DNA from: a virus
Length of the DNA stretch: 64,000 nucleotides
IMG/VR virus record: IMGVR_UViG_3300025929_000001
Span: 31,418-95,417 of that record
Reading direction: 5' to 3' (one strand)
Part shown: positions 1 to 64,000 of the stretch, piece after piece
How positions within the stretch are numbered: position 1 is the stretch's first letter
Layout of the letters: each line of letters starts with the position of its first letter
The notes under the pieces: model-generated
Seen by the model: the letters and a program-made list of their open reading frames with translations, nothing else
The model's database searches: none
What the model was told of the DNA's origin: nothing
Made by a program: the position numbers and the translations under genes

Positions 1-34
1 AGATGCATAACTCGAAACCGAAAGAGAAAACATA

Positions 35-3000
35 ATGAGCACTCCAGGCGGCAACGGACCAGATACCAACAGCGAATTAGGTCTAAACGTATCCACGAAT
101 GCGCCAGAAGCGGCTGCACAACTGGATGCGTTCGGTACCGTTGTCGTCAAACTTATTGACAGTGTTGACAAGCTAGCAGCTAGCTTGGATAAACAAGCTG
201 AGAAGCAAGAAAAAGCCAAGAAGTCTACAACCCAACTGACCGAAGCTCAGCGCGAGCAGCAACGTCAGCAGGCAGCGTCTTTGGAACTGCAAAAGCAAGC
301 TGACAAAGCGGCTGAACAAGCACTCGCTGCGGGCGAAAAGCTGATTGCTCAACTGCAAGACGAGATTGCCACGTTCGGCATGTCGCGTCTGGAAGTCAAA
401 GCATACCGCGCTGAGATCCTGGGCGTTAGCGAAGCTGCTGACCCATTGATTGCTAAACTGGAAGCACTTACCCGCGCACAGTTCGAGTTGACCACACAAC
501 AGCGCCGCGACATCGAAACCATGCGCGAGCAACAAGGCGCCTACGTCGCTCAGCAGCGGATGGTTGAAGACCGGGATATGTGGTTACACAACCAACGCGC
601 CAAAGATTACGCTGATTATATTAGCTGGTGGGAAAAGACCCTGGCTACGGAAGATGCCAACCAAGCTAAGATGATGGAGATTGGGCAGTCGCGCGACCTC
701 TGGCATCACGAGCAGCGTGCAAAAGACTACGCTGATTATATCTCATGGTGGGAAAAGACGCTTGCTGCTGAAGAAGCGGCATCTGCACGCATGATTGCTA
801 TCGAGCAAGCACGCGACGTCGAGCTCAACAACATGCGCAATGCGCAGATCGCAGCAGATGCAGAAGCGGCCGCTAAGCGTCAGGCAATCGTGGAAAACCG
901 CGATATGCAGATGCACAACATGCGCACCAAGATGGCAGAGGATGAAATGAAGCTGGCCGAACGCCAAGCTATCAATGACATCCGCTACGCCGAGATGTCT
1001 ACGTCTGCTAAGATCCGCGAGCTCGAGAAGCTTACCGCGTATCAAGCAGCGCATGCGGCGGGGTCAATCTCAGCAGAGACAATGGCTAATAACTTTAGCC
1101 CCGCAATGATTAAGGATCTGCCGAACCTTAGCAACTATCGTCGTGAGCTGGATGCAGTTAGAGCATCGCTGGAAGGTGCAACACACTCGACAGAAGGTCT
1201 GCAACTGACGAACAAGAGCTTTGCACGCGAACTGATTGTTATCGGTCACGAATTTGTGACAGGTAACTGGTCGCGTATCCCCGGTTCCATGATGGTGCTG
1301 GGCGAGCGAATGAACGCGGCTGCACTGCTGTTTAGCGGAATGGGCCTTGCTGCACTGAGCGCGGTCGTCGCCCTCGGCGGGTTCGTCTACGCTACTGCAA
1401 AAGCGATCGAAGCGCAGCACGAGATGAACAACGCGATGATCCTGACGAACAACTACGCAGGCATCACGGAAGGTCGCATAACAGGCATGGCTGCTGCAAT
1501 CGCAAACAGCGGTCAAAATATTGCGATTGCTACCGAAGCAATCACCGCACTGACCGCAAGCGGCAAGTTCACCGCAGAGCAGATCGGTACGATTAGCGAA
1601 GCGATTGTCAACCTGGAACGTACTACCGGTTACTCCATCGGTAACAGCGTTAAGAACTTTGAAAGCTTGCAAGTCAAGGTAGGTGACTCTGCAACTGCTA
1701 TCCGGGACAAACTGCTCCAGTCTGTACTTAAACTGGACGAGCAGTTCCACTACCTCGACAGCACGATGATCAACCAGATCCTCACATATACCCGCATGGG
1801 CGATATGCAGAAGGCATCTAGTGTGGCCACAGACCAGCTCACCGAAGCAACGAACCGCATGGCTCGCGAAGGTGAAGCGCAACTCGGTTACTTCGCAAAG
1901 CGCTGGCTCGAACTGAAAGACGCTGTACAGCAAACGATTCACGCGATGGGTGAATGGGGTAAGACCCAGACCTCTGCAATGAAGGTTGGTTCGCTCTCCG
2001 CTGAGCTGGCTGCAATGGACGCTTCCCAAAATGCAGCACTCAGCCGCGCAGCGCTGCCCGGTCAGTCCGGTGGTGCAGCACAGATCGAAGCAATGCGCAA
2101 GAACTTCGCTGAGCAGCGTGCTAAGAAGTCTGCTGAGCTTACCGCAGCCATTGAGCAGAACAATAAAGAAGTCGCAGACGCTGAGCGTCGCGGCCAAGAA
2201 ACCCGTTTGCAATCACAGGTTAACTTCTACAAGATTAGCGACGAGCGCGATCGTGTAGCAATGGAACGTAAGGTCAAAGGCGTAACCGCCACAGAAGAAA
2301 AGATCGAGCAGTACATGACCCGCGTTAAAGCGGCTAAAGAATTGGAGAAGCTCAACGGCGTAGTTGATCCGCAATACTCCGATGAAGCAGTTGCGCACCA
2401 AATCGACCTGATCAAACAAACTTCCGAAAAGAAAGCAAAGGCGGTTAGCGACGGTCGTAAGCAAACGCTGCTGATGAATATGGCGGACGCTGCTGCTGAG
2501 TTCAAGCTGTTGGAAGACCAGACCAAAGCGGAAGAAGCTCTGATTAAGAGCGACATGCGCACGAAGGAAATTACTACCGAAGAAGGGTACGCTAAGATCC
2601 GCGCAGGTCGTGAACAAGAACTGGTTGCGCTGGACAACACCTACGCCAAGCAGAAGAAAATCCTGGACGATTACAACGCCAAGGATGCTAAAGACGCTGC
2701 GGAGAAAGAACGCCGCCAGCATGCGCTGCTCGCTGCATACAACCTGACCAAACAAAAGATCAACGAAGCTATCGACAAAAACGATAGCGACGAGGACTTA
2801 GCTAAGTACAAGGAAAAAGAAGCGCTGCTGAAGTCCATCAACAAGGAAGGCAAAGCCGTCACAGACAGCCTGCAAAAGCAAATCGATAAAGAGCGTTTGC
2901 ACAACGAAGAGATCGGTAAGACCAAAGAGCAAATCGAACTGGCTAAGAAAGCGCAGCAAGATGCAGAGGTCGCTGACTTGGAGAACCAAGCGAGCGCTTA

Positions 3001-6000
3001 CTCGTTTGCTATCCAAAATCTTGCGCTGAACGAAGCTGAAAGGGAACTCTATACCGCCAAGCTGCAACAGATCCAGTCTGAGATTGCACTGCGTAAAGAC
3101 CTTGCTAACGTCCAGGCAGCAGGCGCAGGCATTGCTAGCGACAGCCCTGATGTTGTGGGCAAGCTTGCAGATGAAACCGCTAGGAAGTGGAAGAAGGCTG
3201 GCGAGGACATCAAGAAGTCGCTGCGGGATGCGTTTGGTGATGTTGGCGGTGCTATCGGCGACATGTTCAAAGTGTACGCTGACGGTCAAGCTAACACCAT
3301 CAAGATCAACGACGAGTACAACAAGAAACGTGCTGCCGCACTCGGTACCGAGAACATGCAGCAACGTCTGCTTGCTGCTGAGCAGGAAAAGGCCAACGAG
3401 CTTACCGCTAACCAGATGCATCAATGGGGCGGTATGGCGGATGCTGCGTCCAACTACTTTGACCAGTCCTCGACCGGTTACAAGACGTTGCATGCGGTTG
3501 CCCAAGTGTTCCACGCTGCTGAAATGGCGCTCATCATTGCCAAGCAAGTCCCGCTTGCGATCAACGCTGTGTTGGGTCAAGGCGCAGGCGATCCGTACAC
3601 TGCCTTCGCTCGCATGGCTGCAATGGCGGCGGTTGTGACTGGTCTTGGTGTGGCCATCAGTGCTAGCCAGGCCGGTGCAATGCGTGAGGACGTTGCTAAG
3701 AAAGCGCAAGAAACTCAAGGAACCGGAACTGTACTTGGTGACAGCACCGCTAAGTCCAACTCGATCCAAAAAGCACTCGACCTTATTGGCGACAATTCCG
3801 ACGTCACGCTGCGCTACACTTCGCAAATGGCGCAGTCGCTGAAGAATATCGAAAGCGGCATCGGTGGACTTGCTAACATCATCTTCCGCACTAGCGGCAT
3901 GACGTCGGGTCAAAACTTTGGTGTTCAAACTGGTATCCTGGCCACTAACAAAGGCGACCCGATCGCAAATGCGCTTGGTCTGGGCGGCGTTGCAAGCACG
4001 CTCGCTAACATGACCCCATTCCTGGGCGGCATCATCAACAAGCTGCAAAGCCTTTGGGGTAAGACCGAGCAAAGCATCGTTGACACCGGTCTGGAAGTTA
4101 AGGGTTCGATTAACGACCTGATGAACGGTACGGGTGTGCAGCAGTACGTCAACGTTGAGCAGAAAAAGACTAGCTGGTTCGGTCTGGTTAAGGACTATAG
4201 CTATAACACAGTCGAGCAGAACGCGGGTTCTGAGATTGCGCAGCAGTTTGGCACCATCTTTACCAACCTGAACAAGACCCTGACGGCTGCCGGTGCAGCG
4301 CTCGGTATGGGTGGCCAGCGCCTGCAAGAAGCTTTGGCTACTACGCAAATCAGCGTTGACCCGACTAGCTTTAAAGACCTGAAAGGTCAAGAGCTCGTCG
4401 ATGCGCTGAACGCAGTTGTCAGCAAAGCGTCCGACCAAGTCGCGCAAGCTGTATTGCCCGGCCTGGACAAGTTCATGCAAGTTGGTGAAGGCTACGCACA
4501 GACCGCGATTCGTGTGGCTACCGGTGCCGAGAAGGCGCAAGTATCCCTCCAGAAGCTGGGCATCAGCGCAATCAACTATGGTGACATCGTCAACAAGCAA
4601 GGTGACGTTGCTGCGGAAATTGTGCGTCAGTCTTTGGTTGCACGCGAGACGAGCAGCCAGTTTATCATCTCCTGGAGCGGGATGTTCAACACCATTGCTT
4701 ACACGACCAGCGGCATCGGTGACATCATGAGCACCCTGAACGGTACTGCTGATGAAATGATTGCGACCTACAAGTCGCTCGTTGAAATCCGTCGTATTAT
4801 GATGGCCACAAACAGCAATCCGAACAACAATCGGACGGGTGGCAACCTGACGCAAGCTACTGTCGCTGGTGCGGGTGGCGTTGAAGACCTTGCTAGCGGT
4901 ACAAGGGACTTCCTGGACAAATACTTCTCGGATACCGAAAAGACCCGCATCGAAACGCAACGCTTGACGGAAGAATTTAACCGCCTGGGTCTGCAACTGC
5001 CGCGCTCCAAAGAGGAGTTTCGTTCTCTGCTGGTTGGTATCGACCAAACGACCGAAGCAGGTCAAGCGCTGTACGGTAGCATGATTGTGCTGTCGGGTTC
5101 GTTTGCTGACCTGATGGACAGCGCTAAGAATGCTTCCGCTACGACCAACACCATCATTGACGACCAAATTGCTCGGGTTAACGACCTGAGCGAGAAGGCG
5201 CAGCGTTGGTTAGCGGTTCGTAACAGCGCAAGTGATCTGCAAGACAGCCTTACCGAGAACATGGGCGGCAAGGTTGACACTAGCGCACGTCAGGAAGCTC
5301 TGTGGGCGATGCTTGCACAAGGCGACAAGATCAGCCCTGAGCAGCAAATCTCGCTGGCGACCGAGCTGCAAAATCTGATACTGAAGAAGTACCAGACCGA
5401 GAAAGCTAACGCGACCGACCTGCTGAATGTGGCTAAGTCGCTGCGTAGCTACCTGGACAGCTTGAAGGTTGGCGATCTTGCTCCGGGTACCAGTACCGAG
5501 AAGCTGAACGAAGCTAAGTCGCAGTACCAACTGACGCTGAGCAAAGCACAAGGCGGTGACGCAACGGCTGCGGGTGATCTGCAAAACAAGGCGCAAGCTT
5601 ACCTGTCCCTGGCTCGTGATTACTACGCTTCGTCTGACCCATACAAGGAGATATTTGCTAGCGTCTACTCGTCGCTTGATCAATACGCTACGACCGCAGA
5701 AAGCGCTGAGCAGTTGCAAGCTGAAGGCAATGCAATTGCCCAAGGCCAGATCGACGAGCTGAGCAAGCTGCGCGATATCGTAAGTGTGGTCATGGAGCAC
5801 GCAGATACCAACTACGAACAAACCGTGACCGAGCTGCAAGCATCGCTCAACGCTCTGCAGATGATCAATACGTCACTGAATGTACTGTCGACGGTACCAG
5901 ACCTGCTCCGCGGTATGCCTGCGGAGCTGGCTGCGAACTTGCAGCAATCGCTTGGTGGTATCATCAACGCGGTTGGAAGTGCGAACGACCAAGCTGCAAT

Positions 6001-6571
6001 CCAAGCAGCAGCCGTCGCAGCACAACAGCAACGGGTTCTGGATGCAGCAGCTCAAGCAGCACAGGCGGCAGCGGCCTCCGCAGCATCTGCTCAAGCAGCG
6101 GCAGCAAACGCAACAAACGCCTACGGTGGCGCACAGGTTCCGCAAGGGCCAACGCCGTTCTATCAACTGTATTTCCAACACGCAAACGGTCTGAACTTCG
6201 TGCCTTACGACGGGTATCAAGCTGAGTTGCATCGCGGTGAGCGAGTCTTGACAGCAGCGGAGAACGAAAAGTACACGTTCGACAAAGTCTACAGGGCTCC
6301 TGACGATGAAAAGGTGTTGACCTCTACCGCGAACCGCAGTAGTATAGGTGCGGGACAAAATACTGCATCTAGTGGCGCTCTTGCCCAGGAAATCAAAGCA
6401 CTCCGCGAAGAACTAGCCGCGTTGCGCGAAGATCAAGCTAAGCAACATCAAGAGTCTATTGCAACCAACTACGATGCGAACGACCGGGCAGCTAACAAGG
6501 TCGCATCCGCAACGTGTGATGCAGCAGACAAAGCTAACTGGCAAAAGCGCTCTGCCGCGACACTTAGATAG
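35..6571 (+). CDS. Tail tape measure protein
   Basis: Tape measure proteins set tail length, fill the tail tube and help DNA cross the cell envelope. This 2178-residue protein is long for the family and implies a long tail. Residues about 40-360 are charged, Gln/Ala-rich coiled coil and contain two tandem Trp-rich 40-residue units near 180 and 220. A hydrophobic segment (about 433-458, Gly/Ala/Val-rich) is the usual membrane-inserting helix. Two long coiled-coil stretches follow (about 700-1000). The C-terminus has the motif LHRGERVLTAAEN, typical of tape measure C-termini, then a coiled-coil end. The ATG has a purine-rich AAAGAGA upstream. The next gene starts 8 nt after the stop, so the tail genes are co-transcribed. 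Confidence 0.93.
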   Translation: MSTPGGNGPDTNSELGLNVSTNAPEAAAQLDAFGTVVVKLIDSVDKLAASLDKQAEKQEKAKKSTTQLTEAQREQQRQQAASLELQKQADKAAEQALAAGEKLIAQLQDEIATFGMSRLEVKAYRAEILGVSEAADPLIAKLEALTRAQFELTTQQRRDIETMREQQGAYVAQQRMVEDRDMWLHNQRAKDYADYISWWEKTLATEDANQAKMMEIGQSRDLWHHEQRAKDYADYISWWEKTLAAEEAASARMIAIEQARDVELNNMRNAQIAADAEAAAKRQAIVENRDMQMHNMRTKMAEDEMKLAERQAINDIRYAEMSTSAKIRELEKLTAYQAAHAAGSISAETMANNFSPAMIKDLPNLSNYRRELDAVRASLEGATHSTEGLQLTNKSFARELIVIGHEFVTGNWSRIPGSMMVLGERMNAAALLFSGMGLAALSAVVALGGFVYATAKAIEAQHEMNNAMILTNNYAGITEGRITGMAAAIANSGQNIAIATEAITALTASGKFTAEQIGTISEAIVNLERTTGYSIGNSVKNFESLQVKVGDSATAIRDKLLQSVLKLDEQFHYLDSTMINQILTYTRMGDMQKASSVATDQLTEATNRMAREGEAQLGYFAKRWLELKDAVQQTIHAMGEWGKTQTSAMKVGSLSAELAAMDASQNAALSRAALPGQSGGAAQIEAMRKNFAEQRAKKSAELTAAIEQNNKEVADAERRGQETRLQSQVNFYKISDERDRVAMERKVKGVTATEEKIEQYMTRVKAAKELEKLNGVVDPQYSDEAVAHQIDLIKQTSEKKAKAVSDGRKQTLLMNMADAAAEFKLLEDQTKAEEALIKSDMRTKEITTEEGYAKIRAGREQELVALDNTYAKQKKILDDYNAKDAKDAAEKERRQHALLAAYNLTKQKINEAIDKNDSDEDLAKYKEKEALLKSINKEGKAVTDSLQKQIDKERLHNEEIGKTKEQIELAKKAQQDAEVADLENQASAYSFAIQNLALNEAERELYTAKLQQIQSEIALRKDLANVQAAGAGIASDSPDVVGKLADETARKWKKAGEDIKKSLRDAFGDVGGAIGDMFKVYADGQANTIKINDEYNKKRAAALGTENMQQRLLAAEQEKANELTANQMHQWGGMADAASNYFDQSSTGYKTLHAVAQVFHAAEMALIIAKQVPLAINAVLGQGAGDPYTAFARMAAMAAVVTGLGVAISASQAGAMREDVAKKAQETQGTGTVLGDSTAKSNSIQKALDLIGDNSDVTLRYTSQMAQSLKNIESGIGGLANIIFRTSGMTSGQNFGVQTGILATNKGDPIANALGLGGVASTLANMTPFLGGIINKLQSLWGKTEQSIVDTGLEVKGSINDLMNGTGVQQYVNVEQKKTSWFGLVKDYSYNTVEQNAGSEIAQQFGTIFTNLNKTLTAAGAALGMGGQRLQEALATTQISVDPTSFKDLKGQELVDALNAVVSKASDQVAQAVLPGLDKFMQVGEGYAQTAIRVATGAEKAQVSLQKLGISAINYGDIVNKQGDVAAEIVRQSLVARETSSQFIISWSGMFNTIAYTTSGIGDIMSTLNGTADEMIATYKSLVEIRRIMMATNSNPNNNRTGGNLTQATVAGAGGVEDLASGTRDFLDKYFSDTEKTRIETQRLTEEFNRLGLQLPRSKEEFRSLLVGIDQTTEAGQALYGSMIVLSGSFADLMDSAKNASATTNTIIDDQIARVNDLSEKAQRWLAVRNSASDLQDSLTENMGGKVDTSARQEALWAMLAQGDKISPEQQISLATELQNLILKKYQTEKANATDLLNVAKSLRSYLDSLKVGDLAPGTSTEKLNEAKSQYQLTLSKAQGGDATAAGDLQNKAQAYLSLARDYYASSDPYKEIFASVYSSLDQYATTAESAEQLQAEGNAIAQGQIDELSKLRDIVSVVMEHADTNYEQTVTELQASLNALQMINTSLNVLSTVPDLLRGMPAELAANLQQSLGGIINAVGSANDQAAIQAAAVAAQQQRVLDAAAQAAQAAAASAASAQAAAANATNAYGGAQVPQGPTPFYQLYFQHANGLNFVPYDGYQAELHRGERVLTAAENEKYTFDKVYRAPDDEKVLTSTANRSSIGAGQNTASSGALAQEIKALREELAALREDQAKQHQESIATNYDANDRAANKVASATCDAADKANWQKRSAATLR
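568..810 (+). repeat. Tandem 40-residue repeat in tape measure
   Basis: Two adjacent copies of about 120 nt encode units beginning RDMW/RDLW that share KDYADYISWWEKTLA. Two weaker copies (starting RDVE and RDMQ) follow. Paired tryptophans in every copy are unusual within a coiled-coil tube filler. Confidence 0.8.
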
Positions 6572-6579
6572 GAAACCAA

Positions 6580-9500
6580 ATGGCCGACGTAATCCGCACA
6601 GTAACAGACAACGCATCATTCCAGGCAGCATGCAACACCGCGAATGGATTTGATTGCGTCGGCCAAGCGGCTAACTTTCGCATTCAACTCACCAACAGTT
6701 TTGTTCCAAGTGGTATCAGCGTAGGTGCTGGAACCAGTAGCGATGACTATAAAGTCATTGTCGAAGCTGCACCCGGCATGGGTCACGCAGACCTTGCGAA
6801 CACCGGCGCATACAACTACGGCAATCAGGGTATCGAACTGACGCTTAACAACGACAGCGCGATTATCGCTCATTCTGGTGTGTGGTTTCACAACCTCCGT
6901 ATTACCTCCAATGCATATCACGGCTTTCTTGCGCAGAGCGGTGGCAATGGCGTATTACCACGCATCAACGAATGTAAGGTACGCTGTGAAGCATACGGCG
7001 CTATCGGTATCCAAGCATACCAGTCTCTTGAAGTCTACTCCTCATTGTTTGTGCGTAGCTCGACAAGCGGTGGCCCGCTGATCGACGGCTCCTGGAGCTT
7101 GACCGCATTCTTCAGCACGTTCGTACTCCTGCCAGGCGCTACCGCAGAGAAAGCGCACTCGGGCGGATGGGGCGGTCAGTACTCTGTCTTGATCGACAAC
7201 CTGTATGTCGGTTTTGCAAACCCTTACGACGGTTCGTTCTGGTGCGTCAACAATTACTCGAACTACGGTAGCGCGAACAACTGCACAGTCGTATCCAACA
7301 TTGTTGTTGATACGAGCAACGACTTCCGCGCAGGCTCCAGCGTCCGTGGCCTGGGTACTAGCGAGATGATATCCACGCTGGACGGTCGCGGTAACAATCG
7401 CGGCAACTTCCCTGATCCAGGCGCAGTGATGTACAATCCGGCAGAAGCTGCTGCGATCCCAACCATCACCAGTCAAACATTTTCGAACGGTACGCTGACA
7501 CTCAGCGGCACCTATACCAACAACGCCACGGGCGGATTGCTCGTTGTCGATCCTCTGTACCGGACTGCGGGCGTACCGCGTCAACAAACCAGCAGCATCT
7601 CGATCAACTCCGGTAACAAGACGTTCTCAGTTACGCTGTCCGGTATGCCGCGTGAGATTTACCGCGTCCCCGTTATGCGGCTGTCGAACACTGGTGGCCT
7701 TGGCCCTAAAGCGACCGTCGGCGTCAGTGCAATCACGAACTACGTTGCGCTCGGTGCAAACCCAACTCCTCCGCCTACCATCCTGCAACCGAACCGGTGG
7801 CAGCCGGCATGGAGCAGCAGCACAAACCTCGGCGACCGCAAAGTCGAACATCGCCGCAACGGTCAAGTCCTTGCAACCTACGGTGAACTTGGCGATCTGC
7901 TCGGGCCCGACCAACGTTACGGCGGCACGCAGTTCCCACTCTTGCCAGGTGACGAAATTCTGGTCTACCCTGCACGCTATTACAAAGCCGTCTGGTTCGG
8001 CATGCCTAGCGGTGGCGCTGGCGGTAATTCGTCAAGCCCGCTGACCGGTGTTACAGTTCGCGGTCTAACCATTAACGGCGAGCGTCCTGTTATCTGGTGG
8101 AAGTACCTTGACGGGACGGAAGGTCAATACGGTTACGCCAAAGGTAACGGCGCGATCTACGGTACGGGTGTCGTCTATGTAGGCTACACCGGCGACGGTT
8201 GTGTGTGGGATAACATTGACATTATCGACGTCGATGGTTGGACGGGTAAGTCGTTGCTGTACATCAACAACGGCGTTGAAGGCATGGTTACGTTCAAGAA
8301 CATGCGTGTTATGGGTGCTATCATTAGCGGTCATAACGGCATCCTGTCTGCGCATGGTACCCGTTGCGGTCTGACGTTTGAGAACGTGGAAACTGCATAC
8401 CTTGGCGGCGGTGCGACAACCCCTCCGGACATCAACGAAGCACTTGCGCATGGCTACTATATCACGCGTCACGAGCCTAACGCTCAAGGCGTGTACCCGC
8501 AAATTAACTTCAAAGGTTGTTACTTCCATCACGGCTGGTACGGTCACTTGCTGAAGGTTCGTAACCCGCAACTGACGGTTGAAGGCTGCTATTTCATGGG
8601 CGTCAACTCCAAAGCGTTTGGCGACTCGCTGACCCCAGACTTCTGGCGCATGCCTCAGTCGGGTGCAGCACCTTCTGTTAACGACTCCGCAGAAGTTTCA
8701 AACCTGGATATGCCGAACGGCGGTACGCTGACGTTCATCAATAATGTGGTTGTCAAGAACTACACCGGTCGCGACGTTGGTATATTCTGCCTGAATTGGG
8801 GTGCTGAATCAAACATCGGTTGGAGCGGTGGCGAAGCTGGCGTCGACGGTAAAATTACCATCGAGAACAATACGTTTGTGGCCATGTCGAACAAGGTGCG
8901 GGTTGAAGGCAGTAGCGGTAGCGCTGTCCCTCCGGTTCCCTTGGGCTTCTCCAATGGCCAAGACCATCCCACCAGTGATACATGGCCACATGACCGCGTG
9001 CCTGTATCCATCCGGAACAACGTGTACGCGGGCTTCGTCGACGAAAGCTGGAAAGAACCAAGCGCACAAATCCTCACCATCGACCAAATTAACCTGCCGG
9101 GTCGTGATAGCGGTGTGCCGTTCTCGCCGAAGGTCACGCAAGGTTCGATTGGTACTAATGGCGGTCAAGGTCGTCCGATGTACGCTCACCGCACGTCCTG
9201 GGCTACTCGTACCGACACAAACAAGGGCGGTGTTGGCGACTTCCAAAGCACGCTGTCTGCTACGGGTAACGGTACCGGCCAACTGCCGATGATAACCCCA
9301 TTCCGCAACACAGATGCTCAAGCACTGTCAGGCGGTCAGAATGGCGCAGTGGCTTATCCGCTGCAATACGAATGGTCTGTAACCGGTTCGTCTGCGGTGA
9401 CTGTGAACAGCGGCACTGCTGGCGCTCAAGCTGACGAAGTTGTCCCATCTGGTAGCAGTGGCGGTACGGGTGGAACCGGCGGCGGTGGAACCACACCTCC

Positions 9501-12500
9501 TGATACGGGTGGCGGCACCACGGGCGCTCCAACAAACACGACGCAAGCGTCCGGAGCACCGGTCAACTTTACGGCTGCTAAATTGTGGTCATTTGACACC
9601 GATACGCAAGGTTGGGTCATGGAGGGTTACGGCTCTCCGTCCGGCGGCCCTAACGTGTTCGACGTGCAGATGGGTACGCTGCGGGTCTTCCCGAACTACG
9701 CAGATAACGTTATCAAGTCGCCAGGTAGCTTGGGCGTGAATGGTGCCGCCAATCCTAAAGTGCAAGTTAGCGTCAAACGCGTCAACGGTAGCACATGGGA
9801 AGGCGGTTTGCGCTGGATCACTACTACCGACAGCAATTGGGACGACGTCAAGTATAAGCAGGTCAACAATACCATCAATTCGTCGGGTTACACGACGTTG
9901 GATTGGGACATGTCGACCATGACCAACTGGACGGGCGGCACCATTAGCCAGATTCGTCTTGACCTTGGCGTGTCACTGGACGACGAATTCTTTGTTGACT
10001 GGATTGCTATTGGTGCAGCAGCCGCATCCGGTGGCGGAACAAATCCTCCAGGCAGCACTACGGGCACTGTCACCGTCGACCGCACCAATGCGCTAGGCGC
10101 GAAGGTTATTGCCTTCTACCCTCTGAATGGTTCAGACGGTGAGATTGTTTCAGGTCTGCCTCTGACACTGGTTGCTGGTACTTACGTCACGGACGCAACA
10201 TACGGCAAGGTGCTCCAAGGTTCCACAGACCAAGTTGGCGCTACTATCAATCTTGACCTTAGCACTAAGAACCAGATCTCGTTCTCATTCCGTGCTAAAA
10301 ACATAGGTGAGAAAGACATCTTCCAGCATGGCGGAAACTGGCAGCTCAACGAAAACGGTGGCGCAATTATGGTTTCCGGTAACTTCGGAGGCGAATACAT
10401 TGCTGGTGTCAACCATGGACGTAACGGATACGCGGGAACCGGCTTCCCACATCCTGGCGTAGACAGTGCTGCATGGAACTACCACATCATTACCCTCGAT
10501 AACACCAATAAACCTGAACCGTTTGCGACTTGGATGGTCAACGGTACCGAGCTGACCGAATGGAATAGCTTTGGTACTAGCGGCACATCGTTTAAATCCG
10601 GTCTGCTGGAAATCATGAAAACCAGCGGCGGTCAAATACAAAACCTAACGTTCTTTGACGGTATCCTATCATCAGCTGAACGTACATCGCTCAACACAAA
10701 CCCGTCACAGTATTACAAGGTCAATGTTACTAATCCGGGTGGCGGCACCGGTGGCGGAACGGGCGGTAGCGGCACTGTCACAATCAATACGAGCAACGCG
10801 CTCGGTGCGAAGGTGCTTAAGTACTTCCCGTTCAATGGTGTCGACGGTGAGATCATTAGCGGTAACTCGCTTAACGTGAACAGTAACGGTCTGTTTATTA
10901 CGGACTCGACTTACGGTAAAGCGCTCCAGCTCAATGGCGCTGGCCCTGCTGCGACCGTGAACGTCGACCTTAGCGGTCACAATACCATCACGCTCGCCTT
11001 CCGCGCAAAGAACATCACCAATGCTAGCCTTATCCAGCACGTTGGTGATCCGTACAATGCAAACTATACGACGGAGCATGGCTTCTTGGTTCGCGGTCGT
11101 GATACAGAGATTAACAACACGAACTTCTTTGTTACGAATCATGGTAGCGGTTGGTCTGCAACCCATTTCAACTACGACTACCGCAATCTGGACGATACCG
11201 GCTGGCATTACCATATTGTCACTCTTATCAACACCTTGGAAGGCGTGCCTCATGGAACGTGGTACACAGACGGCGTAGCTAATACCGTCAACGGCGGCTA
11301 TGGTTCCGCTGGCTACAAGTTCATCAACGGTTTGATGTCCTTCTTGCTGACTGGTGGTGCAGCAATCCAAAACCTTGCAATCTTTGCAGACACACTCACG
11401 TCCGCAGAGATCACCAGCCTTAGCAACAACCCGGCACAACTGGTCAACGTCGCAACTACGGAAGGCCCGGGCTTCAGCATCTCGAGCGCGGTCATCCCTG
11501 ATAACGCACGTAACACGATCGTCTTGCAACTTGGTGCTAGTCTGGACACGACGCACGCTGCGCCAGCTTTCAGCCAGTGGTCAATCACTAACCACACAGT
11601 GACGTCCTACACCTACCCGAACGGCGCAAACAGCTTCATCGTAACGCTGATTATGAACTCGGAGTTTGCATACGGTGATGTGGTCAAGCTCAGCTACACG
11701 CGACCAACCGCTCCAGCGGGTTTCGCAACGACCGGTAACAGCTATCTGGTTAACACGACGAACTTCTCGGTTACAAACGCTATCGCAGCGCCGGCAGTTG
11801 GTGAAGGTGCAGCAATCAGCGTCGTAAGCGCAACCATCACCAACGCTAACACGAACGCAATTGTGGTCGTGCTCAGCGGTAATATTGATACGTCGCATGC
11901 TGCTCCGCCTTTCGGTCAGTGGATTCTAACAGGTCGCACCGTCACCGGTTACAGCTATCCAAATGGTACTAGCGGTAACACAGTCCAACTGACGGTTAGC
12001 GGCGCTGCATTCGCCTATGGTGATGTAGTCACCTTGGGATATACGCGTCCGAGTGCTCCGGTCGGCTTTGCGGCTGCGGGTAACAGTTATCTGGCGTCGT
12101 TCAGCAACCTTGCAGTGACGAATAGCATTCCGTCCGGTAGCGGTACGTCCGAAGGCACACCAATTACCATTCTCAGCGCAACGGTGAACAACTCGTCGCC
12201 TGGTTCTGTGTCCGTGGTGCTAAGCGACTTCCTGGACCGTTCGCACGCTGACCCTGCTTATGGTCAATGGGCCGTGACTGGCCATAGCGTTACCGCATAC
12301 GAGTTCGACCAGACCAACGCCAACAAGCTCAACTTGGTTCTAAACTCGCCTGTTGTGTACGGTACAACTCTGTCGCTCGGCTACACCAGGCCTACAGCGC
12401 CCGCAGGCTTTGCTGCGTCGGGCAATCGGTACCTGTCGACCTTTTCGGGTTTGAGCATCACCAATAACGTTGCCTACGTCTATGTACCGTCGGATATTCC

Positions 12501-14034
12501 TAAGGGTATCTCCGCTTTTGTCATGGCTACACCAAGCACGAACCCTGTGCCTACAGGTTTTGTGTTCGCGCAAAGCTATCAAGACTGGTTGACGTCAGAC
12601 AACGCTGCACGCTGCTTGCTGGTCGAAGTCTCGGTACTGGATAGCGGTGGCAATCCGCAAACGATCTTCCTGTCCAGCACTGGTTACGTCACGAGCCCAA
12701 CCGACAGCCCTGCTAACGTCCACTATCTGCCAGTGGTGTCCAATGGCGTTAGCTTCTCGGAGAAGTTGGCAGTTGACTCCGCACAACTGTCTTACGGTGA
12801 CATCGAGCTCGACAATAGCTCCGCTGAGCTCGACCCATACCTGTCGTATGTGTGGGCAAACAAAGCAATTAAGATTTACTCCGGTGACGTGCGTTGGTCG
12901 CGTTCGCAGTTCCAGCTGATCTTTACGGGCTTGGTCGAGAATATCGACAGCAGTTCGCGCACTACGCTGAATCTGAAGCTGCGTGACAAAATGCAGCAAC
13001 TGAACACGCCGCTGACCGATGTCAAGGTAGGCGGTACGTCGCAGTTTAAAGACTCACTGATACCATTGGTGTTCGGCGAAGTACACAACATGACGCCGGT
13101 TCTGGTCGACGCAGCATTGCACACCTACCAGTTCCATCAACGTCGTGCAAACTATGTAATCGAAGTTCGCGACAATGGTGCACCAGTGGTTGTGACCTCT
13201 GATCCATTTATCGGCATGTTCCAGTTGTCGGGTTCGCCAGCGGGTGCGATCACTTGCAGCGTGCAAGGCGATATGCCCAATGGTGTGTGGCCAGTGACCG
13301 TTGCTAGCATCATTAAAACAATCGTCACGAGCTTTGGTAAAGCTAGCACGCGCTTGACCCTTGCAGACATCGACACCGCTAACTTCGATGCGTTCGACGC
13401 AGCAAACCCGCAACCTGTCGGCTTCTGCGCCACAAACACCATCAACGTAATCGACGCTTGCCAGCAGCTTGCAGCGACGGTTGGCGCTCAGTTGATGTTC
13501 AACCGCCTTGGACTGCTGCAACTGGTGAAGCTGCAAATTCCGGGTCTGGGTACGCCGCAAGCAATTGGGCCAGCAGACATGTTGACGCATACGCTGCACG
13601 TTGCAGCTAGGCCTGACATCCAAGCTGCGGTGAAGCTTGGTTACTGCAAGAACTGGACTGTTCAAGCTAACCTGCAAACCGGCATTCTGGAAGAACACAA
13701 AGCTCGCTATGCGACCGAGTGGGACACCAAGACGGTTGTGAATTCCACGGTTGCAGCTACATACAATCTGGACGTTGAGCCTACCCAACGCGACACAATG
13801 TTCCTGCGTTCATCTGAAGCTGAGGTCGAAGCCAACCGTCTGTTGTTCATAATGGGCGCTGCAAGAACTGTGTATGAGTTCACCGGTTTGCCGATCTGCC
13901 AAAACCTGTATCTGGGCCAGGCGGTAACACTCACACACGGTCGGTTCGGTTTGGATACCGGAAAAGCGGGAGTTGTGGTAGGATTAGACCCGGACTGGTT
14001 AACCGGCCGCGTTGTAGTCCAAGTCCTCATATAA
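6580..14034 (+). CDS. Giant mosaic tail-tip protein: beta-helices, LamG-like, SWM-like repeats, hub-like C-terminus
   Basis: This 2484-residue virion protein reads as a chain of domains. Residues 1-300 look like a right-handed parallel beta-helix (rows of short V/I/N-rich strands). About 296-390 is Ig-like. About 398-850 is a second beta-helix of the kind seen in tailspikes. A GGTGG/TPP linker lies near 960-985, followed by a jelly-roll carbohydrate-binding-like module (about 996-1160). Two similar LamG/concanavalin-like modules (about 1164-1387 and 1399-1624) share ALGAKV. Three SWM/SwmB-like repeats (about 1629-1966) share a SYTRPTAPAGFA-type end. The last 518 residues are unrelated and resemble siphophage tail-hub proteins. 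I infer that it anchors at the tail tip and displays receptor- or glycan-binding modules. Enzymatic activity is possible but no catalytic residues are visible. The start follows GGAAACCAA closely. Confidence 0.75.
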   Translation: MADVIRTVTDNASFQAACNTANGFDCVGQAANFRIQLTNSFVPSGISVGAGTSSDDYKVIVEAAPGMGHADLANTGAYNYGNQGIELTLNNDSAIIAHSGVWFHNLRITSNAYHGFLAQSGGNGVLPRINECKVRCEAYGAIGIQAYQSLEVYSSLFVRSSTSGGPLIDGSWSLTAFFSTFVLLPGATAEKAHSGGWGGQYSVLIDNLYVGFANPYDGSFWCVNNYSNYGSANNCTVVSNIVVDTSNDFRAGSSVRGLGTSEMISTLDGRGNNRGNFPDPGAVMYNPAEAAAIPTITSQTFSNGTLTLSGTYTNNATGGLLVVDPLYRTAGVPRQQTSSISINSGNKTFSVTLSGMPREIYRVPVMRLSNTGGLGPKATVGVSAITNYVALGANPTPPPTILQPNRWQPAWSSSTNLGDRKVEHRRNGQVLATYGELGDLLGPDQRYGGTQFPLLPGDEILVYPARYYKAVWFGMPSGGAGGNSSSPLTGVTVRGLTINGERPVIWWKYLDGTEGQYGYAKGNGAIYGTGVVYVGYTGDGCVWDNIDIIDVDGWTGKSLLYINNGVEGMVTFKNMRVMGAIISGHNGILSAHGTRCGLTFENVETAYLGGGATTPPDINEALAHGYYITRHEPNAQGVYPQINFKGCYFHHGWYGHLLKVRNPQLTVEGCYFMGVNSKAFGDSLTPDFWRMPQSGAAPSVNDSAEVSNLDMPNGGTLTFINNVVVKNYTGRDVGIFCLNWGAESNIGWSGGEAGVDGKITIENNTFVAMSNKVRVEGSSGSAVPPVPLGFSNGQDHPTSDTWPHDRVPVSIRNNVYAGFVDESWKEPSAQILTIDQINLPGRDSGVPFSPKVTQGSIGTNGGQGRPMYAHRTSWATRTDTNKGGVGDFQSTLSATGNGTGQLPMITPFRNTDAQALSGGQNGAVAYPLQYEWSVTGSSAVTVNSGTAGAQADEVVPSGSSGGTGGTGGGGTTPPDTGGGTTGAPTNTTQASGAPVNFTAAKLWSFDTDTQGWVMEGYGSPSGGPNVFDVQMGTLRVFPNYADNVIKSPGSLGVNGAANPKVQVSVKRVNGSTWEGGLRWITTTDSNWDDVKYKQVNNTINSSGYTTLDWDMSTMTNWTGGTISQIRLDLGVSLDDEFFVDWIAIGAAAASGGGTNPPGSTTGTVTVDRTNALGAKVIAFYPLNGSDGEIVSGLPLTLVAGTYVTDATYGKVLQGSTDQVGATINLDLSTKNQISFSFRAKNIGEKDIFQHGGNWQLNENGGAIMVSGNFGGEYIAGVNHGRNGYAGTGFPHPGVDSAAWNYHIITLDNTNKPEPFATWMVNGTELTEWNSFGTSGTSFKSGLLEIMKTSGGQIQNLTFFDGILSSAERTSLNTNPSQYYKVNVTNPGGGTGGGTGGSGTVTINTSNALGAKVLKYFPFNGVDGEIISGNSLNVNSNGLFITDSTYGKALQLNGAGPAATVNVDLSGHNTITLAFRAKNITNASLIQHVGDPYNANYTTEHGFLVRGRDTEINNTNFFVTNHGSGWSATHFNYDYRNLDDTGWHYHIVTLINTLEGVPHGTWYTDGVANTVNGGYGSAGYKFINGLMSFLLTGGAAIQNLAIFADTLTSAEITSLSNNPAQLVNVATTEGPGFSISSAVIPDNARNTIVLQLGASLDTTHAAPAFSQWSITNHTVTSYTYPNGANSFIVTLIMNSEFAYGDVVKLSYTRPTAPAGFATTGNSYLVNTTNFSVTNAIAAPAVGEGAAISVVSATITNANTNAIVVVLSGNIDTSHAAPPFGQWILTGRTVTGYSYPNGTSGNTVQLTVSGAAFAYGDVVTLGYTRPSAPVGFAAAGNSYLASFSNLAVTNSIPSGSGTSEGTPITILSATVNNSSPGSVSVVLSDFLDRSHADPAYGQWAVTGHSVTAYEFDQTNANKLNLVLNSPVVYGTTLSLGYTRPTAPAGFAASGNRYLSTFSGLSITNNVAYVYVPSDIPKGISAFVMATPSTNPVPTGFVFAQSYQDWLTSDNAARCLLVEVSVLDSGGNPQTIFLSSTGYVTSPTDSPANVHYLPVVSNGVSFSEKLAVDSAQLSYGDIELDNSSAELDPYLSYVWANKAIKIYSGDVRWSRSQFQLIFTGLVENIDSSSRTTLNLKLRDKMQQLNTPLTDVKVGGTSQFKDSLIPLVFGEVHNMTPVLVDAALHTYQFHQRRANYVIEVRDNGAPVVVTSDPFIGMFQLSGSPAGAITCSVQGDMPNGVWPVTVASIIKTIVTSFGKASTRLTLADIDTANFDAFDAANPQPVGFCATNTINVIDACQQLAATVGAQLMFNRLGLLQLVKLQIPGLGTPQAIGPADMLTHTLHVAARPDIQAAVKLGYCKNWTVQANLQTGILEEHKARYATEWDTKTVVNSTVAATYNLDVEPTQRDTMFLRSSEAEVEANRLLFIMGAARTVYEFTGLPICQNLYLGQAVTLTHGRFGLDTGKAGVVVGLDPDWLTGRVVVQVLI
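10070..11450 (+). repeat. Two tandem LamG-like modules
   Basis: The two segments encode related modules starting TVTVDRTNALGAKV and TVTINTSNALGAKV. Each continues with G-D/N-S-D/V-GEI, TYGK and FRAKNI. They are joined by a GGGTGGGTGGSG linker, so this is an intragenic domain duplication. Confidence 0.8.
11465..12475 (+). repeat. Three SWM/SwmB-like repeats
   Basis: Three units of about 110 residues each contain LD..HA.P.....W....H.V..Y, then YGD.V.L.YTRP.AP.GFA..GN.YL. They lie directly before the hub-like C-terminal domain and probably form a rigid beta-sandwich stalk. Confidence 0.8.
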
Positions 14035-14055
14035 CCACACTTAATCGGGCGATCA

Positions 14056-16389
14056 ATGAGCGCAATTATTAATGACCGCGACGTCTGGCTTGAGTCCTTC
14101 TTAAGCCGGTTCGGTGTTTCCACTGTTCAGCCCGCTTCCGGGATTGGTTCGCTGCAAGCGTCTACAACCGGCGTCAACATTGCTGCGGCTAAGAAACTGG
14201 ACTTGGTCGCAACTACGCAAACATTCACGACGGCAAACGGCTCAACCGAACCGCCAGTGATTATTGTGTCGCCAACGCTGCGCAATCTGACAGGCACGCC
14301 GTCGTATAGTGTGGTCAGCGGGTCTGCTACGCTCAACGCGTCGGGCACTGGCGTACAGGTGTTCTTCAATTCAATGGGGAACAAGGTAACTATCAAGGGT
14401 CAGATTACAGACTCCGGTGTTACCTATATGGATCAGGTAACACTGGTGAAGCTTAGCAGCGGAACCGGTGTTACCACTCTCCTGACGAACGAGTACCATG
14501 CCTATCTTGCCGACACCTTTGGCAACATCTTCAATTACATGGGCGGCAGCGGCACGTTCCGGGTGTGGGACGGCACGTTCGAAGTCACCAATGCTTGCAC
14601 ATTCTCTGTCTTAACGAATACAAACAATCTGCTAGTAAGCATATCCAATATCGGTCAGTACGCTGTCACTGGTATGCCTAGCAACGTGGACAATGCGACG
14701 ATCACATTCCGCGCAGTCTATAAGACCGTCAACTACGACCTAACGCTCACGCTAGCAAAGCTCAAAGCGGCAGCAGGAAGTCCCGCTGATCCTACACAGT
14801 ACACGGCTGGCGGATTGCGCATACCTGTCAAGGTTAGTGCGCCTATTGGTGCGAGCTCCTGGAGCAATGCGACCGCAACTTCGTTGTTCTCGTCGGTTGG
14901 TGGCCCGGTGCTAAACGACGTCGTAACCGAGTACAATAATTCCACGAACCCACCATTCCAGGAAACTCGGTTCTACGCTAACAATACGTGGAACCTGCTG
15001 ACTGCGTCCATTGACGGCAACTTGCTTGTGAACGGTACGGTCGGTGCGGATAAGATTGCTGCGGGTTCCATTACTGCTGACAAGCTAGCTATTGGCGCAA
15101 TCAGTGTTAGCAATGCTCCGGGTTCGATTACCGGAACCATGATTGCGGACGGTACCATCACGACCGCTAAAATCGCAGCGAACCAGATTACTGCTGCGCT
15201 GATCGCAGCGAATACCATCACCGCGGATAAGCTCGCGATTGGTGTGGTCAACAGCACGCTTGGCCAACCCGGTACCATTACCGGGACGATGATCGCTGAC
15301 GGCACAATCACTACTGCTAAGATTGCAGCTAACTCCATTACCGCCGATCGTATCGCGGTTGGTGTTATTCCGTCCAGTACTGTAGGTCAACCGGGTTCGA
15401 TTACTGGTACCATGATCGCCAATGGTACGATCCTCACTGCTAACATCGGCGCGAACCAAATTACGTCAGCGCTGATCGCAGCGGGTACGATCACAGCAGA
15501 TCGCATTGCAGTAGGTGTGATCCCAAGCAGCAACGTCGGACAGCCTGGTTCCATCACCGGTACCATGATTGCCGATGGGACGATTACCACTGCCAAGATT
15601 GCAGCGAACCAAATAACCGCAGATAAAATCTCGGTTGGTAGCCTTGGTGCGATCTCTGCCAACATTGGCACTGTGACCTCTGGTTTCATCAAGGGTAATG
15701 TAATTGTCGGCGGTCCTGGATACACCACTACAAACTATCAATGGCCTGGAGATCAAGGAAATGGTGGATCTGCTGGCGGCTTCCATCTGAGCCCTGCCGG
15801 CCTTTTGATGGGCAATCCTAGCAGCGGCAGATATGTACAGATAACCGAGGGCGGTAATATCTACTGCCCGAACTTTAGCATTGTGAACGGCTCAGTCGGC
15901 ATCAACGGTAACGGTTCTTTCTCCGGCAACGTGTACGCTTACGACGGTTATTTTGCTGGCGACATCTCCGCTTCACGCGGTAATATTTCGGGTACTGCGT
16001 ATATTGCTGACGCTAGTATTCTAAACGCAAAGATCGGCAACCTGCAAGTCGATACAATTAAGATTGCAAATTCATCTGTTTCCAATATCTTAGGCTTTGG
16101 TGCAATCAACGTAGATGAATTTTGGGCGTACTACTTTGATGTCCCGGGAGATACGTTTGCAGCAATTCTAGTTTCATTTTATTCGAATACAACGGACTAC
16201 TTTGGGAATACGCTGGTTCAGTACGTCAGTGACGGTGGCGATAACCATGTCTTGAATAACTCAGGTAGCGGCTCGTTTACGCAACTGGCTTTCGTGCCGC
16301 CTGGACGGTATTATATTCGTATGCGGTCACAAGGTTACGCCACGTACCATCAGGAAAGCCTGACGCAAGTGATTATCTTAAAGAAATAG
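14056..16389 (+). CDS. Tail fibre protein with repeated GTITTAKIAAN units
   Basis: A 777-residue virion protein with Ig-like beta-sandwich sequence up to about residue 320. A repeat stalk follows at about 325-530, then a Gly-rich C-terminal beta domain. Repeats of the GTITTAKIAANQIT type are common in the C-terminal halves of siphophage central fibre and host-specificity proteins, where they trimerise into a shaft. The aromatic, strand-rich last 100 residues are the likely receptor-contacting tip. It lies between the hub-like gene and small tail genes, which fits a tail-tip fibre. The ATG is 21 nt after the preceding stop with only a weak Shine-Dalgarno (GGGCGATCA). Confidence 0.8.
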   Translation: MSAIINDRDVWLESFLSRFGVSTVQPASGIGSLQASTTGVNIAAAKKLDLVATTQTFTTANGSTEPPVIIVSPTLRNLTGTPSYSVVSGSATLNASGTGVQVFFNSMGNKVTIKGQITDSGVTYMDQVTLVKLSSGTGVTTLLTNEYHAYLADTFGNIFNYMGGSGTFRVWDGTFEVTNACTFSVLTNTNNLLVSISNIGQYAVTGMPSNVDNATITFRAVYKTVNYDLTLTLAKLKAAAGSPADPTQYTAGGLRIPVKVSAPIGASSWSNATATSLFSSVGGPVLNDVVTEYNNSTNPPFQETRFYANNTWNLLTASIDGNLLVNGTVGADKIAAGSITADKLAIGAISVSNAPGSITGTMIADGTITTAKIAANQITAALIAANTITADKLAIGVVNSTLGQPGTITGTMIADGTITTAKIAANSITADRIAVGVIPSSTVGQPGSITGTMIANGTILTANIGANQITSALIAAGTITADRIAVGVIPSSNVGQPGSITGTMIADGTITTAKIAANQITADKISVGSLGAISANIGTVTSGFIKGNVIVGGPGYTTTNYQWPGDQGNGGSAGGFHLSPAGLLMGNPSSGRYVQITEGGNIYCPNFSIVNGSVGINGNGSFSGNVYAYDGYFAGDISASRGNISGTAYIADASILNAKIGNLQVDTIKIANSSVSNILGFGAINVDEFWAYYFDVPGDTFAAILVSFYSNTTDYFGNTLVQYVSDGGDNHVLNNSGSGSFTQLAFVPPGRYYIRMRSQGYATYHQESLTQVIILKK
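15045..15650 (+). repeat. Fibre shaft repeats
   Basis: Four main copies encode G(S/T)ITGTMIADGTITTAKIAAN or close variants, starting near 15119, 15269, 15392 and 15545. They are separated by ITAD(K/R)(L/I)A(I/V)GV segments. Unit length alternates because an extra ALIAA segment is present in two copies. Confidence 0.85.
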
Positions 16390-16396
16390 GTGCAGC

Positions 16397-16960
16397 ATGG
16401 ACGAAACACCGGAAGTTCCATTCCCAGAAATGCCCGTCGTAAACCCCAACAATCGTCCAGATGATTGGGTGGCACCGCAACGACCGGTCGACATACCACT
16501 TGATCCGTCTGTAGTCATGCGGCCGTCTAAATATAACTGCTTGATTTATCATTACTATACGGGCGAAATACGCGGCAATTTTGACGTACCTTCGCCTGCA
16601 TTGGATGATTGGTTGGAATATCATTCGACAAACCATTTAATGTTCGCAGGTGATCCGCTGACGCAATATGTCGACATTGTAAACAAAGTCTTGATTGACC
16701 GTCCCGAGAATCCCGCAGCACTGGACGGTGGCTTTATTCGCAACGTACCATCTCCAACGATCCCCGCAGCTATTGCTGACGGTCCAATTGAAGGGGTACA
16801 ACTAAAGACAACCGTACTCGTTAGCGTCAACGGCAGCAACAAGTGGCAGTTCTTTGAAACAGAGGACGATGAAATCGAGTTGGACTTTGCACCGGGTAGT
16901 TATAAAGTCGAAATCCGCGCATTCCCATACAAGAACAAAATCATAGAGGTCACAATATGA
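16397..16960 (+). CDS. Small tail-associated protein, unknown function
   Basis: 187 residues with a Pro-rich N-terminus and a C-terminal beta-sandwich-like region (VSVNGSNKWQFFE, then DFAPGSYKVEIRA) that resembles small accessory modules beside tail fibres. The stop overlaps the next start (ATGA), so the two are translationally coupled. Position between the fibre and the DUF4376-like gene suggests a fibre accessory or assembly role. I do not recognise the family. Confidence 0.7.
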   Translation: MDETPEVPFPEMPVVNPNNRPDDWVAPQRPVDIPLDPSVVMRPSKYNCLIYHYYTGEIRGNFDVPSPALDDWLEYHSTNHLMFAGDPLTQYVDIVNKVLIDRPENPAALDGGFIRNVPSPTIPAAIADGPIEGVQLKTTVLVSVNGSNKWQFFETEDDEIELDFAPGSYKVEIRAFPYKNKIIEVTI

Positions 16961-17325
16961 AGCTTACCATCCTGGACAATTCCTATAAAGAGCAAACATG
17001 GGAACGGCTGAAAGCTGTCCGGGACGCTGCGGAGTACGGCGGGTTCACATATAACGGCGCAGTGTTTGATTCAGATGAAACTAGCGTGCGTCGGATTACC
17101 GGCGCGGTGACGCTTGCAATGATTGCGCAAAGCACCGGCGAACCCTACAGCGAGACTTGGATTCTTGCCGACAATAGCACCATGCAGCTTGACGCCCAAG
17201 GTGTTATCGGGCTCGGTGTGGCCATGGGAGCACACGTCAAAGCATTGTTTGCACGATCGGTTGCAGCACGAATAGAAGTAGAAGCAGCAACGACCAAAGC
17301 TCAACTAGACGCAATTGTCTGGTAA
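16957..17325 (+). CDS. DUF4376-like tail accessory protein
   Basis: 122 residues. The pattern LKAVRDAAEYGGFTYNG, FDSDETSVRRITGAV, ETWILADNSTMQLD matches the DUF4376 arrangement (R-D...G, F-D-S/T-D, R-I-x-G-A, T-W...D-N). That domain is usually found in tail fibre assembly or accessory proteins. It starts inside the stop of the preceding gene (ATGA). Confidence 0.75.
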   Translation: MKLTILDNSYKEQTWERLKAVRDAAEYGGFTYNGAVFDSDETSVRRITGAVTLAMIAQSTGEPYSETWILADNSTMQLDAQGVIGLGVAMGAHVKALFARSVAARIEVEAATTKAQLDAIVW

Positions 17326-17345
17326 TAACCACACTAGGACACATC

Positions 17346-18152
17346 ATGCCGAACTTACGCATAGTCTCAAACAACCTTGCTGACACAGGCACGCTGTCTG
17401 GTACCACGGGCGCGGGTACGCTCGTGCTGGCTAACTTGAGAAAGGACGCTAAGAGCTTAGTGTGGCGAGTATCAGCAACGACCGCGACCATAACGCTTAT
17501 TCTGCCCACTTCGCAGCTGATCCGGTTTGTAGGACTTGCGTTCACTAATCTTACTGCAAACGCAACCATGTCTGTGTCTGGTGCGGGTAGCACTGTATCC
17601 GCACAAGCTTGTGTCCCTGCTGTCTATCCAAAGCCTTTTGATTGGGGTACTGCTGCAAACGGCGCAAATACATTCACGTATGGTGGCGGCAACTTTGCAC
17701 GTCTGTACTTCGCTGGTGGCTCAACTACTTCCATCACAATAACTATCAACGATCCGTCGAACCCAGACGGTTATATCGAAGCATCCCGACTTATCGTTGG
17801 CGACTATTGGGAACCAACATACAACGTCGACATCGGTGCTTCTGCTAATGTGGTCGACCAAAGCACCAACAATCGCAGCGATGCGGGCGACCTTATAACC
17901 GACCGCGGATCTCGCCACCGCACAATGACGGTTGCGCTCAGCACCCTTACCGCAGCAGATCGTTCTACGTTATACAAGATATTAAACGGTAACGGTATGA
18001 GCCGGGCGATGTTTGCTAGCGTCTATCCGCAGTCCGCAGATGGTGATTTGGAACGCGACCATCAAATGTATTGTAAGCTGAGTGAACTATCACAAATCTC
18101 TTACCAGTTTATTAATATGTTTAGCGGAAACCTTACATTCGAAGAAGTTTAA
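17346..18152 (+). CDS. Tail structural protein, jelly-roll-like
   Basis: 268 residues rich in T, S, A and G with alternating strands, consistent with an all-beta virion protein. The middle (YGGGNFARLYFAGG, then ITINDPSNPDGYIEASRLIVGDYWEP) resembles discoidin-like distal tail accessory domains. The C-terminal third reads like a tail-tube or adaptor region. It is the last gene before the lysis cassette. Family placement is uncertain. Confidence 0.65.
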   Translation: MPNLRIVSNNLADTGTLSGTTGAGTLVLANLRKDAKSLVWRVSATTATITLILPTSQLIRFVGLAFTNLTANATMSVSGAGSTVSAQACVPAVYPKPFDWGTAANGANTFTYGGGNFARLYFAGGSTTSITITINDPSNPDGYIEASRLIVGDYWEPTYNVDIGASANVVDQSTNNRSDAGDLITDRGSRHRTMTVALSTLTAADRSTLYKILNGNGMSRAMFASVYPQSADGDLERDHQMYCKLSELSQISYQFINMFSGNLTFEEV

Positions 18153-18165
18153 TTAAAACAAGTAC

Positions 18166-18194
18166 TTGCACTCTGCAAAAAGACGCTTTAAACT
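18166..18194 (+). promoter_or_regulatory. Candidate promoter for lysis cassette
   Basis: A TTGCAC -35 and a TAAACT -10 separated by 17 nt lie in the only sizeable gap of the plus-strand block, about 105 nt before the first lysis gene. The -10 is weak. Confidence 0.4.
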
Positions 18195-18267
18195 TCCGCT
18201 TAGTGACCATACATACATCTGTCATGTCATCAGTCTCTCGTAGCTTTATGACCTGACCTGCATCCTG

Positions 18268-18285
18268 CGGGTTGAAACTAACCCG
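18268..18285 (+). promoter_or_regulatory. Leader hairpin before lysis cassette
   Basis: CGGGTT, loop GAAACT, AACCCG forms a perfect 6-bp stem just upstream of the AGGA ribosome binding site of the gene at 18299. The layout matches the leader hairpins of the minus-strand small genes. Confidence 0.55.
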
Positions 18286-18298
18286 TATAGGACGCAGC

Positions 18299-18628
18299 AT
18301 GACTCTCGACCAATCCTTCCTACTACCCGGACTTTTTGGCATTATCCTTTCATGCCTTTCTTGGTGGATCAATACCACCTGGGCCAAGGTCCAATCTCTC
18401 AGCTCAGAACTCGGTGCAGCAAAAGCTGACCTAGCTAACTTCAAGACTGAGGTTGCCCGGGACTGTGTGGCCAAAGCTGACCTCGAGAAGATCACAGACC
18501 GCATCTTCGACAAGCTCGATGAAGTTGGTAAAGAACTCAACCACATAAGTCGCAATCAAGCCCAAGTCAAAACACTTGCAGACGCTCTGCGGGATGTACG
18601 GCGCGATCGCGACGGACATAACGGCTAG
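18299..18628 (+). CDS. Membrane-anchored coiled-coil protein, lysis cassette
   Basis: 109 residues starting MTLDQSF. One N-terminal transmembrane helix (about 9-28, LPGLFGIILSCLSWWI) is followed by a heptad-patterned coiled coil to about 95 and a basic tail. I chose the ATG at 18299 because TAGGA lies 6-8 nt upstream. An in-frame ATG at 18272 falls inside the leader hairpin. Topology fits a holin/antiholin partner or a spanin-like component. No lipobox is present. It opens the lysis operon. Confidence 0.65.
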   Translation: MTLDQSFLLPGLFGIILSCLSWWINTTWAKVQSLSSELGAAKADLANFKTEVARDCVAKADLEKITDRIFDKLDEVGKELNHISRNQAQVKTLADALRDVRRDRDGHNG

Positions 18629-18636
18629 GAGCGATT

Positions 18637-19080
18637 ATGCCATACCGTCGAATTGTATCAGCTTGCGCCATAGCTGTAGGGGCTATCTCAACAGTCGCGG
18701 TTGTGACTGCGGGTTACAGCATCGCGGTTGACAAACCCTATTTGCAATATAAGAATCTGCCTTTCCCGACCAAGCAGCTAGCGGTGAAGGCTGGTCAGGT
18801 GATGCCGTTGCAAGTCGAAAGATGCAATACAGATTCTGTTCCGCACAATTACAGCACATCCCATGCGATGCAGAATCTCGTTACGCGTGAAAGCTATATT
18901 CTGCCGGAAGCAATTGTTAACATCATGCCAGGCTGTACGTCTTCCGAAAGTCGTGTAAACAGACTACCAGATAACGTCACACCCGGTAAATATCGTCTGT
19001 TTGGCATCGCAGAGATACAGGGTCGGTTTACTACCCATTTTGTCGAATGGCACTCACAACCTTTTGAGGTAGTCCAGTGA
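18637..19080 (+). CDS. Membrane-anchored or exported beta protein, lysis cassette
   Basis: 147 residues. An N-terminal hydrophobic helix (about 7-30) follows two arginines and looks like an uncleaved anchor or signal peptide. The rest is a small beta domain with two cysteines (QVERCNTD and MPGCTS) that could pair in the periplasm. Its stop overlaps the GTG start of the endolysin. I do not recognise it. A periplasmic lysis helper is an inference from context. Confidence 0.65.
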   Translation: MPYRRIVSACAIAVGAISTVAVVTAGYSIAVDKPYLQYKNLPFPTKQLAVKAGQVMPLQVERCNTDSVPHNYSTSHAMQNLVTRESYILPEAIVNIMPGCTSSESRVNRLPDNVTPGKYRLFGIAEIQGRFTTHFVEWHSQPFEVVQ

Positions 19081-19559
19081 CTCCAAACATGTATGCTTTT
19101 CTTACGATGATTGCTTGCTCTGAAGGCACGCACGATCATCCGCTGACACACTGGCAAGGTTACGACGTAATTGTAACTGGTGTGGACAGGAAGCCGGAAA
19201 TCTTTACTGACTTTACAACGCATCCATTTGCCAAGCGTAAAGCTAAGCTGATTAACGCGCACGACGGTTTGTATTCAACCGCGTCAGGCCGTTACCAGTT
19301 CTTGTACAAGTATTGGGAGCATTACCGCGACCTGCTGAAGCTCAACGACTTCGGCCCGGTGTCACAAGACCGTTGGGCAATACAGCTAATCCGCGAATGC
19401 AATGCCATCTCACTAATTGAACGGGGTTTGTTCAAGCAAGCTGTGATTGCGTGCAATAGCCGTTGGGCGTCTTTGCCTGGTGCTGGATACAACCAGCACG
19501 AAAACTCGGTCGACAAGCTTGCAGTCATTTATGAAATTTGCGGAGGTAAGATAGCATGA
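19077..19559 (+). CDS. R: Endolysin, lambda R-type lytic transglycosylase
   Basis: This enzyme cleaves the glycosidic bond between MurNAc and GlcNAc in peptidoglycan at the end of infection. The 160 residues align by eye along the whole length with lambda R: ACSEGT (catalytic Glu about 16), GYDVIV, ELFTD-like EIFTDFTTHPF, TASGRYQFL, FGPVSQDRWA, and ASLPGAGYNQ. No signal or SAR helix is present, so it needs a holin. The start is GTG overlapping the previous stop (GTGA), supported by GAGGTAG just upstream. An ATG at 19089 would lack it. Confidence 0.93.
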   Translation: MTPNMYAFLTMIACSEGTHDHPLTHWQGYDVIVTGVDRKPEIFTDFTTHPFAKRKAKLINAHDGLYSTASGRYQFLYKYWEHYRDLLKLNDFGPVSQDRWAIQLIRECNAISLIERGLFKQAVIACNSRWASLPGAGYNQHENSVDKLAVIYEICGGKIA

Positions 19560-19816
19560 GCACAGTTTGCCTGAGATGCAAGAACCTTAGCTTGGTTTGC
19601 TCCTGCTCCAAAGAGCCATTGGCAGACCCGCAGATACCAGTTCGCGCCAAAGCTGCGGACGAAATGAAACCGCGCAAGTATGTGACCCAGGACCGGCTCG
19701 AGCTACTCGAGGAATTGAGCCGCATTGTTGAAGAGATTATCGAAGTTGAGGAGCGCGGCGAGATACTACTCTGCAAGCAAGAAGACATCCTCGAACTTTT
19801 AAGGAACACGCCATGA
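19556..19816 (+). CDS. Small Cys-rich protein in lysis cassette
   Basis: 86 residues. The N-terminus has CLRC and CSC, a possible zinc knuckle. The C-terminal half is a strongly acidic coiled coil (EELSRIVEEIIEVEERGE). It is coupled to both neighbours by ATGA overlaps. Function unknown. Confidence 0.65.
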   Translation: MSTVCLRCKNLSLVCSCSKEPLADPQIPVRAKAADEMKPRKYVTQDRLELLEELSRIVEEIIEVEERGEILLCKQEDILELLRNTP

Positions 19817-20286
19817 AGAAGCTATTTGTTTTTGTCGCCCTATCCTTGTTGTGTGGTCATCTGTTTGCGGGTGAGCTGCCCGACGCTATTGTCACGCCTG
19901 GGTACACTAACCCGGACGTCACGCAAGAGAATATTGACGAAACGATTTGCGTTTCGGGTTACACCAAGACCATTCGGCCGACGACCAGCTACACCAATGC
20001 ACTCAAGCTCAAGCAGCTAACGGAACTGCCGTACATGTCCACCGAGCCCATGAGCGCATTCGAGGAAGACCATCTGATTAGCTTGCAGCTAGGCGGCAAC
20101 CCGGTCGACGAGCGCAACCTATGGCCACAGCCTTACGGCGGCGAGTGGGGCGCTCGTAAGAAAGATGTGTTGGAAACCAAGCTCAAGCGATTGGTGTGTA
20201 ACGGGGATGTCACGCTTGAAGAAGCCCAGCTTGCAGTCGCGCAAGACTGGATTGCAGCCTATAAAAAGTATGTGGGGAAGAAATGA
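19813..20286 (+). CDS. Exported HNH-like nuclease
   Basis: 157 residues. A clear signal peptide (KK followed by FVFVALSLLCGHLFAG, cleavage after about residue 20) sends it to the periplasm. The mature part has EDHLISLQLGGNPVDERNLWPQ, which matches the catalytic DH...N-x-x-N/L-W-P pattern of small exported HNH-type nucleases found in bacteria and prophages. WGARKKD and a helical C-terminus follow. Its place in the lysis cassette suggests it degrades DNA in the periplasm or outside the cell around lysis. It overlaps both neighbours by ATGA. Confidence 0.7.
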   Translation: MKKLFVFVALSLLCGHLFAGELPDAIVTPGYTNPDVTQENIDETICVSGYTKTIRPTTSYTNALKLKQLTELPYMSTEPMSAFEEDHLISLQLGGNPVDERNLWPQPYGGEWGARKKDVLETKLKRLVCNGDVTLEEAQLAVAQDWIAAYKKYVGKK

Positions 20287-20753
20287 ATAAGATAATTGCA
20301 ATCATCGACCTGTTTCGGAAGGGGAGTCAAGTTGCTAACCCTGAAGTCTGGAAAGACAACACCAACCTCGGCCTTCTGCTTGGCGCACTCATTATGTCTG
20401 TGCTGTCCGCGCTTAAGATTTTCTTTGATATCGATCTTGGCATGGATCTCAATACTGCTAACAGCATCGGTGCAGGCTTCGGATGCCTTATCGCCTTTGT
20501 CGTCAATAACATTAGCTCCAAGCGAGCCGGTGTTTTGCCGTCCAAGAATCCCGAACACCCTATTGCAGTGCCTGACACTCCCGTACCTCACGGAGCCAAT
20601 GAACTTTATTTCGAGCATCCCGAGGAACACCCGAAAGCGATCCCTGAAATTCCAGAGGGATCGGCGGCAGCTCGCGGCGTACCAACTGCCGGGATGCCGC
20701 AAGTCGATGACGCCGCTCTTAAAGCAGCACTTAGAGCTCTCCGAGCTAAGTAA
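20283..20753 (+). CDS. Two-TM holin candidate
   Basis: 156 residues with two hydrophobic helices (about 28-50, LGLLLGALIMSVLSALKIFF; about 58-77, TANSIGAGFGCLIAFVVNN) joined by a short loop. A soluble Pro-rich tail ends in Ala/Leu/Arg. Two closely spaced TM helices next to a signal-less endolysin fit a class II-type holin. The long C-terminal tail is unusual for holins. Confidence 0.6.
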   Translation: MNKIIAIIDLFRKGSQVANPEVWKDNTNLGLLLGALIMSVLSALKIFFDIDLGMDLNTANSIGAGFGCLIAFVVNNISSKRAGVLPSKNPEHPIAVPDTPVPHGANELYFEHPEEHPKAIPEIPEGSAAARGVPTAGMPQVDDAALKAALRALRAK

Positions 20754-20821
20754 TGAACTTAGCCTGGACGTTATAGACGGTATCAGTTTTTCTGTGAAGT
20801 GCCTTTACTAGGAGTCATAAA

Positions 20822-21037
20822 ATGCAATACGTTCTCATTATCCAATCTCTGCTGTCCCTGATCAAAGCAATCGAAGCTTTCATGCCCAATAGCTCGGGCA
20901 AGGAAAAACTCGACGCGGTGTTAGCTGCCTTGGAAGGCCTGTACGGTCAAGTCCCGAACGTGATCCCTGTGATCAACACGTTTGTGGCCACACTGCACGC
21001 CACCGGCATCTTCTCCAAGAAACCTTCAGGTGCCTGA
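20822..21037 (+). CDS. Small amphipathic/membrane protein
   Basis: 71 residues with a hydrophobic N-terminus (YVLIIQSLLSLIKAIEAF) and a second hydrophobic stretch (VPNVIPVINTFVATLHATGIF). The ATG has a strong TAGGAGTC ribosome binding site. It may be a second membrane component of the lysis system. Not recognised. Confidence 0.6.
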   Translation: MQYVLIIQSLLSLIKAIEAFMPNSSGKEKLDAVLAALEGLYGQVPNVIPVINTFVATLHATGIFSKKPSGA

Positions 21038-21456
21038 TGTTTGGTTATGACCTCGACGAGCTAGAAAAGCTATCCAACTGTCTGTTCTTTGCGGTTGCGC
21101 TTTTCTGCCGTCGACTCGTCAAGGGGGAGCGCGGTTATTTCACGATGCGCAAATCGGACTACGGTCGCTTCCCTCACTTCCTCTATGTGCGCGTAGACCC
21201 GCTTGGCAAAGAACGCTTTGTGTCTTTCGTGCCCAACGAACCTATTCCACGAGACTTCCCGCCACCCTTCTTTAAGGGTCATGTACAGTGGGGAGATCCT
21301 AAGCCGACTAAAGGGTGTCAAAGAAATGAGCTACATGACTGTTTGGCTGATTGTATGGAACATGTGGTGGATTCAAATGCACCCTGCAAGCACTACCAGC
21401 AAACACCCTGCCGCAAACGGCAAGCACCCGGCAAGCGCATAAAAATAACCCGCTAG
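21037..21456 (+). CDS. Unknown protein closing the lysis cassette
   Basis: 139 residues starting at an ATG inside the previous stop (TGATG). The first 90 residues are aromatic and basic (YFTMRKSDYGRFPHFLYVRV, then NEPIPRDFPPPFFKG) and look like a compact alpha/beta domain. The tail is Cys/His/Lys-rich and runs into the terminator stem. The last third overlaps another short ORF in a second frame. Function unknown. Confidence 0.55.
   Translation: MFGYDLDELEKLSNCLFFAVALFCRRLVKGERGYFTMRKSDYGRFPHFLYVRVDPLGKERFVSFVPNEPIPRDFPPPFFKGHVQWGDPKPTKGCQRNELHDCLADCMEHVVDSNAPCKHYQQTPCRKRQAPGKRIKITR
21326..21442 (+). CDS. Embedded Trp-rich single-TM mini-protein (candidate)
   Basis: A 38-residue ORF lies in another frame inside the preceding gene. 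It has one membrane helix with five tryptophans (TVWLIVWNMWWIQM) and a short Ser/Thr/Lys tail. AGGGTG lies about 9 nt before the ATG. Embedded membrane genes are common in lysis cassettes, but this may be chance. Confidence 0.35.
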   Translation: MSYMTVWLIVWNMWWIQMHPASTTSKHPAANGKHPASA

Positions 21457-21480
21457 TACCTACCTAGCGGGTTTTATTTT
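21448..21480. terminator. Convergent bidirectional terminator
   Basis: ACCCGCTAG, a 7-nt loop, then CTAGCGGGT is followed by TTTATTTT on the plus strand and preceded by an A-rich run that serves the minus strand. It ends the late plus-strand and the minus-strand transcripts. Confidence 0.9.
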
Positions 21481-21501
21481 AAACAGCTTAAAACGCTTGT
21501 A

Positions 21502-22107
21502 TTAGCTTTGCGTCATCATGTAAGACGTCCAAGGGTGCATTTCATCTGTGCGGTATTCGAAGTCCTCCAAGACCAGCAGCATTTCCCGGAACAGTACCAG
21601 CGCGCCTTCGAACTGGACTAATAGCCCGTTCTCTTGTTGAATCAAGTTATCCAGGATTGCGGTCATTGGGTTGTCGTCTGTTTTAGACGACATGCGGTTG
21701 CGCACATTGGTGATGCGCTCGATCTTAGCGGTGCTAGTAGACTCGCGCGCTTCGAACTGTTTAACCTGCTGTTCCGTCATCTGACGCATGTGCGACAGAA
21801 TGCTAGTGTGGTTAAAGTCAATACGCGGGTCGTTCATAAGCGCATTCAACATCGCTGCAAACTCCTGCATTACCCGGTCACGCAGTGGAGGTTGGTTCTT
21901 TCCAACTTGCCCGGTGCGGTCGTATTCTTCACGCCGCAGCACGTCACCTAAGATGTCGTAAGCTTCTTGCACGCGCTTGAATATAGTACCATCGTCATTA
22001 CCTTTATCCGGATGCCACATCTGCGCAAGGCTGCGGTAAGCCCTTTTAATTTCATCTGCGGTAGAGTCTTTCGCAACTCCGAGGACTTCATACAGGTTCT
22101 TGTTCAT
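21502..22107 (-). CDS. J-domain (DnaJ-like) co-chaperone
   Basis: 201 residues. Residues 4-66 are a complete J domain with LYEVLGVAKDSTADEIKRAYR and the HPD tripeptide (MWHPDKGND) needed to stimulate the DnaK ATPase. The rest is a helical, non-canonical region with no Gly/Phe stretch and no zinc finger. The ATG at 22107 is preferred because AAGGAGTC precedes it. It overlaps the 3' end of the polymerase by 20 nt, so it is coupled to it. I infer that it recruits host DnaK to replication or another phage complex. Confidence 0.9.
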   Translation of the reverse strand: MNKNLYEVLGVAKDSTADEIKRAYRSLAQMWHPDKGNDDGTIFKRVQEAYDILGDVLRREEYDRTGQVGKNQPPLRDRVMQEFAAMLNALMNDPRIDFNHTSILSHMRQMTEQQVKQFEARESTSTAKIERITNVRNRMSSKTDDNPMTAILDNLIQQENGLLVQFEGALVLFREMLLVLEDFEYRTDEMHPWTSYMMTQS

Positions 22108-24295
22108 CTTGTGACTCCTTAGGTGTATGGCCAATATTAGCCAAGATGTTATACGTTTCCGTGATGTACCATTGATAATCAATATCCGTCGGGAACTCAT
22201 CGGGCAAGTCCATCAACGGTTGTGCCCCTTCACTACGAGGCACTTTATTTCCAGTCTTTGCTGCAATAATCTCACCTTCCGCATTCGTGCCGTAATACCA
22301 ACGAATGATAGTTCCAAGGTACTGACCCTTACCGGCGCTCTGACACGCAACCGCATAAGCATCGCGCAAGCTGCGAGCTTCCCATTCTGCTTCACCGGGG
22401 AAGCGCCACAACAGTTCGTCTTGCGGGAAAGCGCCTTTAGCTTTAACCGCTTCGATCATTTGCGACTCGGTAGCGTTAGGGTTGAAACTGTCTTTCGCAA
22501 GCTTGACCGCGCCACCGTTTACCCGACGCATTGTGGTGAACTGCGTTATGTCGCGCACTTGCGGAATAAAGTCTTCCGGCTTGGTACCATGCTCGATGTA
22601 AGCCTTCAGCGCTTCAATGCAAACTTCGTTCACCGCATTTTTCTTAGGCGCTGTCTCTGCGTACAGACCCTTCGTTTTAAACAATTTGCCCTTTTGCGGA
22701 GTCTCATAGACGGCGATATAATTGTTAATATCTTTGGAGTAAGTAGCGCGGTACCGTGTTTCTTCAGTACCAAGGCCAGTTTCCTGCTCCCATTGGGTGA
22801 CGATCTGATGGAAAATATGCTCCAAACTCCGTTTGCACTTAACCACGATACCGTCGGTGTTGACCGATGTAACTTCGATGCCTGCAAGTTCAAACCTTTC
22901 TGCCAGCATTAAAATAGACAGCTGGCCTGTCAGTGTAACCTGGATCAGCAGGTTAGGTGCATACAGGATAGACCATTTACTTCCAAGCTTACCGAACGAT
23001 CCGTTAACCACAATCTTAAGCACTTCGGCCATAATCTTGTCGTCATTCTTCTTAGCTGCAACACGCTCTTGCAGGATGTTGTAATACACTTGCAAAAATG
23101 CCGAACCTAAGTTCTCCGGTACCAGGCCAGCGTTCACAATCAGGTACGGGTAGTAGGACGTAACGTCAGTATCGACAACCACATACTCGTCGTCTGAAAC
23201 GTGTGCAATGCTCTTTTCTTTACTGTGCAATCCACCGATACCCATTTGGTAAGTGCTCTTGTTCATGGTAATAGCCATGTTCGCGAGCTCGGGTGGAATA
23301 ATAACTGCGCCGTCCATGTCGTCAACAAAGAACGTTGCATTGCGTACCGTGTCCAGCACCCAATTCATTAGCGGTGTGGAGTACTTAATGTACGCTGGAA
23401 CCTGATACTTAAAGTTGGTACCGTTCGGAAGCTCTAAACGTTTGAGATGCTTCCTGCCGCTAATGCGCCGGACTTCGCTTGCAATGATCGCTTCCGCCAT
23501 TTGCGCATCGGAGTGGCTGCGCAAGTCCAAACCGTACTTATCACCCTGCGATGCGCGAATGTCAATAAGCTTTTTGACGTTGCGGTATAGCAGTCCGGTA
23601 TTGTCCAAGTCGTTAATACAATAACGACGCGTAATTGCAATCTGATTCTCAGTAAGGAACGAACCGGGTTTGAATGGTAAGTCCTGCATGCGCTTTGCGT
23701 GCAGACGTCCAGCAACCACTTTCAAGCCGGGCCCGAGCGCGGTAAGCTCAATAAGGTCGACTTGGTTGATCTGTAACGGCTTGGTCTTATATTTCTTGTA
23801 GACTTCTTGCGCTTGCAGTTGAAATTCAATGATCATCTGCGTAGCGTCCCACAAATCTTCTGTACCGTAACCAGCCAGAGCTAGTGTGGTAACTGGAAAG
23901 TCATACTTGCGGCCGTTAAAGTTAATGATGCAGAAGTGGTGCAGAATCCAATTCAGCTTTGCAATCTCTTCATCCCAAAGGCGGTCATGGAAATCGTTGT
24001 CGAATTCAAGGTAAACGACCTTACCCGTATCTACACCCTTAAAAGCAAACAAGCAGTAGTTCGGGTAGCACTCTATATCGAATAACAACGGTTCAAAATT
24101 GTGCGCAGCTTGAACCAATTCCTCATCTGTATAAAGGTCAGGCTTAAAATTTATAGCCTCCTCCAAACCAGGCAAATAATCAGGCTCTAGCCAAAACGGT
24201 TCAGGTGGCAGCCGCTTGACCTTTTCCTTCTTTTCTTTTTTAATCTTGGACAGATCTTCCCAGAACAATCCAATGCTGTCGACACGCTTACCCAT
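22088..24295 (-). CDS. Family B DNA polymerase
   Basis: A 735-residue replicative polymerase. An exonuclease motif (FDIECYPN, about residue 73) begins a 3'-5' proofreading domain. Motif A is DVTSYYP (about 378), motif B KIVVNGSFGKLGS (about 435) and motif C VNTDGI (about 480). Motif C has Asn in place of the first Asp of the usual DTD, with the second Asp kept. That variant occurs in some phage polymerases of this size. It is the central replication enzyme and is followed by the overlapping J-domain gene. Confidence 0.92.
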   Translation of the reverse strand: MGKRVDSIGLFWEDLSKIKKEKKEKVKRLPPEPFWLEPDYLPGLEEAINFKPDLYTDEELVQAAHNFEPLLFDIECYPNYCLFAFKGVDTGKVVYLEFDNDFHDRLWDEEIAKLNWILHHFCIINFNGRKYDFPVTTLALAGYGTEDLWDATQMIIEFQLQAQEVYKKYKTKPLQINQVDLIELTALGPGLKVVAGRLHAKRMQDLPFKPGSFLTENQIAITRRYCINDLDNTGLLYRNVKKLIDIRASQGDKYGLDLRSHSDAQMAEAIIASEVRRISGRKHLKRLELPNGTNFKYQVPAYIKYSTPLMNWVLDTVRNATFFVDDMDGAVIIPPELANMAITMNKSTYQMGIGGLHSKEKSIAHVSDDEYVVVDTDVTSYYPYLIVNAGLVPENLGSAFLQVYYNILQERVAAKKNDDKIMAEVLKIVVNGSFGKLGSKWSILYAPNLLIQVTLTGQLSILMLAERFELAGIEVTSVNTDGIVVKCKRSLEHIFHQIVTQWEQETGLGTEETRYRATYSKDINNYIAVYETPQKGKLFKTKGLYAETAPKKNAVNEVCIEALKAYIEHGTKPEDFIPQVRDITQFTTMRRVNGGAVKLAKDSFNPNATESQMIEAVKAKGAFPQDELLWRFPGEAEWEARSLRDAYAVACQSAGKGQYLGTIIRWYYGTNAEGEIIAAKTGNKVPRSEGAQPLMDLPDEFPTDIDYQWYITETYNILANIGHTPKESQDEQEPV

Positions 24296-24311
24296 GGATT
24301 AGTTCCTGATA

Positions 24312-24608
24312 TTATTCTGCGGTTACTTCACGCGAGAATGGCGCAAGTACCAAATTAGTCGCTTTTACAAGCTCGGTCATTGTCTCGTAACTGTCTACGG
24401 TCATAGCGGCATAGAATGTGCCGTCAGCTCTGTAGTGATAACCATACGCAGTCCAACGATAACAATCAATTAATCGGTTGGTACGGTATGCACCCGTAGC
24501 CGGATAGATGTGTTCGGGCAACCAAGTTAATTTTACTCCCGCAGCGTTAAGCGGAAAGCTCTTTTGCAGAAGCTTAGCGAGCCTTTGTCTGGTGCGCCCG
24601 ATTGTCAT
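24312..24608 (-). CDS. Unknown small basic protein
   Basis: 98 residues with a basic N-terminus (TRQRLAKLLQK) and an aromatic middle (CYRWTAYGYHYRADGTFYAAM). It sits directly upstream of the polymerase and overlaps the preceding stop by 4 nt. No family recognised. Confidence 0.6.
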   Translation of the reverse strand: MTIGRTRQRLAKLLQKSFPLNAAGVKLTWLPEHIYPATGAYRTNRLIDCYRWTAYGYHYRADGTFYAAMTVDSYETMTELVKATNLVLAPFSREVTAE

Positions 24609-24988
24609 TTCTTCAACTCCGGTAGGTGCAAGTATTTGACCGGGTACACGTCAATGCCGCGTGCTCGCGCTTGGTCGCACATGTTTCTAGTCCCGCTACC
24701 GCCTGGGAATGCAATAATCAGGTCGGGTAAACCCCAATCAAGCATCCACATATTGCGAACAGGTCCAGCGTTGTTGCCGTAGTACTGCCAGTTAGCTGGC
24801 ATCTTGATGATGGGCACACCACGTTCCGCAGCCCAAGCTATGGCCATGCGGTCTGCACCTTTTGCATCACCGCTAATAACGCAGAACTGGTTGGAGAAGT
24901 AGGGCTCGCACTGAGACATTGTGTGGTTAAACAATTCCAGATGTGCGAAGTCCCTACCGCCGCAGACAAGTATTCGTTTTTTATTCAT
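24605..24988 (-). CDS. SLOG-fold protein, DUF2493 (YspA-like)
   Basis: 127 residues of a Rossmann-like SLOG domain: ILVCGGRDF at the N-terminus, VISGDAKGADRMAIAWA, then IIAFPGGSGTRNMCDQAR. These are the nucleotide-ligand binding loops of the DUF2493/YpsA-related group. Such proteins bind nucleotides or NAD-type ligands; the phage role is unknown. I start it at 24988, where ATG overlaps the upstream stop (ATGA), rather than at the in-frame GTG at 25003. Confidence 0.85.
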   Translation of the reverse strand: MNKKRILVCGGRDFAHLELFNHTMSQCEPYFSNQFCVISGDAKGADRMAIAWAAERGVPIIKMPANWQYYGNNAGPVRNMWMLDWGLPDLIIAFPGGSGTRNMCDQARARGIDVYPVKYLHLPELKK

Positions 24989-25167
24989 CAGTCTTGGTAG
25001 CACGTTTGAGGCGCACGCGCCAGATCGAAGGCGGCTCGCGTGTAGCCGACGATGTCGAACTCAATATGCTTATTTTCTGCATCCTTGTCAGCAGGTACAA
25101 ACTTGACAAATTGCATTTTAAGCGTCGTGATTTCATCCAGGGTTAGGTCGCGTACCATCTTCATCAT
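24988..25167 (-). CDS. Small unknown protein
   Basis: 59 residues beginning MMKMVRDLTLDEITTLKMQFV. GGGAGTC precedes the double ATG and decides the start. The stop overlaps the SLOG gene (ATGA). No family recognised. Confidence 0.55.
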   Translation of the reverse strand: MMKMVRDLTLDEITTLKMQFVKFVPADKDAENKHIEFDIVGYTRAAFDLARAPQTCYQD

Positions 25168-25336
25168 AAGACTCCCAATTGAGTGGACCAAAGCCGTTAG
25201 TCCCTACATAGCGGCCACGTTGCCCATTATAACTGAACTCTAGGGTTGATGCGCTAGCTAAATATAGGGTCTGATCGTGCATCGGACCCCCATTACAGGT
25301 GAAAGATCGTTTAGCTTGTGTCTTAGACCTTGCCAT
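25133..25336 (-). CDS. Small unknown protein
   Basis: 67 residues starting MARSKTQAKR. The C-terminal half (TLYLASASTLEFSYNGQRGRYVG) looks like a small beta barrel. A GGAG about 9 nt upstream supports the ATG. It overlaps both neighbours. Confidence 0.5.
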   Translation of the reverse strand: MARSKTQAKRSFTCNGGPMHDQTLYLASASTLEFSYNGQRGRYVGTNGFGPLNWESYDEDGTRPNPG

Positions 25337-25523
25337 GGAATATAGTCTCCGCATTAGACCGCTTACCAGCATTGAAGCCTTTCTCGTAAGCACAAGTGTA
25401 GACTGCCGACATGAGCGCAATGATTAGCACAATGATGACTGCTAAAGGAAAGAATGGGAAGATTGGAGCGTCTATGTCGCCTGTGACGTCCTGGGCGTAA
25501 GGTCTGTCAATATACTTAGTCAT
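25323..25523 (-). CDS. Single-TM small protein
   Basis: 66 residues with one transmembrane helix (FFPLAVIIVLIIALMSAVYT), a short N-terminal tail and a basic C-terminal end. The ATG overlaps the stop of the clamp-like gene (ATGA). Function unknown. Confidence 0.6.
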   Translation of the reverse strand: MTKYIDRPYAQDVTGDIDAPIFPFFPLAVIIVLIIALMSAVYTCAYEKGFNAGKRSNAETIFHGKV

Positions 25524-26479
25524 CGTTTCATTCCGATAATGGCACCGCGTAACCTTGCGCTTTGAAACTGGCAAGGGCCTGGGTACTTAGACCAGTCGAT
25601 AGTTTGCACTGTGTCCTTGAGCAGCTCGAGCATCTTGACGTTGTAGCAGCCGGTGTACGGCATATCAAGGTCGAAGCTAGCGCCTTCGTTTTCTTCCTTA
25701 TGTGTGGCCATACGACCGTCAATAAAGAACACCGACCCCATTTGGTCGACAAAAGGTTTGATAACTTCGATACCCGCAAATATAGCAGGGTTGATAGGCT
25801 TTTGCTCGGACGGTTGGTCAAGGATGCGGCTAATGTCCGGCCAGCTTGACGCGTCAAACAGTTGTGTGCGCAGCCAGCGATCTTCGCTGTAGTGAAAGGT
25901 AACGCTATGCTCAGTCACTTGCGCAAAGATAGGCGGTTCATTGATGCGCAACATTTCCTTTACAGCTTCACGCGGGATGTTGACCACACATGGGAAGCTG
26001 AAGCCAACCCAATACTGGACGAGCGTGACGTTGTTAGTCGCGAGCAAGCAGTCCTTTTCGAACAGTACACCGTTGGCCCAACGTCGCGATGCGTCGTCAC
26101 CAATGAACGGCGCGACTTCCTTTAACCCTGTGAGCAGTGCTGCGCCGTCAAAGTGCACAATCTCGCCTTCCGGGGTAGCGTGCGGGGTTTCTTCTTGTAC
26201 GCAATCGACGAAGGCTTTGAATGCACCCGACTTAACGCTGAGTCTCCCTGCCGGGGTAAGTGCAAGCTGGACGGTATCGTCGCAGTTGCTAATCGCTTTG
26301 ATAAGTGTGTCAGCGCGGGGTTTGCAGCTGATGTTAAAAGGGATCGGACTGGACAGTGCGAGCGTGCCGTTGAAGCCGCGCACATGTCCATTCTCGATAA
26401 CAAAGTGCTTGAGGCTCGGTACAAAGTCTTTCTTTGCAATGGAACCCTGGCAAAACTTCAATGCGTTAATTATGGACAT
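25520..26479 (-). CDS. Sliding-clamp-like (DnaN-fold) protein
   Basis: 319 residues, near the length of short phage clamps. It shows the pattern of repeated alpha/beta clamp subdomains: VIENGHVRGFNGTLALSSPI, RLSVKSGAFKAFVDCV, then VFFIDGRMATHKEE and a C-terminal Leu/Arg-rich strand. Beta clamps encircle DNA and hold the polymerase. Proximity to the family B polymerase supports the call, but no single diagnostic motif is visible, so this is structural inference. It overlaps the next gene by ATGA. Confidence 0.6.
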   Translation of the reverse strand: MSIINALKFCQGSIAKKDFVPSLKHFVIENGHVRGFNGTLALSSPIPFNISCKPRADTLIKAISNCDDTVQLALTPAGRLSVKSGAFKAFVDCVQEETPHATPEGEIVHFDGAALLTGLKEVAPFIGDDASRRWANGVLFEKDCLLATNNVTLVQYWVGFSFPCVVNIPREAVKEMLRINEPPIFAQVTEHSVTFHYSEDRWLRTQLFDASSWPDISRILDQPSEQKPINPAIFAGIEVIKPFVDQMGSVFFIDGRMATHKEENEGASFDLDMPYTGCYNVKMLELLKDTVQTIDWSKYPGPCQFQSARLRGAIIGMKR

Positions 26480-26756
26480 GTATGCTCCCGTAATCCATCA
26501 TATTGATTAATTTGTCGTCAACTTCGCCACGGCTTTTGAGTTGCAAGGTTTCGGAGTCGCCATGGCAACCTTCTTCTATAGCGGTCGATGAAATAAAGCC
26601 CGCGCTAACCGGACGCACTAATGCGCCTCGGTATTGCTGACGCAGTGCACGATCAAAGCCAAACGCCATGGTTGAATGTACGCACACTTCAGGGAACACG
26701 AAGGGGAGTTCTATATTTAACTCGCCTAGTCTAACTGACATAACAACGTATTTCAT
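26466..26756 (-). CDS. Unknown small protein
   Basis: 96 residues beginning MKYVVMSVRLGELNIELPFV. AGGAGTC precedes this ATG and argues against a longer in-frame start. Beta-rich N-terminus, with an FGFDRALRQQYRG segment. Overlaps the clamp-like gene by 14 nt. Not recognised. Confidence 0.6.
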   Translation of the reverse strand: MKYVVMSVRLGELNIELPFVFPEVCVHSTMAFGFDRALRQQYRGALVRPVSAGFISSTAIEEGCHGDSETLQLKSRGEVDDKLINMMDYGSIHVHN

Positions 26757-26773
26757 CTTGACTCCTCGCGGTA

Positions 26774-26989
26774 TTATTTTATCGTTAGGATGACAGGTGG
26801 TTGGACTGAGTTCCATACCGGGTAAAACACTTCTTCGCCTTCTTTAAGATCAGGCTCTGCGCGATTGTGTCGGTAGGCTTCTCGTGAGCTTATGCGAGCT
26901 ATTTCAATGTAATAGAACGCCATCTGATATTTGCGTTGCTCGAGATTACCGTCCACCAGAACATCCATTGTGCCATCAGCGTGTATCAT
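26774..26989 (-). CDS. Unknown small protein
   Basis: 71 residues (MIHADGTMDVLVDGN...), mixed alpha/beta with KEGEEVFYPVWNS near the end. The ATG overlaps the upstream stop by 1 nt (TAATG). Not recognised. Confidence 0.55.
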   Translation of the reverse strand: MIHADGTMDVLVDGNLEQRKYQMAFYYIEIARISSREAYRHNRAEPDLKEGEEVFYPVWNSVQPPVILTIK

Positions 26990-27219
26990 TAATCCCTCAT
27001 CAGTTTAAAAGGTACACCAAAGATTGTTTCTTCACCTCTAGCGTTTATGCTAAAGGCAATGCGTGCGTCTTTCTCGCACTTGATATTGTAATAGTCCTGC
27101 GGGCTAGCAACGAACGCATCTATCACATTACCTTCAGCGACAGATTTGTAGTACGCAAGACGCATACCCATGAGGGAAGTCGCTTGCACAAGGTTCTGTT
27201 GAACGGTCGCGTTTGTCAT
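26989..27219 (-). CDS. Unknown small protein
   Basis: 76 residues, a helical N-terminus followed by a Lys/Asp-rich beta region. It is the first gene after the gap behind dpdA and has a candidate -10 about 50 nt upstream. Not recognised. Confidence 0.55.
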   Translation of the reverse strand: MTNATVQQNLVQATSLMGMRLAYYKSVAEGNVIDAFVASPQDYYNIKCEKDARIAFSINARGEETIFGVPFKLMRD

Positions 27220-27266
27220 TTTTAGTATTCCCTGTAAAAGTTGAATTAGCTGCTGTAAAGCAAAAC

Positions 27267-27272
27267 ATTATA
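27267..27272 (-). promoter_or_regulatory. Candidate -10 (TATAAT)
   Basis: A consensus TATAAT on the minus strand lies in the gap between dpdA and the gene ending at 26989. No good -35 is visible, so it would need an activator or is weak. Confidence 0.35.
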
Positions 27273-27313
27273 CAGGGAAACATTTTAATCGCTCGCGAAT
27301 TTTGAGTGTCTTT

Positions 27314-28243
27314 TTAAAAAAGTTGTTGGGACATTGCACACGGATACTGATAGTTATTGCGTCTAGCATCCTCGTTTACAAGGTCGTTGAGCTCCATGTA
27401 ACCTAGCATGTTGTAGATTGCGCGGCTCTCGTAAATCGAGCTAAGCCGATCATAATTAAAACCCTTACGATCCAACATGTTAGCGAGCTGTTGCTGCTCT
27501 AACTCTGTAAGTGTGGTAAAATGACGCCCGTTCTCATGCTTGCTTGGACTGTCCTTGGAAACCGCGATTGGGCCGTGTTCACTGGTAAAGATGCTTCCAA
27601 ACGCAGCAGCCTGAATCCAGGAGGACGAGTCACAAGAATGCCAAGGGTAGCGCATCATCAGGTTGGGCGACGTCATACCAAACCCATGCACTTTGAGCTT
27701 CGCACGACCCGACCCGTCCATCATGCGTTCCCACACGCGGTCTAACCACACTTCTTGGTCTTTAGCCGACTTACCGACCAGACCTCCAATCGTGATGTAC
27801 GAGTAGCGCTCCACATACCAGTCAAGATAACGTATGTCCTCACCGTAGTGGAAGCAGGGTAGCGGTTTAGCATCCTGCCGTTCCATCTCGAGTTGGTTTT
27901 GCCAGGTCTTTAGCGGATCACCAATGCCGTCAAGTACGGAAGCCATGACAGCACCATCTTCAACGCGTAGGATGTCCCGGTTGCGACGGATGTAATCACA
28001 ATAATCATCAATGCTAATATGCACGCCAAGGCTGTGAGCCGAGAAAGCACCTGAGTCCAGGAACACCTTGTGGCCTTGTTGTCTGATGACATCGACGAAG
28101 CGCTGTCCAGATATGTAATGATAGGATTCCAAAATGTGGGGTACACAACCGACGATTTCTTTTTCGATGTCTGTGAGTTTTTCATAACGTGCCTGTGTCT
28201 CTCGATAGTTATTTGTGAAAACTGCCGCAAGGAACAAATTCAT
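27314..28243 (-). CDS. dpdA: DpdA: DNA 7-deazaguanine transglycosylase
   Basis: DpdA proteins are TGT-fold enzymes that swap guanine in DNA for a 7-deazaguanine base. The 309 residues have the family signatures: KVFLDSGAFSAHSLG (Asp near 68 in the active site), YITIGGLVG (substrate-binding Gly-rich loop), KVHGFGMTSPNLMMRYPW and SCDSSSW (second active-site Asp). Catalytic roles are by analogy with characterised DpdA and TGT. It lacks the tRNA-recognition features of bacterial Tgt and lies beside folE-queD-queC-queE, so DNA is the likely target. Start ATG overlaps the HNH stop (ATGA). The gene lies downstream of an internal terminator (29026-29060). Confidence 0.88.
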   Translation of the reverse strand: MNLFLAAVFTNNYRETQARYEKLTDIEKEIVGCVPHILESYHYISGQRFVDVIRQQGHKVFLDSGAFSAHSLGVHISIDDYCDYIRRNRDILRVEDGAVMASVLDGIGDPLKTWQNQLEMERQDAKPLPCFHYGEDIRYLDWYVERYSYITIGGLVGKSAKDQEVWLDRVWERMMDGSGRAKLKVHGFGMTSPNLMMRYPWHSCDSSSWIQAAAFGSIFTSEHGPIAVSKDSPSKHENGRHFTTLTELEQQQLANMLDRKGFNYDRLSSIYESRAIYNMLGYMELNDLVNEDARRNNYQYPCAMSQQLF

Positions 28244-28743
28244 TTGTTTAAATCCTCCAAACTAATACGGTTGCGCTTAGCCTTATTCTCTGATTCGGTA
28301 AGATATTGCAAATTGCCAAGTACATGTAAACCCGACACTAATTCACCTTGCAGCGGAATAATGTGGTCAACGTGCAGACCTTCAGGACAATTAGCATAAA
28401 ACGCTTCTATTAAATCAAGCTCTGCCCAAAATGGTACGCGCATTAAACGTCTGGCCCTTATCAAGCTTTGACTAGCCCGAATCTTTACCGCATTTCGTGC
28501 ATAGTAATTGCGTTGCAGCTCTCGTGATCGTTCACGATTTGCCTGACGCCATTCTACGGTTTCTTGGTTCTTTTTCTTTGCATGCTTAGCATAGGACTTC
28601 TGCGTATGCTCTCGCTGACAGGTTGCGCAACCTCCCGTCACATAGCGAATATCGATGTGCCCAAACTTGCAGGGTTTGCCCGTGAAGTAATGTTTTAATC
28701 CGCGGGCTTTTGCTTCCTTGCAACTTATGATTTCCACAATCAA
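28240..28743 (-). CDS. HNH endonuclease (homing type)
   Basis: 167 residues. An N-terminal zinc-type region (CKFGH, CATC) and a basic helical stretch precede the HNH core: LHVDHIIPLQG, then VSGLHVLGNLQYL and SENKAKRN (D-H, H, N positions present). This is the form of free-standing homing endonucleases common in phages. The start is TTG overlapping the upstream stop. It separates dpdA from the preQ0 genes and is probably a mobile insertion. Confidence 0.88.
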   Translation of the reverse strand: MIVEIISCKEAKARGLKHYFTGKPCKFGHIDIRYVTGGCATCQREHTQKSYAKHAKKKNQETVEWRQANRERSRELQRNYYARNAVKIRASQSLIRARRLMRVPFWAELDLIEAFYANCPEGLHVDHIIPLQGELVSGLHVLGNLQYLTESENKAKRNRISLEDLNK

Positions 28744-28970
28744 TCCACCTTAATACCGAACGCTTCCAGTTTTTCTTCCAGCGCATCGAGTTCTTGTAAG
28801 AGTTCGCGCAACACATGCGGACGAATTTTATCGACAAAGTCGTCGTTTTGATACCGACCGCCAAAAGTGACGCCCAACGCGACACCACTTTGGATTTCTC
28901 GGTAGACTTTCCGCTTGTCCACGTACAGTTGTGATATAGCGTTTGCTTCTTGCATATCGCTAAGTTTCAT
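28740..28970 (-). CDS. Unknown small protein
   Basis: 76 residues, helical, with LLQELDALEEKLEAFGI at the C-terminus. TAGGAGC precedes the ATG. It is the first gene downstream of a strong terminator and is coupled to the HNH gene. Not recognised. Confidence 0.55.
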   Translation of the reverse strand: MKLSDMQEANAISQLYVDKRKVYREIQSGVALGVTFGGRYQNDDFVDKIRPHVLRELLQELDALEEKLEAFGIKVD

Positions 28971-29025
28971 TGTGGTAAAGCTCCTATAATAGCGCTGCCG
29001 TACGTTTAAACAGCGGGCAACGCGT

Positions 29026-29060
29026 TAAAAAAGCGGGTACACCCCAAAGCATACCCGCTT
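29026..29060 (-). terminator. Rho-independent terminator inside the modification cluster
   Basis: On the minus strand AAGCGGGTA pairs with TACCCGCTT and is followed by a run of T (A at 29026-29032 on plus). It separates queECD-folE and two conserved genes from the ORF, HNH and dpdA downstream. Confidence 0.85.
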
Positions 29061-29083
29061 GATTTAAAACGCTTAAAACGCGT

Positions 29084-29482
29084 TTAAACCTTTGGGTCTT
29101 CCGCTGGAAATTCGGACGACACTGCCTGGTCTGCGACCTTGGCGTCAACAAACTTGCCCGTACTGTTCACGGTCTTTGGCGACAACTTGCCAGCGGCAAT
29201 CTCAGCGGCCGAAACTGCACCAGACAGGTCGTACTTGGAAGCTTGCTCTTTCTGGTAAGGCATCCAGCAAGCATACGCGCCGTTCGGCGGAGTTTCGTCG
29301 CCTTGCACCAGATACAGATCACGCAGTGCGAACGGGGTGCCGGTGTAGTCGAAACCACCGACGTTGATCTTGTTGTCAGCATGCACATAGCAGACCAGCG
29401 CGGGTTCCGGCTCGGTACCGGGTTCGTTGCGAAAGACCAGTACGACGCGGCCGACGGTAGGTTTGATGATAGGTGTGGTCAT
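29084..29482 (-). CDS. Conserved phage protein, unknown function
   Basis: 132 residues. A small beta-barrel-like pattern: VGRVVLVFRN, PALVCYVHADNKINVGGFDYTG, then LVQGDETPPNGAYACWMPYQKEQA. I recognise this arrangement from many phage genomes as an uncharacterised family. The last 40 residues are disordered-looking and acidic. The start overlaps the next upstream gene by 4 nt. Confidence 0.7.
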   Translation of the reverse strand: MTTPIIKPTVGRVVLVFRNEPGTEPEPALVCYVHADNKINVGGFDYTGTPFALRDLYLVQGDETPPNGAYACWMPYQKEQASKYDLSGAVSAAEIAAGKLSPKTVNSTGKFVDAKVADQAVSSEFPAEDPKV

Positions 29483-29883
29483 TGTGTTACCTCTGTGAAG
29501 TTAAAGTTAGGAAGGCGCTCTTTCACCTTGGACATCATTTCGGCAAAGAGCGCAGCGTCCATTGTCTCAGCACGAATGGCTTCTGTCAAGGCTGCGGATG
29601 ACAAGTAGCCAAGTTGGACAGCGCGGAGCAATGCAACCATAGATGGAAGATCACGCCGGCAAATATCATTGTAAAGCAGATAGATGTTGCTGTCATAAAT
29701 ACTAAGCGTATCCAAGAACAGCACACAACCCAGGCCGCCCATAATGTCATCGGGGTCAATAGCAGCGGCTTCTTTCTGAAGGCGTACTACTGCTTCCATG
29801 GCGCCTGGATTGCCACCCGACATCTTTATCACGACGTCAAGAATGGTGTCTGTCAATTGAATACGCGAGTCTTTCTTCAACAT
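29479..29883 (-). CDS. Conserved phage protein with GNPGAM motif
   Basis: 134 residues, all helical. It has MSGGNPGAMEAVVRL, DPDDIMGGLGCVLFLD, then YLLYNDICRRDLPSMVALLRAVQLG, a pattern widespread in phages without known function. GGAGC precedes the ATG. Lies between folE and the gene ending at 29084. Confidence 0.7.
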   Translation of the reverse strand: MLKKDSRIQLTDTILDVVIKMSGGNPGAMEAVVRLQKEAAAIDPDDIMGGLGCVLFLDTLSIYDSNIYLLYNDICRRDLPSMVALLRAVQLGYLSSAALTEAIRAETMDAALFAEMMSKVKERLPNFNFTEVTQ

Positions 29884-29898
29884 GGTACTGCTCCTAAG

Positions 29899-30522
29899 TT
29901 ACATTGCGATTTTGAGGAACTCTGCACGAGTCTCGGCCTGGTCTTTCATCACACCGCGCAGAGCGGAAGTAACAGTGTGATGTCCCTGCTGGCAAATGCC
30001 GCGTGACTCCATGCACATGTGCCTAGCTTTTATGACAACACCGACGCCCTTTGGCTGCAAGTGCAATTGCAGCGCGTCTGCGATCTGGCAAGTAAGACGT
30101 TCTTGCACTTGGAGGCGACGTGCAAAAGCGTCAGCAAGGCGAGACAGTTTGCTAAGACCAACAATATTACCATCAGGGATATAAGCAATAGTAGCGGTGC
30201 CAAAAATATCAGCAAGATGATGCTCACACTTCGAGTAAATCGGGATGTCTTTAACGACGACCATTTCATCATAACCCTCCGAGCCGTCTTTGAACACCTT
30301 GAGGAGTTTAGCGATGTCGACGGAATACCCGCTAGTCCAGTGCTTCCAAGCTTTGACCACACGCGCTGGCGTTTCTGCCAAACCTTCGCGGTCTGCATTC
30401 TCACCTTGCACGACGCCGCCAAGCAGGTCGTAAATAATCCCTTCCTTGCTCTTTTGGGCAAGGTAGTCCATCTCGCGTTCTTCCTCGATCGCGGTCAGTT
30501 GTGCGTTGATATTGTTATCCAT
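29899..30522 (-). CDS. folE: GTP cyclohydrolase I
   Basis: Converts GTP to 7,8-dihydroneopterin triphosphate, the first step to preQ0. The 207 residues contain AETPARVVKAW, the zinc site SKCEHHLADIFG, IPDGNIVGLSKLSRL, ERLTCQIADAL and HMCMESRGICQQGH, which supplies the third zinc ligand and substrate contacts. Length and motifs are those of FolE1. Its position beside queD assigns it to 7-deazaguanine rather than folate synthesis. Confidence 0.95.
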   Translation of the reverse strand: MDNNINAQLTAIEEEREMDYLAQKSKEGIIYDLLGGVVQGENADREGLAETPARVVKAWKHWTSGYSVDIAKLLKVFKDGSEGYDEMVVVKDIPIYSKCEHHLADIFGTATIAYIPDGNIVGLSKLSRLADAFARRLQVQERLTCQIADALQLHLQPKGVGVVIKARHMCMESRGICQQGHHTVTSALRGVMKDQAETRAEFLKIAM

Positions 30523-30525
30523 GTC

Positions 30526-30975
30526 TCACCCTGTATAAACTGCTGAGTTAGCGCCGTGTTCTTTTACTTCGCATGACACAAGCTTAACGCGACCGATTTG
30601 TCTAACATCGAACAACCATTGCACGACCATGTCGAATACCATCTTTGCGAACATCTCGCAACCGACTGCCGGAACGGTAATGACTTCTGCTATGCCTAAG
30701 CCAGCAAGCGCACAGATTTCGTCATGTTGCGGGTCATCTTCTGCGACCAGCAATTTATGGTCGAAGGTATCTTGCAGCATCTTTTTAATGCTAGCAAGAC
30801 CGCCAAAGTCAATGACCCACATGCGCTCGTCGAGCAGTTCCGACTCGAACACCAGCTTGACCGCTATTGCATAGCCATGCAGATATTGGCAGTGTGAATG
30901 CGTTGCACGCCATTGACGGAATGCGCAGCTAAGGCCAATATCATGCCCCCATTGTTTTGTGCTTTGGAATGGCAT
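30526..30975 (-). CDS. queD: 6-carboxytetrahydropterin synthase
   Basis: Makes 6-carboxy-5,6,7,8-tetrahydropterin from dihydroneopterin triphosphate. In 149 residues: FRQWRATHSHCQYLHGYAI (zinc His, catalytic Cys), WVIDFGGLASIKKMLQDTFDHKLL, and a C-terminal CEVKE (active-site Glu). The canonical HGH is HGY here, so one usual zinc His is Tyr. This matches a QueD subgroup with an FRQWRA N-terminus. Stop and start overlap with queC (TAATG). Confidence 0.93.
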   Translation of the reverse strand: MPFQSTKQWGHDIGLSCAFRQWRATHSHCQYLHGYAIAVKLVFESELLDERMWVIDFGGLASIKKMLQDTFDHKLLVAEDDPQHDEICALAGLGIAEVITVPAVGCEMFAKMVFDMVVQWLFDVRQIGRVKLVSCEVKEHGANSAVYTG

Positions 30976-31757
30976 TATACCTCCGCAGACGTGCCGCGTT
31001 CGATGTCGTAGTTGCTGCTGAGCGGCAGCTCCATCAGACCAGCTTTAACCGCACGCATCACCAGCGGGTCAGGGACACCGGCTTCTTCGAAGCCTTTTGC
31101 ACGCAGCAGCGTCGCATGGTCGTGACCGGTCGGCGGATACTTGCCGTCGTAAGATGTGTGGCTATACGCCAGCGCTGCCATGCAATCGTGTAAGCTCATT
31201 GCAAGCTTGACCGATTCCGCCTTGGTAAGCGACATCAGCGGGGTCAAAATGCGCAGTGGTGGGATTGTGCCAGCTTCGCCGGTGAAGGTACCATAGTTGC
31301 AAGCTTCTTGCAGGGTGTTGATAAATACTGCGCGGCAGTCAGGATACCCGCCGTTATCTTCCTGGCAAACACCGGTCACAAGGATGTTGCAGCCCAGGAC
31401 GTATGCGCGGTTCGCTGCAACGGTGATGAACAACTGGTTGCGCATGGGTACGAAGGTCTTTTCCAGACCGCCGGGCAGCGACTGATGGTCAGCGTACTGT
31501 TCGAGCTCGACCGACTTGTTAGTCAGTGGGGACGTACCAGCGAGGATGCCGTCGCCAAGACGGATGAACTCGTGCTTCTCGCGGGGAATACCAGCCATCA
31601 TGGCAACGTGCTGTGCGGCGTCGAGTTCGATGCGGTGTTTTTGACCGTAGTCGAAAGTCACGCAGTGCACGTCGTAACCTTCGTTGATTGCCCAGAACAG
31701 GCAGGTCGTGCTATCTTGACCGCCGGACAGAATTACAAGTGCCTTTTGCTTAGCCAT
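30975..31757 (-). CDS. queC: QueC-like 7-cyano-7-deazaguanine synthase lacking zinc cysteines
   Basis: QueC uses ATP and ammonia to turn 7-carboxy-7-deazaguanine first into the amide and then into preQ0. The 260 residues have the PP-loop SGGQDSTTC, VTFDYGQKHRIELDAA, and the C-terminal RAKGFEEAGVPDP. The usual C-terminal zinc site (about C-Y-x-G ... C-G-x-C-x-x-C) reads SYDG ... TGHDHAT, so all four cysteines are replaced, with His and Asp nearby. The ATG at 31757 has TAGGAGTC upstream and is preferred over an in-frame start at 31781. It is coupled to queD. Confidence 0.9.
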   Translation of the reverse strand: MAKQKALVILSGGQDSTTCLFWAINEGYDVHCVTFDYGQKHRIELDAAQHVAMMAGIPREKHEFIRLGDGILAGTSPLTNKSVELEQYADHQSLPGGLEKTFVPMRNQLFITVAANRAYVLGCNILVTGVCQEDNGGYPDCRAVFINTLQEACNYGTFTGEAGTIPPLRILTPLMSLTKAESVKLAMSLHDCMAALAYSHTSYDGKYPPTGHDHATLLRAKGFEEAGVPDPLVMRAVKAGLMELPLSSNYDIERGTSAEV

Positions 31758-31767
31758 TTTTAGACTC

Positions 31768-32469
31768 CTATTCAACATCAATTATCTTGTGGGTCTGCAA
31801 TTGCAGGATGTAACCATGCTTCATGCAGCTAGCTTTGACCGCATCGACGTTGACCTTGTAAATGACTTCGTCTTTGGGGTCCATGGGCTGCACATAGATA
31901 GGCCTGGTATTGTCTTTGGGCGGCCGAGCAAGTTGCGGCGATGCTGTGTGGCCAAGCGCTTGGACTGGCAAACCGTCCGCGTCGTTAAGGCTGTCAGCGC
32001 TTAAGACGTATTTGAAGGCGTTGATATGGCTGAGCAGCTTGGGGCTGACCTTACCCGTCTTGGGGCTGCAAATGACCACAACCTTAGAGGGGAAGTCCTC
32101 CGGCGGTGCGAGCGTGCCGTTAGTCTCGACCTGAACGGTGAAACCTGCCGACAACAGCTTTTTGCATAGCGGGGTGATGTTTTGGCGGAATGGTTCGCCG
32201 CCGGTTATGACAACCAGGCAAGGCTTGTCAAGTGGGTTAAAGAAGAACACCTGATCGACTACGTCATGCATCGACATTTCCTTGCGACCAACCGTGTAGT
32301 CGGTATCGCAACCTGGGCACTGTAGATTACAGCCAGCCAGACGGACGAATACAGCGGGGTGTCCGCTGAAAGGGCCTTCGCCTTGGATTGTGTAGAAGAT
32401 GCTATGAACCGAGAGGATGATGCCGTTTGAGTCCCGATATTTTTCAATCGGTTGTTGGTTCTGGTTCAA
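31768..32469 (-). CDS. queE: 7-carboxy-7-deazaguanine synthase, radical SAM
   Basis: Rearranges 6-carboxytetrahydropterin to 7-carboxy-7-deazaguanine. Has SIFYTIQGEGPFSG, the iron-sulfur motif CNLQCPGCDTDY (C-x3-C-x2-C), ITGGEPFRQN (SAM-binding GGE) and VQVETNG. No ATG lies near the N-terminus. I start it at TTG 32469, preceded by GAGG at 5 nt. A longer TTG start at 32493 has poorer spacing. First gene of the preQ0 operon. Confidence 0.93.
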   Translation of the reverse strand: MNQNQQPIEKYRDSNGIILSVHSIFYTIQGEGPFSGHPAVFVRLAGCNLQCPGCDTDYTVGRKEMSMHDVVDQVFFFNPLDKPCLVVITGGEPFRQNITPLCKKLLSAGFTVQVETNGTLAPPEDFPSKVVVICSPKTGKVSPKLLSHINAFKYVLSADSLNDADGLPVQALGHTASPQLARPPKDNTRPIYVQPMDPKDEVIYKVNVDAVKASCMKHGYILQLQTHKIIDVE

Positions 32470-32597
32470 TGTAACCTCACGAGGAACAGACAAGCCCTAG
32501 GCCTGTTGTGTACGGGTTTTGATGCGGGAGGGAGTGAACGGTTTTTACCGGGAAGCGCACGTTCCTTCTAGGTGGTGCACTTGCCGACAGGATAACC

Positions 32598-32625
32598 GAA
32601 AACCTCCGGGATGCCAGGCCGGAGT
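32598..32625 (-). terminator. Terminator after Ala/Lys-rich gene
   Basis: Minus strand: ACTCCGG, short loop, CCGGAGG followed by TTTTC. Separates the gene ending at 32630 from queE. Confidence 0.6.
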
Positions 32626-32629
32626 AGGC

Positions 32630-33214
32630 TTAGGCGGCGGCAGCTTCTGCGACCGGAGCGGCAGCAGGAGCTTCTGCAACGACAGGCTTGGCGACTTGGC
32701 CGAACACGCCGTTGAAGGTTTTCCAGCGAGCGTACTGCGTGCGGGTCGTTGCGTCGTTCAGGCCTTCGGCGGCGGTACGCTTGCTCAGCAGTGCGATGGT
32801 GACAGGCTGGCCCAGTTCAGCCGACATTGCGTCAGCGATTGCCCAGACCTTGCCGCAGGCGCCGTCTGGCTTCGGACGGGTGATGCCGTTCGATTGGGGC
32901 ATGACGACCTTCGGTGCTTTCTCGACAGCAGCGGCAGCAGCCTTCTGCTCAGCGGCCAGCTTGGCAGCGGCTTCCTTGGCTTCCTTGGCGGCCTGCTTTT
33001 CGGCTTCCTTCTTGGCCTTCACTTCGGCGCGTGCCTTGTCGGCCAGTTCCTTGGCTTCCTTCTTGGCAGCATCTGCCTTGGCCTTTGCTTCAGCTTTTGC
33101 AGCGTCAGCAATTTTCTTTGCTTCTGCTTTTGCAGCAGCAGCATCTGCCTTCGCTTTTGCAGCGGCATCGGCGGCTGCGGCGACTTGTTCTGGGGTTTGG
33201 ACGACGTCGTTCAT
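32630..33214 (-). CDS. Ala/Lys-rich helical protein with shared C-terminal domain (paralogue A)
   Basis: 194 residues. Residues about 10-115 are an Ala/Lys/Glu repeat with a histone H1 or TolA-like helical character (AKAKADAAKKEAKELADKAR). A C-terminal domain follows (about 125-175): NGITRP, GKVWAIADAMS, PVTIALLSKRTAAEGLNDAT, TQYARWKTFNGVFG. The same domain recurs in the proteins encoded at 33385, 50440 and, more diverged, 62745. The helix pattern looks like a small winged-helix or HTH fold. The ATG has TAGGAGTC upstream. A basic Ala/Lys tail plus a possible HTH suggests a nucleoid-binding protein, by inference only. Confidence 0.75.
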   Translation of the reverse strand: MNDVVQTPEQVAAAADAAAKAKADAAAAKAEAKKIADAAKAEAKAKADAAKKEAKELADKARAEVKAKKEAEKQAAKEAKEAAAKLAAEQKAAAAAVEKAPKVVMPQSNGITRPKPDGACGKVWAIADAMSAELGQPVTIALLSKRTAAEGLNDATTRTQYARWKTFNGVFGQVAKPVVAEAPAAAPVAEAAAA

Positions 33215-33277
33215 GTTGACTCCTACTTGTGGTTTAGCCAAGGTGGCGGGAAAAAGTGTTACTGCGATCGAGTGACA

Positions 33278-33306
33278 ATATTAATGCAAGTGTTTAACAG
33301 GGGCAA
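33278..33306 (-). promoter_or_regulatory. Candidate promoter for paralogue A
   Basis: Minus strand TTGCCC (33301-33306) and TAATAT (33278-33283) with a 17-nt spacer, 64 nt before the ATG. Confidence 0.5.
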
Positions 33307-33319
33307 GCGTTTTTTGCTA

Positions 33320-33380
33320 GATTTTTAAAAATATTTCGGGTCTGAACATAGCACAACACTTCGATGCTCTAGACCCGAAA
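33320..33380 (-). terminator. Terminator after paralogue B
   Basis: Minus strand TTCGGGTCT (33371-33379) pairs perfectly with AGACCCGAA (33335-33343) over a 27-nt loop. A TATTTTTAAAAAT tract follows. Confidence 0.65.
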
Positions 33381-33384
33381 ACAT

Positions 33385-34134
33385 TCACTTAGTCGACTTC
33401 CATTTTCCGAACTGCACGCTAGCAGTGCTACCGTTAATTCCTTCCGCTTCGCACGCTGCAATGATCTGTTTGCGGACGTCTTTTAACTCGCTCGGGCTAC
33501 CGGCAGCTAACCACACTTGTTCTGCGATCTCCCATACCCGACCGGTTTTCGATCCGGCTGCCGGTGCGCCAGCTGCAACCGGGGCCGCATTTGGGTCACG
33601 CGGTGCACGCGGCGTAGGCGCCTGTTTTGCTTGGGTAGCAAGCGCGTTAACAATGGGGTTTGCAACGCGGGCAACGGGGGTAGGCGCTGCGTTTGCTGCG
33701 GGTAAGGGGGGTATTACCGGTACATACGGCGCAGCGCTTACAAGGGGTTTTGCTGCGTATGCGTCATTTACTTCCAGGGGTTTGGTTTGACCTGGCGCGT
33801 AGCGGTAGTAATTGAGGTCGGTCGCGCTGACGAACGCGGCTTGTGTGGCTATCTCCGCAGCGTTAAGCGTAGACTCCGGCAGGTCGGTGAGCAGCGTGCT
33901 AATGTTCGGCTCGAGTCCATGACGCGTAAAGCCCGGAAAGTTGGTACCGGTCAGGTTCTTGTAGAGCAGTCTAAGCTCGAGGTCGCTAAACTTCTGCCAT
34001 GGCATCGTCACCTCGCAAGACAGCACTGCGGCTGCGCACTGCGGAAATTCGATGTGCATCAGGTCTGCAAGCACCTTCGCATCCGCGTGCTTGTAACGAA
34101 CCTGCATTGCATCTTTATCTATTAAGACGTACAT
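33385..34134 (-). CDS. Protein with Pro/Ala linker and shared C-terminal domain (paralogue B)
   Basis: 249 residues: an N-terminal alpha/beta domain (MYVLIDKDAMQVRYKHADAKV, about 1-100), a Pro/Ala-rich linker (about 125-190), then a C-terminal domain GRVWEIAEQVW, VRKQIIAACEAEGINGSTA, VQFGKWKSTK that matches paralogues A and C. AAGGAG precedes the ATG at 34134. The N-terminal domain is not recognised. The shared tail may be a DNA or protein binding unit attached to different modules. Confidence 0.75.
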   Translation of the reverse strand: MYVLIDKDAMQVRYKHADAKVLADLMHIEFPQCAAAVLSCEVTMPWQKFSDLELRLLYKNLTGTNFPGFTRHGLEPNISTLLTDLPESTLNAAEIATQAAFVSATDLNYYRYAPGQTKPLEVNDAYAAKPLVSAAPYVPVIPPLPAANAAPTPVARVANPIVNALATQAKQAPTPRAPRDPNAAPVAAGAPAAGSKTGRVWEIAEQVWLAAGSPSELKDVRKQIIAACEAEGINGSTASVQFGKWKSTK

Positions 34135-34149
34135 TCTAAATCTCCTTGT

Positions 34150-34176
34150 GCTGTTTAAACAGCTTTTATTGTAGCA
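34150..34176 (-). promoter_or_regulatory. Extended -10 promoter and leader palindrome for paralogue B
   Basis: Minus strand TGCTACAAT (TACAAT at 34168-34173) gives an extended -10. Immediately downstream is the 14-bp palindrome GCTGTTTAAACAGC (34150-34163), an operator or leader hairpin candidate. Confidence 0.5.
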
Positions 34177-34190
34177 CAAATTTTTAAAAG

Positions 34191-35903
34191 CTAAAACGGA
34201 ATTTCATTACCGTTGATAGCTGTTTGGAACCCGCCGGTGAACGACACTTGCAGGATTTCAGGATGCGGCTTGTTGAGCCAGACCTTTATGTGCGTCGGTG
34301 CGAGCAATTGGTCAAAGAGCTTTGCAGCAGCGTCCGTAGACTCAGGGAATGGTAAGCTTGTCCGTTCTTCCCACCATTCACGAGCTTTGCGGCGGCCGAA
34401 CCCTTCGTGCTCGAACAACACCCATTGATTGTATCGGTGGACGCCGCAAAAGTACGTTACCCAAAGGCTAGGCGGTTTGCCAGGCTTATTGTGTATCTTA
34501 AAGGTAATGGTGTCAACCTTCAGCACCTCCACGACGGGCATGTCATTCTTGATGAGCTCCTCACTGCTAGCATTCATCTTGAGCAGCACCTTAAAGGTGA
34601 ACTCCATGCCGCAGCCCGCGGGTGACTTAAAAGGTTCGCCGCCGCAATAGCGTGCTGAGATGTGGTTATACATCCCGCAGCCGTCGCAAATTTTGATAGG
34701 TACGTCGCCTTTAGCGCCACCCTTCTTGCGCGGCAGCACCGGGTCGTTGATAGGTCCTAAGCGCTTGGAGTTCTGCGCAAAGTCCATCACCAAGCAATTT
34801 TGCTTTTCGGAATGCTCAATTGCATCCAAACGGCCCTGAGTAGTTGTCAGGTCAAAACCGTCTGCGTATAACGGACGCGTACCACGACCAAGCATTTGCA
34901 CCCAAAGAACTGTCGACTGTGTTGGACGCAGCATAACGATAAGGTCAATAGCCTTGAAGTTAACACCGGTCGTCAATATACCGTTGTTCACCATTGCTTT
35001 GAACTTACCCGCTTTCCAGTCCGCGATATTGTCATCGCGTTCCTTGTCGGTCATCTTACTGTGAACACACCGGGCACTGATGCCCAGATAGTTCAGCATT
35101 TGTGTTATCTTAAGTACGTGCTGAATCCCGCTACCAAAAACAAGCCAATGTTCTCGACCATAACCGTGTAGAACGGCCTCTTTGAGCGCAGCAAAAGTAA
35201 TTTCATCTTTATCAACTGCAAGTTGCAGTTCCTTTTGGTTGAATTCGCCACCCTGTAAGTGCACGCCAGTGACGTCCAGGATTGTCTCTGTACTCTTTGG
35301 CACCAACGGCACCAAATAGCCTTCTTTGATGAAACGATTAAATGCCGCCATGCTAGTTACGTCAAACGGAATATCCGTAAAGATACCGTCGTCAGTAATC
35401 TTGCCTTGACCAGCTCGCCACGGCGTAGCGGTAAGACCGATAACGCGCAGATACGGGTTTACTTCTTTGAGCTTAGCGATAACCTTTTGATACATCGACT
35501 CATCGTTTTGCGAGAGCAGGTGGCACTCGTCGATTATCATAAGGTCAACCCGACCGAAGTCAGCAATTGCCTTGTTAATCGACGCGATACCGCAAAAGGT
35601 AATATTGGAATGGAGGTCTTTGCGCTTGAGTCCAGCGCTGTAAATGCCTGCGGGTGCAGTGGGCCAGATGCCCATGAACTCGAGATAGTTTTGCTCGATA
35701 AGTTCTTTTACATGTGTGGCTACAAGTATCTTCTGCCTAGCATACATGCGCAATGCACGTTCCAGGAATGCAGCAATGACCACACTCTTGCCGGTTCCGG
35801 TCGGCATGGCCACCACGGGATGCCTGTCTAAATCAGGCGTCTTTGCAAAATAATCAAATAGGCAGTTAACCGCTTCGTCTTGGTAATCGCGAGGGACTAG
35901 CAT
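34191..35903 (-). CDS. Superfamily 2 DNA helicase
   Basis: 570 residues. RecA-like domain 1 has Walker A MPTGTGKS (33-40) and DECH (125-128). GLTATPWR is motif III. Domain 2 has SGIQHVLK, ARCVHSK, NNGILTTGVNFKAIDLI and QMLGRGTRP (motif VI). A zinc-ribbon-like segment follows (CDGCGMYNHISARYCGG...CGMEF, about 400-430). It resembles DEAD/DEAH helicases such as UvsW/RecQ-like phage enzymes acting in replication and recombination. It lies directly downstream of the Cas4-like nuclease, with a 1-nt gap. Confidence 0.92.
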   Translation of the reverse strand: MLVPRDYQDEAVNCLFDYFAKTPDLDRHPVVAMPTGTGKSVVIAAFLERALRMYARQKILVATHVKELIEQNYLEFMGIWPTAPAGIYSAGLKRKDLHSNITFCGIASINKAIADFGRVDLMIIDECHLLSQNDESMYQKVIAKLKEVNPYLRVIGLTATPWRAGQGKITDDGIFTDIPFDVTSMAAFNRFIKEGYLVPLVPKSTETILDVTGVHLQGGEFNQKELQLAVDKDEITFAALKEAVLHGYGREHWLVFGSGIQHVLKITQMLNYLGISARCVHSKMTDKERDDNIADWKAGKFKAMVNNGILTTGVNFKAIDLIVMLRPTQSTVLWVQMLGRGTRPLYADGFDLTTTQGRLDAIEHSEKQNCLVMDFAQNSKRLGPINDPVLPRKKGGAKGDVPIKICDGCGMYNHISARYCGGEPFKSPAGCGMEFTFKVLLKMNASSEELIKNDMPVVEVLKVDTITFKIHNKPGKPPSLWVTYFCGVHRYNQWVLFEHEGFGRRKAREWWEERTSLPFPESTDAAAKLFDQLLAPTHIKVWLNKPHPEILQVSFTGGFQTAINGNEIPF

Positions 35904-35904
35904 T

Positions 35905-36831
35905 TTAGAATGGTGTGTATTCCTGGCACGCGGCCAATTGCATCTCTTTAGTTAAGATGTCGTTAGTTGGGTCTGGTTGAGTAAATGCACGCCGAGCGCT
36001 CTTGCAACGCCAAGTTCCGTCCTCTGCTGCATACGCATGAAAGCAAGTCCTACAGTTGACCGCTTTTGGAGCATCGTTGTGACAAATGTCTTTCATGTCG
36101 CAGTAGCGGCACGCATACAAACCGGGTGACGCACCGCGTATCTTTGCAGGCGCTTCTCTCAGGTAAATGATTTGCTTTGCGCGGTCAAGGTATTGGTCTG
36201 CAAGCAAGGTGTCCAGGATTACAATCTCCATGTGATACTCGTCAGTGTTCTTGTTGACGGCACCATACAGCGCGTACATCAAACCCATCTTGCGCATGTA
36301 AGTATTCATCTGCGCATAGTGTTCTGGCTTCGCTACCTGTACACCGGACTTCTGTAACTTTAGAAAGGAATTCTCTCCATGAGTCTTGAACTCAAGGAGG
36401 CAAGGCGTACCAACAGGAACATCAGGGACCCCAATGCCCACCCCGTCACCACTGCCGCCAAAATGCCCGCCACAATCTGAAATGCGAAACTGGTTTCCGC
36501 TAGCGTCTTGTTGATAGACCTGCACGCCAATCGAAAGTAGCGCCGCAATAAAACGCGCCTCCTCCAAATGGCCACGATTAAACAGACGTAACATTCGACC
36601 AGTAAACTTCGGCTTCTTAGACCAATGAAATCCATACCAAATTTCCCTCGCACATTCTCGTCCGATCATAGATGCTCCAAGGTGCGACCTGAACCCTTCG
36701 TCTGCACCGCGGAACGCGTCGCCCATGTGGGGCATTACTTGACCCTGCGCAACTCTAAAAGCAGCACCCTGATCCGCCTCCATGGACGATTCGATCAAGG
36801 ACAATGTTTTTAGGGCTAGCTGGTATGCCAT
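35905..36831 (-). CDS. Cas4-like PD-(D/E)xK exonuclease
   Basis: 308 residues. The nuclease core has GGSGDGVG then PCLLEFKTHG (acidic pair and E-x-K), followed by HYAQMNTYMRKMG, the QxxxY-type motif of RecB/Cas4 nucleases. Four C-terminal cysteines (CRYCDMKDIC) probably bind an iron-sulfur cluster. A second Cys cluster is at CRTC. Works with the neighbouring helicase and ssDNA-binding protein in end processing for recombination. Confidence 0.88.
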   Translation of the reverse strand: MAYQLALKTLSLIESSMEADQGAAFRVAQGQVMPHMGDAFRGADEGFRSHLGASMIGRECAREIWYGFHWSKKPKFTGRMLRLFNRGHLEEARFIAALLSIGVQVYQQDASGNQFRISDCGGHFGGSGDGVGIGVPDVPVGTPCLLEFKTHGENSFLKLQKSGVQVAKPEHYAQMNTYMRKMGLMYALYGAVNKNTDEYHMEIVILDTLLADQYLDRAKQIIYLREAPAKIRGASPGLYACRYCDMKDICHNDAPKAVNCRTCFHAYAAEDGTWRCKSARRAFTQPDPTNDILTKEMQLAACQEYTPF

Positions 36832-36849
36832 GTGATTCTCTTATTGTGG

Positions 36850-36882
36850 TCAAAAAGACCAGACCCGTTTTACGGGGTCTGG
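36850..36882 (-). terminator. Terminator after ssDNA-binding gene
   Basis: Minus strand CCAGACCC pairs with GGGTCTGG, followed by TCTTTTTG. Confidence 0.75.
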
Positions 36883-36938
36883 TTGAACTCTAGCCTTGGT
36901 AGGCTGAGAGGAGACAGGGTACTACCGAAAAGAAAAGA

Positions 36939-37784
36939 TTACTGCGCAGGCTGAGCCATCCAGGGCGGAACAGCAGCGCCGGCGGCCGGGTTAGCAGCCA
37001 TCGGGGCCGGGGCACCGGTCGATGCCTGTGAGGGGGCAGTAGTCATCGCCGGGGCCGGGGCAGTCTGGGTAGGGACACCCGCCCAAGCAGGCTGAACCTG
37101 TTGGGCTTGCTGGACGTTTGGGTCTTGCACCGGTGGCTGATAGGCTTGTTGCTGGACTGGCGCAGCTTGTTGGACTGGAGCAGCTTGCGCTGGAGCCTGG
37201 AACGGGACTGCGCCAGCTGGCGGGTTCCATTGGGCTTGTGCTGCGTTCGGTGCAGCGGCGGGAGGTTGATACGCGGCAGGTGGAGCGCCGACCGGGGCAG
37301 CGGCTGGCGGTGGCATCATTGGGGCTGCGCGGACTGGAGCAGGTGCGACCAGATTGACGCCGGTGCTCTTGCTGACTGCGGTTGGGTCGTCTGCACGACG
37401 GAACGCGGTAACGTCGTTGGACTCGTCGTAGTTGCCAGAAGCGGGACGAACCTTGACTTTGGCGCGGAATGGGATGTTGTGGAGTTGCGCGGTGTCTTGC
37501 AGCATCAGCATGTTGCAAGCATGGCAGAGTGCCGACAGTTGCTTCTGGCCGATTTCTTGCGCTTGTGCGGACTGGTTCTGGATGTTGAAGTTCATGAAGA
37601 CCTTACGACCAGCGTATTGACCTTCCAGCACTTTTGCGACAGCAGCCATGATTGTGCCTGTACCAGTACTGGTCGGCTTGACCTCGGTTGACTCGATCGC
37701 GAACAGGTACCAATCCGGTGGAATTGCACCAGCGCGGCCTTCGTCTGGTTGAACATTGTTCGCATTGAAATTAATTTGTGCCAT
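36939..37784 (-). CDS. DUF669-family ssDNA-binding-like protein
   Basis: 281 residues. The N-terminal 130 residues match DUF669: PPDWYLFAIESTEVKPTSTGTG, KVFMNFNIQNQSAQAQEIGQKQLSALCHA, then YDESNDVTAF. Such phage proteins sit with recombinases and behave as single-strand binding proteins. The remaining 150 residues are a Pro/Gln/Ala-rich disordered tail ending WMAQPAQ, like the flexible tails of SSB proteins, though not acidic. It is downstream of the Sak4-like gene. Confidence 0.82.
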   Translation of the reverse strand: MAQINFNANNVQPDEGRAGAIPPDWYLFAIESTEVKPTSTGTGTIMAAVAKVLEGQYAGRKVFMNFNIQNQSAQAQEIGQKQLSALCHACNMLMLQDTAQLHNIPFRAKVKVRPASGNYDESNDVTAFRRADDPTAVSKSTGVNLVAPAPVRAAPMMPPPAAAPVGAPPAAYQPPAAAPNAAQAQWNPPAGAVPFQAPAQAAPVQQAAPVQQQAYQPPVQDPNVQQAQQVQPAWAGVPTQTAPAPAMTTAPSQASTGAPAPMAANPAAGAAVPPWMAQPAQ

Positions 37785-38101
37785 TTGATACTTTCGTTTG
37801 TTTAGGTCGGATATCCATTAAAATCCGCTGGATATCGGTGCGGTTACTAAAAGGGTGGGCAGCTACGCTATCTATTCAGATGACCACCTGATAGCTAGGC
37901 GGTTCACTACGTTTGGTAACGACCATCCTGTTTTACTGCTGCCCGTTGATCTGTGTGGTTACTTGCCCCATCCGTAGGGTAGACCATTGCGGAACATCAT
38001 GTGGATCAGTATGGTCATTTGCTTCGGTATCAAGTTCGGTACGTGAACTGGAGCTTTCGGGAGTTTATTTTTAGCCATGATGATATTTTGGGTAAAATTT
38101 T
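37785..38101. other. Intergenic region between ssDNA-binding and Sak4-like genes
   Basis: About 317 nt. It holds two direct GGATATC copies near 37812 and 37832, one GTGTGGTT word (37953), and a possible 39-residue minus-strand ORF (37959-38078) without a good ribosome binding site. I see no tRNA or clear promoter. Confidence 0.5.
37959..38078 (-). CDS. Possible 39-residue basic mini-protein
   Basis: Begins MAKNKLPKAPVHVPNL and ends NGLPYGWGK. Composition is protein-like and the ORF is intact, but no Shine-Dalgarno precedes the ATG. Could be chance. Confidence 0.35.
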   Translation of the reverse strand: MAKNKLPKAPVHVPNLIPKQMTILIHMMFRNGLPYGWGK

Positions 38102-38935
38102 TTAAACGTCACGATTGTAGACGTCAACGCCGCTGCACTGGTAAATCTCGGCAGCAAGATGATTCCAACCGTGTTCTTTTGGGAGTGCGATACTGTTGAC
38201 CACACCAAAGCGATTACCTGCGACCCATCCGGGTGTACGGGTCAAAGCCAGGACGCGTCCTTGGTTTGCGCTGACACCCTTGTTCATAGTCTTGCCTTCA
38301 GACACGTACAATGGTTCGTGCAGGAAGCCGACAACGTCTGCCCATTGGGTCAGCATTTCGCGCTTGCCGTAAGTCTTTTGATTTTTGGGGGAGTGTAACA
38401 GGATGTCCCACGTATCATATTCGCCAAATGCAGGGTCGACGACCTTAGCTGCAAATACGTGACACGTAAGAACGATATTGATGCCGTAATGGACGGCCAG
38501 TTGATCGCACTTGGTAAGGAAGTTTCCAAACAGTTCGTTGGCGTAGTTGTACGCCTTTCCATATCCGCCCAGGGCGCTTTCCATAGTCACGGCCTTTTTG
38601 TTGCCGTTAGCGGATGCGGGGTCGGAGGAGATAACCGATTGGTGGATCAGACGCTCGAGAGCAGTAGCGCTGTCGAAGATGATGCTTTGGTATGGGAATT
38701 GACCGGCTGCACAATTGGCAAGGACTTCGTCCAGCAGCATCATGACATGGTCGTAGTGTTCCAGCATTGGGGTCTTGTGCACCACGACACCAGCAAAGCC
38801 GACTTCGAGTGGAACTAACAGTGCGCGGGGAGCGCTGCACGCTAGAGTAGTTTTACCCATCTTCTCGACACCGGAAACGACGACGCGAATACCGGTACGG
38901 GCTGAACTGTGCGATACTGCTGCAAGTATTGACAT
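38102..38935 (-). CDS. Sak4-like RecA-fold recombinase ATPase
   Basis: 277 residues: Walker A GVEKMGKTT (22-30), Walker B SIIFDSA (84-90), ALGGYGKAYNYANELF and VLTCHVFAAK. This is the AAA_24/Sak4 arrangement of small phage single-strand annealing ATPases. It pairs functionally with the DUF669 protein and Cas4-like nuclease downstream. The leader contains two hairpins between the promoter at 39025 and the ATG. Confidence 0.88.
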   Translation of the reverse strand: MSILAAVSHSSARTGIRVVVSGVEKMGKTTLACSAPRALLVPLEVGFAGVVVHKTPMLEHYDHVMMLLDEVLANCAAGQFPYQSIIFDSATALERLIHQSVISSDPASANGNKKAVTMESALGGYGKAYNYANELFGNFLTKCDQLAVHYGINIVLTCHVFAAKVVDPAFGEYDTWDILLHSPKNQKTYGKREMLTQWADVVGFLHEPLYVSEGKTMNKGVSANQGRVLALTRTPGWVAGNRFGVVNSIALPKEHGWNHLAAEIYQCSGVDVYNRDV

Positions 38936-38965
38936 GTTTTTGTAAACTCCAAAGATAGGAATACC

Positions 38966-39017
38966 GCCTAAGGCTCTGGCCTAGCGGGGTTTTTAACTCC
39001 CCGGCGTTAACCGGGGG
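38966..39017 (-). promoter_or_regulatory. Leader hairpins of the Sak4-like gene
   Basis: Minus strand CCCCGGTTAACGCCGGGG-type inverted repeat (38997-39016), then an imperfect stem around CCGCTAGGCC...CCTTAGGCGG (38966-38989), between the promoter and the ATG. They may stabilise or attenuate the message. Confidence 0.45.
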
Positions 39018-39024
39018 TAACTAA

Positions 39025-39053
39025 ACTATATGCGTTCAGTTTAGCGAATGCAA
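39025..39053 (-). promoter_or_regulatory. Promoter for Sak4-like gene
   Basis: Minus strand TTGCAT (39048-39053), 17-nt spacer, TATAGT (39025-39030), about 90 nt before the ATG. Confidence 0.6.
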
Positions 39054-39079
39054 GCACTATTTTTCAGGCTGATACCAAA

Positions 39080-39442
39080 TTATTTAATCGGATCTGGCGG
39101 TGGTGTATCTGCGTTGAAAGGATGACCTAATCCATACTTAAGCTTCTGCATGTGCGTATGTGCTTCCGTGACTCTTATGCGCAACGCTATGATATATGCA
39201 TCGTCATCGTCGTAACAGTCTCTAGGCGAAGCATAAGCTTCAAATATTAAGCGGAACGCATGGTCGAAGTGCGCTTGCCTTGCCGGATCAGTAAATGTAG
39301 CCGGGTGGACGAATTGATAGCACTGAGGACACTTCTTAACATCCGCAATGTCATGGTCTGACATGATTTTGATCTGCGCACAGCACGAACTACATTCATA
39401 GACCTTCGAATACTGAAAAGTCTCAACTAGCTTCCATTGCAT
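39080..39442 (-). CDS. Zinc-ribbon-like small protein
   Basis: 120 residues. CSSC at 18-21 and CPQC at 38-41 form a probable zinc ribbon. The rest is helical with an acidic patch (DCYDDDDAY). Overlaps the Lar-like gene by 16 nt. Function unknown. Confidence 0.65.
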   Translation of the reverse strand: MQWKLVETFQYSKVYECSSCCAQIKIMSDHDIADVKKCPQCYQFVHPATFTDPARQAHFDHAFRLIFEAYASPRDCYDDDDAYIIALRIRVTEAHTHMQKLKYGLGHPFNADTPPPDPIK

Positions 39443-39744
39443 TTTGAGTCCCTCATTTGTTTGAGTGCAACTGCATATTGATTCCAGTAGTCGACCGCTT
39501 GCTTCATCCGACTAAAATGGAACTCAGCTGACGGTAAGTATAACAGACAGCCGCAAAACAGATCGCTTGTTTGTGGCCCAAAGCGATCCCCTTGTGTGCA
39601 ACAGACAAGGGTTTCCGTCTTTTCGTGCGGGCCTTCGCTGTAACGGAAAAGCTCTGCTGGAGAGCCACATATCGGACATGCTTCCAATGTCACGCCTTCC
39701 GGTGTAGGGATAGGCTTATAGCAGTCATGCATAGGTGTAGTCAT
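39427..39744 (-). CDS. Lar-like restriction alleviation family protein
   Basis: 105 residues. The layout LEACPICGSPAELF, CCTQGDRFGPQ, FCGCLLYLPS, then AVDYWNQYA fits the Lar restriction-alleviation family (CPfCGs zinc ribbon, C..CG, final A-x-x-x-W-N). Lar modulates type I restriction-modification in Rac prophage. Many phage members are untested. Overlaps both neighbours. Confidence 0.7.
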   Translation of the reverse strand: MTTPMHDCYKPIPTPEGVTLEACPICGSPAELFRYSEGPHEKTETLVCCTQGDRFGPQTSDLFCGCLLYLPSAEFHFSRMKQAVDYWNQYAVALKQMRDSKCNGS

Positions 39745-40235
39745 TTTGCAGCCTCCTCAGCAATTTCAATTAGACGACGTAACCGTTCCATTGCTTGCGT
39801 CTGGTTGGTGGCACCAAGCAAGTTCCAGAGCGCATGCATAGCGGTAGACGTACTCTGCGCAGCGATGCTGTCGCTCGTGAAGCCCTGCGCCCACTGCGGT
39901 CGCATACTGCGTTCCGTTTCAAGCTGCTGCTCTAGCCTTTTAATTCGACTACGCATAAGCGATATGGTCGCAGGTCGCGTATTTGCATCGGCCAATATGA
40001 CGAAGTTGTCAGCAATTGCATCTAACAACTCATTGCGCGTTGCATCGCGGTTTTCCATCGGGCCTGCACGCATAAGCACGCGCTCGATAACTTCTTTTAA
40101 GTCACTCATGTTTTCTCCTGAACTGGTTGGTGCGAACAAACCTTTGTCTGATTCGCATAAGCTGCAAACAGGCTGCGCACGAATGGTCTGGTCGCCACAT
40201 TCGGTGCACCTAATCCAATCGTACGCATCACTCAC
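39741..40235 (-). CDS. Zinc-ribbon plus coiled-coil protein with possible internal start
   Basis: 164 residues from a GTG (40235) preceded by GGAGGAC. The first 32 residues hold CTEC and CSLC. An in-frame ATG at 40109 has its own strong AGGAG and begins MSDLKEVIERV, so a 122-residue form without the zinc ribbon may also be made. The body is helical. The GTG overlaps the ligase stop. Function unknown. Confidence 0.6.
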   Translation of the reverse strand: MSDAYDWIRCTECGDQTIRAQPVCSLCESDKGLFAPTSSGENMSDLKEVIERVLMRAGPMENRDATRNELLDAIADNFVILADANTRPATISLMRSRIKRLEQQLETERSMRPQWAQGFTSDSIAAQSTSTAMHALWNLLGATNQTQAMERLRRLIEIAEEAAK

Positions 40236-41140
40236 ATGTCCTCCGCGGAACGTATGCTTTTGAAGGTTGGGAAGCGCGGTTTATCTTTCACACCTTTCGG
40301 GAACCGCTTGTAGGTGATGAACTGCTTAAGAATCTTTTCCGGGTGCAGGAAGAGATCCCGTCGCATGTCGTGTGGCATTGCGCCAGCACTGACCACAATA
40401 GGCTCACCTGTCTCTACGTCAGTACAATCCAACGCACCGACCATCCCGTTCGGCACCTTGTTTGCCTTATGCGACGTGCGGAACGTGCGACCTAGCTCAT
40501 TGGTCTGTGCTTCATTGAGATTCTCTTCACCTTCAATGATGCCGTTAACCAATGCTTCCGCATCTTCAAAGTCCTTGATGCGCAAGTAGCTGCCTTGCTT
40601 GACGGTACTTTTACCGTTTTTGTGAGCGCCGTTTAGGTCACGCAGGATTGTCCCCTCGTAACCCATCTCAACCCAGGCAGCATGTTGACGGCGCAACTGC
40701 TCGACGTTCTCAACCACAATAAGCGGGACGACCCGCAGTGTGCCACACTTGCCGGCATTCTGCATGGTATAGACGTGATTGGTAAGCAACGCATGCCGCT
40801 GGCGATATGGTAGCTCGATAATGTCGCTGCGGATAAAGTCGAACGCATGCCACAAGGTGAACGGCGTCCCCTCGATGGTATTTACAGCAGACGACGTCAA
40901 CCGGCATAAGTCCGGGTGCGTTTCGTCTTGAGCTGCAAGCTCGCCGTCGATACCTTCGAACTCTGGCTTGCTGTAAAATTCCGTCGTGTAACGGTTTTTT
41001 AAACGTTTGAGCGTGCGTGCGTACATTTGACCAGCAGGGTTAATTCCTCGCACGCCGTCTATCTTTGGCATCGCACCGATCGGGAAGCGTAGTTTATCTT
41101 CTTCGTAGTTCTCCGCCTTGTGTGGTTTAACGAATGTCAT
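40232..41140 (-). CDS. ATP-dependent DNA ligase
   Basis: Seals nicks in DNA. In 302 residues: nucleotidyl motif I PKIDGVRG with Lys 26 as AMP acceptor, GIDGELAA (motif III-like), EGTILRD (motif IV), YLRIKDF (motif V), and an OB-fold C-terminal part. A short single-subunit phage ligase. Start overlaps the upstream stop by ATGA. Confidence 0.92.
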   Translation of the reverse strand: MTFVKPHKAENYEEDKLRFPIGAMPKIDGVRGINPAGQMYARTLKRLKNRYTTEFYSKPEFEGIDGELAAQDETHPDLCRLTSSAVNTIEGTPFTLWHAFDFIRSDIIELPYRQRHALLTNHVYTMQNAGKCGTLRVVPLIVVENVEQLRRQHAAWVEMGYEGTILRDLNGAHKNGKSTVKQGSYLRIKDFEDAEALVNGIIEGEENLNEAQTNELGRTFRTSHKANKVPNGMVGALDCTDVETGEPIVVSAGAMPHDMRRDLFLHPEKILKQFITYKRFPKGVKDKPRFPTFKSIRSAEDM

Positions 41141-41622
41141 GGCTTATCTCCATTTTGGAATGGTTTATTGTCAATCTTACCAGACGCCAAGCTAATATGC
41201 ACGCCGTCGTCGTGTAAGTTTGGACGCGGGTCGTCATCCTCCCGGCGTGCTAGGTTCGGACCCACACCAATGTCACCGCGTACCAATACAGGTGGCGCAG
41301 CATCCTGCTCAGCTTGCAGGCGCCGCGCTTCCTTCAGCTTGCGTTCTTTTAGGACTAGCGGCCCGTAGTGTGCGATCTTCTCGCCGTCGTAAATGCCGTC
41401 AGGTTTGTCACCGGGTTTGCCCAGACCATGAGTGCGCATGTTGGCGCTACGCCAGAGAGCTTTGAACACGTTGAATTCGTAACCGGTAAGACCGAGTGCA
41501 CTTGCGATGTCATCACACTCAGCGCGGTAAGGGTGTTGGTCTGGACGGTTAGGGTGCGTGACGTCGACCAGATAGTAATTCACTTGGCCGCCGTGGGCCA
41601 CTTTGTCTTTCTCGATTGTCAT
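41137..41622 (-). CDS. Conserved phage protein, unknown function
   Basis: 161 residues starting MTIEKDKVAHGG (AGGAAT upstream). Core NYYLVDVTHPNRPDQHPYRA, CDDIASALGLTGYEFNVFKALWRS is a pattern I recognise from uncharacterised phage proteins near replication genes, distantly like DUF3310. C-terminus is disordered and charged. Confidence 0.65.
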   Translation of the reverse strand: MTIEKDKVAHGGQVNYYLVDVTHPNRPDQHPYRAECDDIASALGLTGYEFNVFKALWRSANMRTHGLGKPGDKPDGIYDGEKIAHYGPLVLKERKLKEARRLQAEQDAAPPVLVRGDIGVGPNLARREDDDPRPNLHDDGVHISLASGKIDNKPFQNGDKP

Positions 41623-41638
41623 GTCTTTATTCCTGATA

Positions 41639-41662
41639 ATAAAAAAGCCCCTCGCGGGGCTT
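41639..41662 (-). terminator. Terminator
   Basis: Minus strand AAGCCCC, loop GCGA, GGGGCTT followed by TTTT. It lies just downstream of the gene at 41678. Confidence 0.8.
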
Positions 41663-41677
41663 GGTGGGTTCGGTTGA

Positions 41678-42118
41678 TTAAGCAACCGGCGTTGGCGCTG
41701 CTCGCTTTGGGAGAACGATTTCGAGTCCCGGGGTGCCTTCGGAAATTTTCAGCACCGCATCGAATTCCTTGCGTTGCTTTTCGTCGAGCTTGCGGTACTC
41801 CGCAGTAACCACTTCAGGCTTATACCGGATCAGCGCGTCGACCGGTATTTTCTTCTTGCGGAAGTCTGCCAGATGATTGGCGAGCAACGGCGCATCGACA
41901 GTGCGGTTGATGCGGTACTCGCCTTTAAGCACCCATCCAGCGCTCAGCGGGACGCTGTTGACGCCTTCCGTAGGCTGCGTGAAGTTGTAGTTGAAAATCT
42001 TCTTGCGCAACTCCAGCTCACGGGCCTTGAGAGCTTCCAGTTGCTTCGTGGTAGTGAACCACTCGTCCATATCTGCTTGGGTGACGATTGCAACCGGGGT
42101 CTTGATTACTGCGTTCAT
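41678..42118 (-). CDS. Conserved phage protein, unknown function
   Basis: 146 residues, helical N-terminus (DEWFTTTKQLEALKARELELRKKIF) and LSAGWVLKGEYRINRTVDA in the middle. GGAGCAAT leader. It resembles phage proteins commonly encoded between ligase and polymerase or MazG genes. Function not known to me. Confidence 0.65.
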   Translation of the reverse strand: MNAVIKTPVAIVTQADMDEWFTTTKQLEALKARELELRKKIFNYNFTQPTEGVNSVPLSAGWVLKGEYRINRTVDAPLLANHLADFRKKKIPVDALIRYKPEVVTAEYRKLDEKQRKEFDAVLKISEGTPGLEIVLPKRAAPTPVA

Positions 42119-42145
42119 GGTATTGCTCCTAAATGTGAAGTGTGG

Positions 42146-42688
42146 TTAGTTCCTGCCGCTTGGTAGCGGGTCAAACGCGCCGATTGTTTCAGTTCGCGTT
42201 GCCTGGCGCGTAAGCCCCGCGAGCGCTTCGATCTGCATGCTACCGAGCATAACAGAAATCTTGGGTTCCGGTTTCCAGTAGTTCGGGCCCTTGAGGAACT
42301 TGCCCTCGTCGTCCTTAAGAACTTCGCCGTTGGCGCCGAGCTTGCTGAAGTTGCTTTGCATAATCAGCTGAAGTACCGCATTGTTCGGCAGACCAAACTT
42401 CAGCATCTCGCTGGCGCAGAACACTTGCATGTCGCCGAGCAGGTCAGCTAGCGCGGTCAGCACTTCCAGTTCCGTCGGTGCATTCTCGCCGGTACCCATG
42501 TGACCCGCAAGCTGGATAACGTCGTCGATCTCGTCCAACTCTTTGAGCACGATGCTCTTGAAGTTGCGCAAACGCTGGATTAGCGGCATGCCAATCTTGA
42601 CCGTAGGTGCTTCATTGACCGGTAGCTCGTACATCGTGTTCATGCGGCGGATGTCGGCGCTAAAATCGTAGTTCTTTATATCGTTCAT
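42146..42688 (-). CDS. MazG/HisE-like nucleotide pyrophosphohydrolase
   Basis: 180 residues, all-alpha NTP-PPase type: LKELDEIDDVIQL, ELEVLTALADLLGDMQVF (E-x-x-D metal site), MQSNFSKLG, then GKFLKGPNYWKPEP, which is a frequent ending in phage members. These enzymes hydrolyse NTPs or dNTPs to monophosphates and adjust pools during infection. It sits between primase-helicase and ligase. Confidence 0.8.
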   Translation of the reverse strand: MNDIKNYDFSADIRRMNTMYELPVNEAPTVKIGMPLIQRLRNFKSIVLKELDEIDDVIQLAGHMGTGENAPTELEVLTALADLLGDMQVFCASEMLKFGLPNNAVLQLIMQSNFSKLGANGEVLKDDEGKFLKGPNYWKPEPKISVMLGSMQIEALAGLTRQATRTETIGAFDPLPSGRN

Positions 42689-42728
42689 AGATTGGACTCC
42701 AAGGGGTTAAGGGACGTGCTACCCTGTA

Positions 42729-42756
42729 ATTATAGCATACGCACGTAAATACACAA
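42729..42756 (-). promoter_or_regulatory. Extended -10 promoter
   Basis: Minus strand TTGTGT (42751-42756), 16-nt spacer, TGCTATAAT (TATAAT at 42729-42734). Reads into the MazG-like gene. Confidence 0.65.
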
Positions 42757-42759
42757 CTG

Positions 42760-45237
42760 CTAATTTTTACGGGCTGACTTAAGTTCCTTCTCTTCGGACG
42801 TAGACAGTGGAAGGTGCACTATGCGGAAGCTTCTACCGTGGAAGTTATAGTTCGTAACGCACTTGTCTTTTGCGTACTCCAACAAGTAACCGGAGTCGAT
42901 AAGCGACTTAATGGTCAGATCCAGCGCACTGTTCGCACCTTGTCTGTGGCCACTAAACGATGTAGTCCGTTGCAAGCTGATTTGCAAGTACTTGCGCGGA
43001 ACGATACCATCACGCCGCATCTGGTCGGTAACTTGATAGCTCTCCGGAATAGGCGACTTCAGGTACTTGGTCAAGACTGAGAGCATTTTCTTTTCACGTG
43101 CGGAGTCACCTGTACCCACGTCACCGGAACTAATGCGACGGCGCATAATTGCAATGTCTGCACGTATGAGGTCCAAAGCCCATTGAACATGGTAAGGTTG
43201 TATGACAGGAGCGACGTAGTTATCGCCCACGGCCAATAGGGCTGCAATGCGGAGCGCTTTGAGATGAGCACGATTCCACATCTGGCGCCAGCCTTCATCG
43301 TCGGTCTTATTAATTTGCTCATCACACTCCCGATCAAAGGCTGCTAGCATTGCATGCGCCGCAGACGAGCGCTCTACTTCCTGATTCGCGAACCTACCGT
43401 TAAGCTGGATAGCTTGCGCTGTTAGACCACACAACGCTTCCAGCAGATATTTATCCGGATGCTTTTGCGGGTTAGGATTAGCGGACGGTCTGTCACCTGC
43501 ATACTCGATTACCGTAAAGCGTGACAGGAAACCATCCTCCATCATGTTCTCGGTAAGCGCTTCGTAGAAGCCGCCTGGTGTAGACTCACCAATCATGCTG
43601 TAGGCTGCACCAGACACGCTAGCTACATTGTTTTCCTTGTTGCTGTACCCGATACCACCAACAATCGAGGCAGGACCAGACTTCTGATACAGGTTCGTCA
43701 TTACTGTGCGCAATGATTGCATCGGACCGTCGCGACCATCCTCGACCGCCAGGCGCTTAAGCTTGCGTCCCCACTCACCGGACACGTTAACGAACGACGG
43801 GTTTGCTGCAACTGCCTTAGACAGTGCAGGGCCCGACGCATAGTCGCTAAAGTCGATGAACTCAATTGCCTTGGGTATGCTGGAATTGACATGCGTCATC
43901 ACGTTAGCGATACCGCTATGCATTGCTTCCTTACCTACCGCTGACCGCGCGACGAGTACGATGTAGAGGTTAAGGCCTGACTGCGGTATAGAAAATGCTT
44001 TGCCACAAATTCCCGCCATGAGTCCGAGGGCACTGACAATCGCCACTTCTCGCACCGGTCGCGGTGCAGTCGAATATATGTACTCAGCGAGCGCGCCAAC
44101 CATACCCGGCGGCCATTCAAGGCTGGACGGTCTTGGGGTATTCTCCTCGTCGTCCGTACCCATACTATCATCTCCGCCTTCGTCAGCATAGGGCGCCGGC
44201 GTAGTAAGCTCCTCGGGGAACGGGATGGGTGTGCGCGGAACGGCGTAGAGGGGTACATTAGATGCTCCTGGAGGTGCGTTATACGCGGGTTGAACTTGCT
44301 GCGCTGGCATAGGTGCGTTTAACTTTGCTACGAGCGCGGCGCTAGTTGCAGCAGCATAGACGTCGACTTCTTCTTCAGACGCTTGGCGTCCCCGGATAAC
44401 AGACAGTATCCGGTTAAGTGCTACGTCGTTCTTTGTAGCCTTAGCACGTTCACCAAGCTTGGTCAGACGGAACATGCGACGGCATTGTTCGTTCGACTTG
44501 CTGTAGAATGCAAATATGGACATCAAGGCCAAGTCTGCTTCTGACTGCGACGGGTAGTCTGTTGTCCAGTTACCGCTACACAGTTGCACGAACTTGTCGC
44601 TGTTGTCAGCTTCCTTAGCACGCTCCCAAATTACTTCGTCGGGCTCTGTTGCTTCAACCTCGACCAGCGCGAACTTCTTTTGGTCGTCCGGCATTCCCTG
44701 CCTAATTTCAGCAACAAGGATATCAAGCAGTTCTTGTCGGGGTTGGATATCGCGCTGGAGATACACATCGCCCGTACAGACGATAAATCGTTCTTGAGAG
44801 TAAACCTCAACACCATCCCGCTTGAGCCCTTCACCGATCTTACCGCGTACCCAGATATGAAATCCTTGTCCGCTAGCAGAGCGTTCAGTATAGCTGTCAA
44901 ATGCGTGGATGATTCGATAAAAACGCTGAATGTGTTCTTCGGGAGTGTGCTTTGTGTGGTCAGGTTCGTTGAACTCATTTTTAATATCCAGATCAATACA
45001 AGTGTACGCGTCTTGTTTGCTTAGGATATAACCAATGCCGGCACCTTCGACGGTAGCAGCAGCTTCAATCGTTGTCTCAATGTCCTTCCAATGGAAACTT
45101 TGTGTAGGGCTGATGTGCATTAGTCCGCGTGGGCTTAAAACGTGCGGAGCTTTCATCTTGCCATACTGATCCGGGCCTGCAACAGCCCAATTCCTACCCC
45201 ACCGGAGTTCTTCCGGTATTTTGTCGTAGTCGACCAT
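42760..45237 (-). CDS. Primase-helicase (AEP primase plus DUF3987 ATPase)
   Basis: 825 residues. The N-terminal half is an archaeo-eukaryotic-type primase-polymerase domain (GYILSKQDAYTCIDLDIKNE near 82, FHIWVRGKI, SQERFIVCTGD). The C-terminal half is DUF3987-like, with LNLYIVLVARSAVGKEA as a modified Walker A near 434 and GGIGYSNKENN. It probably primes and unwinds DNA at the phage fork. A Pro/Ala linker (about 310-380) joins the halves. The HTH gene immediately upstream ends 3 nt away. Confidence 0.88.
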   Translation of the reverse strand: MVDYDKIPEELRWGRNWAVAGPDQYGKMKAPHVLSPRGLMHISPTQSFHWKDIETTIEAAATVEGAGIGYILSKQDAYTCIDLDIKNEFNEPDHTKHTPEEHIQRFYRIIHAFDSYTERSASGQGFHIWVRGKIGEGLKRDGVEVYSQERFIVCTGDVYLQRDIQPRQELLDILVAEIRQGMPDDQKKFALVEVEATEPDEVIWERAKEADNSDKFVQLCSGNWTTDYPSQSEADLALMSIFAFYSKSNEQCRRMFRLTKLGERAKATKNDVALNRILSVIRGRQASEEEVDVYAAATSAALVAKLNAPMPAQQVQPAYNAPPGASNVPLYAVPRTPIPFPEELTTPAPYADEGGDDSMGTDDEENTPRPSSLEWPPGMVGALAEYIYSTAPRPVREVAIVSALGLMAGICGKAFSIPQSGLNLYIVLVARSAVGKEAMHSGIANVMTHVNSSIPKAIEFIDFSDYASGPALSKAVAANPSFVNVSGEWGRKLKRLAVEDGRDGPMQSLRTVMTNLYQKSGPASIVGGIGYSNKENNVASVSGAAYSMIGESTPGGFYEALTENMMEDGFLSRFTVIEYAGDRPSANPNPQKHPDKYLLEALCGLTAQAIQLNGRFANQEVERSSAAHAMLAAFDRECDEQINKTDDEGWRQMWNRAHLKALRIAALLAVGDNYVAPVIQPYHVQWALDLIRADIAIMRRRISSGDVGTGDSAREKKMLSVLTKYLKSPIPESYQVTDQMRRDGIVPRKYLQISLQRTTSFSGHRQGANSALDLTIKSLIDSGYLLEYAKDKCVTNYNFHGRSFRIVHLPLSTSEEKELKSARKN

Positions 45238-45240
45238 GTG

Positions 45241-45522
45241 TTAGTAACCCCGGCGGAACTTGAGTGCCTGCTTCCAGTTATCGATATACGGCTGGACGGT
45301 CTGTCGTTCCCAAATGAATAGGCGGCCATCATTAACTTCGATAGCTGGCGGTAACTTTCCGGTACGTCTTGCGTTCATCAAGCTGGCGCGGGTAAGACCA
45401 AGGTTCTCCATGATCTCGCTACCAGTGATGTATGTGGCGTCGAATAAAGCCTGTGCTGCGGGAATTTCTACTGAGTTGGAGTTTGCATCTATACTGCCAG
45501 ACGCTTGTGGTGTTTTATCCAT
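45241..45522 (-). CDS. Helix-turn-helix protein, AlpA/excisionase-like
   Basis: 93 residues from the ATG at 45522. YITGSEIMENLGLTRASLMNARRTGKLPPAI is a MerR/AlpA-type HTH, followed by RLFIWERQTVQPYI as the wing. It lies directly upstream of the primase-helicase, behind a good promoter, so it may regulate the replication operon or mark its origin. Confidence 0.75.
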   Translation of the reverse strand: MDKTPQASGSIDANSNSVEIPAAQALFDATYITGSEIMENLGLTRASLMNARRTGKLPPAIEVNDGRLFIWERQTVQPYIDNWKQALKFRRGY

Positions 45523-45562
45523 TGAGTGTCTCAGGGTGCTGTGAACGCTGCGAAAGGTGCTT

Positions 45563-45591
45563 AGTATAATACATGCGTTTACCAATCGCAA
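45563..45591 (-). promoter_or_regulatory. Promoter for HTH and primase genes
   Basis: Minus strand TTGCGA (45586-45591), 17-nt spacer, TATACT (45563-45568), about 40 nt before the ATG. Confidence 0.65.
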
Positions 45592-45606
45592 CGTTCGTTT
45601 ACATAT

Positions 45607-45831
45607 TTATTTTCCCACCGCAACGTCAGGTTCCTGACTTTGCATCTCTTTGGTATCATCGTACATCATATTTGCGAGCTTTTTAAGATCATCAGAAGCC
45701 GTCTGGCACTCTTTTATCGCGCGTAAGACATCTTCGATGGTCACAAGGTTAGCTTCACGAGTAAGGACTCGTTTAGCTGTTTGGATGCTCTCCAGCGCTA
45801 TCTCGCGCATGCGATTCTCTTTGTTGTTCAT
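45607..45831 (-). CDS. Unknown small helical protein
   Basis: 74 residues, wholly helical and charged (IQTAKRVLTREANLVTIEDV). Overlaps the upstream gene by 59 nt. Not recognised. Confidence 0.55.
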   Translation of the reverse strand: MNNKENRMREIALESIQTAKRVLTREANLVTIEDVLRAIKECQTASDDLKKLANMMYDDTKEMQSQEPDVAVGK

Positions 45832-46039
45832 TTTTCTTTATGCTTTCTCTTAAGTACTGATACTCGGGCCCAAGTTCAATTACCTCAGTTAAAACCGGAA
45901 TATCATGCTCCATTATCATTTTCGCTTGGGCGTGTAAATATGCCACAATAGCGACACGAATGGCTCGACTTAATACAGGCACACGCTCCACATCCAGGAG
46001 CAGTAGGCACAGTTGTTTCAAGCGGGGCTCAAGCTCCAT
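45773..46039 (-). CDS. Unknown small helical protein
   Basis: 88 residues from MELEPRLKQLC. AAGGGAC lies upstream of this ATG. Hydrophobic helices with LLLLDVERVPVLSRAIRVAI. Not recognised. Confidence 0.5.
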   Translation of the reverse strand: MELEPRLKQLCLLLLDVERVPVLSRAIRVAIVAYLHAQAKMIMEHDIPVLTEVIELGPEYQYLRESIKKNEQQRESHARDSAGEHPNS

Positions 46040-46502
46040 TTTCTTGTCCCTTGCAAGCTGGCCAGAATTCACTATGCGGATTCCAGATGTTACCACACTT
46101 GCAGACCATTTGTTCGCCGACCTGTTCAGCCCGGCATGGAGGTTCTACTTTGACTTTATACGATAGGTTTCCTTCAGAGTTTAAACCGCTGACTTTCCCT
46201 TGACGTATTGTTTGCGCAGCAGCCGCGCCACCTTGGAATGTGGCCAGCTCAGTCTCTAACGACTTAATGCGCTGTGTTTGAATCTGCCCGACGCGACGTT
46301 GCAATGTGACAGCACGCTTGTACTTGCCAACTTCCTGTATGCTGACTACTGCTCCGTCCTGAACGCCTTTCTCGTAGTTCATACGGCATAAGAACTGCAA
46401 GGCGCTTTCGTGACGACTGGCATCATCGTTCCACCCCAATTCACGGGCTGCTTCTACGACTTGGTTGCCTAGCTGCTGGCTAACTGAGTCCACTATTGTC
46501 AT
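46029..46502 (-). CDS. Unknown protein with C-terminal Cys motif
   Basis: 157 residues: helical body with a predicted coiled coil (QTQRIKSLETELATF) and a C-terminal CKCGNIW...C that may bind zinc. Not recognised. Confidence 0.6.
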   Translation of the reverse strand: MTIVDSVSQQLGNQVVEAARELGWNDDASRHESALQFLCRMNYEKGVQDGAVVSIQEVGKYKRAVTLQRRVGQIQTQRIKSLETELATFQGGAAAAQTIRQGKVSGLNSEGNLSYKVKVEPPCRAEQVGEQMVCKCGNIWNPHSEFWPACKGQENGA

Positions 46503-46514
46503 TTTTATCTCCGC

Positions 46515-46541
46515 AAAAAAGGGCGGCTGTTAAGGCCACCC
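46515..46541 (-). terminator. Terminator
   Basis: Minus strand GGGTGGC, loop, GCCGCCC (one G-U pair) followed by TTTTTT, downstream of the zinc-finger gene. Confidence 0.65.
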
Positions 46542-46549
46542 GATGATTA

Positions 46550-46777
46550 TTACTCCGGTTTGGGCGTGTGAGCGTCCCGGATGTGGTCACGTAACCCTGT
46601 CCGTTTGACCTTCTTCTTGCAAGTCGGGCAAATAACCTTATTCGGGACCGCCTGCTTGCTGTGATTGGGTCTGCACTGAGCACAATAGCACGGATACCCT
46701 GGCGGGTTGAGGTTTATCAGCTCACCGCAGCCTTCGCAGAGTGTACCGTCCAGCATCATTTCTGCGACTTCACCCAT
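46550..46777 (-). CDS. C2H2 zinc-finger protein
   Basis: 75 residues with an N-terminal CEGC...CYCAQC zinc ribbon and a C-terminal C2H2 unit: CPTCKKKVKRTGLRDHIRDAH (Cys-x2-Cys-x12-His-x3/4-His). C2H2 fingers are uncommon in phages. DNA or protein binding is inferred. Confidence 0.75.
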   Translation of the reverse strand: MGEVAEMMLDGTLCEGCGELINLNPPGYPCYCAQCRPNHSKQAVPNKVICPTCKKKVKRTGLRDHIRDAHTPKPE

Positions 46778-46952
46778 TTTGCTGACTCCTAGGATTGTAA
46801 GGTTCTACGGGAATAAACTTGAACCCGAGCTGTTCCATCCTTCGCGTACTGACGACGTGTGCACTACCAATACTAAAGACAGAATTTTCATGTACCTCCA
46901 CGATGGAGTCAGAATCCCCAGGCTTGAGCAACCAATAGTAGCCGTCATCCAT
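46770..46952 (-). CDS. Unknown small protein
   Basis: 60 residues (MDDGYYWLLKPGDSDSIVEV...), a small beta protein by pattern. Overlaps both neighbours by 8 nt. Not recognised. Confidence 0.5.
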   Translation of the reverse strand: MDDGYYWLLKPGDSDSIVEVHENSVFSIGSAHVVSTRRMEQLGFKFIPVEPYNPRSQQNG

Positions 46953-47121
46953 TTTGCTGCTCCCGGGCCCGTGTGAGTTTTTGCACCTTGGCTTCCAACT
47001 TCTCGATTGCGCGTTGGGCTTCTTCGTAATCCACGTAATCGCCTTTAGGCGCGGGTACCATCACTGCATCGGTGCGCATGAACTTATGGCCGATCGTGGG
47101 GTTGTAACGTCTGAGTTTCAT
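46945..47121 (-). CDS. Unknown small protein with coiled coil
   Basis: 58 residues from MKLRRYNPTIGHKF; CAGGAGC precedes this ATG. The second half is a coiled coil (EEAQRAIEKLEAKVQKLTRA). Not recognised. Confidence 0.55.
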   Translation of the reverse strand: MKLRRYNPTIGHKFMRTDAVMVPAPKGDYVDYEEAQRAIEKLEAKVQKLTRAREQQNG

Positions 47122-47389
47122 CGACTTGCTCCTGTAAAGGTTGGATTGCAAATTCTCCGGTCTTAGAAAGACGCCGCCATTGAAGCTGCGTAACTTCGTC
47201 CGGTACTGATGGATATGGCATGTACGCGTCATAAAACTTATGACTTTCGGACGTCCATATTACTTCTACTATCTTGCGCCCATGGTTGAGCGCAAATACC
47301 CTGCTACCCGGACTTGGCGGCTCGTTGCCAGCAAGCGGGATTAAAGAACATGATTGTGCAACAATGCGCTTTATGATCAGGTCGTTCAT
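47084..47389 (-). CDS. Unknown small protein
   Basis: 101 residues, beta-rich (SRVFALNHGRKIVEVIWTSES). ATG overlaps the RadC-like stop. Not recognised. Confidence 0.55.
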   Translation of the reverse strand: MNDLIIKRIVAQSCSLIPLAGNEPPSPGSRVFALNHGRKIVEVIWTSESHKFYDAYMPYPSVPDEVTQLQWRRLSKTGEFAIQPLQEQVDETQTLQPHDRP

Positions 47390-47862
47390 ATTTCTCCGTG
47401 ATCTGAAAAAGAATACGTGTGCGTCCCTGCGACAATGACGTGGTCGACAATTGCACAGTTGACTATGCTTAGCGCTTCCTGTAGCTTGCGCGTAAGTTCG
47501 TGATCTGCCAAGCTTGGAGTGGATTCGCCGCTTGGGTGATTGTGGTAGATAACCACATTGTTCGCGTTGTACTTGAGTGCTTCTTTCACAACCTCGCGCG
47601 GATACACGTTTACGTGACCGAGCGTGCCGCGAAATAACAGTACGTCGACTATCAGCTTATTGCGCATGTCCAGGAACAATGCGCCGAAAGCTTCGTAAGG
47701 TAGTTCTGCCAGACGTAACGTCAAATACTTCTTAACGTTATCCGCAGCACCGAGAGCAATCCCGGGCGTGCGTAGCCGGTGTTCCAGTATGCGCAATGCT
47801 TCGTTGATGTAATACTCCTCAAGCAACGGTTGCGATACTGGTTCGGTAGTGGTAGGGTTCAT
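47386..47862 (-). CDS. RadC-like JAB/MPN domain protein
   Basis: 158 residues, the length of a RadC C-terminal domain alone. The metalloprotease-like motif is YHNHPSGESTPSLADH (H-x-H-P-S-G...D). LFLDMRNKLI and LLFRGTLGHVNVYPREVVK are typical of the family. RadC domains are frequent in mobile elements near antirestriction genes. Their biochemical role is unsettled. Confidence 0.88.
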   Translation of the reverse strand: MNPTTTEPVSQPLLEEYYINEALRILEHRLRTPGIALGAADNVKKYLTLRLAELPYEAFGALFLDMRNKLIVDVLLFRGTLGHVNVYPREVVKEALKYNANNVVIYHNHPSGESTPSLADHELTRKLQEALSIVNCAIVDHVIVAGTHTYSFSDHGEI

Positions 47863-48134
47863 ATTTTGCCAATAGGTTTCTTCTCTTTACGCTCGAAAAT
47901 CGATATTGGCATTTTCGGGAACTTTGCTTGCATGGACTTGACAGTTTCAACAAACGCTGCCAAGTTTTGAGATTGCATCCGTTGCATCTTACCGCCAATG
48001 TTCATAACTGCGACATAGGTTATAATCTCGGAGTGGTTGCCCACAATACGACCGAGTGCGCGATCTTCTTTCTCAATCGCTGCGGCAATTGCACGCTGTA
48101 GACCTTGTTGCTCGACTATGGTGGCACCGGACAT
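47859..48134 (-). CDS. Unknown small protein
   Basis: 91 residues. GLQRAIAAAIEKEDRALGRIVG then a Lys-rich end. AGGAG leader. Coupled to the RadC-like gene by ATGA. Not recognised. Confidence 0.55.
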   Translation of the reverse strand: MSGATIVEQQGLQRAIAAAIEKEDRALGRIVGNHSEIITYVAVMNIGGKMQRMQSQNLAAFVETVKSMQAKFPKMPISIFERKEKKPIGKI

Positions 48135-48172
48135 GATATTTCTCCTAAATGAACCTTCTGAACTCCATCTGC

Positions 48173-48222
48173 TAAACGTGCGTTTATAGCGTTTATTTTA
48201 GCACATAGGGGGTAGGGTGCAA
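48173..48222 (-). promoter_or_regulatory. Extended -10 promoter with downstream palindrome
   Basis: Minus strand TTGCAC (48217-48222), 16-nt spacer, TGCTAAAAT (TAAAAT at 48195-48200). The palindrome TAAACGTGCGTTTA (48173-48186) begins about at the start of transcription, a good operator position. Confidence 0.6.
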
Positions 48223-48298
48223 GCGCTTAAATTTGCGTGCGGTAGGGTGTTTAAAACGGGTTAAAAGCGATAGTTTTACGGGGTTAAACCCCAACCAG

Positions 48299-48320
48299 AC
48301 AGGGTCCGTAAAGACCCTGT
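48299..48320. terminator. Hairpin, probable terminator
   Basis: ACAGGGTC, loop CGTAAA, GACCCTGT. A perfect 8-bp stem downstream of the gene at 48355. T-tracts are short on both strands. Confidence 0.5.
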
Positions 48321-48354
48321 TTCGTCTAATTAATAGATGTAATTAATAGACTCA

Positions 48355-49461
48355 TCAGTGGGACTGTTGCTGCGAATCGATTTCGGACAGCGTGCTAAGC
48401 AAGACACCGATGTTGCCTCGGACTTTCTCGAACTTAAGGTTCGCAGCCTTCAATGCTTCTTCGTGCTTGTGCGGAATCATGTTGACCATTAACAAAACCC
48501 GATCCGCACTAGCTGCCATGCTTTTGAGCTTGTGGACCGATTCGTCAGTGTGGTAAAAGGTCAGCTTAAACTTATCGCCGAACTTATCCTTTACTTCTTC
48601 AATGTGTATGGACTTAAGTAGTCCTGCGACGACTATCTTTTGTTTGCTAACAGTCGGTTCCATGGCTACCCCGATCGGGTTGTGTCTGATTGGACTTCGA
48701 TTGTGCGTCTGTGGGCGTAACATGTCTTGTACCTCCGATGATTTGAGAATGTCTAGTACGTTAACCTTAAATCGGTCAGCGAGTTTGTCCAGCAATGCGT
48801 CCAGCAATTGACCTGCGGTAAAGTCTGCCGGTGTAGCAGCTAGCGCGAGCGCTACAGGTTCCGTTATAGCTGGTGCGGGCTCCGGTACGCTGGCAGCAAC
48901 AAGGTCCACCATGTCTGCAAGCCAGTGCGCGTTGACCTTAATGTTCCCGATTGGAATGCGCCGCCTGTCTTCTGCCAAACATGATGCCTGGGCTTGGTCG
49001 AGCGCCTGGCTTAAGCTTACGAACGGTTGCTTCCTGCGGATAACCGCAACCTCATGCGCAAGCGTGATGCGCTCGTCGTGTGACCACACAATCTTAGGCT
49101 TCCGTCCCTTGATACCTTCAGGAACTTCTCGAACGACCGGTGTAGTCAGTTCGACGCTAGGTGTAGGTTGAAGCGGCCCTACGAACTCGGGCACGTCCGG
49201 TTGCTTTAACCGATACTTGTAAGCCCGCTGACCACCTGACTTATCGACTTCTAATGTGTGGTTATTAACCAGCATCTGAATTCGATTAGCCACCATCTTC
49301 TTATCATACGTAGAGCAGACATCCATTATATCAGCAGACTTTGCCCAGAGGTTAGCGGTGTTATTGAACATGTCAATGATCAGTTTACCTACCTGCGAAC
49401 GGGCTTCCGTCTGCGACTCGCTTACTACCATGCGAGCGTGTTGTATCTCTATGTTGTTCAT
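48355..49461 (-). CDS. Putative winged-helix protein with DUF2325-like C-terminal domain
   Basis: 368 residues. The N-terminal 85 residues (LIIDMFNNTANLWAKSADI, VANRIQMLVNNHTLEVDKS, AYKYRL) look like a winged helix. The middle is Pro-rich. The last 95 (KIVVAGLLKSIHIEEVKDKFG, SADRVLLMVNMIPHKHEEALK) have the alternating beta/alpha pattern and His position of DUF2325-type domains. I infer a DNA-binding regulator. Function is not established. Confidence 0.6.
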   Translation of the reverse strand: MNNIEIQHARMVVSESQTEARSQVGKLIIDMFNNTANLWAKSADIMDVCSTYDKKMVANRIQMLVNNHTLEVDKSGGQRAYKYRLKQPDVPEFVGPLQPTPSVELTTPVVREVPEGIKGRKPKIVWSHDERITLAHEVAVIRRKQPFVSLSQALDQAQASCLAEDRRRIPIGNIKVNAHWLADMVDLVAASVPEPAPAITEPVALALAATPADFTAGQLLDALLDKLADRFKVNVLDILKSSEVQDMLRPQTHNRSPIRHNPIGVAMEPTVSKQKIVVAGLLKSIHIEEVKDKFGDKFKLTFYHTDESVHKLKSMAASADRVLLMVNMIPHKHEEALKAANLKFEKVRGNIGVLLSTLSEIDSQQQSH

Positions 49462-49470
49462 TGCTGTCTC

Positions 49471-49746
49471 CTAGTTCAAACGGGTTATCTTGGCAAACTT
49501 ACCTTGTTCCATGCTCCAGAAGTTGCCGTTTATCATGGAGCCGGCGTCGTTCTTAGCGAACGCTGCGGGTGCTAACGCTTGCTGATCTTCCAGCCCTTCC
49601 AGAACCAACTGCACTTCGCTGACGAAGGTGTCAGTACGTTCGCATATCAGCTTGGGGACGTTGCGGTGTATCTGGTATATGCGAGCCGTTTTATATAACG
49701 AGTCACCCTTCTTGGTTTCGTAGTAGGTATAGACGAAGTGTTTCAT
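49471..49746 (-). CDS. Unknown small protein
   Basis: 91 residues (MKHFVYTYYETKKGDSLYKT...). GGAGCAAT leader. Mixed alpha/beta. Not recognised. Confidence 0.6.
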   Translation of the reverse strand: MKHFVYTYYETKKGDSLYKTARIYQIHRNVPKLICERTDTFVSEVQLVLEGLEDQQALAPAAFAKNDAGSMINGNFWSMEQGKFAKITRLN

Positions 49747-49760
49747 TGATCATTGCTCCT

Positions 49761-49794
49761 AAAAAGTAAAAACCCCGGCAAACATCACCGGGGC
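49761..49794 (-). terminator. Terminator
   Basis: Minus strand CCCCGG, loop, CCGGGG followed by TTTTTACTTTTT, directly after the gene ending at 49815. Confidence 0.75.
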
Positions 49795-49814
49795 TTATGG
49801 GACGCTGTTAAGCG

Positions 49815-50330
49815 TTAAGATTGCTGGCCTTGCTTGGCAAGCTCGTCGAACTTTTCCGCAATCACACCTTGCAGACCATCGTAGCAGCCGTCGACATACT
49901 CGGCGGTTTGGATGCCTTGGTCAGCTTGGCCGCCAGCGACGTCGATTTCGCGGAACAGGATTGCAGCCAGTGCAAGCTGGGCGATGCCGGCTTCCATTAT
50001 CTGGTTTGCAAAGAACATGCGTGCATCCTGTCCTTGCGCCGGTTGGGCCGCTTGTTGTGTCGCTTGGGTTTGCGCTGGCGCGGTTTGAGCTTGTTGCGCA
50101 ACGGCTGCGCCACCCTGCTCCCCGCCAAGGGTTTCAGCGAGGTCGCCGTTGCTTTGCTCATTCCCGTTCTGACCGCCGGTGTTCGTAACGTTACCGATGC
50201 GACCGTCGGTGGCCGGGTCAGTAACTCGACCACGACCATCGCTACCCTGATTGGTTTGCTTGGCCTGAGTGGGCTGTGCTGCGCCCTGGCGGGTTTGATT
50301 TGAACGACCGCGAGTGCCTGTTGTTGCCAT
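49815..50330 (-). CDS. Gln/Gly/Ala-rich protein, unknown function
   Basis: 171 residues starting MATTGTRGRSN with the GGAGCAATATC leader. The first 110 residues are low-complexity Q/G/T/A and probably disordered. The last 60 (MFFANQIMEAGIAQLALAAILFREID) are a helical domain. Not recognised. Confidence 0.6.
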   Translation of the reverse strand: MATTGTRGRSNQTRQGAAQPTQAKQTNQGSDGRGRVTDPATDGRIGNVTNTGGQNGNEQSNGDLAETLGGEQGGAAVAQQAQTAPAQTQATQQAAQPAQGQDARMFFANQIMEAGIAQLALAAILFREIDVAGGQADQGIQTAEYVDGCYDGLQGVIAEKFDELAKQGQQS

Positions 50331-50439
50331 GATATTGCTCCTATAAAGATGCGATGAAGTTACCGCATACACAATAAGCCCGCGTGTAAGGCGAGCTATT
50401 GTGTTTCGTCCGAGAACCACTCGGACTCATCAGTGCGGA

Positions 50440-51252
50440 TTACGCTGCGGGTGCAGGCTGTTCTGCTGCCGATTGTTCGGTAGCGGCTGCTGGCGCTTCT
50501 TGCCCTTCCGGGAGTTCGAAGTTACCAGCGGGGCCGAACCCGACCGTCCACACCGGCGCAGGCTGTTGAGCTTGCACTGGCGTTGGCAGAGCGACGCGAC
50601 CGCGAACACCGTGATATGCACGCCACCGAGCGTACTGCGTTTTGATGGTGTGGTCATTCATACCGCGGATACGGCTGTCTGCTTTGATCTCCGCAATGGT
50701 TGCCGGCGTCGTTCCCGGATGCGACTTGCTGATCTCGTCCGCAACATCCCAGACCGTACCGGTCAGCGTACCAGACGCGGGGCGGGTGATGTTGTTGCGG
50801 GTCAGCTTAGCTGGCCGCGGAGGTTGTGGGGCCTGGCCTTGCAGCAGTTGGGTGACTGCGTTCGGGTCGGAGATGCCCAGTTCCTTAGCGACGTTGGCGG
50901 CTGCTTCTTCCATTTTTTGCTTGAACTCGGCAGCGACCTGTTCCGGAGTGCGATGCAGCGGGTCGGCACCATCGGGTACCACTGGAGCGGCGAGATGCTG
51001 CGCGACGAAGGCGTGCGCTTGGTCCGGCTGGATTGCGCGGCGTTCTTCGCGTTCGCGCCGTTCCTGGGCGATAACTTCTGGCGGCAGGTCGGATGCGGCC
51101 TGGTCGTTGGTGTTCGTGGTGTCTTGGGCACCTTGCAGCTTGAGCTCGTCTGCGTGCTGCTTGTCTTCAGCAGACATAACCTTGGATGCGATGGGCTTAG
51201 CAGCGACGGATTTACGACCTTTTGGTGCGACGTGGGATTGAACGTTTGCCAT
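50440..51252 (-). CDS. Protein with shared C-terminal domain (paralogue C)
   Basis: 270 residues. The first 150 are charged and helical. The domain at about 165-225 is NNITRP, GTVWDVADEIS, PATIAEIKADSRIRGMNDHT, TQYARWRAYHGVRGRV, clearly related to paralogue A (NGITRP...GLNDAT..TQYARW). A Pro/Gln/Ala tail follows. GGAGCAATATC leader. Role unknown. Confidence 0.72.
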   Translation of the reverse strand: MANVQSHVAPKGRKSVAAKPIASKVMSAEDKQHADELKLQGAQDTTNTNDQAASDLPPEVIAQERREREERRAIQPDQAHAFVAQHLAAPVVPDGADPLHRTPEQVAAEFKQKMEEAAANVAKELGISDPNAVTQLLQGQAPQPPRPAKLTRNNITRPASGTLTGTVWDVADEISKSHPGTTPATIAEIKADSRIRGMNDHTIKTQYARWRAYHGVRGRVALPTPVQAQQPAPVWTVGFGPAGNFELPEGQEAPAAATEQSAAEQPAPAA

Positions 51253-51308
51253 GATATTGCTCCTATGATGAACTGCGGTTGGTGCTGGAAGGTTCCAGCT
51301 GGCTTAAC

Positions 51309-51317
51309 TATATAACA
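51309..51317 (-). promoter_or_regulatory. Candidate extended -10
   Basis: Minus strand TGTTATATA, 57 nt before paralogue C. No clear -35. Confidence 0.35.
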
Positions 51318-51385
51318 ATTTTGCGGTAGCGGTTGGCGTTTAAACAAACTTTCGCTAGCTTGCTGATAGGCCACCTTTACTGCTG

Positions 51386-51414
51386 ACGTAGACCTTAAGT
51401 GTCTGGGTCTACGT
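51386..51414. terminator. Inverted repeat after gene at 51445
   Basis: ACGTAGACC and GGTCTACGT form a perfect 9-bp stem with an 11-nt loop. No long T-tract, so it is either a weak terminator or an mRNA end-protecting hairpin. Confidence 0.45.
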
Positions 51415-51444
51415 TTCGGATCATTAATCCTCATCAGAGCAGTT

Positions 51445-51726
51445 CTATGAATGAAACTCGTACTCGGCTTTCGGGGCACGCTGAATGCATCCCATAGTCA
51501 GGCGGAAGTCTGTGTGATAGCGGATGTTAATGATCCACTCCAGCCACCCTGGATGCTTGTAAGCAGGCGCATCTGCGGGGACGCGCTCTTGCGGGTAGAT
51601 GTCTATAAGCTTCGCGCATTTGACGTGCTGCGCTACGCGAGCTAAGACAGCTTCCAGCATCTGCTGATCCAGTTCCCAACCGAGAACGTTGTGAATGTTA
51701 ATCTGGCAGGTTTTATCTTGACTCAT
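51445..51726 (-). CDS. Unknown small protein
   Basis: 93 residues from MSQDKTCQINI (GGAGCAAT leader). Alpha/beta with YKHPGWLEWIINIRYHTDFRL. Not recognised. Confidence 0.6.
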   Translation of the reverse strand: MSQDKTCQINIHNVLGWELDQQMLEAVLARVAQHVKCAKLIDIYPQERVPADAPAYKHPGWLEWIINIRYHTDFRLTMGCIQRAPKAEYEFHS

Positions 51727-51759
51727 GGCATTGCTCCTAAGTTGGGTTGAACTAGCTGC

Positions 51760-51781
51760 TAAACGCACGCTTATATTAGCA
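51760..51781 (-). promoter_or_regulatory. Extended -10 promoter with palindrome
   Basis: Minus strand TGCTAATAT (TAATAT at 51773-51778) followed by TAAGCGTGCGTTTA (51760-51773), the same near-palindrome as at 48173 and 54586. Confidence 0.5.
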
Positions 51782-51803
51782 GCGTTTAACAGCTTTGGGC
51801 GTT

Positions 51804-52076
51804 TTACTTTGGGACGTACAAAAGTTCGACAGTGTACGCAGTTAGAGGCCGGTTCGGCAGACCGTCGAGCCTGGTCGGATGCGTATTGCTCACGGCGCGG
51901 TATGCGTCCATCGCTACGACCATATTGTCGTACTTCAGGGCTTCATCCGGGTTCTCGGTAAAGGTGATGGTACCCATACCGTCGTTCCCGTCTGGATCGT
52001 AGCTGGCCACATACATCCCGCGTTCGGGACACGGTGAGCCAATTGCCGCACCTACAATCTTAATTACAGTTGACAT
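51804..52076 (-). CDS. Unknown small protein
   Basis: 90 residues from MSTVIKIVGAAIG. GGAGCAAC leader decides the start. Beta-rich with ENPDEALKYDNMVVAMDAYRA. Not recognised. Confidence 0.6.
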   Translation of the reverse strand: MSTVIKIVGAAIGSPCPERGMYVASYDPDGNDGMGTITFTENPDEALKYDNMVVAMDAYRAVSNTHPTRLDGLPNRPLTAYTVELLYVPK

Positions 52077-52086
52077 GTTGTTGCTC

Positions 52087-52272
52087 CTAAGGTTGCTTGG
52101 CGTTGTGCCATTCCACCCCGCGAAGGAAACCTTCATACAGGGTATTGATGCGAGTCGCTGGTACATTGTGTGAGCCCGCATAAGCGTGAACGTACATCCT
52201 ACCGTTCCAGACATAACGGGTCATGTCGATGTGGCACATGCGCTCAAATGCTTCACGCAATTTCTCGTTCAC
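52087..52272 (-). CDS. Unknown small protein
   Basis: 61 residues, helical N-terminus (LREAFERMCHIDMTRYVW). ATG overlaps the stop of the DHp-like gene (ATGA), so the two are co-translated. Confidence 0.6.
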   Translation of the reverse strand: MNEKLREAFERMCHIDMTRYVWNGRMYVHAYAGSHNVPATRINTLYEGFLRGVEWHNAKQP

Positions 52273-52484
52273 ATGTTCTCCTTTCTTAATTCATCGTAAG
52301 CGAGGTCGAGAATGCTTTGTGCCTTATCAATAGACCGCGCCATACGCCTAACAATTTCCTTATTGCGATCAGCCATTTCCTTGTCTGCTTGCAACAAGGC
52401 TATACCCGACGTAATAACGTTCATCTGCGTGCGGATGTCGTGGTTCATTTTATTAAACTTCTCGAATGCTTCTGGTGACATCAT
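52269..52484 (-). CDS. Stand-alone HisKA/DHp-like protein
   Basis: Only 71 residues. FNKMNHDIRTQMNVITSGIA matches the H-box of histidine-kinase dimerisation domains (F-x-x-M-S-H-E-I-R-T-P-M-N-x-I), with the phosphoacceptor His and the D-x-x-T phosphatase element kept. IVRRMARSIDKAQSILDLAYD then matches the second DHp helix. There is no ATP-binding domain. If real, it could act as a phosphotransfer or decoy protein on host two-component systems. Coupled to the 61-residue gene downstream. Confidence 0.65.
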   Translation of the reverse strand: MMSPEAFEKFNKMNHDIRTQMNVITSGIALLQADKEMADRNKEIVRRMARSIDKAQSILDLAYDELRKENM

Positions 52485-52499
52485 TTATCCTCCAGGGTT

Positions 52500-52514
52500 A
52501 CTCCAAAGCGGAGT
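52500..52514 (-). promoter_or_regulatory. Leader hairpin
   Basis: ACTCC-AAAGC-GGAGT (plus reading): 5-bp stem, 5-nt loop, just upstream of the ribosome binding site of the DHp-like gene. Confidence 0.6.
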
Positions 52515-52560
52515 CCATAGCCTGCTGACCTGTATGTGGTCACCAAGCTATGAAATTGCT

Positions 52561-52809
52561 TTAGCTATTGTCTGCGGGTTTCCGTGCACGCAAGATTGTC
52601 AATTGCGATTCGCAATAGGCAATATAATCAGCATGCGGCGCTTTGGGTTTAAGGTTGAACTCTTTAGCCAAACGCGGCCGCAATGCACCACCGCTTGACT
52701 TAAGACCGACTTGTTCGAGCTTGAGTTGTTGCTTAATTGACGCGAACCGGAAATAGGAAACAGCATCCGGCGTATCCGCGATAAATGCTTTCTCTTGTTG
52801 GCTGCTCAT
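52561..52809 (-). CDS. Conserved phage small protein
   Basis: 82 residues. RFASIKQQLKLEQVGLKSSGGALRPRLAKEF is a pattern I recognise from many phage small proteins of unknown role. Coupled to the upstream gene by ATGA. Confidence 0.65.
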   Translation of the reverse strand: MSSQQEKAFIADTPDAVSYFRFASIKQQLKLEQVGLKSSGGALRPRLAKEFNLKPKAPHADYIAYCESQLTILRARKPADNS

Positions 52810-53081
52810 TGCGGGTTCTCCTTTTTGACAAGAACATCGGTAAGTACTTCGGACAACATCTTGTGAAGCGCTTGCGCCTTAAGCGCTTCGAACAGTGTGT
52901 GGCAGACAAACATGACCTCCGCTTTGTTGAGATCATATTTGTCGACCAACATGTTGTTCACTTCGCGAACGATGTTGCCAAGTTCGTCGTCAGACTTCTC
53001 GAACAGTTTAGCCAGCTTACCGTTTTCATCCCGCGTGCGGTTAGGGTCGCGTGGCTCTTTTGCTTTTAATGTATCGGACAC
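52806..53081 (-). CDS. Unknown small charged protein
   Basis: 91 residues, helical (DELGNIVREVNNMLVDKYDLNKAEV). GGAGCAAG leader. Not recognised. Confidence 0.6.
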   Translation of the reverse strand: MSDTLKAKEPRDPNRTRDENGKLAKLFEKSDDELGNIVREVNNMLVDKYDLNKAEVMFVCHTLFEALKAQALHKMLSEVLTDVLVKKENPQ

Positions 53082-53113
53082 GTTCTTGCTCCTAAGTTAG
53101 TGGTTGTATTGAA

Positions 53114-53452
53114 TTAATGCAGAGTTGGCCGGTCAGCTAGCACTTCCGTCAGTGCGTCGTGCCGCGCTTCTTGTTGGGTCATTTCTGCATTGTACTCCTC
53201 GTGCGTATCGGCTAAGAACCCTTCGCTGGTGTAGTTGACACCGAGTTCATCCGTTGGGATGTTCTGGAAACAACCGAACAGCGGGGAGTTCGTAAAAAGC
53301 TGACCGTTAGGCCCTGGCTTTGCTGCCCAATACGGTTCCCAGAAATTGTCCGGGTTGTCGTCGAACTTGTCCTCGTTAAACAAGATCAACAAACCGCGAT
53401 CCAGAGCAGCTTTTGCCCAGGCCATTTGGTCTGTGTAGCGATGGATTGCCAT
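53114..53452 (-). CDS. Unknown small acidic protein
   Basis: 112 residues with an aromatic Gly/Pro/Asn-rich middle (FWEPYWAAKPGPNGQLF). GGAGCAC leader. The leader also carries GGGCTG...CAGCCC (53473-53496). Not recognised. Confidence 0.6.
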   Translation of the reverse strand: MAIHRYTDQMAWAKAALDRGLLILFNEDKFDDNPDNFWEPYWAAKPGPNGQLFTNSPLFGCFQNIPTDELGVNYTSEGFLADTHEEYNAEMTQQEARHDALTEVLADRPTLH

Positions 53453-53507
53453 TTTGTTGTGCTCCTAAAAATGGGCTGACCATACAGCGCCAGCCCGTGG
53501 TTGATAC

Positions 53508-53837
53508 TTAGCAATTCACATAGTGTACCGGGCTGCGCACTACCAGATCCTCTGGCAGCTTAATGCCAACCAGCGGCAGATAGGCACGCGGCTTACGACC
53601 GAAGAAGTCAACCCTGCGGTGCGGTTCGAACTCCGCGGTTGCGATTTCATCCACTCGGCGCACCTCGACGATGGTACCGTCGCTGTCCCGTCCGATAATG
53701 TAATCGGGCAGTCCTTTCTTGACGCGCTTGTCCCGGCTGAACGGGTTAGCGACCCATGATTGCTGAACGCGCCCTGTTTGGTACACGTTAACAATGATGC
53801 AGCGCTGGCTAAGTAAATCACTTAATAGCTTAGGCAT
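53508..53837 (-). CDS. Unknown small basic protein
   Basis: 109 residues (MPKLLSDLLSQRCIIVNVYQ), beta-rich with GLPDYIIGRDSDGTIVEVRR. GGAG leader. Not recognised. Confidence 0.6.
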   Translation of the reverse strand: MPKLLSDLLSQRCIIVNVYQTGRVQQSWVANPFSRDKRVKKGLPDYIIGRDSDGTIVEVRRVDEIATAEFEPHRRVDFFGRKPRAYLPLVGIKLPEDLVVRSPVHYVNC

Positions 53838-53854
53838 AATAAATACTCCGGTTA

Positions 53855-53908
53855 CGGGCAAAGCGCCCGCGATAACCACACTGGTGAGTTGTGGATTGTG
53901 TGGTTATC
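53855..53908 (-). promoter_or_regulatory. Leader double hairpin
   Basis: CGGGC-AAAGC-GCCCG (53855-53869) next to the ribosome binding site. A perfect 11-bp stem GATAACCACAC/GTGTGGTTATC (53871-53908) follows on its 5' side. Confidence 0.65.
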
Positions 53909-53922
53909 ACTGGTGCTTTAGG

Positions 53923-54522
53923 TCAGATTTGACCTTTGTATTCTACTTCCCAAATTTCTGCCATGCGAGTTGCTACTTGGTAACAGAAATCTTGCTCGCT
54001 GAAACCGTAGATAGTGTCGTGCGGATTATTGCGCAAACTAGACAGGTATCCTGCGTAGAAGTCGACGTCGCTGAAGCTATTCTTAGCAGCGTCCTGTTCT
54101 TGGGTAATGCGCTTGACAATAAAGAACTTCAGATATTGCTGCGCGTTGTGTTCGACTTCAACCAGATGGCTTAATTGGCGCTGCACTTGCTCGGAGACAG
54201 CGCTGGCAAACTGCATACCATCGCCGCTCATAAGCTCATTGTGCACCCATGTTTCGTGATACTGGCTGGTTGGTCCGATGTGTTCTGGGTTGCCTTTGCA
54301 TTCCGCCCATTGTTTGGCAGACAACCATTCCGCGGTTGCTTCGACCATGCGCTCGTAAGCAGCTTCGACCGGGTCCATGTCTTCAGTTCGTTTGGAATCG
54401 TCCACTTGGCAGTACCCTGGAATGAATTGGGCTGCTGTTTCTACCATAGCAGCCATGACAGCTTTGTCTTCCTTAGTTGGGATTGGAGATACTTTGAAAG
54501 GACGCTTTTTGTTGTCAGACAT
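53923..54522 (-). CDS. Unknown protein
   Basis: 199 residues, mostly helical (AAYERMVEATAEWLSAKQWAE, then VSEQVQRQLSHLVEVEHNA). GGAGCAATATC leader. No recognised domain. Largest protein of the local small-gene group. Confidence 0.65.
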   Translation of the reverse strand: MSDNKKRPFKVSPIPTKEDKAVMAAMVETAAQFIPGYCQVDDSKRTEDMDPVEAAYERMVEATAEWLSAKQWAECKGNPEHIGPTSQYHETWVHNELMSGDGMQFASAVSEQVQRQLSHLVEVEHNAQQYLKFFIVKRITQEQDAAKNSFSDVDFYAGYLSSLRNNPHDTIYGFSEQDFCYQVATRMAEIWEVEYKGQI

Positions 54523-54708
54523 GATATTGCTCCTGAGGTGAAATGCATCTGTTGGATGCGGTTGGGTAAATGCGTATTGTACTGCTAAACGTGCGTTTAT
54601 GGTGCACATTTAAACGCGTTTTAAGCGCTTAAATGCATTTTTGCGGGGAGGGTATAGGGTACCCGCTAAAAACGCAGGCAACATGCGTTGCCCACGGTTT
54701 AAACGGTA
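54523..54708. promoter_or_regulatory. Intergenic control region
   Basis: Contains a leader stem GCATC-TGTTG-GATGC (54545-54559), the palindrome TAAACGTGCGTTTA (54586-54599), an AACGCGTTTTAAGCGCTTAAATGCA-like stretch near 54612, and GTTTAAAC (54697-54704). A similar arrangement occurs at 60158-60240. Confidence 0.6.
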
Positions 54709-55200
54709 TTAATAGCGCGTGCCCCGGTACCAATCCGGGTAACACACAAATTCCCCTGCATCATTGCGCCCTGTCTCGCGGATGCGGTCAGCTTCGTTCT
54801 CCGCACGCAGACGTTCTGCTGCACGCTTGTCGTTGCTACGAATCTTCCCTGACCCTTCGCAGGTGTAGCAGGTCTTATCGTACCCGCCGTTGAAATACAT
54901 TTCGCGGGACTCCTCGTCGTCAAAGGCTTCGTAGAATTCAGACTGCGTGTAGCTGCCCAGATGCCTGCAGTGGTGCCCGTCCCCTGAACAGGTTGGGCAG
55001 ATAACCCAACCGCCGCGCACTTCAGACTCTGCGGGTGAGAACTCACCACAATCGCACCCTGCCTCGGTTTCGTGGCAGTTAATGCAGATCGTTGAGGCAG
55101 ATTTGGGTGCGGAGAAGCTTTCGCACTCGCAGTAGACTTCAGGTTCGCGGCAGACTGTGCATTTTGGCAGGGAATCTGGATCAATTTGATTGTAGCGCAT
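54709..55200 (-). CDS. DnaJ-type zinc-finger protein
   Basis: 163 residues with several Cys pairs: CTVC, CEC, CINC, CDC, then CPTCSGDG and CYTCEGSG. The last two are exact C-x-x-C-x-G-x-G repeats of the DnaJ cysteine-rich domain. No J domain is present. It could assist protein folding or bind zinc and nucleic acid. Leader GGAGCC. Confidence 0.75.
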   Translation of the reverse strand: MRYNQIDPDSLPKCTVCREPEVYCECESFSAPKSASTICINCHETEAGCDCGEFSPAESEVRGGWVICPTCSGDGHHCRHLGSYTQSEFYEAFDDEESREMYFNGGYDKTCYTCEGSGKIRSNDKRAAERLRAENEADRIRETGRNDAGEFVCYPDWYRGTRY

Positions 55201-55222
55201 GGTAAGGCTCCTAAAGTGAAAT

Positions 55223-55266
55223 GATGCAGAACGCATCCAAATGCCCGCTGTTGCCAGTGAGCATTT
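55223..55266 (-). promoter_or_regulatory. Leader double hairpin
   Basis: GATGC-AGAAC-GCATC (55223-55237) then AAATGC...GCATTT (55239-55266), upstream of the gene starting at 55200. Confidence 0.6.
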
Positions 55267-55274
55267 AGGGTGTT

Positions 55275-55682
55275 CTAGTTCATGTTTTTGAGATACAGCA
55301 CAAAGTCGACCTGAAACTTAAACAAGCCGATCATTTCCGCAGGGCTGTACCCTTCAGAATCTTCCATGTCCATGTATTCCAACAAGGCTTGCTTAACCTT
55401 ATCTGCTGGCATTGCTTCTATCTCAGATAAGAATTCCTTATCGGTCATGGGTACGAATTCAGGAACGAACTTGTGTTCCTCGACCATTTCGTCACTGCGA
55501 TCTTCTAGCCAGTGTGCAAACTCACAGGCCCAACCTTCTAATTCTTCTTCGGGCACCATAATTTGCAGCGAATTACCAAATTGCTCGAACTGCCCATCAT
55601 CCATGCGGTTGTCGAGAAACAGTTCAGCTTGCTTAGAGCCTTGAACAAACAGGAAATCGCTGAGGTTGCGTAGTGTGGTCAT
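55275..55682 (-). CDS. Unknown acidic protein
   Basis: 135 residues, strongly acidic (GWACEFAHWLEDRSDEMVEEH). Helical. GGAGCAAT leader. The charge suggests a DNA-mimic possibility, but this is speculative. Confidence 0.6.
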   Translation of the reverse strand: MTTLRNLSDFLFVQGSKQAELFLDNRMDDGQFEQFGNSLQIMVPEEELEGWACEFAHWLEDRSDEMVEEHKFVPEFVPMTDKEFLSEIEAMPADKVKQALLEYMDMEDSEGYSPAEMIGLFKFQVDFVLYLKNMN

Positions 55683-55705
55683 TTATTGCTCCTAAAATGG
55701 GTGAT

Positions 55706-55747
55706 GGTGCAAAGTGCACCCACTAGCCTACTCAGGGAGAAGGCTAG
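55706..55747 (-). promoter_or_regulatory. Leader double hairpin
   Basis: GGTGC-AAAGT-GCACC (55706-55720) then CTAGCCT...AGGCTAG (55723-55747). Confidence 0.65.
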
Positions 55748-55764
55748 GAGGTTACTTTACGTTG

Positions 55765-56223
55765 TTAAATGATGCCGTAAGTGATGCTGTGGGCGTGACC
55801 GTCCTCGAAAGCTTCCAGGGTGCGATCGCGGGAACGGTATTGGATATCGTTTGCTACGGATGGGCGTTCCAGACTGAAGTAGCATGGCCCGTCTGCCCAG
55901 TTGAGTGTGTGGTCGATGTGGGCTTGCACAGCTTCCTTAGTTGCATCGACGATGCGAACCTTCCCTGCGTACTGCACACCATCGCAATCCATACCGGATT
56001 CGAGAACGGCGATTTTGCCATCCTCAGCGAGTGCGGTAAGGTCGCGCAGAAATTGGATCCGCTGCTGGCGTGCTTCCCGGGCTGACCACAATGCGTGATC
56101 GTGGACTTGGCGGTGCGCCTTGAGGATATAAGAATCCAGAAAGCGGTAGTCCTCCGGAACCACTGCGTTGCGAATCATTGGGGAGGTGGCTTTCCAGTAC
56201 AGCGAAGGTGTGATGGATTTCAT
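55765..56223 (-). CDS. Unknown protein
   Basis: 152 residues; VHDHALWSAREARQQRIQFL helix and a beta region. GGAGCC leader decides the ATG at 56223. Not recognised. Confidence 0.62.
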   Translation of the reverse strand: MKSITPSLYWKATSPMIRNAVVPEDYRFLDSYILKAHRQVHDHALWSAREARQQRIQFLRDLTALAEDGKIAVLESGMDCDGVQYAGKVRIVDATKEAVQAHIDHTLNWADGPCYFSLERPSVANDIQYRSRDRTLEAFEDGHAHSITYGII

Positions 56224-56246
56224 GGTAAGGCTCCTAAAAGGGTTAC

Positions 56247-56307
56247 GCTGCGGATTGTAGATTGCAGCCACTAACCTGCTCGTAATGAAAGGGGGTGAAC
56301 AGGTTAG
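56247..56307 (-). promoter_or_regulatory. Leader double hairpin
   Basis: GCTGC...GCAGC with a 12-nt loop (56247-56268), then CTAACCTG...CAGGTTAG (56271-56307). Confidence 0.6.
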
Positions 56308-56325
56308 TAGATGTATCTAAGTTAG

Positions 56326-56580
56326 TTACTCGTCTTTTGGAGTTAAATGCTCCAGGTAAATGGGCACCATGTATTCCTGAAGCATTAGGCGCAGCTTTTG
56401 CTCTGCGACTTGGAGGGCTTCAGACAGGGTGTCGAAGGAAAGTACCTGATGCAGTTCACCGACTAGGGTGCTGACTTTGTATGTTGTAGTGTCGTCTGTG
56501 AGATTAAACTCGGTCAGGCTTACCAAGAGGTTAGATGCTGCATTGTTGTACTGGAAGTACAGATGGTTGGTTGTTTTCAA
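56326..56580 (-). CDS. Unknown small protein, TTG start
   Basis: 84 residues. The start is TTG at 56580, supported by TAGGAGC 6 nt upstream. Beta N-terminus, helical C-terminus (ALQVAEQKLRLMLQEY). Not recognised. Confidence 0.6.
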   Translation of the reverse strand: MKTTNHLYFQYNNAASNLLVSLTEFNLTDDTTTYKVSTLVGELHQVLSFDTLSEALQVAEQKLRLMLQEYMVPIYLEHLTPKDE

Positions 56581-56678
56581 GTCAAGCTCCTAAGAAGGTG
56601 ATGCGGTGGTGGTGCAACTGGTATTGTACTGCATAATGTGCGTGCAGTATATGCTTGCAGTTGGGTAAGTGATATGCC

Positions 56679-56930
56679 TTACTCCAATACAACCGTGATA
56701 CCTGCTTGTTCGAGAACGTTGCGCAGGAGGTTGGTGACTGCTGGAGCATAAAATTGCCGGTTGGCTTCCACGACAGATATGTGGTTAGTTTCCCATTCCT
56801 CTGCTGCAACAGGATACGCAGACAAGCTAATTGCATCCTCGTCAGTGAAAAGGTAGACGGTAGGCTTAGCCGGGGTCTGGTCTGTACGACGACCGGTTGG
56901 GAAAGGCCAGGAAGTAGGTTTGTCGGACAT
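56679..56930 (-). CDS. Unknown small protein
   Basis: 83 residues, Pro-rich N-terminus then helical (APAVTNLLRNVLEQAGI). The stop of the RHH gene is 9 nt upstream. Not recognised. Confidence 0.6.
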   Translation of the reverse strand: MSDKPTSWPFPTGRRTDQTPAKPTVYLFTDEDAISLSAYPVAAEEWETNHISVVEANRQFYAPAVTNLLRNVLEQAGITVVLE

Positions 56931-56939
56931 TTGGGTTCC

Positions 56940-57176
56940 TTATGCTTGTGGTAAGTTGAAAAGCTCGATGTCGGTGTAGTTACCATCGGCATCTTTGAGT
57001 GCAAGAGTAAGCTTTGCCTGGTCTTGTTGAATTGCGTATTCGTACAAGCGAAGCGCATTGCGGATCACCTCTGTGTACGAAGTAGCTTCGCTCGCTTGCT
57101 TAATCCATTCCAAGCGCCGATAGCTATTTTCTGGTATCTTGAGCTTGAACTCGCGTGTTGGTTCTTTTTTAAGCAT
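56940..57176 (-). CDS. Ribbon-helix-helix protein
   Basis: 78 residues. EFKLKIPENSYRRLEWIKQA then TSYTEVIRNALRLYEYA is an RHH fold (beta strand plus two helices) as in CopG/Arc-like regulators. Probably a dimeric DNA-binding regulator. GGAGCAATATC leader. Confidence 0.75.
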   Translation of the reverse strand: MLKKEPTREFKLKIPENSYRRLEWIKQASEATSYTEVIRNALRLYEYAIQQDQAKLTLALKDADGNYTDIELFNLPQA

Positions 57177-57196
57177 GATATTGCTCCTATGGTGTA

Positions 57197-57238
57197 GATG
57201 CAAAGCGCATCGTATAGCCTATGTTTTGGGATAGGCTA
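57197..57238 (-). promoter_or_regulatory. Leader double hairpin
   Basis: GATGC-AAAGC-GCATC (57197-57211) then TAGCCTAT...ATAGGCTA (57214-57238), upstream of the RHH gene. Confidence 0.65.
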
Positions 57239-57257
57239 TGGGCTGAGCTTTGGAGGG

Positions 57258-57776
57258 TTAAGATTCGTGCGGGTCGGCGGGGATTGGATAATCAGCGACC
57301 AGTTGTATTTGCCGTTTAATTCGTGCTAGGGCTAATTCCTTATCGCTGATGCTGGAACCGTATGTGGCGAATAGGTTGTTGTCCAATGTGCCGTTACCAC
57401 GCATATCGAACAGACGCGCCCAAGCACGCGGGCCGAAGAAGCGATTTAACCACACGTAGTGGCCGGGAGCGTCTAGTTCGTATTGCGTGAGGTTGGCGGG
57501 TTCGACCGGGTACCATTGCCCTTCACCTTTCCATTCCTTAAGTGCGAAACCCAAGTCTTGGAAATGCGGGACTAGGGTAAGTTCGCCAAAGGCGCAGTAG
57601 TGAGCGCCGCATGGGTTGCGTTCGGTTGGCTGAACTGAGCCAGGTTGCATGTAATGGCGCAGATTGAGTTCTTCCTCGGGAACCAGTGCGATGGCTTTGT
57701 AAGCCTTGTGCAGGTTGTCCAGGATGAAAGGTGTGTGGTAATAGTTGTCGTCGGTGATTGTTGGCATTGTAGGCAT
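57258..57776 (-). CDS. Unknown protein
   Basis: 172 residues, aromatic (GHYVWLNRFFGPRAWARLFD). A CAHYC-like Cys/His group near 57 (NPCGAHYCAFGEL). GGAGCC leader. I recognise a resemblance to uncharacterised phage proteins only. Confidence 0.65.
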   Translation of the reverse strand: MPTMPTITDDNYYHTPFILDNLHKAYKAIALVPEEELNLRHYMQPGSVQPTERNPCGAHYCAFGELTLVPHFQDLGFALKEWKGEGQWYPVEPANLTQYELDAPGHYVWLNRFFGPRAWARLFDMRGNGTLDNNLFATYGSSISDKELALARIKRQIQLVADYPIPADPHES

Positions 57777-57800
57777 GGTTAAGGCTCCTGAGTTGGTGAG

Positions 57801-57841
57801 GATGCAAAGCGCATCTGGTTACTCCCTTAGTAGGAAGTAAC
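57801..57841 (-). promoter_or_regulatory. Leader double hairpin
   Basis: GATGC-AAAGC-GCATC (57801-57815) then GTTACT...AGTAAC (57818-57841). Confidence 0.65.
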
Positions 57842-57913
57842 GGGCTGAGCTTTATACGAAATAATGCACTGCGGGGAATAGGCAATGCATTATGGGCGGG
57901 GCTTTATGGATGG

Positions 57914-58153
57914 TTATTGGAAACTGCCGAGCAATTGTTGAGCTAAGGCCATGTTTAAGATTTCTATACAATCGGCAATGTCGTAGAGTTGCGATTCAAC
58001 GCCGGTTTCGAGATTGAGGACACGGAACAGCGGGTTCGCAAAGCAAGGTGCCATATAGGAGGCTATGGTGTCGACGATGCAATAATGCTGCTTGCGGTAC
58101 ATAACGCGGCGACCGCCGATGATTGTATCTTCGTTGGGTGTTTGGGCTGGCAT
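57914..58153 (-). CDS. Unknown small protein
   Basis: 79 residues from MPAQTPNEDTIIGG, GGAGCC leader. Beta-rich, then helical. Not recognised. Confidence 0.58.
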   Translation of the reverse strand: MPAQTPNEDTIIGGRRVMYRKQHYCIVDTIASYMAPCFANPLFRVLNLETGVESQLYDIADCIEILNMALAQQLLGSFQ

Positions 58154-58154
58154 G

Positions 58155-58430
58155 TTAAGGCTCCTCCATTGTTGGTACGGAAGCAGACGCAGCAACTGCA
58201 TCTGCACGCTTAATAAACTTTTTCATATCCAGCCAAGAGTAGGTATAAACTGGCGGATATATTTGCTGCTTGTGATAACGGTTGGCATATCGCATCGCTC
58301 CAGCTTGCGTCAGGAATGCATAAAGCTTTCCCTTAACTTCCACACAGTAGAGCGGACGTCCCTTTTGAGCACAGGTCCGAGGCACAATTTGCTTCATATT
58401 GCTCGGCCAGATAAATGGAGGCTTTGCCAT
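58155..58430 (-). CDS. Unknown small basic protein
   Basis: 91 residues from MAKPPFIWPSNMKQIV. The ATG is 2 nt after the upstream stop, so coupling probably replaces a missing Shine-Dalgarno. Beta-rich core (CVEVKGKLYAFLTQAGAMRY). Not recognised. Confidence 0.52.
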   Translation of the reverse strand: MAKPPFIWPSNMKQIVPRTCAQKGRPLYCVEVKGKLYAFLTQAGAMRYANRYHKQQIYPPVYTYSWLDMKKFIKRADAVAASASVPTMEEP

Positions 58431-58432
58431 GG

Positions 58433-59317
58433 TTATTGGTTTTGGAGCTGAGCAAGGTAGTTCATCCGCCAATTGCATGTTTGGGCGACGTAGTCTTGCA
58501 ACTGGACGAGATCATGCTGTTCCTTAAGCACCCAAGAATCCCATGTGAGGCCGAAAGGCTTAATGGACTCGAGAAACATCGGGTGCGGTACGGAATGCAT
58601 AAACTTCAGCGCTTGTTGCTTAGCAGCTTCGACCTGCTCGTCCCGATGACGGTTGGTGTAGGCAATTTCATCCCGAATCTTGTCGAAATGGGTGGCCACA
58701 CCGTCTTGGGTTATGAGTTCTTGGAAATCGGTGTATTGATTTTGATCCAAGCGCTGTATGAGATCGAGAGTTCCTTGCGCGAACGTTTTGGGCATCTCAG
58801 GCGGTAGGCCTTTAACCGGTGGCTCACCAATTTTGCGATTGGCGTTAGCGACCTGGGCTTTTGTGACTGTGCGCCGTGAATGCTGATACGTTTTGTCGTA
58901 ATCGATAAGCGCAGGGATGTCAAGGATACTACGCTGCCAAGGTAAATCTTGGATAGGTAGCGGTTGCTCGAGATATGTGCAGTATTCGATGAGCCGTTCG
59001 CGTTGGAAGTCGTCCAGGACGTAGTTGGTTACGATGTCCATAATGTTCTGGTCGCTTAAATGTGCGAAGGACAGCAGTTGAGAAACTACGATACCATCGT
59101 CGCCCTTGAACATAAAGGCGAGATCCACATAATTGGAAGGCTTCGCAATATTCCAACTGTTGTCTACCGGGTTGAAGCATCGATACACATAACGTTGTCC
59201 ATACGCAGACTTACTTTCGATCCAACTAAGCATAGTTGTGAACCGACCAAACACGTAAGGGAAGCGTTCATTACTGTACGCGTTACTTTCAGAATCGTAA
59301 TTTAATAGTTGTAGCAT
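58433..59317 (-). CDS. Unknown protein
   Basis: 294 residues. N-terminal alpha/beta region (FGRFTTMLSWIESKSAYGQRYVYR), a Pro-rich stretch near 160-180, and a helical C-terminus (RHRDEQVEAAKQQALKF). GGAG upstream. It is the first gene behind the promoter at 59432. No domain recognised. Confidence 0.65.
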   Translation of the reverse strand: MLQLLNYDSESNAYSNERFPYVFGRFTTMLSWIESKSAYGQRYVYRCFNPVDNSWNIAKPSNYVDLAFMFKGDDGIVVSQLLSFAHLSDQNIMDIVTNYVLDDFQRERLIEYCTYLEQPLPIQDLPWQRSILDIPALIDYDKTYQHSRRTVTKAQVANANRKIGEPPVKGLPPEMPKTFAQGTLDLIQRLDQNQYTDFQELITQDGVATHFDKIRDEIAYTNRHRDEQVEAAKQQALKFMHSVPHPMFLESIKPFGLTWDSWVLKEQHDLVQLQDYVAQTCNWRMNYLAQLQNQ

Positions 59318-59883
59318 GGATGTGACTCCGGTTGGTTGTGCTGCGTTGAAAACTTAATTGTACAGGTAGATTAGTTGGATATGCTAGTGGGTTATATGTA
59401 GGCCGGGTACTTAATTTGTGGTCGGGAGGGTAATATAATAGTGAAGCGCTGCGTTAGCAAACTAAGCCGCACATACAATATAAAAAATACTTTTTTACCC
59501 TACGGCCCCACCTCCCTACCCTAAAATTGAACAAACCCATTACTAATCATACTAAACCTGTATATTCACTACTATTTTACCTATATAAACACCCTTTTTA
59601 TCATCATTAGCATGCTAGTACAGTTTTAAACAGCATCTGCACTCCTGATAGAGATTTTTATATACCAAGGGTGGGTACCCAAAATCCTGAGCAGGTAAAA
59701 TTAGTACTATCGCGGCATAGTTTCTGCCGAGAATTAGTGACCAACCCTACCTACCCTAAAAATGCAGTCAACTAAGGGGTCTGTCACACCCCTTAAGTAA
59801 TGCATTCAACTCTTTTTATAGCCTCCCTGCCCAAATAATAGTGATAAAACACACTATGGCGAGCAAGAGAGCGATATGCATGA
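59318..59883. promoter_or_regulatory. AT-rich non-coding control region
   Basis: About 566 nt without a convincing gene. It holds a minus-strand promoter (59432-59460), the dodecamer CCTGATAGAGAT (59644-59655) shared with 63764, and repeated CTACCCTAAAA words near 59514 and 59752. Poly-A/T stretches and low gene content would also suit an origin. Confidence 0.55.
59432..59460 (-). promoter_or_regulatory. Promoter
   Basis: Minus strand TTGCTA (59455-59460), 17-nt spacer, TATATT (59432-59437), about 115 nt before the gene starting at 59317. Confidence 0.6.
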
Positions 59884-60141
59884 TTATCCAACCTTCCTTA
59901 TGTCGTCCAGCCAGGATTCCATAGCATTACGGAACACAAGCAAGTCAAATAATATGGCTTCGTGACCCTGAACCAGCGTCCCTGCTCCAGAAAAATTGAC
60001 AGCAGTCACGTCCACATGGTGACGAAACGCGGGATTGTCCAGAATACGGTACAAATGCTCCGCATATTGTTCAGCGCGGTCCAGATCGGCTTCGAAACTA
60101 GCACTGTCGTAAACAGCCGACTCGTTGGATTGTGTGGTCAT
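59884..60141 (-). CDS. Unknown small acidic protein
   Basis: 85 residues, helical (SFEADLDRAEQYAEHLYRIL). AAGGAG leader. Not recognised. Confidence 0.6.
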   Translation of the reverse strand: MTTQSNESAVYDSASFEADLDRAEQYAEHLYRILDNPAFRHHVDVTAVNFSGAGTLVQGHEAILFDLLVFRNAMESWLDDIRKVG

Positions 60142-60157
60142 CTTAATCTCCTTAACG

Positions 60158-60340
60158 GTTTAAACGGGTTTTAAGCGCTTTAAATGCAAAGCTAGGGTTA
60201 GGTACCAGCTACCCGTTAAAAACAGCGTAGCGGTACCGCAAAACGCGTGCTATGGGGTTGATTTAATGCGCTTTAAAACCCTTAATACCGGGCGAAAGTA
60301 CCCGACACTAACCGCACCATTCGAGATAGTGTGGTTAGTA
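60158..60340. repeat. Intergenic element with hairpins, related to 54603-54708
   Basis: GTTTAAAC (60158-60165), a TTTTAAGCGCTTTAAATGC stretch, GGTACC-GCTAC/GTAGC-GGTACC hairpin (about 60201-60238), CGGG...CCCG (60289-60304) and CTAACC...GGTTAG. Several of these words recur in the gap at 54603-54708. Confidence 0.5.
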
Positions 60341-60352
60341 GCTGATCCTTTC

Positions 60353-60700
60353 TTAACCGCCCATGCGATTATTACGGGCGTCTTCTTCGTACTCGGCAGC
60401 TTGCCATGAGTCGTACGCTTCCTTAGTCTGGAACAGGTAGCCAACCCAATCGTGATCGTCGTCACTTTGTGGGTCAGGGCGCCATTCGCAACGCCACACC
60501 CCTACCACATCGCATTCTGAACGGCGCCAGTTGGTCTTGGGGTCGATTGCGAAGCATGGGTCCCACATATCGTCGCTAGATGGACCATTCTCGACATCTG
60601 CATACATGAAGGTTTCAAACCCTGCCGCAATCACGGCGGCTTTCCAAGTCTTGAAATCGTGATAGGTGCTTGTAACAATCATTGAGCTGAGGGGCATCAT
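60353..60700 (-). CDS. Unknown small protein
   Basis: 115 residues, Trp and Asp-rich (CEWRPDPQSDDDHDWVGYLF). AAGGAG upstream. Coupled within 3 nt to the gene before it. Not recognised. Confidence 0.58.
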   Translation of the reverse strand: MMPLSSMIVTSTYHDFKTWKAAVIAAGFETFMYADVENGPSSDDMWDPCFAIDPKTNWRRSECDVVGVWRCEWRPDPQSDDDHDWVGYLFQTKEAYDSWQAAEYEEDARNNRMGG

Positions 60701-60702
60701 AA

Positions 60703-61011
60703 TTACTCCTTAATGTAAGAACCGACGATTGCGCAGCCCGGATGTGCATTGCGAGCAGCTTCTTCAGCATCCGCTTGCAGACCGAAGTAACCATACTCGA
60801 ATTGCCCATCGCCAGCGCGTTCGACGAGGACTGCCCATTCGCGATGCGGCTCCTCATACGGGCGAACGTTAACCGATTCGGTCACGTTATTCAGGTAGGA
60901 CAGATAGTGCAAATCGCCTTCCTTAATGCCGCGCTGGATCGCATGCCCAAACAGCTCTTCGCTGACATGGTTGCCAACCGTTATTTCAACTACGAAAGTC
61001 TTACTTGCCAT
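60703..61011 (-). CDS. Unknown small protein
   Basis: 102 residues, alpha/beta (TFVVEITVGNHVSEELFGHAI). GGAGAAAT leader. Not recognised. Confidence 0.6.
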   Translation of the reverse strand: MASKTFVVEITVGNHVSEELFGHAIQRGIKEGDLHYLSYLNNVTESVNVRPYEEPHREWAVLVERAGDGQFEYGYFGLQADAEEAARNAHPGCAIVGSYIKE

Positions 61012-61032
61012 GATGTATTTCTCCTTAGTTGT

Positions 61033-61076
61033 GCTTCGAGAGTGAAGCCAATAGCCAACTCGTTGGAGAAGGCTAT
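61033..61076 (-). promoter_or_regulatory. Leader double hairpin
   Basis: GCTTC-GAGAGT-GAAGC (61033-61048) then ATAGCC...GGCTAT (61051-61076). Confidence 0.6.
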
Positions 61077-61088
61077 TAAATTACTCTC

Positions 61089-61352
61089 TTATTTACACTT
61101 GTGCTGGAACAGACGCCCTGCGGACATTTCCCTAGAGCATCCAGGGCAGATTGCACGGACACGGTGGAATTCCTTACGCTCGCGTGCATCTTCGAGACTG
61201 CGAACGTAAATGAATACGCCTTGCACCATGCGCATCGGTAGACCGCCAGCAGGCCATTTAGCCTTAGGATCCAGACCCATAAGAATTTTCATTCCTGAGT
61301 CGTGAACGTTGCGCTTATGTTCTGGCCAGCGAGGGTCAATGATTTTATACAT
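61089..61352 (-). CDS. Small protein with C-terminal zinc motif
   Basis: 87 residues. CPGC...FQHKC at the C-terminus is a likely C-C-H-C zinc site. The rest is basic and alpha/beta. AAGGAG leader. Not recognised. Confidence 0.62.
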   Translation of the reverse strand: MYKIIDPRWPEHKRNVHDSGMKILMGLDPKAKWPAGGLPMRMVQGVFIYVRSLEDARERKEFHRVRAICPGCSREMSAGRLFQHKCK

Positions 61353-61379
61353 GTGCGGACTCCTTATTTGTGAGTGTGG

Positions 61380-61694
61380 TTAATGAAGGTGCTTATCGCT
61401 AGGCACGTCAGGAATAAAGCCCATCATCTTCTGGAGCTTGGTGTTAAATTCCAGCGCCAGCTGACGATATTGCTCGGGCGTGACTTCCATCTTAGCGCAG
61501 ATTTCAGAATTGTCGCACTCGTCACAGAGTGCAATATGTTCCGTTTCGTTACCAATAGCGTCCATCACCATCGCGAACACAACCGCAGGATTTTCAGCCT
61601 GGAGAATCATGTTCGCGATGCCGGTAAACGCCTCGGCAATAAACTGCGCCACCCTTAGTTCTTCCTGCGACAGAGGTTGCTTTTCGTCGTTCAT
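61380..61694 (-). CDS. Unknown small protein with CDECDNSEIC motif
   Basis: 104 residues, helical with a compact Cys group (CDECDNSEIC). Coupled to the RHH gene upstream by ATGA. Not recognised. Confidence 0.6.
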   Translation of the reverse strand: MNDEKQPLSQEELRVAQFIAEAFTGIANMILQAENPAVVFAMVMDAIGNETEHIALCDECDNSEICAKMEVTPEQYRQLALEFNTKLQKMMGFIPDVPSDKHLH

Positions 61695-61873
61695 GCTTGT
61701 GGCTCCTTATCCTGAGCAACTGCTTGAGTCATGAAGTTACGAATTGCTTCCGTGGTCGTGACACCCCGACGAATACAGAGCGCGTTAAATTCGTCACGAA
61801 GCTTAAGCGGGACCCGAATCGTTACCGGGCCCATATCCTCCTTGGGAGGCTTAGGTGCGAATACGTCAAACAT
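61691..61873 (-). CDS. Ribbon-helix-helix protein
   Basis: 60 residues. GPVTIRVPLKLRDEFNALCI then TTTEAIRNFMTQAV is an RHH fold. AAGGTAAC precedes the ATG at 61873. Probably a small DNA-binding regulator. Confidence 0.72.
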   Translation of the reverse strand: MFDVFAPKPPKEDMGPVTIRVPLKLRDEFNALCIRRGVTTTEAIRNFMTQAVAQDKEPQA

Positions 61874-61894
61874 GATAGTTACCTTTTGGAAAAC

Positions 61895-61930
61895 CGGACA
61901 AGGCGTCCGCATAAGGGCCACGAAGACCCT
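61895..61930 (-). promoter_or_regulatory. Leader double hairpin
   Basis: CGGAC-AAGGC-GTCCG (61895-61909) then AAGGG...CCCTT. Confidence 0.65.
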
Positions 61931-61942
61931 TAAACTGAAACC

Positions 61943-62161
61943 TTATTCTTCTGGATCATCTCCAGAATCTTCATCTTCCCCTTGCAGCTCGCGAATCCAG
62001 CAAGCCTTAGCTTCAATCCCATAACTTTCGAGAACGAAGGCCGGATCCATATTTAAGGTCTGGACCATGTGCTGCATATCGTGAACTTCAGACTCCGCAT
62101 CGTCAATATTCGTGAAATCGGTAATTTGAGTCATTTCTTGCGCGAGGGAGATATTGGACAT
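61943..62161 (-). CDS. Unknown small acidic protein
   Basis: 72 residues, acidic throughout with a GEDEDSGDDPEE tail. AAGGAG leader. Not recognised. Confidence 0.6.
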   Translation of the reverse strand: MSNISLAQEMTQITDFTNIDDAESEVHDMQHMVQTLNMDPAFVLESYGIEAKACWIRELQGEDEDSGDDPEE

Positions 62162-62189
62162 TTCGAGACTCCTTAATTAGTGTGGTTAA

Positions 62190-62229
62190 CGGGCAAGCCG
62201 CCCGACTAAGGACTCCCGAGGGAATCCTT
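62190..62229 (-). promoter_or_regulatory. Leader double hairpin
   Basis: CGGGC-AAGCC-GCCCG (62190-62204) then AAGGA...TCCTT (62208-62229). Confidence 0.65.
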
Positions 62230-62244
62230 AAGCTGAAGGCTTAA

Positions 62245-62376
62245 TTACGGTCGTCGTGAGCACATGTGAAATCCAGACCCTGCCAGGGTGTCCCAGATGC
62301 GCTGTGCGTCGTACAGATTGTGTAGAACCGCGTGCTCGTAGCGATGATCGCTATTCCTGAACCAAATTGTGAACAT
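62245..62376 (-). CDS. 43-residue protein
   Basis: Starts MFTIWFRNSDHRYEHAVLHN and ends MCSRRP. TAGGAGCTTACC before the ATG matches its neighbours' leaders, which supports a real gene. Short alpha/beta pattern. Not recognised. Confidence 0.6.
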   Translation of the reverse strand: MFTIWFRNSDHRYEHAVLHNLYDAQRIWDTLAGSGFHMCSRRP

Positions 62377-62416
62377 GGTAAGCTCCTAAAATCGAGAATT
62401 GATTAGTTAGTCAGGA

Positions 62417-62623
62417 TTATGCTTCGACCTCGGCGGTAAGTTCACCGAAGTAAAGCGCTCCATGGACAATCGCCGCAAGAATGTGGTAGGCAATCACAGC
62501 CCACACAATGCCGCGATAAATCAACCCATAGTTGCCCAGTTCCATTATTGCCACTTGGTCAAAGGCCGCGAGCAGGAATGCGGTCAGGGTCGCGAACGTA
62601 AACTTGGTGAGGGACTTGATCAT
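62417..62623 (-). CDS. Two-TM small membrane protein
   Basis: 68 residues: two hydrophobic helices (FTFATLTAFLLAAFDQVAIM and YRGIVWAVIAYHILAAIVHG). AGGAGAAA leader. Possibly acts on the host envelope early in infection; function unknown. Confidence 0.65.
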   Translation of the reverse strand: MIKSLTKFTFATLTAFLLAAFDQVAIMELGNYGLIYRGIVWAVIAYHILAAIVHGALYFGELTAEVEA

Positions 62624-62744
62624 GGTATTTCTCCTAGTGAATGGATTGTTTGGTACTGCGGGTACTTCTTGGAGGCCACTAACCGTTATAGTGAGTGACC
62701 TCTAAGAAATACCCAGGCCTTGCGGCCTGGATACTTGCTGCTAG

Positions 62745-63308
62745 TTAAGCCTTGCCTTGCTTAGCCAGCTGGAACTGCGTGGAAACAGTGGCCGGGTTGA
62801 TATAGTTGCTACCCGAGAAATGTTCCTTTACTTCCTTGCGGGTCATGGTCGGGTTTGCGTGCACGAACTCACGAACCCGCTTGCATGCGCCAGCGTTATT
62901 GCTTGGGGCGTTCTTTTGCTCCCCTGCCACTGCACGAACCGACATGGTATTGGGCACTGGCAATCCGTGCTGCGCAGCCAGGGCTTGCACTGCGGCCATG
63001 TATGCTGCTTGCTTGGCGTGCAATGTTGCCCCTTGGGACTGTTGCTTCAGCTCAGCGTTGCGACGTGCACGCAGCGTATTCCCAATCGCAGCGACGCGAT
63101 TTGCGCGGCGAACATAGTGCTCAGCGGAAAATTTCGCTGGTGCCACGACCTCTTCAACTACCGGGGTCGTCAGTTCTTGCTGCATTGGAACAGTGTGCTG
63201 CTCAGCCACAACAGTGTGCTGCTCTGCAACATCGTGCTGTTGGGCCACTTGCTGGGCGACAACTGCATTGTTGTTGCGGGAAGCTTTGGATTGTGCGGAT
63301 GCTTTCAT
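62745..63308 (-). CDS. Paralogue D: Ala/Gln-rich protein with shared C-terminal domain
   Basis: 187 residues from the ATG at 63308 (TAGGAGAAAT leader). N-terminal Ala/Gln/Val low complexity (VAQQVAQQHDVAEQHTVVAE), a basic helical middle, and a C-terminal domain CKRVREFVHANPTMTRKEVK, INPATVSTQFQLAKQGK that looks like a diverged copy of the domain in paralogues A-C. It is the first gene of the minus-strand block in the window. Confidence 0.65.
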   Translation of the reverse strand: MKASAQSKASRNNNAVVAQQVAQQHDVAEQHTVVAEQHTVPMQQELTTPVVEEVVAPAKFSAEHYVRRANRVAAIGNTLRARRNAELKQQSQGATLHAKQAAYMAAVQALAAQHGLPVPNTMSVRAVAGEQKNAPSNNAGACKRVREFVHANPTMTRKEVKEHFSGSNYINPATVSTQFQLAKQGKA

Positions 63309-63576
63309 GGTATTTCTCCTAAGTAAGTGTTGGTCATTGGCAACATGCTGCACTATTGCAACATGCTCCCAAATGCCGCCTGTCACGCGGACACTTGCTG
63401 GCCTACCTGCTACTAACGCCCGTGCTATAGGGCAACAGTTTACGGTCAGTAAGGTTTCCATGCGCCAAGAGAGTTATCTTGTCCTACCCTTTGTTCCCAC
63501 TAGGCCAATAAAGGCTATAGCTTCCCGGGGGCAAGTCGTAACGCATGTTGCACTGTAGTAACAGCGCGAGCTAGAT

Positions 63577-63588
63577 TTTTAAAGAACA
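63577..63588 (-). promoter_or_regulatory. boxA-like antitermination element
   Basis: Minus strand TGTTCTTTAAAA closely matches the rRNA/lambda boxA bound by NusB-S10. It lies in the leader between both promoters and the first gene. Confidence 0.5.
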
Positions 63589-63697
63589 TCCCCCTCGCCC
63601 GGGTGCGATGTGCACCTGGACCGTACCACAGGACCGCGCGCGGGCAGCGCGACCCCCTACCACCTACCCCCTTGCTTGTTGTTTACCAATGACTAAA

Positions 63698-63706
63698 GTA
63701 TAGCAC
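63698..63706 (-). promoter_or_regulatory. Extended -10 promoter
   Basis: Minus strand TGCTATACT (TATACT at 63698-63703); only a weak -35. Confidence 0.5.
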
Positions 63707-63763
63707 GTACTGCGCACCTTGCCAGCCCCTTTTGCATGTTTTTATATTGTATGTTCCTATCAG

Positions 63764-63805
63764 CCTGATAGAGATTATATCTTGCATCTAGTCAACGTTG
63801 CCTGG
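63764..63805 (-). promoter_or_regulatory. Promoter overlapped by direct repeats
   Basis: Minus strand TATAAT (63774-63779). The expected -35 position (63797-63802) falls exactly on the first GTTGCCTGG repeat. The dodecamer at 63764-63775 is shared with 59644. Confidence 0.6.
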
Positions 63806-63870
63806 TGGCATTGTTGCCTGGTCGCCACTGTTGCCTGGGTGCACTGTTTCTGTTCTGCAACGTTGCCTGG
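63797..63870. repeat. GTTGCCTGG direct repeats (iterons)
   Basis: Four exact copies at 63797, 63813, 63830 and 63862: spacings of 16, 17 and 32 nt, i.e. one and a half to three helical turns in a regular register. Confidence 0.85.
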
Positions 63871-64000
63871 TCGCAACCATTTCCGTAAGTAAACTTCCCG
63901 CAGTGCAACACAATGGGGTCCGGGCCATCTATACTAGGTAAGGATACCGACCTCCCCATCTGGCTTCTCCAACGCCAATACCGCAACACTAAACCCCCAC

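Follow-up and report, generated by a model that had tools for sequence, protein, structure and literature searches.

A QueC homologue in a viral genome without the four zinc-binding cysteines, and its relatives in phages and Hydrogenedentota

Among the closest described relatives of the protein reported here are the canonical QueC enzymes (PF06508, TIGR00364; structures 3bl5 and 2pg3), for which a four-cysteine zinc motif has been described as one of two hallmarks (PMC13329287). Mutagenesis of E. coli QueC identified Y35, R99, Y131 and Y189 as essential, and Y189 is the tyrosine inside the zinc region (PMC13329287). QatC and Cap9 also have a QueC-like fold with a PP-loop, and both modify proteins. 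In QatC a cysteine zinc site is retained but YxQxHxxE, VPxRN and YPDC are missing; the protein is defined by the zinc motif variant C(x)19CGxCxxRR, by extensions at both termini and by the absence of YxQxHxxE and YPDC (PMC13329287, PMC13279940). At the level of gene content, FolE, QueD, QueE, QueC and DpdA form the minimal set associated with dPreQ0 in DNA (PMC6884629). Here, we compare these systems with a QueC homologue encoded in a virus.

The former zinc site of QueC

The window, that is, the whole stretch of DNA analysed, comprises 64,000 nucleotides (positions 31418-95417 of a 95.4-kb IMG/VR virus record). It encodes on the minus strand a QueC homologue of 260 residues (30975..31757, stop codon included). 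The ATG at 31757 is preceded by a TAGGAG Shine-Dalgarno-like sequence and is a likelier start than an upstream TTG; residues are numbered from the codon at 31763, which matches the alignments. The protein scores above both family cut-offs, with 179.4 bits against 22 for PF06508 in Pfam (E=8e-53) and 169.7 bits against 150.3 for TIGR00364, the NCBIfam equivalog. It carries the QueC signature as SGGQDS (SGGxDS), YGQKHRIE (YxQxHxxE), VPMRN (VPxRN), YPDC and SYDG, so that the PP-loop (SGGQDS, residues 13-18, 31727-31710, minus strand), which an earlier note on this DNA had called intact, is indeed so, together with the remaining motifs. All four residues that are essential in E. coli are retained in the alignment, the equivalent of Y189 being Y205. 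An AlphaFold2 model, built without metal or ligand, has a pLDDT of 86.4 overall and 66-72 in the changed loop. Its best PDB match is B. subtilis QueC 3bl5 (Z 20.1, 194 residues, rmsd 3.3, 40% identity), which places the protein in the QueC fold. The window protein shares with canonical QueC the fold, the PP-loop, the substrate and ATP motifs, the essential tyrosine and the pathway context, but it lacks the C(x)8CxxCxxC zinc-binding site and has an extra conserved tail.

The difference is located in the former zinc loop (31085..31175, minus strand), where the translation contains ...ALAYSHTSYDGKYPPTGHDHATLLRAKGFEEAG... The cysteine columns were set by alignment to the solved structures 2pg3 and 3bl5 (C-Y-N-G...C-G-x-C-x-x-C), and in the window protein they are occupied by S204 (31154-31152), T212 (31130-31128), D215 (31121-31119) and T218 (31112-31110). 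The translation and this alignment confirm the earlier reading of the segment as SYDG...TGHDHAT, with all four zinc cysteines lost. Seven cysteines are present outside these positions, one of which, C143, is the cysteine of YPDC. The loop that replaces the zinc site is itself conserved, with the pattern HT[SA]YDG-x-YPP-xxx-[DN]H[AS][TNS], and H202, Y205, D206, G207, Y209, P210, P211 and H216 are invariant across a 25-sequence alignment. Across the cysteine-less family described below, the first cysteine position is S/A, the second T/V/I/L and others, the third D/N and the fourth T/N/S.

The conserved polar residues bear on an alternative in which a different metal site, formed by H202 and H216 with D206 or D215, replaces the thiolates; the earlier note had suggested that histidine or aspartate residues might take over. 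H202 and H216 are kept in 94/94 loci and D206 in 92/94, and the third position is D/N in every cysteine-less locus where it is readable. However, two zinc-type relatives with all four cysteines (L109, L115) also carry both histidines (HTC...CH[AS]C). Thus, the histidines did not arise to replace the cysteines, and the loop seemingly derives from in-place cysteine swaps and not from a new site. In addition, the first position is often alanine and the second often valine, isoleucine or leucine, and in five of the 14 QueC sequences from Hydrogenedentota (L203-L207) the loop reads SYCG, D206 being replaced by a cysteine two positions past the lost first one. We therefore regard a substitute metal site as unlikely.

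The extra C-terminal tail of the window protein, AGLMELPLSSNY (31008..31043, minus strand), has the pattern LPxTxNY, which is present in nearly all cysteine-less QueC sequences and absent from zinc-type ones. The tail was considered as a substitute for zinc and rejected, since the former zinc loop was modelled with no less confidence once the tail was deleted; in this crude test, the pLDDT over blocks 201-220 was 66/72 with the tail and 64/75 without it.

Gene neighbourhood and viral relatives

The minus-strand gene order is QueE, QueC, QueD and FolE, followed further downstream by DpdA. The genes encode a QueE-like radical SAM CDG synthase (31768..32493), the QueC homologue, a QueD-like CPH4 synthase (30526..30975), the GTP cyclohydrolase I FolE (29899..30522), which retains the zinc-binding motifs CEHH and HMC, and a DpdA-like DNA transglycosylase (27314..28243, phrog_887), all on the minus strand. 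The window thus carries the complete FolE-QueD-QueE-QueC-DpdA set, and its queC is encoded with other preQ0 genes. Nearby genes encode a helicase, a Cas4-like exonuclease, a DNA polymerase and its clamp, a ligase and a primase. No QueF was found above the cut-off in the record, where the single weak match falls on folE. The ATG of queD overlaps the queC stop codon (TAATG), and a Shine-Dalgarno-like GGAGGT for queD lies inside the end of queC (window 30973-30990); this arrangement suggests that the two genes may be translationally coupled.

The QueD-like protein is also altered. It lacks two of the three zinc histidines of known QueD (HGH is changed to HGY and GHR to FRQ), and an invariant histidine precedes the catalytic cysteine (SHC). 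This type accounts for 57 of the 92 QueD genes encoded in the loci collected here, including those of Iggy and R5C, and is found as well in phages whose annotated queC is of the Gat-QueC type or of another type. Thus, the losses in QueC and QueD are not strictly linked. It is conceivable, though doubtful, that the phage pathway has dispensed with zinc twice, at the structural site of QueC and at the catalytic-zinc histidines of QueD; the operon producing preQ0 would then have FolE as the only one of the three enzymes with a recognisable zinc site. As a broader explanation, general zinc sparing was rejected, given the intact FolE motifs and the occurrence of altered QueD with other queC types.

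The same cysteine loss occurs in 92 further viral loci, including those of phages Iggy, R5C and MMDA13, which were collected by two scans of IMG/VR and phage records (two of the 92 are genomes of named phages that recur in IMG/VR). The change is shared by 94 separately fetched loci, none of which has a cysteine at any of the four positions; thus, the loss in the window protein is neither a sequencing error nor a lone oddity. The SGGxDS, YxQxHxxE, YxDC and [TS]xYxG motifs are present in 110/110 sequences sorted as cysteine-less. One further sequence (L153), flagged as cysteine-less by pattern, has four cysteines and was a false call. In most loci, queC lies between queE and queD. QueF with an intact CPxTGQPD motif is encoded near cysteine-less QueC in 14 distinct viral loci (15 including an R5C duplicate), and the R5C QueF scores 125 bits against an NCBIfam cut-off of 86.9. 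For MMDA13, its authors named a QueF-like protein from HHpred, and this protein was not recognised in our Pfam and NCBIfam scans. A YdjM-like membrane protein (PF04307) is encoded directly after the MMDA13 queC in the modified-base gene cluster (L003 5780-6193). The MMDA13 QueC has been called 'canonical' in the literature, and our literature search found neither a report of a cysteine-less QueC nor an assay of one.

Among the named phages, Iggy (Iggyvirus, Queuovirinae) provides the most direct comparison. Its QueC has 51% identity to the window QueC and the same four substitutions in the alignment. Iggy and its relatives share with the window QueE, QueC, QueD, FolE and DpdA as well as the neighbouring helicase and Cas4-like exonuclease. 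The two differ in that the Iggy QueC, with 353 residues, extends further at its C-terminus and that the host of Iggy is known. The DNA of Iggy has been reported to carry dPreQ0 (Olsen 2023, as cited in PMC11008142 and PMC11945000).

Bacterial copies and the evolution of the loss

When GTDB genomes were scanned, cysteine-less QueC genes were detected in two bacterial contigs (L110, L111). Their neighbours include thyX, a polyA polymerase-like gene and FBPase (names read from translations), no phage genes are in view, and queC adjoins queE in this chromosomal setting. In total, 14 streamlined Hydrogenedentota genomes of 0.8-1.1 Mb carry the cysteine-less form, while Hydrogenedentota with larger genomes have an ordinary QueC at ~35% identity. 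In 14/14 of the small genomes it is the sole full-length QueC, and QueF is present in 14/14; in the two genomes examined in more detail, TGT, QueA and a QueD with HGH motifs are present as well. QueF consumes the nitrile preQ0. The queuosine pathway via QueF depends on preQ0, so both steps must be carried out by the cysteine-less QueC, unless a second QueC has escaped every one of the 14 assemblies, which may be incomplete.

These gene partners bear on another alternative, raised by the earlier note, in which catalysis halts at the amide ADG; the phage DNA would then carry dADG. ADG is the intermediate of QueC, and dADG is known in the DNA of Campylobacter phages CP220 and CPt10 and of MED16 (PMC8306585). 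However, MED16 lacks a queC gene, which means that its dADG has a source other than an enzyme of this kind (PMC8306585), and no residue shown to matter for the QueC reaction is lost. A stop at ADG is contradicted by QueF in the 14 viral loci and the 14 bacterial genomes and by the dPreQ0 reported for Iggy in the citing papers, and we consider it very unlikely.

Regarding the origin of the cysteine-less form, several zinc-type bacterial sequences (L109, L112, L113, L115-L117, L119) fall inside the cysteine-less group in trees calculated without the zinc columns. A single cysteine-less clade was recovered in 0% of bootstraps and was not rejected by the AU test (p 0.124). This topology suggests that the cysteines may have been lost several times or in some cases regained. 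The clearest example is the QueC of Desulfovibrio An276 (L115 6001-6729), which has a full zinc site and yet nests in a subclade of cysteine-less phage proteins whose MExVGxR-type insertion it shares; in a comparison with 119 genomes of its family, its next-best match reached no more than 48% identity. Regain, recombination or a retained ancestral site are possible origins of this sequence.

Proposed function and implications

Catalytic motifs that are kept and a cysteine loss that extends across the family point to an enzyme that likely works without zinc. This was the best-supported part of the earlier note's interpretation, which otherwise fared less well on the replacement residues and failed on the ADG stop. 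In the explanation that we judge probable, the window QueC is a CDG-to-preQ0 synthase in which the zinc-tetrathiolate loop has been exchanged for a metal-free loop and which feeds DpdA for the synthesis of dPreQ0. The enzyme would catalyse both ATP-dependent steps, from CDG to ADG and from ADG to preQ0. FolE, QueD, QueE and QueC would together supply preQ0 to DpdA, which would insert it into the phage DNA as dPreQ0, most likely for protection from host nucleases. The cysteine loss and its conservation, the intact catalytic signature, the gene set and the co-occurrence with QueF are observed directly; the reaction product, the absence of a metal and the DNA modification are inferred.

Several points stand against this proposed CDG-to-preQ0 synthase. 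Besides the possible gaps in the bacterial assemblies and the lower confidence of the metal-free model in the changed loop, the dPreQ0 of Iggy may have another source: its host P. aeruginosa should have its own QueC, so host preQ0 could explain the modification. In addition, zinc has been stated to be required for QueC function (PMC13329287). By analogy with proteins that have zinc-free (C-) versions, such as P. aeruginosa DksA2 and HemB2 and alternative ribosomal proteins (PMC9213440, PMC2770081), the zinc of ordinary QueC may be structural and replaceable. Like the window QueC, these proteins have lost zinc-binding cysteines but retain their function or are predicted to do so. They are, however, second copies tied to zinc starvation, whereas both the phage record and the bacteria have the cysteine-less QueC and no other.

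A further reading is that the QueC has decayed or taken on another role, for instance as a scaffold without catalytic activity or as a protein-conjugating enzyme similar to Cap9/QatC. Such repurposing has precedents among QueC relatives (PMC13329287, PMC13279940), and the window model closely matches Cap9 in structure (Z 19.2), but this reading is highly implausible, since the identity and signature of the protein are those of QueC and not of QatC, QatC retains its zinc cysteines, the catalytic motifs are strongly conserved and queC mostly keeps its place between queE and queD. The window protein has YxQxHxxE and YPDC, which QatC lacks, and no cysteine motif. It is also distinct from Gat-QueC, which has an N-terminal glutamine amidotransferase domain; no such domain was found in its 260 residues, and the best PHROG match is confined to the QueC part (144-373 of 418). 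The protein is thus best described as a variant that would work like QueC and departs from the zinc-motif part of the family definition.

In summary, a large cysteine-less family that is found in many phages, and on which a bacterial lineage relies for its only QueC, indicates that this enzyme can dispense with zinc and that the zinc is probably structural. The cysteine motif is accordingly unsuitable as a filter for QueC annotations, and its loss should not be read as a sign of dADG-modified DNA. The cysteine-less QueC proteins are natural enzymes with which the zinc requirement of the family can be tested.

Follow-up and report, generated by a model that had tools for sequence, protein, structure and literature searches.

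A Likely Stop-Codon-Anchored RNA Pseudoknot Between the Small Genes of a Phage Operon

Structure of the Element

Within the 64,000-nucleotide stretch of viral DNA analyzed here (the window), the untranslated gaps of a polycistronic array of many small genes carry eleven copies of an element (Table 1) whose three helices, S1, HP1, and S2, judged from sequence, almost certainly constitute an intercistronic RNA pseudoknot anchored at the upstream stop codon. The best explanation taken as a whole, this structure together with the role proposed below, has a probability of about 0.5. Read in mRNA sense, on the minus strand, the order is S1a, HP1, S2, a short linker, the Shine-Dalgarno sequence (SD), and ATG. 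S1a comprises 5-6 nt and usually overlaps the stop codon of the upstream gene or sits at most 9 nt from it; HP1 is a long hairpin placed between S1a and S2; and in S2 the loop (frequently GCTTT) base-pairs with S1a (frequently AAAGC). In most copies the S1 pairing covers the S2 loop and nothing more; this loop is mostly 5-6 nt long, a length suited to a fully paired loop, and the S2 stem is left untouched. S1 and S2 would presumably form together in the mRNA as a compact knot with HP1 bridging them, although full pairing of a 5-nt loop makes S1 tight and the two helices may instead alternate.

S2 is the hairpin flagged by an earlier sequence-only reading, which listed eleven such hairpins before ribosome binding sites; all are present where it placed them and on the minus (mRNA) strand. 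Its view of a lone hairpin as the unit was wrong, the real unit being an intercistronic pseudoknot beginning at the preceding gene's stop codon, and the "second, unrelated hairpin" that it noted on the 5' side exists but is HP1, a standard component of the element. Ten of its eleven members belong, while the hairpin at 54545, which has neither a 5' hairpin nor S1, does not, and one copy was overlooked. A short loop describes most copies but not that at 56247, where the stem GCTGC/GCAGC encloses 12 nt.

Table 1. Elements and one excluded hairpin in the window (all on the minus strand)
Feature	Position	S1a	HP1	S2	Gene preceded	Remarks
1	52500..52562	AAAGC	present	ACTCC-GCTTT-GGAGT	52269-52484	S1a overlaps stop TAA of gene 52561-52809
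2	53855..53919	AAAGC	12 bp	CGGGC-GCTTT-GCCCG	53508-53837	
3	55223..55276	AGAAC	present	GATGC-GTTCT-GCATC	54709-55200	S1a overlaps stop TAG of gene 55275-55682
4	55706..55758	AAAGT	present	GGTGC-ACTTT-GCACC	55275-55682	
5	56247..56319	TAGAT	present	GCTGC-AATCTACAATCC-GCAGC	55765-56223	long loop (12 nt)
6	57197..57251	AAAGC	present	GATGC-GCTTT-GCATC	56940-57176	
7	57801..57853	AAAGC	present	GATGC-GCTTT-GCATC	57258-57776	S1a ~60 nt from upstream stop; second AAAGC ~8 nt past that stop
8	60289..60352	GAAAG	present	CGGGT-ACTTTC-GCCCG		S1a immediately 3' of stop TAA of gene 60353-60700; no gene start right behind; missed earlier
9	61033..61088	GAGAGT	present	GCTTC-ACTCTC-GAAGC	60703-61011	
10	61895..61944	AAGGT	present	CGGAC-GCCTT-GTCCG	61691-61873	SD AAAGG
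11	62190..62242	AAGCC	present	CGGGC-GGCTT-GCCCG	61943-62161	
Excluded hairpin	54545..54559		absent	GCATC-CAACA-GATGC		no S1; leader of a gene lying behind a terminator-like hairpin

Evidence for Pairing in RNA

For 11 of 11 elements in the window, a complement of the S2 loop lies in the 20-nt stretch that opens with the upstream stop codon, as against a mean of 3.3 (maximum 9) with permuted loops and of 1.3 (maximum 6) with shuffled post-stop sequence; elements with variable loops, taken alone, give 7 of 7 (P = 0.0002). The frequent GCTTT loop remarked upon earlier is accounted for by pairing with AAAGC at the upstream stop codon. Other loops and their S1a strands co-vary (ACTTT/AAAGT, GTTCT/AGAAC, ATCTA/TAGAT, ACTCT/AGAGT, GGCTT/AAGCC, GCCTT/AAGGT, and CTTTC/GAAAG). 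Over 15 elements pairing in S1 and S2 is complete (100%), both partners vary in 9 of 10 pairs, and covariation reaches 0.86 versus 0.28 in shuffled sequence; because the S1a strands of that set were picked for pairing, the loop permutation provides the cleaner test. HP1 contains 19 G.U and 3 A.C non-Watson-Crick pairs, an excess that points to RNA of the gene-sense strand. The earlier argument from compensatory change to RNA structure therefore holds, and more strongly than was claimed.

Because S1 requires pseudoknot notation and the variability of HP1 defeats alignment, the elements were analyzed not with a covariance model but with a three-helix descriptor, checked against shuffle and parallel-pairing controls. 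Pseudoknots followed by an SD number 8 in the region versus 0.015 in shuffles, and stop-anchored knots exceed the parallel-pairing control by 9 to 1 in the window record and by 23 to 3 in IMG/VR contigs. Pairing is also above that of shuffled leaders: 11 of 25 leaders have a perfect 5-bp stem with a 3-7 nt loop before the SD, compared with 2.96 +/- 1.6 (maximum 9) in 1000 dinucleotide shuffles, and 10 have loops of 5-6 nt, compared with 1.5 (maximum 6).

Placement and Proposed Role

In the window the elements occupy 11 of the 14 gaps of at least 60 nt and none of the shorter ones, and therefore separate tightly coupled gene pairs; the 98-nt gap at 56581-56678 has none. The downstream genes are small unknowns, most without a PHROG match, and gene 57258-57776 had no relatives in protein searches. 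Element 8, after the last stop codon of an array and without a start behind it, is consistent with a function linked to the upstream end.

A role as an insulating and shielding spacer between cistrons is proposed tentatively from these sequence features, at somewhat less than even odds. The ribosome finishing the upstream gene would cover S1a and hold S1 open; upon its departure the knot would close and, because its sequence is not conserved, would act through its shape. The closed knot might then prevent post-termination ribosomes from sliding, block upstream RNA from pairing with the next SD region, and shield an otherwise naked gap of 70-100 nt against nucleases and Rho. The predicted SD is unpaired at 0.38 in natural and 0.37 with shuffled upstream sequence (p = 0.6, nested folds only), so insulation of the SD is invisible in a simple fold, which cannot model pseudoknots. 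Masking of the SD, as in riboswitches or thermometers, was rejected on the same figures. A readthrough pseudoknot was likewise rejected, given in-frame extensions of 2-191 codons that bear no constant frame relation to the following gene; overlap of S1a with the stop codon is frequent. S2b and HP1 run into mixed sequence in all 11 window copies, and the U-run directly 3' of a hairpin that marks an intrinsic terminator is absent from all 11.

Competing Explanations

S1 and S2 could be mutually exclusive states of a switch that differ in downstream initiation or mRNA cleavage, with the terminating ribosome blocking S1 so that S2 forms, or the reverse once it leaves. In unrelated phages, too, S1a overlaps the stop codon or directly adjoins it, and in G008 S1 (TGCATT/AATGCA) includes part of the 5' arm of S2, which puts the two helices in competition there. 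Such a switch is nevertheless unlikely, as S1 occupies only the loop in most copies, of 5-6 nt, with the S2 stem intact, and neither state is predicted to hide the SD. In E. coli the rpsO (S15) operator forms a leader pseudoknot for which two hairpins are an alternative fold. This operator resembles the elements in being a leader pseudoknot (mentioned in PMC3014915) and differs in that it overlaps its own ribosome site, is bound by S15, and is present once. A translational operator, bound at the knot by a phage protein that extends from there over the SD in the manner of T4 gp32 on its own mRNA, would co-control many small genes and agrees with the many copies in one small-gene array. The T4 gene 32 knot has the strand order S1a-S2a-S1b-S2b, as do the window elements, which thus show the H-type order upstream of an unstructured ribosome binding site that characterizes the gene 32 type. 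The T4/T2/RB69 gene 32 mRNA has the same layout of knot, short unstructured linker, and SD (PMC3014915). However, that knot is a single copy at its own gene, in a region 67 nt before the start, with no hairpin in loop 1 and no stop-codon anchor, and is bound by gp32. Operators of this type precede a single-stranded DNA-binding protein gene whose product binds them; the genes behind the window elements are small unknowns. With stems, loop, and HP1 all variable, no conserved unpaired sequence is offered for binding, and the anchoring at upstream stops and the gene-less element 8 would go unexplained; an operator is thus distinctly improbable.

The sequence-only reading itself, in which simple tandem hairpins would serve mRNA processing and protect the ends with no pseudoknot involved, draws on the stability of HP1 (UNCG loops in loci L068, L089, L028, and L037) and a mean folding z of -2.7, but is very unlikely because it cannot account for the covariation of the S2 loop with the strand at the stop codon. 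The put RNA of HK022 is also a cis-acting phage RNA of two nearly adjacent stem-loops (PMC9378689), about 70 nt long, which brings about antitermination by binding the beta' zinc-binding domain, and the elements share this size and form and lie in early-type arrays. A put-like RNA binding the transcribing polymerase is highly improbable all the same: put is required once per operon and has two copies, downstream of early promoters and without a stop-codon anchor, while the window has 11 intercistronic copies, each tied to a stop, and HK022 positions 24000-40751 contain no GRTGC-type hairpin leader, no element, and no sequence match. N sites of the boxB type have GNRA loops, and these were rejected for the elements, whose loops are pyrimidine. 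Finally, perfect inverted repeats at gene borders might denote a DNA-level site (a cruciform, an N4-type hairpin promoter, or a recombination site), but the G.U excess and a strand-specific position defined by the stop codon and SD leave this next to no likelihood. N4-like promoters were rejected, since the two giant proteins match a tape measure or nothing informative and not the N4 virion RNA polymerase.

Among other described repeats, the SAS/ESAS of Cluster K mycobacteriophages are conserved sequences for which little support for an mRNA hairpin was found (PMC3203893). They too are repeated directly ahead of the SD in many small genes, within one half of the genome, and have an inverted repeat upstream, but the window elements vary in sequence yet keep pairing, begin at the previous stop codon, and share no stem sequence, so that neither the conserved 13-bp GGGATAGGAGCCC nor the conserved 17-bp inverted-repeat consensus is found in them. 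Mu-gpT-DE (Rfam RF03012) is likewise a phage RNA before an SD, and in locus L035, which matches its covariance model, its hairpin is the same GATGCGCTTTGCATC; however, the outer stem of the Rfam model pairs with the SD region (CCUG with CAGG), this RNA lacks HP1, and it occupies one site before one gene, and the model has no match in the window at the gathering or a lax threshold. At gathering score no Rfam 15 family matched the window or any of ten loci carrying the element.

Occurrence in Other Phages

A search of IMG/VR in which S1a and S2 were the sole specified parts, with HP1 and the ribosome site left free, in a sample skewed to the GCTTT type by its seed sequence, returned 19 distinct places. 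HP1 is present in 18, the S1a-S2 spacing is 32-35 nt in 17 (allowed range 22-50), and a stop codon and a subsequent start accompany the majority; six HP1 pairs are altered on both sides. Among the carriers are phages whose terminases, portals, and polymerases are unrelated. An undescribed design common to unrelated phages suggests a shared way to separate or protect neighboring genes on one mRNA. The chances are slightly under even that these knots, with a stop codon in one strand, represent a widespread and undescribed class of phage RNA that reads out translation termination and supplies modular punctuation for the cistrons of many unrelated tailed phages. Operons of tiny phage genes need gene-by-gene translation without loss of the intervening mRNA, and the stop-codon knot, if this is true, would be a general answer across such phages, a new class of structured RNA with many copies per genome, and a marker useful in annotating both operons and the starts of small genes in phages; the way would also be open to direct tests of ribosome-dependent switching of RNA at stop codons.

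In named phages, most of them partial genomes (Bcep781, BcepNazgul, AH2, NP1, Seurat, VPv62, VPv64, HD01, phiPSA1, 023Pt_psg01, DSL-LC04, HMO-2011, CRP-13, and HK022), knots are at control level (13 vs 13). In bacterial genomes the S2 pattern has 81 matches with HP1 in 1 versus 4.8 expected, and hence no signal. The nearest relative by polymerase (L001/G009) has a single tandem hairpin without S1, and NP1 and VPv62 have in common one tandem-hairpin gap behind a helicase gene, also without S1. The control loop TTTCG gave 15 matches, none with a strict HP1; two of these control-loop loci, L222 and L233, appear tandem.

Leader structure and its stop-codon anchor

All eleven of the covarying hairpins that the sequence-only reading had placed before ribosome sites of small genes (52500-62229) are found in the window, and their pairing exceeds that of shuffled leaders: of 25 leaders, 11 have a perfect 5-bp stem ahead of the SD, where dinucleotide shuffling yields 2.96 (never more than 9 in 1000 shuffles). 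Folding of whole leaders adds a third strand: the loop of this short hairpin (S2) pairs with a short strand, S1a, lying 5' of a long hairpin, HP1, to give a further helix, S1. Loop and S1a covary within the window (GCTTT/AAAGC, ACTTT/AAAGT, GTTCT/AGAAC, ATCTA/TAGAT, ACTCT/AGAGT, GGCTT/AAGCC, GCCTT/AAGGT, CTTTC/GAAAG) and on two other contigs (AATCTC/GAGATT in G006, GGCTTT/AAGGCC in G001). The summed loop-S1a pairing score is 273.5 versus 221 +/- 13 for permuted loops (maximum 254.5 of 300), and within the 10-kb region the three-helix element together with an SD is found 8 times, where shuffling yields 0.015 (at most 1 in any of 200 shuffles). Across 15 elements S1 and S2 are paired in 100% of cells, with both-side changes in 9 of 10 pairs and a fall to 34-42% when the partner is shifted by one column, figures that illustrate the pattern more than they test it because the S1a strands were selected for pairing.

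The first base of S1a is either base 2 of the stop codon upstream or lies a few nt 3' of that codon (window junctions TAAAGC, TAGAAC, TAAGGT, TAAGAGAGT and TAAGAAAG). The same anchor recurs in unrelated phages (TTAAGGCC in G001, TTAAAGC in L089, CTAAGAGC in L068), and in contig L078 S1a itself includes the stop TGA. The loop complement lies within the 20 nt beginning at the upstream stop in 11 of 11 window elements, compared with 3.3 for permuted loops (maximum 9) and 1.3 for shuffled post-stop bases (maximum 6); for loops other than GCTTT the count is 7 of 7 (P = 0.0002). Stop-anchored knots number 9 in the window record, versus 1 for a parallel-pairing control.

The hairpins sit in a minus-strand array of small genes, the majority without a family match. 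Non-Watson-Crick pairs in HP1, read in gene sense and counted without bias, comprise 19 G.U versus 3 A.C, the bias that RNA of this strand would show. The array has two kinds of gap. The short ones, ranging from an overlap up to 55 nt, never contain the element; of the 14 that reach 60 nt or more, 11 do, and the remaining three are one of 98 nt, one of 186 nt that has a terminator-like hairpin, and one of 566 nt. Elements therefore divide groups of closely coupled genes, as judged from predicted starts. The copy at 60289-60352 follows a stop and has no predicted start immediately downstream.

Occurrence in other phages

A first search, for exact GATGCGCTTTGCATC then GGAG, returned matches with HP1 0-5 nt upstream and SD and ATG downstream on five contigs (L025, L026, L028, L037, L041), and later contigs L067, L068 and L089 have the same HP1-GATGCGCTTTGCATC-SD-ATG layout. 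HP1 accompanies 9 of 30 distinct matches in the viral collection (1.6 expected by shuffling); bacterial genomes show no excess, with 1 of 81 against 4.8 expected. One leader, common to contigs L035, L038 and L039, matches Rfam RF03012, Mu-gpT-DE (L035:3428-3480); its hairpin is identical in sequence to the window's GATGCGCTTTGCATC, but the outer stem of that RNA pairs with the SD region. Rfam gave no match in ten of the element-bearing loci.

A prediction search for TAAAGC-N22..50-GRTGCGCTTTGCAYC, with HP1, SD and start unspecified, found 24 stretches, 19 distinct, where a rough base-count estimate predicts about two from chance alone. Of the 19, 17 have a spacing of 32-35 nt, 18 an HP1 of at least 6 bp, and 13 a TAA that ends a frame of at least 35 codons; among twelve places of equal length, six HP1 pairs are altered on both sides. 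Stop-anchored knots on these contigs number 23 versus 3 for parallel pairing. The pattern skews this IMG/VR sample towards the GCTTT loop and fixes TAA, so that the stop codon aids matches; the 20-nt post-stop test in the window and the copies with other loops are free of the TAA bias. Such copies, differing in both S1 and S2, occur on L262, L272, L273 and L283, all contigs from this search. L283:2900-4050 holds three stop-anchored knots in 1.2 kb (S2 stems GATGC, ACTGC, AGTGC), one with an AGGAGC-type SD like that of the window.

Carriers are diverse phages: one is siphophage-like (G000), one has a terminase belonging to a different family, plus a primase and DnaN-like clamp gene downstream of an element (G001), and others have polymerase A (G003), a different portal type (G008) or a different terminase (G006). 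In fourteen named phages, mostly partial genomes, knot counts are only at control level. NP1 (L247:9675-9764) and Variovorax phage VPv62 (L241 near 2295) share a tandem-hairpin gap, without S1, between a helicase gene and the next gene; its loop is CGCGTG in NP1 (Nipunavirus) and CACGCG in VPv62.

Possible function

Given that unpaired sequence is not conserved in the elements, their shape rather than their sequence likely matters. A terminating ribosome would sit over S1a, so that S1 could form only with the stop codon clear and would close once it is free. Most likely the element serves as a spacer that closes by itself, protecting the gap and insulating the cistron that follows. Masking of the SD by the element is not supported, and stop-codon readthrough is ruled out by frame. 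A true two-state switch and a protein operator are less likely alternatives. In kissing loops, a loop of 5-6 nt can pair fully with an outside strand, and S1 and S2 could thus in principle coexist.

Source phage and other features

The window is the final 64 kb of a 95,417-base IMG/VR virus record and encodes a tape measure, DNA polymerase B, clamp and primase. Gene content and a 48% identical polymerase place the source virus close to Queuovirinae such as Pseudomonas phage NP1; the last 24 kb have no DNA match to any phage record.

Further features of the window
Feature	Position	Setting
TAAACGCACGTTTAGCAG-like palindrome	48173-48186	leader
TAAACGCACGTTTAGCAG-like palindrome	51767-51785	leader
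TAAACGCACGTTTAGCAG-like palindrome	54586-54599	leader
Non-coding stretch	54580-54700	between terminator-like hairpin (5') and gene start (3')
Similar non-coding stretch	60140-60280	between terminator-like hairpin (5') and gene start (3')
Gene-free, AT-rich, ~560 nt	59320-59880	repeated CCTACCCTAAAA-type words
55-nt gap, terminator-like	53453-53507	one GGGCTG...CAGCCC hairpin, then ATTTTT at SD
Two giant proteins, side by side	35-14034	2178 aa (tape measure) and 2484 aa

The two similar non-coding stretches (TTTAAACG..GTTTTAAGCGCTTTAAATGCA) match at 93% over 29 nt and are probably operon starts. The gene-free region is a possible origin or promoter region. The palindromes, recurring in three leaders, may be a protein-binding or promoter site. 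The 2484-aa protein has a SWM repeat match only, below threshold.
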